This document shows, piece by piece, positions 1 to 35,663 of a stretch of DNA of 35,663 nt (position 1 is the stretch's first letter; the number at the start of each line of letters is the position of its first letter). Position numbers and translations under genes: made by a program. The notes under the pieces are model-generated. The model worked only from the letters and a program-made list of their open reading frames with translations, was not told where the DNA came from and did not search any database. The stretch spans positions 1 through 35,663 of the forward strand of contig CACIVM010000006.1 in assembly GCA_902590115.1 (NCBI GenBank). The letters are read 5' to 3'. The stretch comes from an uncultured Pelagibacteraceae bacterium. Lineage in GTDB: Bacteria > Pseudomonadota > Alphaproteobacteria > Pelagibacterales > Pelagibacteraceae.

Positions 1-95
1 GATCATTGTCTAGATCAGAAAGAGTGGCTAAATACAACAGATTATTACGTATCGAAGAAGAACTTGGAAATCAAAGTAAAATGGCTAAAGTGTAA
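1..95 (+). CDS. eno: Enolase, 3' end (partial)
   Basis: Reading from base 3, the frame encodes 30 residues ending in TAA at 93-95. They include SLSRSERVAKYNRLLRIEEE, the conserved C-terminal segment of enolase, which converts 2-phosphoglycerate to phosphoenolpyruvate in lower glycolysis. Most of the gene lies outside the window. ftsB begins 2 nt downstream, and eno-ftsB is a usual alphaproteobacterial order, which supports the call. The fragment is short, but the sequence is distinctive. Confidence 0.9.
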   Translation, partial: SLSRSERVAKYNRLLRIEEELGNQSKMAKV

Positions 96-97
96 TT

Positions 98-403
98 ATG
101 AAAATTTTGAATTTTTTTAAATTAAGAAAGTTTTTACTATTTAATATAGTCCTCTCGTTGTATATTGCGACTAATTTAATAGGTGGCGAAAGAGGTATTT
201 TGTCGTATTTTGAAAAATTAAATTATTTAGAAAAAATTAAAAAAGAGGAGAAAATGTTAAACAGTCAGCTTAATAAAATCGAGACGAAAAACAAATTATT
301 ATCAGATGATCTTGATGTAGATTTTGTGGATACACTTTATAGAGAGAAACTTAAATTTGGAAAGCCAGGGGAAATTATAATAAAATTAGACAATGAAAAA
401 TAA
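98..403 (+). CDS. ftsB: FtsB/DivIC-family septum formation initiator
   Basis: This is a 101-residue protein with a short cytoplasmic N-terminus, one membrane segment at about residues 12-28, and then a charged stretch at about 38-70 with coiled-coil character (repeated K/E/L). That is the build of FtsB, a small bitopic division protein which with FtsL and FtsQ connects the divisome to septal peptidoglycan synthesis. The length is normal for the family. It starts 2 nt after eno and its last 11 nt overlap lipA, so translation of the two is probably coupled. Sequence similarity in this family is low, so the call rests on topology and the eno neighbour. Confidence 0.8.
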
Positions 404-1340
404 AGATCTTAGACATCCTGAAAAGATTAATAAACCAACAAATCCTTTAAAAAAAAAACCTTACTGGATAAGATCTAAAATTGTAAATTCTCAAATTTTT
501 TTTCAAACAAAGCAAGTTGTTAATCAAAACAACCTGGTAACAGTTTGTCAGGAAGCAAATTGTCCTAATATTACTGAATGCTGGAGCAAAAAACATGCAA
601 CTTTTATGATAATGGGTGATACATGCACAAGAGCTTGTGCTTTCTGTGACGTAAAAACTGGAAAGCCAAAAAAACTTGACATATTTGAACCAGCAAAAAT
701 ATCTAAAGCGGTTCAAAAACTAAAATTAAAACATGTCGTAATTACATCTGTAGATAGAGATGATCTTGAAGATGGTGGCTCTGAACACTTTTTTAAAGTT
801 GTTTGCGCTGTGAGAGAAAAAAATCCTGATACTTCAATAGAAGTTCTAACACCTGATTTTTTAAGAAAAGGAGAGGCTTATAAAAAAATTTTAAATGCAG
901 ATATTGATGTTTTTAATCATAATATCGAAACTGTTCCTCGATTGTACCTAAAAGTAAGACCTGGGGCTAGGTATTTTTCCTCATTAGATCTTTTAAAGAA
1001 TGCCAAAAAATATAATAAGAAAATTTTTACTAAATCTGGAATTATGGTTGGTTTAGGAGAAAGTAAAGATGAGATAATTCAAGTGATGGATGATTTAAGA
1101 TCTGCAGATGTAGATTTTATTACTTTAGGTCAATATTTACAACCCTCGCAAAAACATCATCCTTTAAGTAGGTATTATGACCCTAATGAATTTAAAGAAT
1201 TTGAATTAATTGCAAAAACTAAAGGATTCTTGTTAGTTTCTTCCTCTCCTTTGACTAGATCCTCTTATCATGCAGATGAAGATTTCAAAAAATTACAGGA
1301 TACAAGAAATAAAAATCTTGAATGTCTTCAGCGTCAATAA
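393..1340 (+). CDS. lipA: Lipoyl synthase
   Basis: This 315-residue radical SAM enzyme inserts two sulfurs into octanoyl groups on lipoyl domains of the 2-oxoacid dehydrogenases and glycine cleavage H protein. Both iron-sulfur motifs are visible. The auxiliary cluster is C52-x4-C57-x5-C63 and the radical SAM cluster is C78-x3-C82-x2-C85 (CTRACAFC). The C-terminal RSSYHADE is the conserved block whose serine ligates the auxiliary cluster. Length is normal. The ATG lies 11 nt inside ftsB and the 3' end overlaps the next gene by 19 nt. In many alphaproteobacteria the pyruvate dehydrogenase genes sit between ftsB and lipA; here they are absent. Confidence 0.97.
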
Positions 1341-1765
1341 AAAAAATAATTTCTTGTAAAAAAAAAGATTTAATTAAAATGGTTTTAGATATTGAAAAAT
1401 ATCCAGAATTTGTACCCTGGTGTTTGGAAGGTAAAATTTTAGAAAAAAGAGACAGTGAAGATATATTACAGTTAAAGGGAAACTTAAAAGTAGGAAAAAA
1501 AATTCTTAATGAAACGTACACAAGTTTAATAATTTATCATAAAAATATTGATAAGATTATGGTAACCAATATAGACGGTCCATTAAAATATTTAGAAAAT
1601 GAATGGACTTTTAAGGAAATTAACAATGCAACCCAATTAGAGTTTAAAATTGATTTTGAATTAAAAAACAATTTTTTAAATAAAATTATGCAAAAATCTT
1701 TTAATTTTGGACTTGAAAAAATTGCTGACTCTTTTGAAAAAAGGGCATTCGAACTCTATAAATGA
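1322..1765 (+). CDS. ratA: RatA/COQ10-like START-domain protein
   Basis: This 147-residue protein belongs to the polyketide cyclase/START family that includes mitochondrial Coq10 (a ubiquinone-binding chaperone) and E. coli RatA. The hallmark is the block [12 protein letters not shown] at about residues 22-33. A helix-grip fold is expected, with [16 protein letters not shown] as the C-terminal helix. The ATG lies 19 nt inside lipA and the start matches the family's N-terminus. Following lipA is its usual place in alphaproteobacteria, where a ubiquinone-binding role is more likely than a toxin role. That functional choice is inference. Its stop abuts the stop of the convergent gene. Confidence 0.88.
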
Positions 1766-2029
1766 TTAATTAGGGGCGTTTAACTCAGATTTAAGTTTTT
1801 TAATAAAAGTAGATAAAATCTTCCTTTCATCCTCATCAAGAATTTTATCTTTTTTGTTTGCTGTTTCGATCTCCTCTTTTATTTTCTCAACTATTTCTTC
1901 TCTGGATTTTTTATCTGTTAAAGACATAATTTTATCCTCATAACCTCTAATGATTTGACCTATTGTTAATTTAAAAACTACAATTATAGCTATTATCACG
2001 ATGATAGTTTTATATAAAAATAACTTCAT
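1766..2029 (-). CDS. Small single-pass membrane protein of unknown function
   Basis: This 87-residue protein has one hydrophobic segment at about residues 4-22. A Lys/Glu-rich tail follows (residues about 32-80) that looks helical and possibly coiled coil, with several acidic residues at DEDE. I do not recognise a named family. It lies 9 nt downstream of the glycosyltransferase gene on the same strand, so the two are probably co-transcribed. A small partner of that membrane enzyme is possible but unproven. The TAA at 1766-1768 directly abuts the convergent START-domain gene. Compact coding, a clean hydrophobic N-terminus and operon placement support it as a real gene. Confidence 0.6.
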   Translation of the reverse strand: MKLFLYKTIIVIIAIIVVFKLTIGQIIRGYEDKIMSLTDKKSREEIVEKIKEEIETANKKDKILDEDERKILSTFIKKLKSELNAPN

Positions 2030-2038
2030 AATTAATAA

Positions 2039-3526
2039 TTACTCCAATCCTTTTTTTTTGTAAATCGAATTTACCGGTATTCCATCAACTTTAATTTCAT
2101 AAAGCAAATAATAGTTATCTAAGATATCTTGACTCGGTTTTTCTGCTTTCCACGAGTAATGTGTGTCTACTAAATAATCAGAATTTTCAAAATTATCCAT
2201 AATATAAATTCTTTCTCGTTGTTTCTTTTTTAAAATCTTTTTGCTCAAACGTAAATCAGAGGTACTTACTGACATAACCTTTATATCGCCATTATCAATA
2301 TTTATTAAAAATTCCAAAGCTTGCTTGTTAGATAATCCCCAATAATCCATTTCAAATTTTTTATTAAAATTCTTACTTGCTAAAATATTAAAATATACAT
2401 TCTGGTATGGATGATTTTTGATCATCCAATACATTGTTGGAAAAATTGAAAGTATTAAAATTATATTTAAAATTTTTTGTTTTTTTGATTTAAAAAATAA
2501 ATTTAATCTATAAATACCAGTTATTGAAATAAGTATAAATAAAGGGTAAGTAAAATATAGATGTCTCCAATCGTTATATCTTAACATTCCAATTTCTACA
2601 AATATTAATACTGGAATTATCCAGCTAAAAAGAAAAAATACATCTTCTAGTTCTTTATCACCTCTCCATAGATCTTTATAAGAGTTGTTTTGATCAATTT
2701 CAAACAATCTTCTAAAAAATCTCAGAGCAATAATAAAAAAACCAAGAATAAAAAAAAGCAAGTAGGGTATTGGGGTACTGATTAAAATCCAAATAATATG
2801 ATAGTGCCATGGAACTTCAGTAATGAAAAAAAATTCTCCTAAATAAAAAACATAAATCTTTAGAAAATGATCTTTTAAAAAATTAAATATTTCAGATATA
2901 CTTAATAATGTATTTTCCCATAATACTGGTGAAAGAATTATTGAAAATATAATTAAAAAAATATAAAAAATCAGAAAATTTATAAGATTGCGAATACTGG
3001 CCTTATCTTGTCTTAGAAAATAAATAATAAAAAAAATTGATGAAAGTAGTGGGAAGATTATTCCTAAAATACGTAAATTTATCATTAAAGAATAAATAAA
3101 AGAAAGTATTATACTATTTAATAGATTATCATTTTTTATAAACTTAAATGTGAATGTAAGGCTGATAATTAATAAAGACATAAATATTATGTCTTTACTA
3201 TTATAAAAACTATTAGCAAAAATCCTAGGACTCAAAATCAAAAATAAACAACCAATTAATGCAAGGGAAACCGAGTTATATTTTTTTTTAATTAATCTAT
3301 AAAAAAAATAAACTGAAGTATAAAATATTGCGAAGGTTGAAAAATGTCTTAACAAAAAATAATTTCTACTATCCTTGATGTTAAACACATACTCTATCAA
3401 TGACATAGGAAAATCAAAAACTATACCTGAGGTTGATATCTCATCTCTTGGATGAGCCTCAGAATTATTTTCAATAATTTTGTTAATTTCAAAAACCAAA
3501 TTATCTAAAGAGAAAAAATTTCCCAC
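2039..3526 (-). CDS. GT-C-fold polytopic membrane glycosyltransferase (GT39/PMT-like), N-terminus frameshifted
   Basis: This stretch encodes 495 residues from a GTG at 3524-3526, with about ten hydrophobic segments and a soluble C-terminal tail after about residue 370. The layout matches lipid-linked-sugar glycosyltransferases of the PMT/GT39 superfamily, which move a sugar from a polyprenyl-phosphate donor to a target at the outer face of the inner membrane. The GTG is probably not the real start. Reading upstream in frame adds about 38 more codons that complete a first membrane segment and the acidic loop DYGISIDED typical of these enzymes. No ATG, GTG or TTG occurs before an in-frame TAG at 3641-3643. 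The substrate is unknown. It is divergent from the gmhA-like gene, which suggests a role in the neighbouring surface-sugar pathway. Confidence 0.72.
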   Translation of the reverse strand: MGNFFSLDNLVFEINKIIENNSEAHPRDEISTSGIVFDFPMSLIEYVFNIKDSRNYFLLRHFSTFAIFYTSVYFFYRLIKKKYNSVSLALIGCLFLILSPRIFANSFYNSKDIIFMSLLIISLTFTFKFIKNDNLLNSIILSFIYSLMINLRILGIIFPLLSSIFFIIYFLRQDKASIRNLINFLIFYIFLIIFSIILSPVLWENTLLSISEIFNFLKDHFLKIYVFYLGEFFFITEVPWHYHIIWILISTPIPYLLFFILGFFIIALRFFRRLFEIDQNNSYKDLWRGDKELEDVFFLFSWIIPVLIFVEIGMLRYNDWRHLYFTYPLFILISITGIYRLNLFFKSKKQKILNIILILSIFPTMYWMIKNHPYQNVYFNILASKNFNKKFEMDYWGLSNKQALEFLINIDNGDIKVMSVSTSDLRLSKKILKKKQRERIYIMDNFENSDYLVDTHYSWKAEKPSQDILDNYYLLYEIKVDGIPVNSIYKKKGLE

Positions 3527-3648
3527 AGTTTCAATTGATAAAAATCCAACGATTCTTAAATTATCCTCATCAATCGAAATTCCATAATCTTCAAACGCCG
3601 CAATACCAATTAAAAAAAAATGATAAAAAAAATAAAAAAACTATACAT
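3527..3648 (-). other. Out-of-frame N-terminal coding segment of the GT-C glycosyltransferase, with homopolymer frameshift
   Basis: On the minus strand an ATG at 3646-3648 begins MYSFFIFFIIFF and then stops at TAA inside a T9 tract (A9 at 3612-3620 on the plus strand). Adding one T there, or in the neighbouring T8 or T7 runs (3625-3632, 3634-3640), carries the frame into LIGIAAFEDYGISIDED and straight on to the GTG at 3526. The repaired protein would be about 536 residues with a normal signal anchor. A sequencing or assembly error, a true mutation, slippage-rescued expression, or phase variation would all look like this. Confidence 0.7.
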
Positions 3649-3766
3649 TTTTCAAGGGTTATATATTTCATATTTTGATAGATTTAGAAAAATTATATTA
3701 TATGTAAAGATATATAAAAGATATAATTATTTATTATTCAATTTTTGTGATATTAATCAAAATTCA
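3649..3766. promoter_or_regulatory. Divergent intergenic region between the GT-C gene and the gmhA-like gene
   Basis: This is 118 nt between the repaired start of the reverse-strand glycosyltransferase and the chosen ATG of the gmhA-like gene. It is almost entirely A/T, with many TATA-like hexamers, so I cannot single out a -10/-35 pair. No strong Shine-Dalgarno is visible for either gene. It must carry the promoters for both transcription units if the genes are expressed. That is inference from gene orientation. Confidence 0.35.
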
Positions 3767-4357
3767 ATGAAAAAAAAAATTAACGATGAAAACTTTGTTA
3801 GAGATTATCTTAACGACTTCTCAATATCGCTTCTTCCTAATAAAGAAATAGTTGATAAAATAATTCAAGTAAAAAATATCTTGCAGAAAACATCAAATCG
3901 TAATGGAAAAGTTTTAATATTTGGCAATGGAGGAAGTGCAGCTATATCAAGCCATGTAAGCATAGATTTAACAAAAAACGCAAAGTTAAGAACGGTAAAT
4001 TTTAATGAAGCTGATCTCATAACATGTTTTTCCAACGATTATGGTTACGAAAGGTGGGTCGAAAAAGCCATAGATTTTTATGGCGATAAAAAAGACTCAT
4101 TAATAATAATTTCGTCAAGCGGTAAATCTCAAAATATGATTAATGCATGCAAAATAGCAAAGAAGAAAAAAATATCTGATATTATAAGTTTTACAGGTCA
4201 TACAAGGAATAGCCCTGTAGCAAATTTATCTACTATAAATTTTTGGGTAGATAGCAAAGCCTATAATTTTATCGAGAATACCCATCAAGTTTGGTTGCTT
4301 ACTATTTGCGATTTGATAATAGGAAAAAGAGAGTATCCTGCTACTGACAAGAAATAA
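3767..4357 (+). CDS. gmhA: GmhA-like sedoheptulose-7-phosphate isomerase (SIS domain)
   Basis: From the ATG at 3767 this is a 196-residue single SIS domain, the length of GmhA. It would isomerise sedoheptulose 7-phosphate to D-glycero-D-manno-heptose 7-phosphate, the first step of ADP- or GDP-heptose synthesis. Sugar-phosphate motifs are GNGGSAAISSH and SSSGKSQNMINA. The frame is open back to 3620, but that stretch gives 49 residues of low-complexity K/Y/I sequence with no SIS homology, so the internal ATG is preferred. The hddA-like kinase follows 12 nt later, and the remaining heptose steps are encoded at 11798-12994. A generic SIS phosphoheptose isomerase acting on a related ketose phosphate remains possible. 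Confidence 0.85.
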   Translation: MKKKINDENFVRDYLNDFSISLLPNKEIVDKIIQVKNILQKTSNRNGKVLIFGNGGSAAISSHVSIDLTKNAKLRTVNFNEADLITCFSNDYGYERWVEKAIDFYGDKKDSLIIISSSGKSQNMINACKIAKKKKISDIISFTGHTRNSPVANLSTINFWVDSKAYNFIENTHQVWLLTICDLIIGKREYPATDKK

Positions 4358-4369
4358 TAAAATTTAATT

Positions 4370-5356
4370 ATGATAATTACAAAAACACCTTATAGAATAT
4401 CTTTCTTTGGTGGGGGAAGTGACTATCCTCAATGGTATAATAAATATAATGGTTTAGTTTTGTCTACAACGATTGATAAGCACATTTATATCTCTTGTAG
4501 ATTTTTACCTAGCTTTTTCAAACATAAATACAGGATCGTATGGTCAAAAATTGAGAATGTTAAAAAGATTAATCAGATAAAACATAAAGCAGTAAGAGGA
4601 TTACTAAATCATTACAAAATCAAAAATGGACTTGAAATACATTACGATGGGGATCTACCTGCTAGAAGTGGTATGGGTTCAAGTTCGACATTTACAGTTG
4701 GTTTGACAAAAGCTTTATTAGAAATAAAAAAACATAAATTATCAAGTTTAAATATAGCTAAAAAGGCGATAGATTTTGAACAAAATATTATGGGCGAAGC
4801 AGTCGGTTCGCAGGACCAAATAGCCGCTTCTTTAGGAGGTTTTAACAAAATAAGTTTTAAAAAAAATAACAAATTTACGGTCAGTAAAATTAAAAAAACA
4901 AAAAGAGTAAAAAAATTAGAAAATAATTTAATTTTAATTTATTCTGGTATTCAAAGAACCGCTCAATATATTGCATCCAGTTATATCCAAAAGCTCACAA
5001 GATCAAAAAAAAAGTATATTGAAAAAATTGTAAAATTTGTGGATGACGGTTTTGATATTATTAATGGAGGTGATCTTGATGATTTTGGTAGACTTCTTCA
5101 CGAGAGTTGGTTGCTAAAAAAAAAATTATCTTCTAATATTACTAACAAAAAGATAAATAATTTATATAATTACGCAATTGAAAACGGTGCTCTTGGCGGT
5201 AAATTGTTGGGTGCAGGAGGCGGAGGTTTCTTATTAATGTATATGAAAAAGAAATACAGGAAAAAATTTTTTAACAACAACAAAAACATTGTAAACGTCC
5301 CTTTAAAATTCTCTGATAAAGGTTCAGAGGTTATATTTAAAAATTTTGAAAAATAA
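4370..5356 (+). CDS. hddA: GHMP kinase, HddA-like D-glycero-D-manno-heptose 7-phosphate kinase
   Basis: This 328-residue GHMP-family sugar kinase would form D-glycero-alpha-D-manno-heptose 1,7-bisphosphate. The N-terminal substrate block is TPYRISFFGGGSDYP. The ATP loop is PARSGMGSSS from residue 97. VGSQDQIAASLGGFN is typical of HddA and its close relatives, and the C-terminal glycine motif is GGKLLGAGGGGF near residue 275. Length is normal. The two flanking genes lie 12 nt upstream and 2 nt downstream, so it belongs to one operon. The family also contains fucose and other sugar kinases; the isomerase neighbour and the HddC-GmhB fusion in the same cluster favour heptose. Confidence 0.87.
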   Translation: MIITKTPYRISFFGGGSDYPQWYNKYNGLVLSTTIDKHIYISCRFLPSFFKHKYRIVWSKIENVKKINQIKHKAVRGLLNHYKIKNGLEIHYDGDLPARSGMGSSSTFTVGLTKALLEIKKHKLSSLNIAKKAIDFEQNIMGEAVGSQDQIAASLGGFNKISFKKNNKFTVSKIKKTKRVKKLENNLILIYSGIQRTAQYIASSYIQKLTRSKKKYIEKIVKFVDDGFDIINGGDLDDFGRLLHESWLLKKKLSSNITNKKINNLYNYAIENGALGGKLLGAGGGGFLLMYMKKKYRKKFFNNNKNIVNVPLKFSDKGSEVIFKNFEK

Positions 5357-5358
5357 AA

Positions 5359-6549
5359 ATGAAACTTAATCATAAATTAATGCATAATAACTTTACTTCC
5401 TCTGACTTCAGTGATGTAAAAAAACTTTTGTCAAAAAAAAATGTAATTCTAACACAATCAAAACAGGTAGAGCTGTTTGAAAAAAAATGGTCCAAATGGC
5501 TAGGTGTAAAATATTCAATATTTGTTAATTCTGGATCAACATCTAATTATCTATCAATAAAGGCATTAAAGTTATTGAAAAATAGTAAAAAAAAAAATGA
5601 AATTATTGTTCCTGCTCTTACATGGATATCTGATATAAGCTCAGTCATTCTAAATCAATTTAAACCAATATTTGTTGATATTAATAAAGAAACACTCTCA
5701 ATGGATTATGAGCAGGTTAAAAGAAAAATTAACAAAAAAACATTAGCTATATTTGTCACACACGCCCAGGGATTTAGTGGTTTAGACTCAAGACTGCTTA
5801 AATTAGTTCAAAAAAGAAAAATTATATTGATAGAAGACGTTTGCGAAAGTCACGGAGCTAAATACAAAAGTAAAAAATTAGGTTCATTTGGATTAATTTC
5901 AAATTTCTCTTTTTACTACGCTCATCACCTAACAACCATTGAAGGCGGAATGATATGTACCAATGATAAACGTTTATATGAAATTTTAAGGATGCTTAGG
6001 TCACACGGGATGCTAAGAGAGGCTAAAGATAAAAAATTTAAAAATAGAATGATAAAAAAATATAAACAGCTATCTCCTCAATTCATTTTTTTGTACCCAA
6101 CATTAAATTTTAGAAATAATGAGATAGGTGCTACTATAGGCTTAAGCCAATTAAAAAAATTAAATCAAAATAATGAAAACAGGACAAAAAATTTTAAATA
6201 TTTTTTAAAAAATATTGACCCAAATAAGTATTGGACTAATTTTGCAGTAAACGGCAGCTGTAATTACGCGTTTCCATTAGTCTTAAAAACTAAAAATTTA
6301 AAAAAAAGAGATTTATTTGAGAAAAAACTTAAATTAGCCAATATAGAATTCAGGAGAGGTAACGCAGGGGGAGGAAATCAAATTAGACAACCTTATCTTC
6401 AAGATTACGTAAAAAATATAAACCTCAAAAACTTTAAAAATGTCGAGCACATACACAGTTTTGGATACTATATCGGGAACTATCCGGCATTAAAAAAAGA
6501 TAAGATATTTAAAATTTGTAAATATTTGAATTCTATAGACTTTTTATAA
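5359..6549 (+). CDS. DegT/StrS-fold PLP enzyme with His in place of Lys: ColD-like 3-dehydrase
   Basis: This 396-residue fold-type I PLP protein belongs to the DegT/DnrJ/EryC1/StrS family. The position that forms the internal aldimine is normally Lys (pattern FSFxxxK). Here it is His189 in FSFYYAHHLTTIEGG. The Asp that contacts the pyridine nitrogen is D160 (IEDVCESHGA). A His at this site is known from ColD (His188, GDP-4-keto-6-deoxymannose 3-dehydrase) and E1/RfbH-type dehydrases, which remove the C3 hydroxyl rather than transaminate. Length is close to ColD, and the E1-type [2Fe-2S] cysteine set is not seen. It should therefore make a 4-keto-3-deoxy sugar nucleotide, probably GDP-linked. 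The substrate (hexose or heptose) is unknown. The 4,6-dehydratase that would feed it starts 1 nt downstream. Confidence 0.82.
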   Translation: MKLNHKLMHNNFTSSDFSDVKKLLSKKNVILTQSKQVELFEKKWSKWLGVKYSIFVNSGSTSNYLSIKALKLLKNSKKKNEIIVPALTWISDISSVILNQFKPIFVDINKETLSMDYEQVKRKINKKTLAIFVTHAQGFSGLDSRLLKLVQKRKIILIEDVCESHGAKYKSKKLGSFGLISNFSFYYAHHLTTIEGGMICTNDKRLYEILRMLRSHGMLREAKDKKFKNRMIKKYKQLSPQFIFLYPTLNFRNNEIGATIGLSQLKKLNQNNENRTKNFKYFLKNIDPNKYWTNFAVNGSCNYAFPLVLKTKNLKKRDLFEKKLKLANIEFRRGNAGGGNQIRQPYLQDYVKNINLKNFKNVEHIHSFGYYIGNYPALKKDKIFKICKYLNSIDFL

Positions 6550-6550
6550 A

Positions 6551-7528
6551 ATGAAACACATTAAAAGAAATTTTAAAAGATGTTTAATTACAGGTATAGC
6601 TGGTTCAGGAGGAAGTTATTTAGCAGATTTTATTCTTAAAAAAGATAAAAAGATAAAGATCTATGGGTTTTATAGATCTGATAGATACAAAAAGATTCTT
6701 CAGAAGAAATTTGGAAAAAAAAGGCTATTTTTTTATAAAATTGATCTTAACAATTTTAAAAAAGTAAAAAAATTATTAAAAATATTAAAACCTGATTTAA
6801 TTTTTAATTTGGCCTCTGATGCTGATGTTAGAAAATCCTTTGATATTCCAAGGAAGTTTATCAATAATAATCATAATTCTACATTGAATCTTTTAGAAGC
6901 GATTAGAGTAAACAAACTTAAATCTTTATTCATTCATTGTAGCACTTCTGAAGTTTATGGAATTGTTGCGAAGAAAGAGACTCCAATCAAAGAAAGTCAA
7001 AATATGAGACCGGTTAGTCCATATGCGGTTTCTAAATCATTTCAAGATCTTTCAGCACAACTTTATCATCAAATATACGGACTTAATATAATCATTACAA
7101 GAATGTTTACATACAATAATCCTAGGCGCTTAAATCTATTTCAATCGTCTTTTGCATCTCAAATTGCAAAGATTGAAAAAGGTAAACAAAAAATTTTATT
7201 TCATGGTAACTTAAATAGCATTAGAACTTATTTAGACTTAAACGATGCTATCAATGCTTATTGGCTTACTGCAAAAAAAGGAAGAGTCGGTGAGATTTAT
7301 AATATTGGTGGAAATAAATCAATTAAAGTTGGAGATGTTCTTAAAAAATTATTAAAATTTTCCGATAAAAAAATCATATATAAAATAGATAAAAAATTAT
7401 TAAGAACAAAGGATGTAACTTTACAAATTCCATCTACCACAAAATTTAGAAACCATACAAAATGGAAATCTAAGACTAGCTTAGATAATTCGCTATTAAA
7501 CCTTCTAAATGAATTTAGAAATAGTTAA
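6551..7528 (+). CDS. Gmd-like GDP-sugar 4,6-dehydratase (extended SDR)
   Basis: This 325-residue extended short-chain dehydrogenase starts with an NAD(P) loop, TGIAGSGGSYLADF, shaped like that of GDP-mannose 4,6-dehydratase (TGxxGxxGSYLA). The catalytic set has the dehydratase form: STSEVYG, with the Thr-x-Glu pair that distinguishes 4,6-dehydratases from epimerases, then SPYAVSKSFQDL with the Tyr-x3-Lys pair. The C-terminal RTYLDLNDAINAYW block also matches the Gmd group. It should convert a GDP-sugar to the 4-keto-6-deoxy form. Because the cluster encodes GDP-heptose synthesis, GDP-heptose (as for WcbK/DmhA) is as likely a substrate as GDP-mannose. A 52-nt gap precedes the next gene. Confidence 0.8.
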   Translation: MKHIKRNFKRCLITGIAGSGGSYLADFILKKDKKIKIYGFYRSDRYKKILQKKFGKKRLFFYKIDLNNFKKVKKLLKILKPDLIFNLASDADVRKSFDIPRKFINNNHNSTLNLLEAIRVNKLKSLFIHCSTSEVYGIVAKKETPIKESQNMRPVSPYAVSKSFQDLSAQLYHQIYGLNIIITRMFTYNNPRRLNLFQSSFASQIAKIEKGKQKILFHGNLNSIRTYLDLNDAINAYWLTAKKGRVGEIYNIGGNKSIKVGDVLKKLLKFSDKKIIYKIDKKLLRTKDVTLQIPSTTKFRNHTKWKSKTSLDNSLLNLLNEFRNS

Positions 7529-7580
7529 TTTTTAATATAAAAGAACTAGAATTTTTTATTAAATAATATAAAAATGTAAA

Positions 7581-9146
7581 ATGTCTATAAATAAAACCGA
7601 TTGTGTGTTTTTGGTCGTTTCTAGCTCAAAAAAAACGTATCAAAATCTCTCAGAAACATATTCAGCGATAGAGCCTCCAACTTGGGCCTTGCTATTAGCA
7701 CAATCAACAAGAGCAGCAGGATTTAATGTAAAAATCTTGGATGCTAATGCTGAGAGACTTAACGAAGAGGAAATCTTTGTAAGATTAAAAGAAATAAACC
7801 CTAGATTAATATGTCTTGTTACTTATGGCCAGAACGTTAACACAGGAACAACTATTATGAGTGGAGCGACACATATTTCTAATTTTTTAAAAGAAAATAA
7901 AATTAGTCAAAAAATATGTTTTATAGGATCACATGTCCAAGCATTACCTAAAGAGACTTTAGAGAAAGAAAAAAGTATAGACTTTGTTTTTACTAACGAG
8001 GGCGTTTATGCCATACAAAATGTTCTTAAATTAAAAGATTTTGATAATGCAAATTTAAGAGATATCAGAGGAATAGCTTTTAGAGAGTCTCCTGACAAAA
8101 TAAAAATCAACCCTCCTGAAAAAGTAGTACCAAATGATAGAATGGATATTGATTTACCAGGTTATGCTTGGGACTTATTACCATATAAAAATAGACCCCT
8201 AGATTTATATAGAGCTCCATTGTGGCACGCAGAATATGATTTTGAGAAAAGATCGCCATATGCAAGTTTACAAACAAGTTTAGGTTGTCAGTTCAAGTGT
8301 AGTTTTTGCATGATTAATTTAATCAATAGAAATGATGACGAAGAAGTAGGAGTTGCATCTAATTATAGCAAAATGAGATTTTGGTCGCCAGACTTTATTA
8401 TAAAAGAATTTGATAAGCTTATTAAAATGGGCGTAAGAACTATAAGAATTGTTGATGAAATGTTTTTATTAAATCCAAAATATTATAAACCTTTATGTGA
8501 AAAGCTTGCTGAGAGAAACAAAGACGACTCCTTAAGAATGTGGAGCTATAGTAGAATAGACACTGTAAAAAGTCCGGAAATATTAAAATTGGTTAGGAGG
8601 GCAGGAATAAAATGGCTATGTCTTGGTATTGAAAGTGGAGATAAAAAAGTTCGACTAGAAGTTGCTAAAGGAAAGTTTGAAGATGTAGATGTAAGAGAAG
8701 TTATTAAAAGAGTTCATGATGCGGACATTAATATTATGGCTAATTACATGTATGGGTTACCAGGGGATGATGAAAAAACTATTGAAAAAACATTTAATCT
8801 AAGTTTAGAACTATGCACAGCAGGCTGGAATACTTACCCAGCAATAGCTTTACCAGGCAGTTTGCTATACAAACAGGCTCGGGAGTCAAATTTACAATTA
8901 CCAGATACCTACGAAGGATTTTCATTTCACGCTTATGAAACAGTGCCATTTCCCACAGAAAAATTAACTCCAGGACAAGTTTTAAAGTTCAGAGATGATA
9001 ATTTTATAAAATATCATACTAACAAAAATTTTTTAAAGCTTATCGAAGAAAAATTTGGTAAAGAAGCCTCTGAAAATATAGTTCAAATGGCAAAAGTAAA
9101 ATTAAAGAGAAAACTTATAGAAAGAGAAAATCTTGATACAAAATAA
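7581..9146 (+). CDS. Class B (B12-binding) radical SAM enzyme
   Basis: This 521-residue protein has an N-terminal Rossmann-like domain of the cobalamin-binding type (about residues 20-150) and a radical SAM core beginning at C236-x3-C240-x2-C243 (CQFKCSFC). The SAM-binding and barrel strands follow (LCLGIESGD, NYMYGLPGDDEKTIE). The classical DxHxxG cobalamin ligand motif is not obvious, as is common in this class. Members perform C- or P-methylations and other radical rearrangements. Placed among sugar-nucleotide genes, a C-methylation or skeletal change of a sugar is plausible. Substrate and reaction cannot be read from sequence. The end overlaps the transketolase start by 14 nt if TTG 9133 is used. 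Confidence 0.83.
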   Translation: MSINKTDCVFLVVSSSKKTYQNLSETYSAIEPPTWALLLAQSTRAAGFNVKILDANAERLNEEEIFVRLKEINPRLICLVTYGQNVNTGTTIMSGATHISNFLKENKISQKICFIGSHVQALPKETLEKEKSIDFVFTNEGVYAIQNVLKLKDFDNANLRDIRGIAFRESPDKIKINPPEKVVPNDRMDIDLPGYAWDLLPYKNRPLDLYRAPLWHAEYDFEKRSPYASLQTSLGCQFKCSFCMINLINRNDDEEVGVASNYSKMRFWSPDFIIKEFDKLIKMGVRTIRIVDEMFLLNPKYYKPLCEKLAERNKDDSLRMWSYSRIDTVKSPEILKLVRRAGIKWLCLGIESGDKKVRLEVAKGKFEDVDVREVIKRVHDADINIMANYMYGLPGDDEKTIEKTFNLSLELCTAGWNTYPAIALPGSLLYKQARESNLQLPDTYEGFSFHAYETVPFPTEKLTPGQVLKFRDDNFIKYHTNKNFLKLIEEKFGKEASENIVQMAKVKLKRKLIERENLDTK

Positions 9147-9936
9147 TTTGGAGGAAATAGCTAAAAAATATAGAAGGGAAATGTTCGAAAAATTTCTTTT
9201 AACAAAACACGGCCATCCAGGCTCAGTTTTTTCAATGATGGAAATCGCCGTCTCTCTTTTTCATGGTGGCTTTGTAAGATTTGACAACAAAAAAAAATCT
9301 TTTAATGACAAAGTATTGATAAGCAAAGGTCATGCTACATCAACCTTATATCCGATTTTAAGAGACTTCGGTGTAATTTCTAAGAGAGATTGGGATAATT
9401 GGGGAATAAAAAAATCTAACCTTAGAATATTTGGAAATACATCAATTCCAGGAATAGATATCACTTCAGGATCTTTAGGTCATTGTATAGGCTCAGGGGC
9501 TGGTATGGCAGTCAGTTACTTAAATAATAACCAAGATAAAAAAGTCTATGTTGTAATAAGTGAAGGAGAACTTTACGAGGGTTCAACATGGGAAGCACTG
9601 CTTTTTGCCAAACATAGAAATCTTAAAAATTTAACAATTATTATAGATATTAATAACTTAATTATATTAGGAAATACGTCCGACTGTTTAAAACTAGATC
9701 CAATCAAATCTAAAATAGAGGGTCTTGGGATAAACGCTAAAGAAGTAGACGGGCATAACATAGATAATTTGGTTTCATCTTTAAAAGATTGTGACGAGTC
9801 TAATGATGTAAATTGTATATTGGCAAAAACTGTGAAAGGCAAAGGCTCATCAATAATGGAAAATAAGCAGAACTGGCATTATTGGAGCCCTATGACGAAA
9901 GAGCAAATTGAAATTACCAAAAAAGATTTAGAATAA
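9133..9936 (+). CDS. Transketolase-family N-terminal (ThDP-binding) subunit
   Basis: This 267-residue protein matches only the N-terminal thiamine-diphosphate domain of transketolase. It shows KHGHPGSVFSMMEI (substrate/ThDP helix), SKGHATSTLYP, TSGSLGHCIGSGAGMA, and the cofactor motif. In place of GDG that motif reads SEGELYEGSTWEA, ending near IIIDINN, so the metal-binding Asp is replaced by Glu. The TTG at 9133 is chosen because LEEIAKKYRREMFEK, upstream of the first ATG (9181), matches the family's first helix. A TTG at 9148 is an alternative. The C-terminal half is the next gene, sharing a TAATG junction. Either it supplies sedoheptulose 7-phosphate for heptose synthesis, or it transfers a two-carbon unit to a keto sugar. 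Confidence 0.82.
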   Translation: MIQNNLEEIAKKYRREMFEKFLLTKHGHPGSVFSMMEIAVSLFHGGFVRFDNKKKSFNDKVLISKGHATSTLYPILRDFGVISKRDWDNWGIKKSNLRIFGNTSIPGIDITSGSLGHCIGSGAGMAVSYLNNNQDKKVYVVISEGELYEGSTWEALLFAKHRNLKNLTIIIDINNLIILGNTSDCLKLDPIKSKIEGLGINAKEVDGHNIDNLVSSLKDCDESNDVNCILAKTVKGKGSSIMENKQNWHYWSPMTKEQIEITKKDLE

Positions 9937-10853
9937 TGCTTCAAAGAGATATTTTTATTAAAGAGATAACAAAAAAACTTAAAAATGATAAAAAAATTTA
10001 CTTTTTGAGCGCTGATTTTGGAGCAGCGGCTTTAGATGAACTTAGGAAAAAATATCCTAAAAATTTTATACATTGCGGAATATCAGAACAGGCTATGCTC
10101 GATATTGCAACAGGATTGGCATTAGAAAAAAATAAAGTTTTTGTATATGCAATGGCACCATTTTTATCATTAAGAGCGATAGAGCAAGCAAAATGCGGAC
10201 CTGGTTTAATGAAACTCCCAATCTGTATGATCTCAGTTGGTATTGGTTTAGGATATGCCGATGCTGGACCTACACACTATGCAAATGAGGATTTTGCTTG
10301 CTTCAGAGCTATTGTTGGATCCTCCATTTATACTCCCTCTGATAATACTACAACTCGCTTCATTGCTAATGAGATGCTTAATAAAACAAAATTTTCTTAC
10401 GTGAGGTTAGATAGAGATTATTGTGATGATCTTCAACCAAATTTAATTAAAAAAGACTATGCTAATGGTTTTAAGCTATACGGCAAATGTGATAGAAAAA
10501 AAATAGGAATAATAAGTCACGGTAAAATTTTCCATAAATGTATGAATATTTTTAAAAAAAATACTAATAAATATGTTTTAATTAATCTTTTTAGAGCGAA
10601 ACCATTTCCAGATAAGGTTGTGAATATTGTTAAAAAGATAAACAGATTTATGATTGTGGATGAACAGACACCATCAGGTGGATTAAGCTCGTGTGTATTT
10701 GAAGGATTTAGTAAAAATAAATTTTATCCAAAGATAATTTCTAAGTCATTACCAGATCAATATATTTTTGATAACGGAGGTAGAAATTATTTATTAAAAA
10801 AATATGGATTAGGTGAGATAGACATACTTAAATCTCTTAAAAAATTAAAATAA
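9936..10853 (+). CDS. Transketolase-family C-terminal (PYR plus C) subunit
   Basis: This 305-residue partner of the preceding gene carries the pyrimidine-binding domain of transketolase/DXS-type enzymes. Its conserved activating Glu sits in HCGISEQAMLDIATGLA, with SEQ where classical transketolase has REH. GPTHYANEDFACFRAIVG and IYTPSD follow, then a Rossmann-like C-terminal domain with MIVDEQTPSGGL. The two genes overlap by one base (TAATG), as expected for subunits made in equal amounts. Split transketolases are common in archaea and in some sugar clusters. The altered active-site wording compared with housekeeping transketolase suggests a specialised acceptor or donor, which is inference. 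Confidence 0.84.
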   Translation: MLQRDIFIKEITKKLKNDKKIYFLSADFGAAALDELRKKYPKNFIHCGISEQAMLDIATGLALEKNKVFVYAMAPFLSLRAIEQAKCGPGLMKLPICMISVGIGLGYADAGPTHYANEDFACFRAIVGSSIYTPSDNTTTRFIANEMLNKTKFSYVRLDRDYCDDLQPNLIKKDYANGFKLYGKCDRKKIGIISHGKIFHKCMNIFKKNTNKYVLINLFRAKPFPDKVVNIVKKINRFMIVDEQTPSGGLSSCVFEGFSKNKFYPKIISKSLPDQYIFDNGGRNYLLKKYGLGEIDILKSLKKLK

Positions 10854-10859
10854 TAATTG

Positions 10860-11801
10860 ATGAAAAATATCAGAATATTAGTAACTGGTGGAGCAGGATA
10901 TCTAGGTTCAATTCTTTGCACAGAATTAGTCAAAAGAGGATATCAAATCACAGTTATTGATTTATTAAAATACAAAAAAAATTCTCTAAAGCATTTATAT
11001 AAGAAAAAAAATTTTAAATTAGTTAAAGCGGACATTAGAGACAATCAAATTATGAAAAAACTTATTAAAGATAATGACTATATTATTCCGCTTGCGGCAC
11101 TGGTTGGCGCACCTTTATGTGAAAAGAATAAAAAAGAGGCCATATCAGTAAATCTCTCCTCGATTAAATCTTTAGTAAAAATGGCAGATAAAAAAAAAAG
11201 AATTATTTATTTAACTACTAACTCTGGTTATGGGATAGGTGCAAAAAATAAATTTTGTGATGAGAGAAGTCCTTTAAGACCCATTTCTTTATATGGTAGA
11301 ACCAAATGTGATGCGGAAAAGGTCATAAGAAAACATAAAAACTCAATTTGTTTTAGATTAGCAACTGTATTTGGCAAAAGTTACAGAATGAGAACAGACC
11401 TATTAGTAAACAATTTTGTTTTTAATGCATTGAAAAGTAAAAAATTAAAACTATTCGAGCCCAATTTTCGAAGAAATTTTATCTATATTAAAGATGTAAT
11501 ATCAGCAATAATTTTTTCTATTAAAAATTTTGAAAAACTTAAATCCAACGTTTATAATCTTGGTTTATCAAGTGCGAATATAAGTAAACTGACGCTAGCT
11601 ACAAGAATAAAAAAACAATTAAAATTCTTAAAAATAGAGGTAATCAAAAATAAATCCGATCCAGATAAAAGAGATTACTTTGTTAGCAATAAAAAAATAG
11701 AAAAAAAAGGTTTTAAAGCAAAAAAAACATTGGAGTTTGGTATAAAGGAATTAGTGGTTTTCTTTAAAAGAAATAAAAAAAGAATAATAAATAATTATTA
11801 G
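10860..11801 (+). CDS. NAD(P)-dependent extended SDR, sugar-nucleotide reductase or epimerase
   Basis: From ATG 10860 this is a 313-residue extended SDR. The nucleotide loop is TGGAGYLGSILC and the catalytic segment is TTNSGYG followed by SLYGRTKCDAE (Tyr-x3-Lys). It lacks the Thr-Asp/Glu pair of 4,6-dehydratases, so it is more likely a 4-keto reductase or an epimerase. The FRLATVFG and NFIYIKDV blocks are typical of sugar-nucleotide members. A TTG codon directly before the ATG could extend the product by one residue, but ATG is preferred. It follows the transketolase pair by 6 nt and is the last plus-strand gene of the cluster, fitting a final reduction step. Its stop overlaps the convergent HddC-GmhB gene by 4 nt. 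Confidence 0.8.
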   Translation: MKNIRILVTGGAGYLGSILCTELVKRGYQITVIDLLKYKKNSLKHLYKKKNFKLVKADIRDNQIMKKLIKDNDYIIPLAALVGAPLCEKNKKEAISVNLSSIKSLVKMADKKKRIIYLTTNSGYGIGAKNKFCDERSPLRPISLYGRTKCDAEKVIRKHKNSICFRLATVFGKSYRMRTDLLVNNFVFNALKSKKLKLFEPNFRRNFIYIKDVISAIIFSIKNFEKLKSNVYNLGLSSANISKLTLATRIKKQLKFLKIEVIKNKSDPDKRDYFVSNKKIEKKGFKAKKTLEFGIKELVVFFKRNKKRIINNY

Positions 11802-12994
11802 TTTAATTTTCGATATATTTTCCTAAATTGCTTTAAGAGGTCGTCATTATCGTATTCAAAATACAAGTTACTTTTTAAAGCAGCAAGCTTATCAGTTTTT
11901 TTATCACCAATCATAAAACTCTTATTATGGTCTATATCCCAATTTTTAAAAATTTCTTTTATCATTAAATTTCCTGGTTTACGATATTGAGAATTTATTT
12001 TATATTTTTTTATCTTAGAACTAGGATGGAATGGAGAAAATTTTACATCGTCCAAAAATACATTATAATTTGATAATTTACTTTTTAAATAAATATGCAA
12101 TTTTTCAAAATCTGATAACTTGAATTTTTTTTTGGCTATACCTGCTTGATTTGTTACAATAAAAATATAATATCCTTTATTACTAATAAATTTCAAAGCT
12201 TTTAAAACGTTATTTTTAATTTTAAACCTATTAATTTTATAAACATATCCATAATCGTGATTGATTACCCCATCGCGATCCAGAAAAACTGCTGGTTTTG
12301 TAAAATTATTTTTTAATAAATGTGGAGAAATTTTTAAACTTTTAGAAGAACCTATGTCTAAAAAAAAATTTTTAAAGACTATACCGTTTAATTTTTTTTC
12401 AGTTATTAATCTTGGAATAATTTCATCCTCAAGACTACAAAAATTATTTGGAATATGATTAATTATTGTTTTATTAAAAAAATATATTCCTCCGTTTATC
12501 AATTTTCTAATTTTTGAAAAAAAAACTAAATTCTTTTTAACACCTAAATTATTAAGCTTAATATTATTTGCAAAACTTTTATTTTTCTTAATTAAAGCCA
12601 CTGTACCTAAACTTTTATTTTTTTTGGATTTTATTAATGTTAAAGGATTAATCTTGAAAATTGTATCGCCATTAACTAAAACAAAATCATTTAAATTTTT
12701 TACCCTTTTCAATGAATTTAAAGCGCCTCCAGTTCCCATAGGCCTTTTTTCGTTTAAACATTTTATTGGTATAAAATTAAACTTTTTATTATGAAATTTT
12801 TGAAATATTATTTGGTAACGATAGCCTGTCAGTATGTATATGTTGTTGAAATTGTATTTTCCAAAAAACTGAATAATATAGCTTAAAAAGTACTTATTAT
12901 TGAATTTTAACATGGGTTTAGGCTTTCCTACTAAAAAATTTTTTATTCGAGATCCTTTACCCCCAGCAAGAATTACTAAATCTATTTTTTTCAT
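11798..12994 (-). CDS. HddC-GmhB fusion: heptose-1-phosphate nucleotidyltransferase plus HAD heptose bisphosphatase
   Basis: This 398-residue two-domain protein combines two heptose steps. Residues 1 to about 225 are a sugar-1-phosphate nucleotidyltransferase (LAGGKGSRIKNF, KPKPML, GTGGAL, NGD with D110) closest in feel to HddC guanylyltransferases. Residues about 233-398 are a HAD phosphatase of the GmhB/histidinol-phosphatase type (FLDRDGVINHDYGY with D239 and D241, VTNQAGIAKKKF, YRKPG, MIGDKKTDK). It should dephosphorylate D-glycero-D-manno-heptose 1,7-bisphosphate at C7 and then make GDP-heptose. The zinc loop of canonical GmhB is degenerate: SPFHP near 320-324 lacks the Cys, and NSQYRKP replaces CxCRKP. 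It faces the rest of the cluster. Confidence 0.85.
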   Translation of the reverse strand: MKKIDLVILAGGKGSRIKNFLVGKPKPMLKFNNKYFLSYIIQFFGKYNFNNIYILTGYRYQIIFQKFHNKKFNFIPIKCLNEKRPMGTGGALNSLKRVKNLNDFVLVNGDTIFKINPLTLIKSKKNKSLGTVALIKKNKSFANNIKLNNLGVKKNLVFFSKIRKLINGGIYFFNKTIINHIPNNFCSLEDEIIPRLITEKKLNGIVFKNFFLDIGSSKSLKISPHLLKNNFTKPAVFLDRDGVINHDYGYVYKINRFKIKNNVLKALKFISNKGYYIFIVTNQAGIAKKKFKLSDFEKLHIYLKSKLSNYNVFLDDVKFSPFHPSSKIKKYKINSQYRKPGNLMIKEIFKNWDIDHNKSFMIGDKKTDKLAALKSNLYFEYDNDDLLKQFRKIYRKLN

Positions 12995-13045
12995 TAATTA
13001 TTACAATACTTACAATTTTATTAAAATTAAGTTAATATATAATTT
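12995..13045. promoter_or_regulatory. Short divergent region between the HddC-GmhB fusion and the GT2 gene
   Basis: This 51-nt, nearly pure A/T spacer separates divergent genes and must hold or overlap their promoters. TATAAT occurs at 13038-13043 but is only 2 nt from the GT2 ATG, too close to serve as that gene's -10 unless the transcript starts inside the gene. No clear Shine-Dalgarno is seen. Confidence 0.3.
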
Positions 13046-13984
13046 ATGAAATTAATTTCATTAGTTTTTTCATTTAGAAATGAAGAAAAAAACCTTAAAG
13101 AGCTGGTTGAAAGAGTTACAAAATCTCTACAAAAAATAAACAATTATAGATATGAGCTTATTTTTGTTAATGATTCTTCAGAAGACAATTCCGAAAAAAT
13201 ATTAATCGATCTTCAGAAATCATTCCCAATTAAAATAATTAACATGACTAGAAACTTTGGTATAGCACCGTGTGTACTCGCAGGTTTTAGGCACAGCAAA
13301 GGAGATTGTATAATTTATATGGACTCTGATTTACAAGATCCGCCAGAGTTAATACCAGAATTAATAAAGAAATACGAAGAGGGAAATGATATTGTTCATA
13401 CAAAAAGAACAAAGAGATTAGGGGAAAGTAAGATTAAACTGTTGTTAACAAGATTAGCGTATTTAGTGATACATTATTTTTCTGATATAAATCTACCAAT
13501 CGAAGCTGGTGACTATAAATTAATTTCAAGGCGCGCGATGGACAATATCCTAAAACAAAAAGAATTTCGTCCTTACATTCGTGGGCTTTCAGTATGGGTA
13601 GGTTATAAACAATCTTATGTAAACTATGTTAGAGAGGCGAGAGGGTCAGGTAAATCTAAATTCACTTTACTTTCTAAAGGACCAGTTAATGAATTCATAA
13701 CCGGTGTTACTGCTTACTCTTTAAAGCCTCTTTACCTAGGAGTATTGTTAGGTTTTCTATCTCTAATTTTTTCGATAATGTTGATAATCTATGCTTTGTA
13801 TTTAAAATTTAATAATTTTGCTGTTCCAGGTTCAGCAAGTATAATTATTACAGTATCATTTTTTTCAGGGATTATACTTTTTACTTTAGGAATAATAGGA
13901 ATCTATCTTGCAAGAATTTTTGAACAAACAACAGGAAGAGACAGTTACGTTATTAAAGATGTAAAAGATAATATTTCTAAATAA
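13046..13984 (+). CDS. GT2 polyprenyl-phosphate glycosyltransferase (GtrB/DPM1/ArnC-like)
   Basis: This 312-residue family 2 glycosyltransferase has the catalytic domain at residues about 1-225 and two C-terminal membrane helices at about 228-252 and 265-290. Motifs are VFSFRNEEKNL (nucleotide site), VNDSSEDNS, the metal-binding YMDSDLQDPPE, and GSGKSKFTL before the membrane helices. This architecture belongs to enzymes that load a sugar from a nucleotide donor onto undecaprenyl phosphate. The lipid-linked sugar then becomes the donor for a GT-C glycosyltransferase at the outer face of the membrane, and one such gene lies at 2039-3526 in the same block. The donor sugar is unknown. Its 3' end overlaps the convergent pncC by 8 nt. 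Confidence 0.87.
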   Translation: MKLISLVFSFRNEEKNLKELVERVTKSLQKINNYRYELIFVNDSSEDNSEKILIDLQKSFPIKIINMTRNFGIAPCVLAGFRHSKGDCIIYMDSDLQDPPELIPELIKKYEEGNDIVHTKRTKRLGESKIKLLLTRLAYLVIHYFSDINLPIEAGDYKLISRRAMDNILKQKEFRPYIRGLSVWVGYKQSYVNYVREARGSGKSKFTLLSKGPVNEFITGVTAYSLKPLYLGVLLGFLSLIFSIMLIIYALYLKFNNFAVPGSASIIITVSFFSGIILFTLGIIGIYLARIFEQTTGRDSYVIKDVKDNISK

Positions 13985-14444
13985 TATCTTTTAAAATTTT
14001 AAGTGCTTTTTGTGTGGTTTGTCTTTGTATATATCTCCTACCTTTATTTTTAATCTTTATTTTGAATACTTTAACGATTTTCTTTTTTTTAATACCTATA
14101 TACACCAATCCAATAGGTTTATTTTTGGTCCCACCTTTTGGTCCAGCAATTCCAGTTACAGAAATACAAATTTTAGATTTGCTAATTTTGCTAAGGTTAT
14201 TTACCATAAGTAAACAGCACTCAGCACTTACGGCCCCGTATTTCTTCAAAATTTTATGAGGAACTTTTAATATCTTTATTTTCGACTCATTAGAATAGGT
14301 AACTAAACCAAATGTGAATATCTTTGAAGAACCACTTATTGAGGTAAAGGCACTAGATAACATTCCCCCAGTACAAGACTCAGCAATAGCTATCTTTATT
14401 TTTTTTTTTTTAAGAAGAAAAATTATTTTTTCATTTAAATTCAT
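13977..14444 (-). CDS. pncC: CinA C-terminal-domain protein, nicotinamide-nucleotide amidohydrolase
   Basis: This 155-residue stand-alone CinA C-terminal domain hydrolyses NMN to nicotinate mononucleotide and ammonia, recycling NMN formed by DNA ligase and other reactions. Diagnostic motifs are AESCTGGMLSSAF near residue 20, FGLVTYSNESKI and GIAGPKGGTKNKPIGLVYI. The length is that of the PncC-only form; the N-terminal CinA domain is absent, as is common in alphaproteobacteria. It is last in the ispDF-pgpA-pncC operon and overlaps pgpA by 4 nt (ATGA). In many alphaproteobacteria this operon directly follows lipA and the COQ10-like gene, from which it is separated here by the 12-kb sugar block. 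Confidence 0.92.
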   Translation of the reverse strand: MNLNEKIIFLLKKKKIKIAIAESCTGGMLSSAFTSISGSSKIFTFGLVTYSNESKIKILKVPHKILKKYGAVSAECCLLMVNNLSKISKSKICISVTGIAGPKGGTKNKPIGLVYIGIKKKKIVKVFKIKIKNKGRRYIQRQTTQKALKILKDII

Positions 14445-14947
14445 ATTATAAAGTAAGATTTTATTATCATAAAAATAATTAAAGTTAATACAACATATAT
14501 TCCAGCGAAAATATCATCAAAGACTACTCCAAAACTATTTTTGAATTTGTTATCTATTATGTTAATCGGGAAAGGTTTTTTAATATCAAAAAACCTAAAT
14601 AAAATAAAAATATAAAAATAAATTAATAATGACTCACTTAAATTTTTTTCAGATTGATGCGCTATTTCATAAAAGTAAATCGGAATAGATTGACCAATTA
14701 CCTCGTCAATAACAACCTCTTTGGGATCTTTGTTTTTATTTTTTTTTATATAATTTGAAATTACAAGCAAGGAATAAAAAAAAATAGCTAAAAGCAGAAC
14801 TAAAATTAAAATATGAGATACATTTAATATATAAAAGAGGCTGAAAAGAAATATTGTAGTTATTAATGACGCGATAGTTCCTGGAGCGTACCTAATAGTT
14901 CCTATTCCTAAAAAAGTAACAAATAAATAATTGAAATTTTTAATCAT
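14441..14947 (-). CDS. pgpA: Phosphatidylglycerophosphatase A
   Basis: From the ATG at 14945-14947 this is a 168-residue integral membrane phosphatase. It removes the phosphate from phosphatidylglycerophosphate to give phosphatidylglycerol. Family motifs are FLGIGTIRYAPGTIASL at the N-terminus, VIDEVIGQSIPI in the middle and FRFFDIKKPFP near residue 120, with about four membrane segments. The frame stays open to 14980, but the additional 11 residues are not family-like, and the internal ATG gives the expected start and an 8-nt overlap with ispDF. It overlaps pncC by 4 nt. Confidence 0.9.
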   Translation of the reverse strand: MIKNFNYLFVTFLGIGTIRYAPGTIASLITTIFLFSLFYILNVSHILILVLLLAIFFYSLLVISNYIKKNKNKDPKEVVIDEVIGQSIPIYFYEIAHQSEKNLSESLLIYFYIFILFRFFDIKKPFPINIIDNKFKNSFGVVFDDIFAGIYVVLTLIIFMIIKSYFII

Positions 14948-16085
14948 AACTAAGAACTGTGGAAACAACTTCACATGCAATCGCTTTTTCTTTACCTATA
15001 ATTCCTAATTTTTCAGTGGATTTACCTTTTATATTAATCTGATTATTATTTATGTTACAAATTTTACAGATCAATTTTTCAATTTTTTTTTGATATTTTT
15101 TAATTTTTGGTGTTTGAGTTATAATATTTACATCTATGTTATTTATAAAATATCCTAAATTGTTTAATTTTATAATAACTTCATTTAAAAGCTTTGTAGA
15201 TCTTATATCTTTAAATTTTTTGTTTTTATCTGGGAATAGTCTTCCAATATCACCTAATTTTGTAGCTCCAAGTAAGGAGTCTATAATCGCATGTAAGACT
15301 GGGTCGCCATCGGAATGACCTAGAGTTCCTATTTTTGAATTAATTTTAATTCCACCTAAATAAAGTTTTCTTTTCGGTACCAATCTATGAATATCAAATC
15401 CTATTCCAGTTCTCATTTTCGATTTTAAAATTTGTTTTAAATTATCAAAATCTTGCTTAACTGTAATTTTGAAATTATTTTTTTCTCCACTTACAAACTT
15501 TACTCCATTTAAATCTAAAAATAATGATAAATCATCGTCTTTGTATTTATTTTTCCTGTTTTTGTGCAACCCATAAATTTCATGCAATTTAAAACATTGC
15601 GGTGTTTGAGTTAAAAAAAATTCGTTTCTATTTTTTCCAACTATGTATTCATTTAAACTTGAGTCATATTTTTGTTTAATTGCATCTTGAACTTCAATTA
15701 TTGGAATAACCGCCTTAGCATTTTTCATATTTTTTATTATTAATTTTAGTAGTTTTATTGAAAAATTTGGCCTTGCCGCATCATGAATAAGAACATTTTT
15801 AATTTTTTTTGACTTAACAAGTTTTTTCAACGCTATTTGTGTTGACTCTTGCCTGGATTTACCACCCTGTATTTTATCAATATTTTTTAGTTTTAAATTC
15901 ATAAGTTTTTTTTTATCTTTTTTGTTGAATACAATAAGGATTTTTTTAATTTCTTTTAAATTGTTAGCCTTATTTACTATGATCTCAATTAATGATTTTC
16001 CGCCAATTTTTTGGTAAGGTTTAGACCTATTTGAACTAAACCTATGACTTATGCCTCCAGCTAAAATAATAAAACAAAAACTCAT
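14940..16085 (-). CDS. ispDF: Bifunctional IspD/IspF, MEP isoprenoid pathway
   Basis: This 381-residue fusion is typical of alphaproteobacteria. Residues 1 to about 220 are IspD, which makes CDP-methylerythritol: AGGISHRFSSNRSKPYQKIG contains the CTP-binding loop, and HDAARPNFS is conserved. Residues from about 224 are IspF, which forms 2-C-methyl-D-erythritol 2,4-cyclodiphosphate. It begins MRTGIGFDIHRL with the metal-binding Asp-x-His, followed by LGHSDGDPVLHAIIDSLLGA and LFPD. Both domains look intact. It is first in the operon with pgpA and pncC and diverges from ntrY across 48 nt. Confidence 0.97.
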   Translation of the reverse strand: MSFCFIILAGGISHRFSSNRSKPYQKIGGKSLIEIIVNKANNLKEIKKILIVFNKKDKKKLMNLKLKNIDKIQGGKSRQESTQIALKKLVKSKKIKNVLIHDAARPNFSIKLLKLIIKNMKNAKAVIPIIEVQDAIKQKYDSSLNEYIVGKNRNEFFLTQTPQCFKLHEIYGLHKNRKNKYKDDDLSLFLDLNGVKFVSGEKNNFKITVKQDFDNLKQILKSKMRTGIGFDIHRLVPKRKLYLGGIKINSKIGTLGHSDGDPVLHAIIDSLLGATKLGDIGRLFPDKNKKFKDIRSTKLLNEVIIKLNNLGYFINNIDVNIITQTPKIKKYQKKIEKLICKICNINNNQINIKGKSTEKLGIIGKEKAIACEVVSTVLSYD

Positions 16086-16133
16086 TGTATTAACTTATAT
16101 AATATTTATATAAATATTTAACGAATAAATAGA
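16086..16133. promoter_or_regulatory. Divergent promoter region between ispDF and ntrY
   Basis: This 48-nt A/T-rich spacer separates two divergent operons. It contains TATAAT at 16098-16103, about 31 nt before the ntrY ATG, a workable -10 position. No convincing -35 is seen and the surrounding TATA-rich sequence could match by chance. Promoter presence is inferred from the divergent layout; the exact element is uncertain. Confidence 0.35.
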
Positions 16134-17912
16134 ATGTTTAAATTCATAAAAAACTTTAATTGGATAATTTTATCATCATTTTTGTGTATAATTTTGGGAA
16201 TTTTAACCTTTTTGACTTTTATAAACGAAGGTCCCGTTGAGCTAACAGATAAAAATTTACAAATATTATTAATTGTCGACATTCTTTTACTAGTTTCCTT
16301 TTTCTATTTAATATTTAAAAACTTCTATAGACTTTATAAAACTGGTAAAAGGAATAAAACCGGCTCACAAACGAATCTAAAATATATATCATTATTTTCT
16401 TTGTTTACATTTATCCCTTCTCTTCTAGTTGCAATTTTTTCACTTTTTATTTTTAACTTTGGGATTCAAAATTATTTTGACGATCAAATAACAAAAGCAG
16501 TCAATAATTCATACGATGTTGCAAAAAACTATCTTGACGAAAATAAAGAAAATGTAAAATCTGACGCAATTTTAATGGGAGCAGGTCTGAACAGGGCTTC
16601 AGTTCTTTTTTATTCTAACCCTAACAGATTTAATGCAATTATAAGAGCTGAAAAATTATTAAGAAGAGTTGATGAGGTTTATTTAATTGATAGCGCTGGT
16701 AACATTTTATTTAATGATTCTGGTGAAAGTGAAAAAGAATTAACGATTCCACTAGAAGAAAATTTTAATCAAGCGATAGAGGGTGATGTGGTTTTCTTGA
16801 CTAATAATTTAGACAATAAAGCATCTGCAATGATAAAACTTAATAACTTAGTTGATACTTATTTATATATTTCAAGAAATGTAGATGAAAAAATTCTACA
16901 ATATCTTAAAGAAACCGAGCAAGCTGTTAGTTTTTATTATTCAATAGAAAATAGTCAAACTGGAATTAAAATTACTTTTGCAATTATTTACATAATAGTT
17001 GTCACTTTATTACTTTTCCTATCAACAGCATTAGCAATAACTTTTGCCACTAGATTAACTAAACCAATAATTAATTTAATTGAAGCTTCCTCAAACATAA
17101 GTAAAGGAGCTTTGGACACAAAAGTTCCTAGTATTGAAAGTGATGATGAATTTAAAACTCTTAACGATAACTTTAATATAATGATTGAAAGGCTTAAAAA
17201 ACAACAAGATAAATTATTAACAACCGAAAGGCATGAGGCTTGGGAGACAGTTGCTAGAAAACTAGCACATGAAATAAAAAACCCACTCACGCCTATTCAA
17301 CTTTCACTTGACCGTCTAAAAGAAAAATACTCAAATAGACTAAACGGTGAAAAAAAGGAATTTCAAAATTATCTTTTTACAATCAATAGACAGATTAAAG
17401 ATATCGAAGAGTTGGTAAACGAGTTCTCTAATTTTGCTAGAATGCCTAGACCTATTCTGAAAAAAGTTGAATTATCTCAAATTTTAAAAAGATCAATAAG
17501 TTTGTTAAATTTGTCATCAAAACATAAACTTAATTTAGTAAAAAAAAATAAAAAATTCATAATCCTAGGAGATGAGGAACAACTTAATAGAGTATTTTTA
17601 AATTTAATTAAAAATGCGGTAGACTCTCTCGATGAAAAATCAAAAAAAAGTAAGGATTTTAAAGGTAAAATTGACATAGAAATAAGTGATAATAATGACT
17701 ATATAGTTATTACTCTTATGGATAATGGAACTGGTGTTTTAGATACTAAAAAAGCAATGACCCCATATTACACAACAAAAACGAAAGGTACTGGATTAGG
17801 TCTTCCTATAGTATTAAAAATTATTAGTGACCACTCAGGCGAATTTTTATTAAAAAATAATTCAAGAAATAATGGAGTTAAAATAAAAATAACATTACCA
17901 AAAACTATATGA
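16134..17912 (+). CDS. ntrY: NtrY-family membrane sensor histidine kinase
   Basis: This 592-residue sensor kinase pairs with NtrX. Three membrane helices lie in the first ~110 residues (about 9-30, 44-64, 86-110), then an extracytoplasmic region, a fourth helix at about 279-302 and a HAMP domain to about 355. The dimerisation/phosphoacceptor box HEIKNPLTPIQLS carries His379. The ATPase domain shows NLIKNAVDSL (N box), DNGTGV and GTGLGLPIV. Many NtrY proteins are longer and have a PAS domain between HAMP and the His box; there is no room for one here. It overlaps ntrX by 4 nt. NtrYX controls nitrogen, redox or envelope responses in other alphaproteobacteria; the signal here is unknown. Confidence 0.92.
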   Translation: MFKFIKNFNWIILSSFLCIILGILTFLTFINEGPVELTDKNLQILLIVDILLLVSFFYLIFKNFYRLYKTGKRNKTGSQTNLKYISLFSLFTFIPSLLVAIFSLFIFNFGIQNYFDDQITKAVNNSYDVAKNYLDENKENVKSDAILMGAGLNRASVLFYSNPNRFNAIIRAEKLLRRVDEVYLIDSAGNILFNDSGESEKELTIPLEENFNQAIEGDVVFLTNNLDNKASAMIKLNNLVDTYLYISRNVDEKILQYLKETEQAVSFYYSIENSQTGIKITFAIIYIIVVTLLLFLSTALAITFATRLTKPIINLIEASSNISKGALDTKVPSIESDDEFKTLNDNFNIMIERLKKQQDKLLTTERHEAWETVARKLAHEIKNPLTPIQLSLDRLKEKYSNRLNGEKKEFQNYLFTINRQIKDIEELVNEFSNFARMPRPILKKVELSQILKRSISLLNLSSKHKLNLVKKNKKFIILGDEEQLNRVFLNLIKNAVDSLDEKSKKSKDFKGKIDIEISDNNDYIVITLMDNGTGVLDTKKAMTPYYTTKTKGTGLGLPIVLKIISDHSGEFLLKNNSRNNGVKIKITLPKTI

Positions 17913-19282
17913 ATAATGAAATTTTAGTTATAGATGATAATTCAGATATACGGTTTTTAATTTGTAATATTTTAGAGGAAAAAAAGTTTAATGTTAGATC
18001 TGCAGCAAATTACGATCAGGCTGTAAGTGAAATTGAAAAAAAATTACCAGATTTAGCAATTATAGATATCAAATTAGACAAGACAGATAAAGACGGTATT
18101 GATTTACTAAAAACAATTATCAAAAAAGATAAATCTATACCAGTAATAATGATTTCAGGTCACGCAACTGTACCAACGGCTGTTGAGGCAATTAGACTTG
18201 GAGCTTATGAGTTCATTGAGAAAGGAGCATCATTTTCAGCTGATAAATTGTTGAATTATGTAAACAGAGCCTTGGAAACAACCACTTTGAAGAGAGAAAA
18301 AGACGTAATTGAAAATAAACTTTTTCATTCATTTGAGTTAGTAGGAAATAGCAATAATATTTCTAAGATAAAAAAAACAATCGAAAAGTTATCCGGAACA
18401 GAGAGTAGAGTTTTAATATACGGTCCCACTGGTTCAGGAAAAGAGTTAGTAGCCAGAAAAATACATAAAAATTCGTCAAGAGGCAAACAACCGTTTGTCG
18501 TATTAAATGCTGCTTTATTAAACGAAAACCACTACGAGAAAGAATTATTTGGTCAAGAATTTGAAGACGGGAATATAGCATTTGGCGCATTGGAGCGTTC
18601 AAACAAGGGAACTTTATTAATTGACGAAGTCTCGGAAATTCCTCTGGAAACCCAAGCAAATGTTTTAAGAGTTTTAATAGATCAAAAATTTAAACGTATT
18701 AATGGAAAAAAAGATGTTAATGTAAATATAAGAATAATATCATCAACCTCAAAAAATCTTTCTGAACTGATCTCTATGGGAAAATTTAGAGAAGATTTGT
18801 ACCATAGATTAAATGTTGTACCTATAGAGCTAGCCCCACTTAATGCAAGAACAGAAGATATCCCACTATTGATAAATTATTTTAAAAAGAAAGTTTCAGA
18901 AATTAATGGAGTACCAGAGGTAGATATAGATACTAATAATAGTCAGCTTTATACTTATAGTTGGCCGGGAAACGTTAGAGAGTTAAGGAACTTAATAGAG
19001 AGAATTAGTATAATTTCAGCTAATGAAAATAAAGAACTTACTAGCAAAACACTTAATGATATATTATCTAATTCTAGTAACTTAATAAGTCAAAATAATT
19101 TAAATCTAAAAACATTTAATGCACCTCTTAAAGAAGCAAGAGAACAGTTTGAGAAAGAGTACCTTATAAATCAATTAAAGATGAACCACGGTAATATATC
19201 TAAAACTGCAGATTATATTGGCATGGAAAGATCAGCACTTCATAGAAAACTCAAATCTTTAGGAATTAAGGGATTAAACTAA
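17909..19282 (+). CDS. ntrX: NtrX-family response regulator lacking the GAFTGA sigma-54 loop
   Basis: This is a 457-residue receiver, AAA+ and Fis-type HTH regulator. The receiver has the acidic pair IDD at 8-10 and phospho-acceptor D53. The AAA+ domain has Walker A GPTGSGKE at 172-179, Walker B GTLLIDEV, and RNLIERISII near the end. The C-terminal helix-turn-helix is NISKTADYIGMERSALHRKL. Between ELFGQE and the GALERSNKGTLL segment, the GAFTGA motif that contacts sigma-54 is missing, as is usual for NtrX. It is therefore likely to act on sigma-70 promoters or as a repressor. trkA follows after 1 nt. Confidence 0.93.
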   Translation: MNNEILVIDDNSDIRFLICNILEEKKFNVRSAANYDQAVSEIEKKLPDLAIIDIKLDKTDKDGIDLLKTIIKKDKSIPVIMISGHATVPTAVEAIRLGAYEFIEKGASFSADKLLNYVNRALETTTLKREKDVIENKLFHSFELVGNSNNISKIKKTIEKLSGTESRVLIYGPTGSGKELVARKIHKNSSRGKQPFVVLNAALLNENHYEKELFGQEFEDGNIAFGALERSNKGTLLIDEVSEIPLETQANVLRVLIDQKFKRINGKKDVNVNIRIISSTSKNLSELISMGKFREDLYHRLNVVPIELAPLNARTEDIPLLINYFKKKVSEINGVPEVDIDTNNSQLYTYSWPGNVRELRNLIERISIISANENKELTSKTLNDILSNSSNLISQNNLNLKTFNAPLKEAREQFEKEYLINQLKMNHGNISKTADYIGMERSALHRKLKSLGIKGLN

Positions 19283-19283
19283 A

Positions 19284-20657
19284 ATGAATATAATAATTTG
19301 CGGTGCCGGCAAGGTCGGTTTGTCAATTAGTAAACAACTTTCAGCTCAAGGCCAATCTGTTACAGTTATTGATGACGCCCCCGAAAATATTAAAAAGATT
19401 AACGAAACACAAGATGCTAAAGGAATTGTTGGTAGAGCGACTTTACCCTCAGTTCTAGAAAATGCAGGTGCTGAAAATGCTGACATGATAATTGCAGTTA
19501 CTCGAAATGATGAGACAAATATGGTTGTATGTCAATTAGCAAGTTCACTTTTTAATATTCAAAAAAAAATAGCCAGAATACGAACTAGGGATTTTTTAGA
19601 AGGTAAATGGAACAAACTTTACAATAAATCCAATATACCTATAGATGTGATTATATCTCCTGAACTTGAGGTAGCAAAATCTTTATTTAGAAGATTAGAG
19701 GCTCCGGGCGCTCTTGATAATGTACCATTTGCTTCTGATAAAATTAAAATGCTAGAGATAGCAGTTGAAAAAAATTGTCCAATTATAAATATCCCACTCA
19801 AAAACTTAACAGAAAAATATCCAAAGTTCAAAGCAAACATACTTGGAGCTGTTAGAAAAGAAAAATTTATTTTTTTCAAAAAAAACGATAAAATTTTAGA
19901 AGGGGATAATGTTTATTTAGTAGTTAGCAGTGATCAATTAAAAGAAATATTAAAAGCTTTTGGTCATGATGAAAAGATATCTAAAAAAATTCTTGTTATT
20001 GGTGGAGGAAATATAGGGTTCAACTTAGCAAAATTATTAGAAACAAATCTTGAGGGTGTAAGAGTAAAAATAATAGAAAAAAATAAATCTCGAGCAGAAG
20101 AGATTGCTAATGATCTTTCATCGTCAATAGTTATAAATGGAGACGCTTTAGATGAAGATATTTTAAAAGAAGCTAATTTAGAAGAAACTGAAACTGTTTT
20201 AGCTTTAACAAATGACGATGAAAACAACATAATGGCATGTGTATTAGCTGAAAAAACAGGACAGAATAAAAGAACAATAGCTATCGTTAACAAGTCCAAT
20301 TATAATCTTTTACAAAGCTCTTTAAATATCGATGATCTTGTTGATCCAAGGATGACGACTGTATCTAGAATTATGGAGCATGTTCACAAAGGATCTATCG
20401 GGACTGTTTACTCCATATTAGATGGAAAGTACGAATTCATTGAGGCCAAGATTGCTGAAAAGTCTGATCTTCATAATAAAAAGATTAAAGAAGCTAATTT
20501 TCCAGAATTTTTAAGAATAGGTGCAATTTTAAGAAAAGATAAAGTGTTTATTCCAAGATCTGATTTTACTTTTGAAAAAGACGACTTGGTTGTTTTTCTT
20601 GCCAAAAGAGAACAATTAAAAGAGGTTGAAGATATTTTTAGTGTAAGTTCAATTTAA
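19284..20657 (+). CDS. trkA: Trk potassium uptake regulatory subunit TrkA
   Basis: This 457-residue cytoplasmic RCK protein gates the TrkH channel in response to nucleotides. It is the full-length double form. The first Rossmann loop is CGAGKVGLSISKQL at residues about 4-17, and the second is VIGGGNIGFNLAKLLE near residue 235. Each is followed by an RCK-C ligand-binding region (the second near LHNKKIKEANFPEFL). Placement directly after ntrX (1 nt) is common in alphaproteobacteria. trkH starts 6 nt downstream, so both transport subunits are made together. Confidence 0.95.
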   Translation: MNIIICGAGKVGLSISKQLSAQGQSVTVIDDAPENIKKINETQDAKGIVGRATLPSVLENAGAENADMIIAVTRNDETNMVVCQLASSLFNIQKKIARIRTRDFLEGKWNKLYNKSNIPIDVIISPELEVAKSLFRRLEAPGALDNVPFASDKIKMLEIAVEKNCPIINIPLKNLTEKYPKFKANILGAVRKEKFIFFKKNDKILEGDNVYLVVSSDQLKEILKAFGHDEKISKKILVIGGGNIGFNLAKLLETNLEGVRVKIIEKNKSRAEEIANDLSSSIVINGDALDEDILKEANLEETETVLALTNDDENNIMACVLAEKTGQNKRTIAIVNKSNYNLLQSSLNIDDLVDPRMTTVSRIMEHVHKGSIGTVYSILDGKYEFIEAKIAEKSDLHNKKIKEANFPEFLRIGAILRKDKVFIPRSDFTFEKDDLVVFLAKREQLKEVEDIFSVSSI

Positions 20658-20663
20658 TTATAG

Positions 20664-22079
20664 ATGAAATTAAGATCTATCATTTATTATCAAAGTTTGT
20701 TTTGTTTCCCAATAAGTGTATTATCTTTTATTAATATTTTATATTCTTCCTATTTCGATTATTATCTTAATTTGAGTGCATATTTAGTCACTTTAATTCT
20801 TTCATTAACTGTTGGATTAATATTTTTAATATTTGGTAAAAAATCTGAGAAACGAATAAATTTTTATGAACAAATTCTTTTAATTTTATTAACGTACATT
20901 ATAATTTCAGGTTTAGTTTCTTTACCATATTATTTAAGCATTTATCAAATATCTTTTATCGACGCATTATTTGAATCATTCTCCGGATTAACATTAACTG
21001 GGTTTAGTATCTTTGATAATATAAAACAAATCGATCCAACTTTGATTTTATGGAGATCATCTTCTCAATGGATTGGAGGTCTATATTTTCTATTTTTTTT
21101 GATTTTAATTTTTTCTAATAAACAATTTATGTATAAGATGAACGACCTAACATTTAGTGGTGATGTAAACAATGTAGAGAGTAATATTAAAAATAGTTTA
21201 TTCAAAATCTTTATATGTTATTTTATTTTAAGTATAATTATTTTTTCAGTTTTGTTGATTTCAGATGTGAGATTGTTTAACTCACTTAATTTAACAATGA
21301 CTATTGTTTCAAATGGAGGTTTTTTACCGACAAATTCTTTAATACAAATAATATCAACCCCCGGTCAAGAATTGAATTTAATAATTTGTTTGATATTATC
21401 CTGCTTAAATATTTTTTTGATTTTCAACATCTTTTCTATAAAAAAAATTCTTTCGGAACACAGAGAAGATATATTTATTTTAGTTTTCATCTTATTTTTC
21501 TCATCATTATTATTGATATTTCTTAAAGAATACGAGATTAACAAAATAATAATTAGTGTTTTAAGCAGTGTATCAAATTCAGGTATCGCAATCATAAAAA
21601 TGCCAGAAAATATATCATTATTTTTTCTTCTACTATCTATTATAGGTGGATCATTAATATCTAATAGCGGGGGAATAAAATTAATGCGTATTTATATTTT
21701 ATTAAAAGCCTCTTCGGGTGAAATTTTAAAATTAGTTAGGCCAAATAATATTATTAATCAAAATATATTATTTTCTAATAAGAAAATCACTTCAGACTAT
21801 ATAAAGATTTCTTTTCTTATATTTATATCTTTTTTTATAAGTTTATTTATATTATCGGGAGTTTTAATTTTCGATGATCTTAACTTTGAAACAACTTTTA
21901 AAATATCCTTATTAACTTTAACAAACACTACAAACTCTGAGCTATATGGGGTAAATAACTTAAATTTCATAAATTTATTAACAAGCTCTAAGATAGCTTT
22001 AATTATATTTATGATAGTTGGAAAAATTGAGTTAATATCAATTTTTTTAATAATTAAAAGATTTTTTTTTAAAAATTAA
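20664..22079 (+). CDS. trkH: Trk potassium channel subunit TrkH
   Basis: This 471-residue polytopic membrane protein has the repeated membrane-loop-membrane units of TrkH/KtrB. The selectivity-loop regions are visible as LTLTGFSIFDN near residue 112, TIVSNGGFLPTN near 214, VSSVSNSGIAI near 302 and LTLTNTTNSELYG near 420, each with the expected Gly or its substitute in the filter. SQWIGGLYFLFF is a further hallmark. It imports K+ and forms the complex with the upstream trkA product. The last loop lacks a clear filter Gly (TNTTNSE), as some TrkH homologues do. gpsA starts 1 nt after its stop. Confidence 0.9.
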   Translation: MKLRSIIYYQSLFCFPISVLSFINILYSSYFDYYLNLSAYLVTLILSLTVGLIFLIFGKKSEKRINFYEQILLILLTYIIISGLVSLPYYLSIYQISFIDALFESFSGLTLTGFSIFDNIKQIDPTLILWRSSSQWIGGLYFLFFLILIFSNKQFMYKMNDLTFSGDVNNVESNIKNSLFKIFICYFILSIIIFSVLLISDVRLFNSLNLTMTIVSNGGFLPTNSLIQIISTPGQELNLIICLILSCLNIFLIFNIFSIKKILSEHREDIFILVFILFFSSLLLIFLKEYEINKIIISVLSSVSNSGIAIIKMPENISLFFLLLSIIGGSLISNSGGIKLMRIYILLKASSGEILKLVRPNNIINQNILFSNKKITSDYIKISFLIFISFFISLFILSGVLIFDDLNFETTFKISLLTLTNTTNSELYGVNNLNFINLLTSSKIALIIFMIVGKIELISIFLIIKRFFFKN

Positions 22080-22080
22080 A

Positions 22081-23127
22081 ATGTCTAAAATTGTAATAAT
22101 AGGTTGTGGTGCTATGGGGACAGCTTTTGCATATCCTTGTCTAGATAATAATCATGATATCAATATTGTTGGGACTCACCTTGAAAATGATTTTATTGAT
22201 AGAATTAAAAAAAATAAAAATTTACACCCAGGTTTAAATACTCAAATTCCAAGGCAAATAAAGATCTTTAAATTTGAAAAATTTGATGAAATCTTAAATT
22301 CTAAAGTAGATTTAGTGGTATTAGGAATAAGCTCAAAAGGAATAGAATGGGTTGCAGATCAACTAAGCAGACTTCACAAGGAGAAAAATCTGCCAAATTT
22401 ACTAATGCTAACTAAAGGTCTTAGCGTTTATAAAAACAACTATGAATTATTAGTTGATAAATTGGAGAGGTTACTTTTTGATAAAGGCATTTCAAACGTT
22501 AATATTTCAGCCGTAGGAGGACCTTGTTTAGCTGCTGGGTTAGCTAATAGAGTTCATAGCAGTGTAGTCATAGCAAACAAAAATCTAAGTGTAGCAAAAA
22601 AAATAGCTGACATGTTAAATACTAGTTATTATCATACTTCTTATTCTGATGATTTAAATGGTGTTGAGGTATCAGCTGCAATTAAAAATATTTTTTCTAT
22701 GGCTGTAGGTGCAGCTAAAGGCTTGTGTAGTAAAAATATTTCTGATGAAGTTAGAGAAAAAAACTATTTAAATACAGCCTCTGCACTAATAAAACAATCA
22801 ATTTTTGAAATGGAAATCTTTGTAGAGCATCTCAAAGGAAAAAAAGAAACTGTGAAAGGATTAGCTGGTTTGGGAGATCTTTATGTAAGCTCAGGTGGAG
22901 GAAGAAATGCAAAAATGGGAGCTTATATTGGAGAAGGTTTAACATTCACAGAAGCAAAAAAAACAAAAATGGAAAAAGTTACTGTTGAAGGAGCCGATTT
23001 AGCGAAAGAGATTGCCAAAAAAGTTAATGAGGATTTTGATGAAAAAAAATTACCTTTAATGCTAGGTATGATAAACGCTATTGTTGAAGATAAAAAACTT
23101 GAATTAAATTGGGAAGCATTTAGATGA
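22081..23127 (+). CDS. gpsA: NAD(P)-dependent glycerol-3-phosphate dehydrogenase (GpsA-like)
   Basis: This 348-residue soluble dehydrogenase interconverts glycerol 3-phosphate and dihydroxyacetone phosphate. The N-terminal dinucleotide loop is IGCGAMGTAFA. The catalytic Lys lies in EVSAAIKNIFSMAVGAAKG, and GLGDLYVSSGGGRNAKMGAYIGEG is the substrate-site block. It is somewhat longer and more divergent than typical biosynthetic GpsA. The ATGA overlap with glpK and the glycerol importer beyond suggest it may work in the oxidative direction here, since no glpD is in the window. That direction is inference; a housekeeping role in phospholipid backbone synthesis is equally possible. Confidence 0.88.
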   Translation: MSKIVIIGCGAMGTAFAYPCLDNNHDINIVGTHLENDFIDRIKKNKNLHPGLNTQIPRQIKIFKFEKFDEILNSKVDLVVLGISSKGIEWVADQLSRLHKEKNLPNLLMLTKGLSVYKNNYELLVDKLERLLFDKGISNVNISAVGGPCLAAGLANRVHSSVVIANKNLSVAKKIADMLNTSYYHTSYSDDLNGVEVSAAIKNIFSMAVGAAKGLCSKNISDEVREKNYLNTASALIKQSIFEMEIFVEHLKGKKETVKGLAGLGDLYVSSGGGRNAKMGAYIGEGLTFTEAKKTKMEKVTVEGADLAKEIAKKVNEDFDEKKLPLMLGMINAIVEDKKLELNWEAFR

Positions 23128-24605
23128 AAAAGTTTATAATTTCTATTGATGCAGGTACAACATCTAATAGATCAATTTTATTTGATTTGAATGGTAAGCC
23201 AATTTTTTCCTCACAAAAAGAATTTACACAGTACTTTCCAAAAAGTGGATGGGTTGAGCATAATCCGGATGAAATTTGGAAAACAACAATAAAAACTTTA
23301 AAAGAGGTAATACAAAAAGCTAGACGCTTAAAAGGTAAAATTTTAAGCATTGGAATCACCAACCAAAGAGAGACCACTGTTCTATGGGATAAAAAAAATG
23401 GAAAACCTGTTTACAAAGCTATTGTTTGGCAAGACAGAAGGACTGAAGAATTTTGTAAAAAGCTGAGAAAACAAAATAAGGATACGATGGTTTTTAATAA
23501 AACTGGCCTTTTGATAGACTCATATTTTTCTGGAACAAAAATTAAATGGATTTTAGACAATGTCCCTAAAGCACGGCAGTTAATGAATAAGAAACAATTG
23601 TTATTTGGAACAATTGATAGCTTTTTAATTTGGAGACTTACAAAGGGAACAGTTCATGCAACAGATGCAACAAACGCAAGTAGAACAATGATATATAATA
23701 TTTCCTCAAATAAATGGGATGATACAATATTGAGCCTTCTTAAAATTAAAAAACATATTCTACCAGAAGTGAAAGATTGTGCAGATAATTATGGTCAAAC
23801 CCATCCTTCAATAACCGGTAAACCAATTCCGATTAATGGAGTAGTAGGCGATCAACAATCAGCAACAATTGGCCAATGTTGTTTTGAACCTGGCTCATTA
23901 AAAAGCACATACGGAACTGGAGCTTTTGTATTATTAAATACCGGTTCTAAAAAAATTTACTCAAAAAATAGATTATTAACAACTATTGCTTACAGAATTA
24001 ATGGAAAGACAACATACGCAATGGAGGGGTCTATTTTTATAGCTGGTGCTGGTGTGCAATGGTTAAGAGATAGAATGAAATTTTTTAAGAAAGCACCTGA
24101 AACAGAAAAAATAGTCAAATCACTTCAAAACAATAATGATATTTATTTAGTTCCAGCATTCACTGGATTAGGAGCTCCGTATTGGGACGCTAATGCCAGA
24201 GGAGTTTTAAGCGGCATTACTAGAGATACAAGTCCTAAAGAAATAGTCAGAGCTACGATCGAAGCAGTAGCTTATCAAACTCACGATCTTTTTGAAGCAA
24301 TGAAACATGATGGGCTAAGACCAAAAATTGTAAAAGTTGATGGAGGAATGGTTATGAATAATTGGTTTTCACAATTTCTTTCAGATATCGTAAATGTTAA
24401 GGTTTTAAGACCTAAGGTTCAAGAAACTACCGCATTAGGAGCAGCATTCATGGCGGGCTTGCATATTGGAGTATACAAATCTTTAAAAGATATTTCAAAA
24501 AATTGGTTTTTAGATAAAAAATTTAGTCCCCGGATGTCTAACAGTAAAAGAAAAAAGTTGATTAACGGATGGTCTACAGCTATCAAAAGAACTTTGATAA
24601 ATTAA
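23124..24605 (+). CDS. glpK: Glycerol kinase
   Basis: This 493-residue FGGY-family kinase phosphorylates glycerol to sn-glycerol 3-phosphate, trapping it in the cell. It begins with the phosphate loop SIDAGTTSNRSILFD. GITNQRETTVLWD, WQDRRT, GVVGDQQSATIGQ, STYGTGAF, EGSIFIAGAGVQWLRD and PAFTGLGAPYWD are all diagnostic, and VDGGMVMNNWFSQF marks the C-terminal ATPase lobe. Length is normal. It overlaps gpsA by 4 nt and is followed, after a 96-nt spacer, by the glycerol ABC importer genes. Confidence 0.97.
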   Translation: MKKFIISIDAGTTSNRSILFDLNGKPIFSSQKEFTQYFPKSGWVEHNPDEIWKTTIKTLKEVIQKARRLKGKILSIGITNQRETTVLWDKKNGKPVYKAIVWQDRRTEEFCKKLRKQNKDTMVFNKTGLLIDSYFSGTKIKWILDNVPKARQLMNKKQLLFGTIDSFLIWRLTKGTVHATDATNASRTMIYNISSNKWDDTILSLLKIKKHILPEVKDCADNYGQTHPSITGKPIPINGVVGDQQSATIGQCCFEPGSLKSTYGTGAFVLLNTGSKKIYSKNRLLTTIAYRINGKTTYAMEGSIFIAGAGVQWLRDRMKFFKKAPETEKIVKSLQNNNDIYLVPAFTGLGAPYWDANARGVLSGITRDTSPKEIVRATIEAVAYQTHDLFEAMKHDGLRPKIVKVDGGMVMNNWFSQFLSDIVNVKVLRPKVQETTALGAAFMAGLHIGVYKSLKDISKNWFLDKKFSPRMSNSKRKKLINGWSTAIKRTLIN

Positions 24606-24691
24606 TTCAATTTAAAGTTGTAAATTTTTTAATTTATATTCTGTACAATCATATTTTTTTTTGCTTCAATATAGTTATCTTAAACAACAAT

Positions 24692-24697
24692 GGGGGA
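24692..24697 (+). promoter_or_regulatory. Strong Shine-Dalgarno setting the start of the substrate-binding protein
   Basis: GGGGGA at 24692-24697 lies 4 nt before ATG 24702. It is among the strongest ribosome-binding sites in the window. It marks 24702 as the start rather than the in-frame ATG at 24690, whose own bases would overlap this site. The 84-nt spacer upstream (24606-24689) is A/T-rich with TATAGT at 24670-24675 as a possible -10, but no good -35 is seen. Confidence 0.7.
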
Positions 24698-24701
24698 TTT
24701 A

Positions 24702-26417
24702 ATGTTTAAAATATTTAAATACGTTCTGACTGTTGCTGTTTCACTTTCTCTTTTAGCTTCTTCTGTAAGCGCTGACGCGATTAAGAAGTGGGCTACTGGT
24801 GAGTTTAGTCTTTCTACACTTTCTGAAAAAGAAAGAATTAAAGAACTAAAATGGTTCCAAGATGCTGCGAAGCCATTCAAAGGAATGTCTATCAAAGTAT
24901 TATCTGAAACTATACCTACTCACGAGTATGAGTCAAAAGTACTAACAAAGGCTTTTGAGGAGATTACTGGGATTAAAGTAAATCACCAGTTACTTGGTGA
25001 AGGTGATGTAGTAATGGCAGTACAAACTCAAATGCAAACTAACGTTAGTATTTATGATGCTTATATCAATGACTCTGATTTGATCGGTACTCACGCTAGA
25101 ATGCAACAAGCTGTTAACTTAACGAAATGGATGGCTGGAGAAGGTAAAGATGTTACTTTACCAACTTTAGACTTAGATGATTTCATTGGTAAACAGTTTA
25201 CTACAGGTCCAGATGGTGATTTATATCAAATGCCAGACCAACAATTTGCTAACCTTTATTGGTTTAGAAAAGATTGGTTTGACAGACCTGAAATCAAAAA
25301 AGGTTTTAAAGCCAAATACGGTTACGATTTAGGTGTACCATTAAATTGGTCTGCTTATGAAGACATTGCTAAATATTTCTCAGAAGATGTGAAGAATATT
25401 GACGGTGTAAGAATTTACGGTCATATGGACTACGGTAAAAGAGCTCCTGACTTAGGTTGGAGAATGACTGACGCGTGGTTATCAATGGCTGGAGCAGGTG
25501 ATGTTGGAAAACCTAATGGAATACCAGTGGACGAGTGGGGAATAAGAATGGAAAAAGGTTCTTGTAACCCTGTTGGAGCTTCAGTAACAAGAGGTGGAGC
25601 TGCTAATGGTCCTGCTGCTGTATACGCAATCAGAAAATGGGATGAGTGGTTAAGAAACTACGCACCTCCAGGTGCCGCGGCTATGGATTTCTATCAGTCT
25701 CTACCGTCACTATCTTCTGGAAACGTTGCTCAGCAAATTTTCTGGTATACAGCGTTCACAGCTTCTTTAGTAGGAAAAAATCCTAATAATAAAGTTGTTG
25801 ACTCTAAAGGAATGCCTTTATGGAGAATGGGTCCATCACCAAAAGGACCTTATTGGGAAGAAGGTATGAAGCTTGGTTATCAAGATGCTGGGTCATGGAC
25901 TTTATTTAAGTCTACACCAGTCAAAAATAGAAAAGCTGCATGGTTGTACGCTCAATTCGTTGTATCAAAAACAGTAGACCTTAAGAAAAGTCACGTTGGT
26001 TTAACTATCATCAGAGATAGTTCAATAGACCACAAATCTTTTACAGAAAGAGCACCAGCACTTGGTGGACTTGTTGAGTTCTACAGATCAAACAACAGAA
26101 ATATTTGGTCACCAACAGGTGTAAACGTTCCGGATTATCCGAAATTAGCACAAATCTGGTGGCAACAAATTGGAGATGTAAACTCAGGTGCGTTTACTCC
26201 ACAACAAGCTATGGATCGACTTGCAGAAGAGATGGACTTAGTTATGTCTCGTATGGAAGCTGCTGACAAAGGTAGCAATGCATACGGTGGATGTGGACCA
26301 AGACTTAATAAACCAAGAGAAGCTTCTTATTGGTTAAATCAAAAAGGTTCACCAAAAGCTAAACGTGATGAGAAACCTCAGGGAAAAACTGTTCCATACT
26401 CAAAAGCTTGGAAATAG
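24702..26417 (+). CDS. glpV: Glycerol ABC transporter substrate-binding protein (GlpV-like)
   Basis: This is a 571-residue periplasmic solute-binding protein of the large extracellular family 1 type. An N-terminal signal peptide (MFKIFKYVLTVAVSLSLLAS) has a likely cleavage near SVSA-DA. The length is well above usual sugar-binding proteins (~420) and fits GlpV of the rhizobial glpSTPQV glycerol system. The linked glpS, glpT, glpP, glpQ and DUF2160 genes and glpK upstream support glycerol as ligand. Its codons are less extremely AT-biased than its neighbours' and its ribosome-binding site is strong, so it is probably abundant. A rho-independent terminator lies just after its stop. A related polyol is an alternative ligand. 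Confidence 0.86.
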   Translation: MFKIFKYVLTVAVSLSLLASSVSADAIKKWATGEFSLSTLSEKERIKELKWFQDAAKPFKGMSIKVLSETIPTHEYESKVLTKAFEEITGIKVNHQLLGEGDVVMAVQTQMQTNVSIYDAYINDSDLIGTHARMQQAVNLTKWMAGEGKDVTLPTLDLDDFIGKQFTTGPDGDLYQMPDQQFANLYWFRKDWFDRPEIKKGFKAKYGYDLGVPLNWSAYEDIAKYFSEDVKNIDGVRIYGHMDYGKRAPDLGWRMTDAWLSMAGAGDVGKPNGIPVDEWGIRMEKGSCNPVGASVTRGGAANGPAAVYAIRKWDEWLRNYAPPGAAAMDFYQSLPSLSSGNVAQQIFWYTAFTASLVGKNPNNKVVDSKGMPLWRMGPSPKGPYWEEGMKLGYQDAGSWTLFKSTPVKNRKAAWLYAQFVVSKTVDLKKSHVGLTIIRDSSIDHKSFTERAPALGGLVEFYRSNNRNIWSPTGVNVPDYPKLAQIWWQQIGDVNSGAFTPQQAMDRLAEEMDLVMSRMEAADKGSNAYGGCGPRLNKPREASYWLNQKGSPKAKRDEKPQGKTVPYSKAWK

Positions 26418-26436
26418 TAAGAGGTTAATCTAAATT

Positions 26437-26467
26437 AAAAAGGGGGCACTAGTTGCCCCCTTTTTTT
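26437..26467 (+). terminator. Rho-independent terminator after glpV, inside the transporter operon
   Basis: A perfect 12-bp inverted repeat, AAAAAGGGGGCA (26437-26448) and TGCCCCCTTTTT (26454-26465), encloses a 5-nt loop and runs into seven Ts. It is the clearest hairpin in the window. Lying between glpV and glpS, it should end most transcripts after glpV and let a fraction read into the membrane components. Confidence 0.93.
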
Positions 26468-26485
26468 AAAACTAAATTTTAAATT

Positions 26486-27550
26486 ATGAGTCTAGAATTA
26501 AAAAACATAGAAAAAAAAGTTGGTATAAATACTCACATTTATTCTACAAGTCTAAAATTAGAAAAAAATACTATAAATGTACTTCTTGGCTCAACACTAG
26601 CCGGCAAGACTACCTTAATGCAAATAATGGCAGGATTAGATAAGCCGACTTCAGGCGAAATATGGTTTAATGGAAAAAATGTTACAGGTATGAAGGTTCA
26701 AAAAAGAAATTGTTCAATGGTTTATCAACAATTTATAAATTATCCAAATTATACAGTTTATGAAAATATTGCTTCGCCGTTAGCAATAACGGGAGTTAAT
26801 GATGATGAGATTAAACAAAGAGTAGGAAAGGTGGCTGAACTTTTAAAATTATCAGGAATGTTAAATAAAAAACCTGACGAATTATCAGGCGGACAACAAC
26901 AAAGAACTGCTTTAGCAAGGGCACTAGTTAAGGACTCAGATTTAATTTTATTAGATGAGCCTTTAGCAAATCTAGATTTTAAACTAAGAGAGGAATTAAG
27001 AGAGGAATTGCCTAAACTATTTGAAGATAGAGATTGTATAGTTGTATATGCTACAACAGAGCCATCCGATGCTCTGATGATAGGGGGAAATACAGCGACA
27101 TTATTAGAAGGCAAAGTTATTCAGTATGGAAAAACTTTAGATGTTTATAATAAGCCTGAAAATTTAATTTCAGCTAAAGTTTTTAGTGATCCACCAATGA
27201 ATATTGCACAGATTACAAAAAGCGGAGATAATTGTAAATTTACGGATAATGATGTTCAATGGAAATCATCAGCAAAAATTAAAGACGGCACTTATAAAAT
27301 AGGTATAAGACCTCATAATATTACTACGTATAAAGAGGGAAATAACTCAGTCGAAATTAACGGCAAAGTTCAAATTTCTGAACTTAGTGGATCAGAAAGC
27401 TTAATACACTTTACTAACGGAAATTTAAACTGGGTTTCATTGTCTAATGGTACCCAACAAAAAAATGTTGGAGAAGATACTAAACTGTACATGAACACTG
27501 ATGAGTTTTTATATTTTGATCAAAATAACAGATTGGTAAACAATGGCTAA
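26486..27550 (+). CDS. glpS: Glycerol ABC transporter ATPase GlpS (degenerate Walker A and H-loop)
   Basis: This 354-residue ABC ATPase has an N-terminal nucleotide-binding domain and a C-terminal regulatory/TOBE-like domain from about residue 240 (IGIRPHNITTY). Signature LSGGQ is intact at 133-137, and Walker B is LILLDEPLANLD. Walker A at 35-43 reads GSTLAGKTT, missing the usual glycine at position 4. The H-loop His is replaced by Thr191 (YATTEPSDA). These features match GlpS-type subunits paired with GlpT. It is the first gene after the terminator and overlaps glpT by 8 nt. Confidence 0.86.
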   Translation: MSLELKNIEKKVGINTHIYSTSLKLEKNTINVLLGSTLAGKTTLMQIMAGLDKPTSGEIWFNGKNVTGMKVQKRNCSMVYQQFINYPNYTVYENIASPLAITGVNDDEIKQRVGKVAELLKLSGMLNKKPDELSGGQQQRTALARALVKDSDLILLDEPLANLDFKLREELREELPKLFEDRDCIVVYATTEPSDALMIGGNTATLLEGKVIQYGKTLDVYNKPENLISAKVFSDPPMNIAQITKSGDNCKFTDNDVQWKSSAKIKDGTYKIGIRPHNITTYKEGNNSVEINGKVQISELSGSESLIHFTNGNLNWVSLSNGTQQKNVGEDTKLYMNTDEFLYFDQNNRLVNNG

Positions 27551-28607
27551 AATTACATTAAAAGACCTAAGTCATAGTTATTTGGAAAAACAGAATAATA
27601 ATTCTGATTGGGCATTGAGAGACGTTAATATTGATTGGAAAGATGGTGGGGCATATGCTCTTTTAGGTCCATCTGGTTGTGGAAAGACAACATTATTAAA
27701 TATTATCTCAGGTTTATTAAAACCAACAAAGGGCAGTGTTTTATTTAATGATAAAGATATGACATCACTTAACCCCGTTGAAAGAGATATTGCCCAGATA
27801 TTTCAGTTTCCAGTTATTTATGACACCATGTCCGTATATGATAACTTAGCTTTCCCATTAAAAAATAGAGGTCTTTCAGAATTAGAAGTTGCATCAAAAG
27901 TTAAAGAAATTGCTGAGATGCTTGAATTGACATCTACATTAAATAACAGAGCATCAGGTTTAACAGCTGATGGAAAACAAAAAATTTCATTAGGTAGAGG
28001 ACTTGTTAGATCAGACGTTAACGTAATTATGTTTGATGAGCCATTAACTGTTATAGACCCACATTTAAAGTGGGTTTTAAGATCTAAATTAAAAGAATTA
28101 CATCAAAAAATTAATCGTACTATGATTTATGTGACACATGATCAAACTGAGGCCTTAACATTTGCAGACCAGGTTGTAGTAATGCATGAAGGTCAAATCG
28201 TTCAAACTGGAACACCTGTTGAATTATTTGAGAAACCAAAACATACTTTTGTTGGACATTTTATTGGCTCACCTGGAATGAATATACTTCCTTGTGAAAT
28301 TAAAAATGGCGAAATAAATTTCAGTGGTCAAAAAATACAAAGTCATAAAGCTATAAAAAAATCAAATTTTAGCAAAACTCAAATAGGTATTAGACCTGAA
28401 TTTATTAATTTTTCAAAAGATGGGATTCCAGTTAAAATTAAAAGAGTAAGTAATACTGGAAGACATAAAATTGTTGATACAGAATGTAATGGTGGTAATA
28501 TAAAAATTTTATCAAACGCATCTACTGCAATTCCAAGTGGAGACGCTTATATAACTTTTAATCAAAAATATACTTATGTTTATGGAGATAACTGGATCAT
28601 AGAATAA
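27543..28607 (+). CDS. glpT: Glycerol ABC transporter ATPase GlpT (degenerate signature motif)
   Basis: This is the second 354-residue ABC ATPase of the pair. Walker A (GPSGCGKTT, 42-50), Walker B (VIMFDEPLTVID) and the H-loop His199 (YVTHDQTEA) are canonical. The signature is altered: LTADGKQ at 140-146 replaces LSGGQ. A C-terminal TOBE-like domain begins near IGIRPEFINF. Together with GlpS this predicts one working and one degenerate ATP site in the heterodimer. It shares a TAATG junction with glpP. Confidence 0.87.
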   Translation: MAKITLKDLSHSYLEKQNNNSDWALRDVNIDWKDGGAYALLGPSGCGKTTLLNIISGLLKPTKGSVLFNDKDMTSLNPVERDIAQIFQFPVIYDTMSVYDNLAFPLKNRGLSELEVASKVKEIAEMLELTSTLNNRASGLTADGKQKISLGRGLVRSDVNVIMFDEPLTVIDPHLKWVLRSKLKELHQKINRTMIYVTHDQTEALTFADQVVVMHEGQIVQTGTPVELFEKPKHTFVGHFIGSPGMNILPCEIKNGEINFSGQKIQSHKAIKKSNFSKTQIGIRPEFINFSKDGIPVKIKRVSNTGRHKIVDTECNGGNIKILSNASTAIPSGDAYITFNQKYTYVYGDNWIIE

Positions 28608-29473
28608 TGAATAAAACTATTAATCAAAAAGCTTGGTATTTTGTTATCCCCGTATTTGTTCTTGTTGCATTTAACGCAGCTATTCCCTTAATGACAGTCG
28701 TAAATTATTCATTTCAAGAAACTTTTGGAAACAACGTATTTGCTTGGGAAGGTACAAGGTGGTTTAAACAAATTCTATTGTCTGAAAGATTTCACGCTTC
28801 ATTAGGAAGACAATTCGCTTTTACTTTTATAATACTTCTAATCCAAATACCTCTAGGAATTGCTATTGCGCTCACAATGCCAAAAAAAGGATGGGGTGTA
28901 CCGGTTTGTTTGATTTTAATGTCTATGCCGCTTCTAATTCCTTGGAATGTTGTTGGAGCAATGTGGAATATTTTTGCACTCCCAGATATTGGTTTTCTTG
29001 GTTATTCATTAAACGCAATGGGTTTTGATTATAACTTTACCCAACAACCTGGTGATGCGTGGTTCACAACAATTTTAATGGATGTATGGCATTGGACATC
29101 TTTAGTTGTTCTTTTGTCTTATGCAGGTCTTAACTCAATTCAACCAGCGTACTATCAAGCTGCAGAAATAGATGGTGCTAGTAGGTGGGCAACTTTCAGA
29201 TATATTGAATTACCAAAAATGAAAAAAGTTTTAACTTTAGCAATTTTATTAAGATTTATGGATAGTTTTATGATTTACACTGAGCCATTTGTACTAACAG
29301 GAGGTGGGCCAGGAAATACTACAGCATTTTTATCTATTGACTTAGTTAAAATGGCTTTGGGTCAATTTGATTTAGGACCAGCAGCTGCGATGTCATTAAT
29401 ATATTTCTTTATCGTACTTTTGGTTTGTTGGGTATTTTATAATTTAATGATGAAAAATGAGGCACAGTCATGA
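28607..29473 (+). CDS. glpP: Glycerol ABC transporter permease GlpP
   Basis: This 288-residue inner-membrane permease of the MalF/UgpA type has about six transmembrane helices. The cytoplasmic coupling loop is AAEIDGASRWATFRYIELP (EAA motif near residues 184-202), which docks on the ATPases, and VLTGGGPGNTT is a further family block. With GlpQ it forms the translocation path. It starts inside the glpT stop (TAATG) and overlaps glpQ by 4 nt (ATGA), so the subunits are translationally coupled. Confidence 0.9.
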   Translation: MNKTINQKAWYFVIPVFVLVAFNAAIPLMTVVNYSFQETFGNNVFAWEGTRWFKQILLSERFHASLGRQFAFTFIILLIQIPLGIAIALTMPKKGWGVPVCLILMSMPLLIPWNVVGAMWNIFALPDIGFLGYSLNAMGFDYNFTQQPGDAWFTTILMDVWHWTSLVVLLSYAGLNSIQPAYYQAAEIDGASRWATFRYIELPKMKKVLTLAILLRFMDSFMIYTEPFVLTGGGPGNTTAFLSIDLVKMALGQFDLGPAAAMSLIYFFIVLLVCWVFYNLMMKNEAQS

Positions 29474-30270
29474 AAAAATATAAATGGTTAGTACCCACAT
29501 TATATATAATTTTTTTAATGCTACCGATTTATTGGTTAATAAATATGTCATTTAAAACAACTACTGAAATTATAAATACATATTCTTTATGGCCACAAAA
29601 ATTTACAACAGAAAATTATGTAAAAATATTTACAGATAGTACCTGGTATATGGGTTACATTAACTCAATTACTTATACAGTATTCAATACTGTTATTTCT
29701 GTTGCCGCAGCTTTACCAGCAGCTTACGCGTTTTCTAGATATAAATTTGTAGGTGACAAGCATTTGTTCTTTTGGTTGTTAACAAATAGAATGGCTCCAC
29801 CAGCAGTTTTTGCTTTACCATTTTTCCAGTTCTATTCATCTGTAAATTTATTTGATACCCATATAGCTGTCGCTTTATCTCACTGTTTATTTAATATTCC
29901 TCTAGCAGTTTGGATTTTAGAGGGTTTTATGTCTGCGGTTCCAAAAGAATTAGATGAAACAGCATATGTTGATGGATATTCGTTTGGAAGATTCTTTTTT
30001 AAAATTTTTCTTCCTACAATTGCAGCTGGGATAGGAATTACAATGTTTTTCTGCTTTATGTTTTCTTGGGTTGAGCTTTTGTTAGCTAAAACATTAACAG
30101 CTACAGCTGCAAAACCAATAGCAGCTACTATGACAAGAACTGCTAGCACATCTGGATATGAACTTGGTTTATTAGCTGCAGCTGGAACTTTAACAATAAT
30201 TCCTGGAGCAATTGTGATTTACTTTGTTAAAAATTATATTGCTAAAGGTTTCGCGATGGGAAGGGTTTAA
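29470..30270 (+). CDS. glpQ: Glycerol ABC transporter permease GlpQ
   Basis: This 266-residue permease of the MalG/UgpE type has about six membrane helices. Its EAA coupling loop is LDETAYVDGYSFGRFFFKIF near residues 159-178, preceded by NIPLAVWILEGFM. It pairs with GlpP. The gene overlaps glpP by 4 nt and shares a TAATG junction with the small DUF2160 gene. The symbol follows the rhizobial importer and should not be confused with E. coli GlpQ, a phosphodiesterase. Confidence 0.9.
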   Translation: MKKYKWLVPTLYIIFLMLPIYWLINMSFKTTTEIINTYSLWPQKFTTENYVKIFTDSTWYMGYINSITYTVFNTVISVAAALPAAYAFSRYKFVGDKHLFFWLLTNRMAPPAVFALPFFQFYSSVNLFDTHIAVALSHCLFNIPLAVWILEGFMSAVPKELDETAYVDGYSFGRFFFKIFLPTIAAGIGITMFFCFMFSWVELLLAKTLTATAAKPIAATMTRTASTSGYELGLLAAAGTLTIIPGAIVIYFVKNYIAKGFAMGRV

Positions 30271-30623
30271 TGTTTACAAAACTATACGCAGCTACATGGG
30301 GTGAGGTCGGCAAGGCCAAAGAAAAAGGTTTTTTTGATTTTGATTTATTTTCATGGATGGCATGGACTTGGCAAACTGCAGCGTTTTTTATTTTCATTGC
30401 CCTTTGTATAACTGTAATGCTTATTTGGGAAAAAAAGGTTCCCGGGGGCACTCCGAGAAAAGGAATTTTAGGATTAGATACTACAAGAGGCGATAGGTTG
30501 TTTATATCTCTACTAGGTAGCGCTTTTATTCATCTTTTTTGGTTGGCTTTAGTCGGTAGTGTGTTATGGGTAGCTACAATTATTTGTGTAGGTTATGCAG
30601 TTGTTGTTTTTAGATATGTCTAG
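30270..30623 (+). CDS. DUF2160 small membrane protein of the glycerol importer locus
   Basis: This 117-residue protein has an amphipathic, Trp-rich N-terminus and three hydrophobic segments at about residues 35-50, 78-95 and 97-115. It matches the conserved small membrane protein (DUF2160) found beside glpSTPQV importers in alphaproteobacteria. Its function is not established. The one-base overlap with glpQ argues for a role in the complex or in its assembly. gap follows after 8 nt. Confidence 0.8.
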   Translation: MFTKLYAATWGEVGKAKEKGFFDFDLFSWMAWTWQTAAFFIFIALCITVMLIWEKKVPGGTPRKGILGLDTTRGDRLFISLLGSAFIHLFWLALVGSVLWVATIICVGYAVVVFRYV

Positions 30624-30631
30624 GAGAATCG

Positions 30632-31636
30632 ATGGTTAAAGTAGGAATTAATGGATTTGGAAGAATTGGTAGGCTTATTTTAAGAGCAATTCTTGAAAAC
30701 TATAAAAATAAGATTCAAGTTGTTGCTATTAATGATTTGGGATCAATAGAGACAAATGCACATCTTATTAAATATGATAGTACACATGGTACTATTAATG
30801 AAGATGTTCAAACATCTAAAGAAGGTTTTAAAATTTCAAACCATGACATAAAAGTTTTCGCAGAAAAAGATCCTGCAAACATACCATGGGGCAAAGTAGG
30901 AGCTGATGTCGTTTTAGAGTGTACAGGTATTTTTTTAGATAAGAAGTCATCTGAGAAACATTTAAAGGCTGGAGCAAAGAAAGTAATTATTTCGGCCCCT
31001 GGCAAAGATGTAGACTTTACAATTGTTCAAGGTGTAAATAGTAAAGAATTAAAAAAAGAGCATAACATTATCTCCAATGGATCATGCACAACAAATTGTT
31101 TAGCTCCGATTGCTATGGTTTTAGAAAAAAAATTTGGTATAACTTATGGATATATGACTACTATTCATAGTTATACTGGTGATCAGAACCTTTTAGATAC
31201 CTTGCATAAAGATTTAAGAAGAGCGAGATCAACAGAAGGTGCAATGATACCTACTTCAACTGGTGCTGCAAAAGCAATGAGTTTAGTTTTACCGAGTTTG
31301 AAGGGAAAGTTAGATGGGACAGCTATAAGGGTACCTACTCCAAACGTTTCACTTGTTGATTTAACACTAGTTACTGAAAAAGAAGTTACTACTGAAGCCA
31401 TCAATGATGCTATGTGTGAAGCTGCTAATGGTGAACTAAAAGGCATTCTAGATGTAAATGATAAACCATTAGTATCAAAAGATTTTAATCATAACGCACA
31501 TAGCTCAATTTTTGATTTGACCCAAACTCAAGTAATAAAAGGTAAATTTAGTAGAGTTTTATCTTGGTATGATAATGAATGGGGTTTTTCAAACAGAATG
31601 TGTGATACAACTATTCAAATAGCAGGTCAAATTTAA
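30632..31636 (+). CDS. gap: Type I glyceraldehyde-3-phosphate dehydrogenase
   Basis: This 334-residue GAPDH converts glyceraldehyde 3-phosphate to 1,3-bisphosphoglycerate with NAD(P). The nucleotide loop is GINGFGRIGRLILRA and the catalytic Cys152 lies in SNGSCTTNCLAP. RAARS-equivalent RRARSTEGAMIPTSTGAAKA and WYDNEWGFSNRM are diagnostic. AGGAG at about 30623-30627, partly in the upstream stop, is a good Shine-Dalgarno. It lies 8 nt after the DUF2160 gene, so it may be co-transcribed with the importer, connecting glycerol uptake to triose phosphate oxidation. Its stop overlaps the stop of a small reverse-strand gene. Confidence 0.97.
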   Translation: MVKVGINGFGRIGRLILRAILENYKNKIQVVAINDLGSIETNAHLIKYDSTHGTINEDVQTSKEGFKISNHDIKVFAEKDPANIPWGKVGADVVLECTGIFLDKKSSEKHLKAGAKKVIISAPGKDVDFTIVQGVNSKELKKEHNIISNGSCTTNCLAPIAMVLEKKFGITYGYMTTIHSYTGDQNLLDTLHKDLRRARSTEGAMIPTSTGAAKAMSLVLPSLKGKLDGTAIRVPTPNVSLVDLTLVTEKEVTTEAINDAMCEAANGELKGILDVNDKPLVSKDFNHNAHSSIFDLTQTQVIKGKFSRVLSWYDNEWGFSNRMCDTTIQIAGQI

Positions 31637-31803
31637 TTATTTTCAGCTTCCTCAATAAGTTTGATTGTAGTTAGAGGGATATCACTATTATCTATTTCAA
31701 CTTCCTTTTGTTTTTTAAAACTTAATTTAACAGTATTATTTCTGAGTTTTGCTAAGTCATCAATCGCCGATAAAATTTCTTGTACCGTAAATTTTTCGTT
31801 CAT
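31633..31803 (-). CDS. Small hypothetical protein (56 aa) directly downstream of pyk
   Basis: This small frame starts at ATG 31801-31803, overlapping the pyk stop by one base (TAATG), and ends in TAA at 31633-31635. The product begins MNEKFTVQEILSAIDDLAKL and is hydrophilic and acidic towards the C-terminus (IEEAENN), with a helix-rich first half, no Cys and no membrane segment. I do not recognise a family. Coupled start, full occupancy of the gap between pyk and gap, and sensible composition support it as a real gene co-transcribed with pyruvate kinase. Function is unknown. Confidence 0.65.
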   Translation of the reverse strand: MNEKFTVQEILSAIDDLAKLRNNTVKLSFKKQKEVEIDNSDIPLTTIKLIEEAENN

Positions 31804-33215
31804 TAAGTTCCAACTTTATATAATCTTATCATATTAGTCATACCAGCATTTCCAAAGGGCAAACCTGCAGTAATCACAACAAAATCATTTTTTTTTATTG
31901 AACTATCTTTTCGAATAATTTCTCTTGATATATTCATCATATCTTTCCATCCATTTGCATCACGACTATTTAATGACTCGACTCCCCACAACAACGACAT
32001 TTGTCGGCTCACATTTATATTCGGAGATATTGTAATTATTTTAACCCTTGGTCTCATAGCTGAAACTATCTTGGCAGTTTTACCTGAGTTAGAAAATGCT
32101 ATAATAGCCTTCACTGATGGGTTATAGGCCAAATCTTTTACTGAAAGAACAATCGATTTAACAGGATCCTTTTTAGCATCAATTTTATTTTTGAAATCAT
32201 CAATATGTTCTTTTTTATACTTCTCTGTGGAAATAATTGTTTTGGTCATTGTTTTAACAGCTTGGAGTGGGTATCTTCCTACTGCACTTTCTGCCGACAG
32301 CATAACAGTATCTGCACCTTGAAATATTGCTGTTGCAATATCATTAATTTCAGCTCTTGTTGCTGTATAATTTTCAATCATACTTTCTAGCATTTGTGTA
32401 GCAACAATTACAGATTTAGATAATTGATTACATTTTTTAATTAAACCAAGTTGTATTTTAGGAACTTCGCTGTGACCTATATCTATTGCTAAATCACCTC
32501 TGGCTATCATAATAGCATCGGTTGCTTTAATGATTTCATTTATATTTTTTAATGCCAATTTATTTTCAATTTTAGCAATGATACCCATATCTTTAGAAAT
32601 TATTTTTCTAGTTTGATTTATTAATTTTGCATTTTGTAAATAAGATAATGCTATCCAGTTGCAGCCAATTTTTTTTGCAAATTTAATGTCTTTCTTATCT
32701 TTAGAAGTCAAATTATTAAAAGGTAGATTTATATTTGAAATATGTACACTCTTGTTGCTTGATAAAAAACAATTTTGACTTAAACACTTAGTTGTAACTG
32801 AATTGGCATTTTTTTTTATAATTTTAAAAGCATATTTACCATCATCTAATAGTAAAATATTATTTTTTTTAACTTTTTTAATTATAAATGAATATGGTAA
32901 TCTTACTCTATTTTTGTCACCATCTTTTTTTTTTAAATCAAAAATAAACTTTTGATTTTTTTTTAATTGGATTTGATTACTTTGTATTTTACCAATTCTT
33001 AATTTTATTCCTTGTAAATCACCTATTATAGAAATTCTTTTTTTTGTACTTTTTTCCAAGTTTCTTATCTTATTTACAATATTTTTAATATTCTTTGTGT
33101 TATGACTAAAATTTATGCGAAAAGCATCTACACCATGCTCAATAATTTTTTTAAGTTGAGAAGTTGAGGATATCGCTGGACCTAAAGTTGCGATTATTTT
33201 TGCTTTTTTATCCAT
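31803..33215 (-). CDS. pyk: Pyruvate kinase
   Basis: This 470-residue enzyme transfers phosphate from phosphoenolpyruvate to ADP. The N-terminal KIIATLGPA and FRINFSHN segments, the active-site block IMIARGDLAIDIG, ATQMLESMIENYTATRAEI and TVMLSAESAVGRYP are all conserved, and the C-terminal allosteric domain is present. Length is normal. It is divergent from pfk across 54 nt, and a 56-residue gene follows in a TAATG overlap. Its presence is notable because characterised marine SAR11 genomes lack pyk. Confidence 0.97.
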   Translation of the reverse strand: MDKKAKIIATLGPAISSTSQLKKIIEHGVDAFRINFSHNTKNIKNIVNKIRNLEKSTKKRISIIGDLQGIKLRIGKIQSNQIQLKKNQKFIFDLKKKDGDKNRVRLPYSFIIKKVKKNNILLLDDGKYAFKIIKKNANSVTTKCLSQNCFLSSNKSVHISNINLPFNNLTSKDKKDIKFAKKIGCNWIALSYLQNAKLINQTRKIISKDMGIIAKIENKLALKNINEIIKATDAIMIARGDLAIDIGHSEVPKIQLGLIKKCNQLSKSVIVATQMLESMIENYTATRAEINDIATAIFQGADTVMLSAESAVGRYPLQAVKTMTKTIISTEKYKKEHIDDFKNKIDAKKDPVKSIVLSVKDLAYNPSVKAIIAFSNSGKTAKIVSAMRPRVKIITISPNINVSRQMSLLWGVESLNSRDANGWKDMMNISREIIRKDSSIKKNDFVVITAGLPFGNAGMTNMIRLYKVGT

Positions 33216-33269
33216 TATTTTAAAAAGGTGTGTTATATTACCATGAATCCTTAAAAAATAAATTTCATA
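33216..33269. promoter_or_regulatory. Divergent promoter region between pyk and pfk
   Basis: This 54-nt A/T-rich spacer between two divergent glycolytic genes includes TATATT at 33234-33239, about 30 nt before the pfk ATG, as a candidate -10. No -35 of quality is visible. A shared regulatory site for both genes is possible but not discernible by eye. Confidence 0.33.
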
Positions 33270-34358
33270 ATGAATAAAATTAAAAAAATTGGAATTTTGA
33301 CAAGCGGTGGTGATTGTGGTGGACTTAATGCTGCAATTAGGTCGATTTTTTTTAGAGCAAAAACTAAATATAACATGGAAGTCTATGGTATTAGAGATGG
33401 AACTGTAGGATTAACAAAAAGACCAATTGATATTGAAAAATTATCTTATGACACTTTTAAGGGTTATCTACTAAGACAAGGGGGAACTTTTTTAGGTTCC
33501 ACTAATCGAGGTAATCCTTTTAGATTCCCAAAAAATGGAAAAGTTATTGATACATCGGAGCTTATTATCCAAGGATATAAATCCTTAAAACTTGACGGTT
33601 TGATAATTATCGGTGGAGATGGAAGTATGCAAATTTTAAAAAGATTAGCCGAAAAAGGTGGAATGAATATTGTAGCAATTCCAAAAACTATAGATAATGA
33701 TGTTGGAGCTACAGAAAATTCAATAGGATTTCACACAGCGGTTGATGTAGCAACTCAAGCCCTAGATAACTTGCAGTCAACAGCTGCTAGTCATAGAAGA
33801 TCAATGATCTTGGAAGTTATGGGGAGAGATGCCGGTCATATTGCTTTAAACGCAGGTATAGCCGGAGGAGCAGATGTTATTTTAATTCCAGAAATAAACT
33901 ATTCAATCGAAGGCGTAATAAAAAAATTAAACAATATGAAAAAAAATAAAATACAGCATTCTTTAATCATTGTTGCTGAAGCAGTAAAAAAAGAGGATGG
34001 ATCAAAAGTAATACACAAATATATTGATGGTGAAAAAAGATTAGGAGGAATTGGTGATTACATCGCTAAAGAAATAATGAAAAAAACAGATATTGAATGC
34101 AGAGTAACAACCTTGGGACATGTGCAAAGAGGAGCGCCACCAACTGCTAGTGATAGAATACTAGCAAGTGCTTTTGGAGTTTACGCAGTAGATCTTTTAG
34201 CAAATAAAAAATATAATAGAATGGTCGCATGGAACAATAGAAAGGTTGTTGATGTGCCAATAGATGAAGGTATTAAAACTTATAGAGATGTAAAAAGAGA
34301 TGACCCATTAGTTGAAACAGCTCTTTCATTGGGAACATATATTGGTGAAGTAGAATAA
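33270..34358 (+). CDS. pfkA: 6-phosphofructokinase (group with Gly104/Lys124-type signature)
   Basis: This 362-residue phosphofructokinase phosphorylates fructose 6-phosphate. The N-terminal loop is GILTSGGDCGGLNAAIR. GGDGS at 115-119 has the Gly that normally marks ATP use (E. coli Gly104). PKTIDND at 138-144 has a Lys at the position (E. coli 124) that is Gly in classical ATP-PFK and Lys in PPi-type and some mixed clades. EVMGRDAGHIAL and LGHVQRGAPPTASDRILA complete the active site. Phosphoryl donor is therefore uncertain; ATP is favoured by the Gly. yjbQ begins 2 nt later. This gene is absent from well-known marine SAR11 strains. Confidence 0.93.
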   Translation: MNKIKKIGILTSGGDCGGLNAAIRSIFFRAKTKYNMEVYGIRDGTVGLTKRPIDIEKLSYDTFKGYLLRQGGTFLGSTNRGNPFRFPKNGKVIDTSELIIQGYKSLKLDGLIIIGGDGSMQILKRLAEKGGMNIVAIPKTIDNDVGATENSIGFHTAVDVATQALDNLQSTAASHRRSMILEVMGRDAGHIALNAGIAGGADVILIPEINYSIEGVIKKLNNMKKNKIQHSLIIVAEAVKKEDGSKVIHKYIDGEKRLGGIGDYIAKEIMKKTDIECRVTTLGHVQRGAPPTASDRILASAFGVYAVDLLANKKYNRMVAWNNRKVVDVPIDEGIKTYRDVKRDDPLVETALSLGTYIGEVE

Positions 34359-34360
34359 GC

Positions 34361-34777
34361 ATGTTTCAAAAATTTCATGAGATACAAGTTAAAACTGGCG
34401 GACAAAATCTTTACAATTTTACATCAAAAATTATTAAATGGGTTAAAAGTGAAAACTTGAACAACGGTTTTTTAAACATAAATATTTTACATACAAGTGC
34501 TTCACTTATCATACAAGAAAATGCAGATCCGGATGTAATGAAAGATATGAAAAATTTTTTTAATAAATTAGTGCCGATGAACGAAAATTATATACATAGC
34601 GCTGAAGGTGAAGATGATATGCCTGCACATATAAAGTCTGCATTAACCAATAGTCATTTATCTGTTTCAATTAAAGATAATGATCTAGTACTTGGAACCT
34701 GGCAAGGATTATATTTATTTGAACATAGAAAAGATAGTCATATAAGGAAATTAAGCTTGCACTTTGTTGGTGACTAA
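34361..34777 (+). CDS. yjbQ: YjbQ/UPF0047 family protein
   Basis: This 138-residue protein of the YjbQ (UPF0047) family, one-domain beta-rich trimers, has weak thiamine-phosphate-synthase activity reported for some members. The hallmark blocks are ILHTSASLIIQENADPDV near residue 45, HSAEGEDDMPAHIKSAL with conserved His and acidic residues, and LGTWQGLYLFEHR near the C-terminus. Length is normal. It follows pfk by 2 nt, and its stop directly abuts the stop of the convergent Anbu gene. The physiological role remains unclear. Confidence 0.93.
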   Translation: MFQKFHEIQVKTGGQNLYNFTSKIIKWVKSENLNNGFLNINILHTSASLIIQENADPDVMKDMKNFFNKLVPMNENYIHSAEGEDDMPAHIKSALTNSHLSVSIKDNDLVLGTWQGLYLFEHRKDSHIRKLSLHFVGD

Positions 34778-35500
34778 TTATTCCCAATCAAATTTTGGAA
34801 AGGTATCAAATACTTGCAAAACTTTATCTGACCATTTATCGCAAATTTTTGCATAATCTTCATCAGTTGTGTTTAAACATTTTAAATAAGAAATTTTTTT
34901 TTCGTTTTTTTTGTAGACAGCAACGTCTATTGGTGGTCCAACTGTTAAATCACTTTTTAGTGTAGAGTCCATAGATATCAAAGCGCATCTCGATGCATCA
35001 CCAATTGAAACATTTGGCGTAATTACTCTGTCAAGGATCGGTTTACCATACTTCACTTCTCCTATAACTAAATAAGGTTTACTATCTGCTGGCCTTATGT
35101 AATTTCCTTGAGGATAAACCATATAAAGTTCGAGATCTTGACCTCTTATTTGTCCCCCAATAATGAACGTGGATCCTAAAACTAAACTATCCGTATTAAC
35201 TCCATCTGGAGAAGAGTGTTTAATATTAAGCTTACCTATATAGGATGCAATTTGTTCAAAATCTTTACAAGTATTGAGATTTAATGATGAATTTTTATCT
35301 TTTATATCTTTTTCCACAGATTTAAAAACTGCCTGGGATGTGGCTAGGTTACCTGATGTAACAATAATTATTGTTCTATCACCAACATCATAAGTTAGCA
35401 TTTTTGAGTATATATTGACGTTATCTAAACCTGCGTTCGTTCTTGAATCTGAGGCCAAAACAACACCCTCATTCGTTTTAATACCAATACAATATGTCAT
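34778..35500 (-). CDS. Anbu-type proteasome-like peptidase
   Basis: This 240-residue N-terminal nucleophile hydrolase is of the Anbu (ancestral beta subunit, COG3484) type, related to HslV and proteasome beta subunits. The protein begins MTYCIGIKTNEGVVLASDSR. Removal of Met would expose Thr2 as the nucleophile, with the Asp and Lys of ASDSRTNAG and a following Lys in place as expected. DRTIIIVTSGNLATSQA and IGEVKYGKPILDR are also family-like. Anbu forms open helical rings and often sits with ATP-grasp, alpha-E and transglutaminase-like genes. A possible ATP-grasp gene begins divergently 105 nt away. Confidence 0.9.
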   Translation of the reverse strand: MTYCIGIKTNEGVVLASDSRTNAGLDNVNIYSKMLTYDVGDRTIIIVTSGNLATSQAVFKSVEKDIKDKNSSLNLNTCKDFEQIASYIGKLNIKHSSPDGVNTDSLVLGSTFIIGGQIRGQDLELYMVYPQGNYIRPADSKPYLVIGEVKYGKPILDRVITPNVSIGDASRCALISMDSTLKSDLTVGPPIDVAVYKKNEKKISYLKCLNTTDEDYAKICDKWSDKVLQVFDTFPKFDWE

Positions 35501-35605
35501 GGTGAATTCTTATTTAAAAAATTGTAATAATTCAATTCTTTATTATCATATCTAATATCTAATTTGTGCAATTGATTAATATGACAAATACATAAAGATG
35601 GCTAT

Positions 35606-35663
35606 ATGGTGAATTTGTGGAAAAAATACGACTCTAAAAAAACTTATGATGAGTATTTAAACT
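35606..35663 (+). CDS. 5' end of an unidentified gene, possibly a circularly permuted ATP-grasp protein (partial)
   Basis: ATG 35606 opens a frame to the window edge encoding MVNLWKKYDSKKTYDEYLN. The YDEYL stretch is reminiscent of the N-terminus of the circularly permuted ATP-grasp proteins (COG2308) that commonly neighbour Anbu peptidases. Nineteen residues are too few for a firm call. A GTG one codon later is an alternative start. The 105-nt spacer to the divergent Anbu gene shows no recognisable promoter by eye. Confidence 0.4.
   Translation, partial: MVNLWKKYDSKKTYDEYLN

Follow-up and report, generated by a model that had tools for sequence, protein, structure and literature searches.

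A SAR11 gene cassette that probably directs synthesis of an undescribed carbon-branched, heptose-based surface sugar

Results

An inserted cassette with a predicted sugar pathway

Judging from the sequences of its genes, a cassette inserted in the genome of a Pelagibacteraceae (SAR11) bacterium probably makes an undescribed carbon-branched, heptose-based surface sugar. The island, contained in the 35,663-nucleotide stretch of DNA that was analysed (hereafter, the window), would yield one activated branched heptose, loaded for transfer to the cell surface, and we lean towards the full pathway as proposed below. Since the same enzyme set occurs in many unrelated phyla, it can be regarded as a testable new pathway as opposed to a chance cluster.

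The cassette occupies a slot between coq10 and cinA (Table 1) that holds no such island in any of the 10 same-genus genomes examined. In all of these loci the order is DivIC-LipA-Coq10, an interval of approximately 310-350 bp corresponding to a small membrane-protein ORF, and CinA-PgpA-IspDF-NtrY-NtrX; in the window, the island replaces the short interval. The ORFs of the cassette are intact and tightly packed, including all of the genes named in a first-pass annotation of this DNA. The latter had delimited the unit to positions 3767-12994. This segment does form one compact cluster, but the true unit is larger and adds the PMT_2-type protein and the GT2 glycosyltransferase. The start of GmhA is probably at position 3767, the internal Met-50 of the ORF spanning 3620-4357. 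An Rfam scan of positions 1-17000 of the window gave no matches.

Table 1. Features of the cassette, with coordinates in the window.
Feature	Position	Strand	Evidence or context
Whole inserted cassette (~12.2 kb)	1766..13976	.	Between coq10 (1322-1765) and cinA (13977-14444)
PMT_2-type (ArnT-like) membrane glycosyltransferase, candidate final transferase	2039..3526	-	Pfam PF13231 27.6 bits
GmhA, sedoheptulose 7-phosphate isomerase	3767..4357 (ORF opens 3620)	+	SIS_2; TIGR00441 76.6 bits
HddA-like heptose 7-phosphate kinase (GHMP family)	4370..5356	+	Best NCBIfam HddA 147 bits, cut-off 600
ColD-like PLP 3-dehydrase, catalytic His replaces Lys	5359..6549	+	ColD 2gms 190 bits; HH invariant
Gmd/Rmd/DmhA-like SDR, accessory 4,6-dehydratase or C4/branch ketone reductase	6551..7528	+	2pk3 Rmd 180, 7us5 DmhA 173 bits
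Radical SAM enzyme, B12-type domain, AprD4-like fold	7581..9146	+	CxxxCxxC; AprD4 Z 29.8
Split transketolase-like ThDP enzyme, N-terminal subunit	9133..9936	+	6yak split TK 141 bits; ThDP motif SEG, not GDG
Split transketolase-like ThDP enzyme, C-terminal subunit	9936..10853	+	6yaj 70 bits; substrate-phosphate residues lost, catalytic Glu retained
Cj1427-like GDP-heptose C4-dehydrogenase (second SDR)	10857..11801	+	6vo6 298 bits
HddC-GmhB fusion: heptose 1-phosphate guanylyltransferase and heptose bisphosphate phosphatase	11798..12994	-	6jq8/5xhw, 2gmw; NCBIfam
GT2 glycosyltransferase, PgfS/ArnC type, candidate polyprenyl-phosphate sugar synthase	13046..13984	+	PgfS 225 bits, ArnC 129 bits

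A predicted GDP-heptose base and 3-deoxy-4-keto core

As anticipated in the first-pass annotation, all four steps leading to GDP-heptose appear to be encoded: GmhA, HddA, HddC and GmhB domains were detected, the first three with scores below the curated equivalog cut-offs. The fusion protein matches HddC structures 6jq8 and 5xhw and GmhB structure 2gmw; the solved structures closest to its HddC domain are those of HddC, followed by mannose-1-phosphate guanylyltransferases.

The second SDR, previously taken for the final reductase, is instead a predicted GDP-heptose C4-dehydrogenase of the Cj1427 type. It is 48% identical to Cj1427 over 303 residues (the runner-up to 6vo6 scores 82 bits) and has the SDR catalytic Tyr-x3-Lys, its YGRTK motif aligning with YGIDK. 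The assignment of the PLP protein as a His-type 3-dehydrase was borne out. ColD is its top PDB match, ahead of the CDP-sugar 3-dehydrase structure 3bcx (127 bits), and the usual lysine is replaced by histidine in FYYAHHLTTIEGG, where the HH pair is invariant in 12 of 12 aligned sequences (the window and 11 relatives). The [2Fe-2S] CxCxC motif of E1/RfbH was not found in its sequence. Homology thus supports a GDP-heptose route with 3-deoxygenation, in which the Cj1427-like SDR would oxidise C4 and the ColD-like enzyme would remove the C3 hydroxyl to give GDP-3-deoxy-4-keto-heptose. The same pair of enzyme types worked in vitro with Campylobacter enzymes, Cj1427 and a C3-dehydratase yielding GDP-D-glycero-3-deoxy-4-keto-heptose (m/z 616.08; PMC10680097). 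Because the core matches this published route, neither 6-deoxygenation nor a 4,6-dehydratase is needed.

The module recurs across phyla

Linkage was assessed in 57 homologous loci of at least 15 kb and in 20 control DegT neighbourhoods. HddA and a ThDP enzyme were each found in 53/57 module loci versus 1/20 controls (Fisher p 3e-13 in both cases), the C4-dehydrogenase in 48/57 versus 2/20 (p 4e-9) and the radical SAM protein in 45/57 versus 0/20 (p 2e-10); these p values overstate the evidence because the loci are related by descent. One control, L152, carries HddA, E1 and the C4-dehydrogenase and looks like a diverged member of the module. Outside Pelagibacteraceae, 34 of 39 loci of at least 10 kb have the ThDP enzyme, 27 the radical SAM protein and 24 both. 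A genome search for the co-occurring set recovered it from many phyla: a five-part module comprising HddA, the Cj1427-type C4 oxidase, the ColD-type dehydrase, a two-part ThDP enzyme and an AprD4-fold radical SAM enzyme is present in SAR11, cyanobacteria, Planctomycetota, Verrucomicrobiota, Nitrospinota and others. The tailoring genes, far from being scattered, are co-conserved with the heptose genes over this range. In locus L056 the order GmhA-HddA-ColD-radical SAM-TKN-TKC-SDR2-HddC/GmhB is that of the window minus the Gmd-like gene. No description of the module was found in the literature searched. A plasmid search with ColD returned zero matches at the strict limit applied, and clustering for further conserved families recovered the known genes; most of the remaining clusters were unrelated neighbouring genes or, in loci of high GC content, spurious ORFs antisense to real ones.

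The ThDP enzyme

At R359, S386, H469 and R528 (yeast numbering), which bind sugar phosphates in canonical transketolases, the window transketolase aligns R, A, G and R. Among 25 core-module transketolases, H469 is lost in 25, S386 in 24 and D477 in 23; the catalytic residues E418 and H481 are retained in all 25 and in the window. The ThDP motif of the window reads SEG instead of GDG and the position of yeast His103 is an Asn, changes that make the donor, and even the activity, of this enzyme uncertain. Since substrate residues are also lost in split transketolases outside the module, such losses are not specific to branching. Four ThDP types (split transketolase, E1-type, mini-split and YerE-type) replace one another next to this core, and the ColD tree implies a minimum of 22 switches between them. 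Three of the four, the YerE-like, E1 alpha/beta and split transketolase enzymes, belong to classes for which keto-sugar branching is established or has been proposed (PMC12247030). Linkage, type swapping and residue losses together strengthen the earlier suggestion that the ThDP enzyme may act on a keto sugar. Two Pelagibacteraceae loci with the transketolase but without the radical SAM gene contain an aldo-keto reductase; in paulomycin, reduction of the branch ketone at C4 is carried out by an enzyme of this class (PMC4753412).

The radical SAM and Gmd-like proteins

The radical SAM protein has its CxxxCxxC cysteines at residues 236, 240 and 243 and a Pfam B12-binding match of 42 bits. Its structure model (pLDDT 92.7) shares a full-length fold with AprD4, the top match (421 aligned residues, rmsd 3.4, 18% identity; next Z 26.6); other B12 radical SAM proteins gave Z values of 21-27. 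No AprD3-like partner was identified. A B12 methionine synthase domain was found in 0/60 family genomes, and ABC-importer matches in these genomes were weak. The C-methyl group initially predicted for the sugar consequently appears doubtful, as the nearest fold is that of a sugar diol dehydratase and the hosts show no B12 methionine synthase. Any role or target ascribed to this protein from its model is a guess.

The Gmd-like protein matches Rmd and DmhA about equally and Gmd at 103 bits, and carries both T-S-E and Tyr-x3-Lys. Orthologues occur in only 8 homologous loci and 1 control locus, most homologous loci being without. The gene is thus accessory by its distribution, and its product, as predicted from sequence, is indistinguishable between dehydratase and reductase. 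The window is the sole locus examined with both the Gmd-like and the radical SAM genes. Mutual exclusion of the two reached an uncorrected Fisher p of 4e-5, in a table that entered the window among loci with the radical SAM gene alone, though it carries both; after tree correction, the sign test was not significant and the exclusion is only a hint.

Discussion

Proposed pathway

Starting from GDP-3-deoxy-4-keto-heptose, the split transketolase-like enzyme would add a short carbonyl unit, most likely of two carbons, at the C4 ketone, turning C4 into a tertiary alcohol that bears a keto branch. The radical SAM protein would further alter the sugar, most likely through a radical dehydration like that of AprD4 or through an oxidation, with C6/C7 as a possible site, and the Gmd/Rmd-like SDR might either reduce the branch ketone or remove the C6 hydroxyl. 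The GT2 enzyme, above threshold in 23/80 module loci, probably loads the sugar onto polyprenyl phosphate. The PMT_2-type protein may move it to a surface glycan; having no counterpart in the 80 module loci, it is tied to the module by position.

Alternative readings

A 3,6-dideoxy sugar was originally predicted. Here, the Gmd-like protein would make GDP-6-deoxy-4-keto-heptose, from which ColD would form the 3,6-dideoxy-4-keto derivative; this would be branched by the ThDP enzyme, reduced by the second SDR and methylated by the B12 radical SAM protein. The 3-deoxygenation stands; the 6-deoxy part hinges on the Gmd-like gene, which most homologous loci lack and whose product is equally near the reductase Rmd. 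The route has precedent, 3,6-dideoxy heptoses being made in Campylobacter by DmhA, to which the Gmd-like protein is closely similar, and a ColD-like enzyme (PMC10440746). Furthermore, the gene lies between those for ColD and the radical SAM protein, and locus L110 has a Gmd-like gene with the C4-dehydrogenase undetected. Nevertheless, the second SDR being of the oxidase type and B12 methylation being doubtful for the present host, we regard this route as unlikely. The Gmd-like gene could also serve another product, the island being a two-sugar hybrid or partly decayed. The window order equals that of L056 with this gene inserted, and no other locus examined combines a Gmd-like gene with a radical SAM gene; but every ORF is intact and tightly packed, and we find the idea very improbable.

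Two other readings concern the transketolase. The radical SAM enzyme might convert the C6-C7 diol to a C7 aldehyde, to which the split transketolase would add two carbons, so that the chain would be lengthened and C4 left unbranched. Aldehydes are normal transketolase substrates, the radical SAM fold is AprD4-like and the two enzymes occur together in 44/57 module loci. On the other hand, in loci with the core and ThDP enzyme but no radical SAM gene (e.g. L045, L057, L094 and L102) C4 is the only carbonyl, and the partner ThDP classes branch ketones (PMC12247030); chain extension thus seems quite unlikely. The simplest reading, also raised at the outset, is that the transketolase merely supplies sedoheptulose 7-phosphate, the heptose precursor, as its place in a heptose operon would suggest. 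We rejected it as hardly credible: sugar-phosphate-binding residues are missing from the module transketolases, the host encodes elsewhere a full-length canonical transketolase with all of them, and E1-, YerE-type and mini-split enzymes substitute in other loci, the first two not being expected to make sedoheptulose 7-phosphate.

Branching at C4 of the heptose, the reading we prefer, admits an extension that strikes us as quite improbable: the module could be the general way in which bacteria make higher sugars with carbocyclic or fused rings, such as caryose or bradyrhizose, the ThDP enzyme adding C2 at C4, the radical SAM protein oxidising or activating C6/C7 and the branch closing onto C7. 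Bradyrhizose was rejected as a proven product. The full module is present (G456, L136) in an 8.0 Mb alphaproteobacterium that has no photosynthetic reaction centre and is therefore not the photosynthetic Bradyrhizobium of the bradyrhizose paper.

Significance and relation to known systems

The module predicts branched higher sugars as a class on abundant environmental bacteria, for which grazing and the attachment of phages may depend on the sugars at the surface. It extends sugar branching by split transketolases beyond Streptomyces, the home of the reviewed examples, and makes an unproven branching reaction testable with existing Campylobacter-type substrates.

The closest relative of the proposed pathway is the GDP-heptose modification of Campylobacter jejuni (Cj1427; HS:5 C3-dehydratase), with the same GDP-D-glycero-manno-heptose base, Cj1427-type C4 oxidation and ColD-type C3 dehydration. 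There, however, C4 oxidase and C3-dehydratase were combined only in vitro in the literature consulted (PMC10680097), epimerases and C4-reductases are added, and no ThDP or radical SAM enzyme is described. In yersiniose A synthesis, YerE likewise branches a deoxy-keto sugar nucleotide (CDP-3,6-dideoxy-4-keto-glucose) at C4, but the substrate is a 6-deoxy CDP-hexose and the ThDP enzyme a single-chain decarboxylase type, whereas the window has GDP-heptose and a split transketolase. For miharamycin and amipurimycin, split-gene transketolases have been proposed to transfer hydroxyacetyl onto a keto sugar; these compounds are Streptomyces nucleoside antibiotics and the reaction is unproven (PMC12247030), unlike the surface-glycan-type cluster found here in many phyla. 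The alphaKADH2 branching enzymes (AviB1/B2, Pau11/Pau12 type) are two-subunit E1-type ThDP proteins of the kind replacing the transketolase in related loci; they use pyruvate and other sugar nucleotides, and the window has no E1-type pair. AprD4, the radical SAM 1,2-diol dehydratase of apramycin synthesis, offers the closest full-length fold to the window protein but acts on an aminoglycoside. Finally, the skeleton of caryose (4,8-cyclo-3,9-dideoxy-nonose) from Pseudomonas (Burkholderia) caryophylli reads as a 3-deoxy heptose plus two carbons at C4; the likeness is one of skeleton only, caryose being carbocyclic.

Genomic location of the cassette

Every gene named in the first-pass annotation, which had proposed that a GDP-heptose is converted to a 3,6-dideoxy, possibly branched or C-methylated sugar, was found as an intact ORF at its annotated position. 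The window (35,663 bases, GC about 23-37%) is contig 6 of a Pelagibacteraceae genome assembly of 732,702 bases, 64% complete. The named genes lie between two glycosyltransferases, one a PMT_2-type membrane protein and the other a PgfS/ArnC-like GT2. In ten of ten loci from the same genus, coq10 and cinA are separated by a gap of about 310-350 bp with one small membrane-protein ORF. Since the entire block between coq10 and cinA in the window occupies a slot that lacks the island in all ten loci, the unit is a single inserted cassette. The small membrane-protein ORF of the slot is absent from the window. Further along, after the Ntr/Trk genes, is a separate set of genes that resembles a standard glycerol-type uptake cluster.

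Coordinates of features in the window and in comparison locus L034
Locus	Positions	Strand	Feature
Window	1766-13976		Block filling the coq10-cinA slot
Window	1766-2038	-	Short ORF, ~88 residues, membrane-like start, between coq10 and PMT_2 gene
Window	5359-6549	+	ColD-like
Window	6551-7528	+	Gmd-like
Window	7581-9146	+	Radical SAM
Window	9133-9936	+	TKN, N-terminal subunit of split transketolase
Window	9936-10853	+	TKC, C-terminal subunit of split transketolase
Window	10857-11801	+	C4-dehydrogenase (formerly "second SDR")
Window	22081-31636		Glycerol 3-phosphate dehydrogenase-like gene, FGGY kinase, ABC transporter with DUF2160 protein
L034	1469-7573		Three ThDP enzymes and radical SAM around one heptose core
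L034	6431-7573		Mini-split pair, E1-like and Transket_pyr-like, without C-terminal domain

A putative C4-dehydrogenase paired with a ColD-like dehydrase

The main correction to the earlier reading concerns the gene described as a second SDR. The best solved relative of its product is PDB entry 6vo6 (298 bits, with the next match at 82; 48% identity across 303 residues), which is titled only "putative sugar-nucleotide epimerase/dehydratase" and which we take to be Campylobacter jejuni Cj1427; the protein is thus better described as Cj1427-like. Cj1427 oxidizes C4 of GDP-D-glycero-manno-heptose and, combined in vitro with a C3-dehydratase, yields GDP-D-glycero-3-deoxy-4-keto-heptose (m/z 616.08), the GDP-3-deoxy-heptoses being counted among novel products (PMC10680097). 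The ColD-like protein has ColD as its best solved relative (190 bits) and has a histidine where the PLP lysine would be expected; this histidine is conserved in all 12 aligned sequences. Both halves of the HddC-GmhB fusion matched heptose-pathway structures. Judging from these similarities, the window and its relatives appear to encode in nature the combination of a Cj1427-type enzyme with a C3-dehydratase.

Co-conservation of the module across phyla

A family search recovered a close ColD relative (57-68% identity) in 13 other loci, nearly all with HddA and the C4-dehydrogenase adjoining ColD. A ColD alignment, used to scan named genomes, picked up 80 loci; these belong to Pelagibacteraceae, SAR116, Magnetococcales, Desulfobacterales, cyanobacteria, Planctomycetota, Verrucomicrobiota, Nitrospinota, Omnitrophota, Elusimicrobia, Bdellovibrionota and others. 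Of the 57 loci that span at least 15 kb, 53 contain HddA, 53 a ThDP enzyme, 48 the C4-dehydrogenase and 45 the radical SAM gene (44 combine ThDP and radical SAM). These counts are descriptive, because the loci share ancestry and the gene profiles, built in this analysis, used window and neighbour genes as seeds. Twenty control neighbourhoods of other Pelagibacteraceae DegT genes contained HddA once, a ThDP enzyme once, the C4-dehydrogenase twice and radical SAM in no case. Outside the Pelagibacteraceae, 34 of 39 loci of at least 10 kb had a ThDP enzyme and 27 the radical SAM gene. Plasmid pDMC1 of Solidesulfovibrio magneticus RS-1 carries an annotated E1-type module with a phospholipid-carrier glycosyltransferase. 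Cultured environmental carriers include this strain and Nodosilinea nodulosa PCC 7104. A full transketolase-type module (radical SAM, HddA, TKN, TKC, ColD, GmhA, C4-dehydrogenase and an SDR) is found at L136, which lies in G456, the complete genome (8.0 Mb) of an alphaproteobacterium. Locus L110, titled "Bordetella parapertussis", comes from a metagenome bin and the name is probably wrong.

Role of the ThDP enzymes

Four ThDP types surround the core in the 80 loci: split transketolase (24), E1 alpha/beta (32), a mini-split pair with subunits of about 200 and 178 residues (19) and acetolactate-synthase/YerE-type (6). On a quick ColD tree, the type changes at least 22 times. According to a 2025 review, keto sugars are branched by ThDP enzymes of three classes: YerE-like, alphaKADH2 (E1 alpha/beta) and split-gene transketolases, with the third class given from Streptomyces only and unproven (PMC12247030). 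All three recur around the heptose core. That four types, three of them established or suggested keto-sugar-branching classes, accompany the same core favours the prediction that the sugar itself is the target of the ThDP enzyme. The mini-split pair, directly upstream of HddA in its 19 loci, may be a further branching class. In some Pelagibacteraceae loci (L034, L072, L074 and L098), YerE/ALS-type, E1-type and mini-split enzymes occur with radical SAM around one core, suggesting several carbon additions.

The alternative of a sugar-phosphate role for the transketolase can be judged from residues given here in yeast numbering. The C-terminal subunit has glycine at the His469 position in 25 of 25 core proteins and has lost Ser386 in 24 and Asp477 in 23, with catalytic Glu418 and His481 retained; C1, the full-length transketolase of the host, has all five. 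These losses argue against a sugar-phosphate role; they are no proof of branching, because split transketolases outside the module share them. In the window enzyme, yeast His103 is replaced by Asn and the ThDP motif reads SEG. SEG likewise replaces GDG in the close relatives L056, L065 and L075.

The radical SAM and Gmd-like genes

Sixty-four radical SAM proteins of the module form one family. A confident structure model (pLDDT 92.7) matched AprD4 best (Z 29.8), ahead of MgmA (26.6), CysS (25.8) and OxsB (25.4); AprD4 belongs to the radical SAM superfamily and dehydrates a sugar diol (PMC5461906). Cobalamin use by the host is doubtful, since the B12 methionine synthase domain was found in none of 60 Pelagibacteraceae genomes and FecCD-type importer matches were weak (18-31 bits). 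The nearest fold and the missing domain disfavour the C-methylation by a B12 enzyme proposed earlier; the reaction is probably a dehydration or oxidation, methylation being less likely. On Azospirillum ramasamyi plasmid unnamed5 (L165, L166), a radical SAM relative has a kinase and a NUDIX hydrolase next to it, and the pDMC1 module likewise contains a NUDIX gene.

The Gmd-like protein has equally good matches in the reductase Rmd (180 bits) and in DmhA, a heptose 4,6-dehydratase (173 bits). Orthologues with 46-65% identity are present in one control locus (L152) and in eight ColD-core loci, of which L042 and L107 belong to the same genome. The radical SAM gene is missing from all of the scored orthologue loci, and only the window was seen to hold both, an exclusion that is not significant in a tree-corrected test. 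The gene looks like an add-on, because the window order is that of L056 plus the Gmd-like gene.

Predicted product and known sugars

The sequence itself establishes the cassette and its co-conservation, the classes of enzyme and the residue losses. In the pathway that we infer, GDP-heptose would be oxidized to a 4-keto and then converted to a 3-deoxy-4-keto sugar, which would be branched at C4 and pass through the radical SAM step before reduction and transfer via a lipid carrier; the predicted product has about nine carbons. The original gene observation stands and its interpretation is partly supported and improved: sugar branching is retained as a prediction, the SDR is reassigned and C-methylation recedes. 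The module would represent a widely distributed joining of GDP-heptose modification to ThDP branching. Among known sugars, bradyrhizose has ten carbons and fused rings, and the first proposal for its genes was an eleven-gene cluster (PMC4743980), that of Bradyrhizobium ORS285; caryose is a 4,8-cyclo-3,9-dideoxy-nonose (PMC9671505). The caryose skeleton can be viewed as that of a 3-deoxy heptose joined at C4 to two carbons, a resemblance to the predicted module product that concerns the skeleton only.
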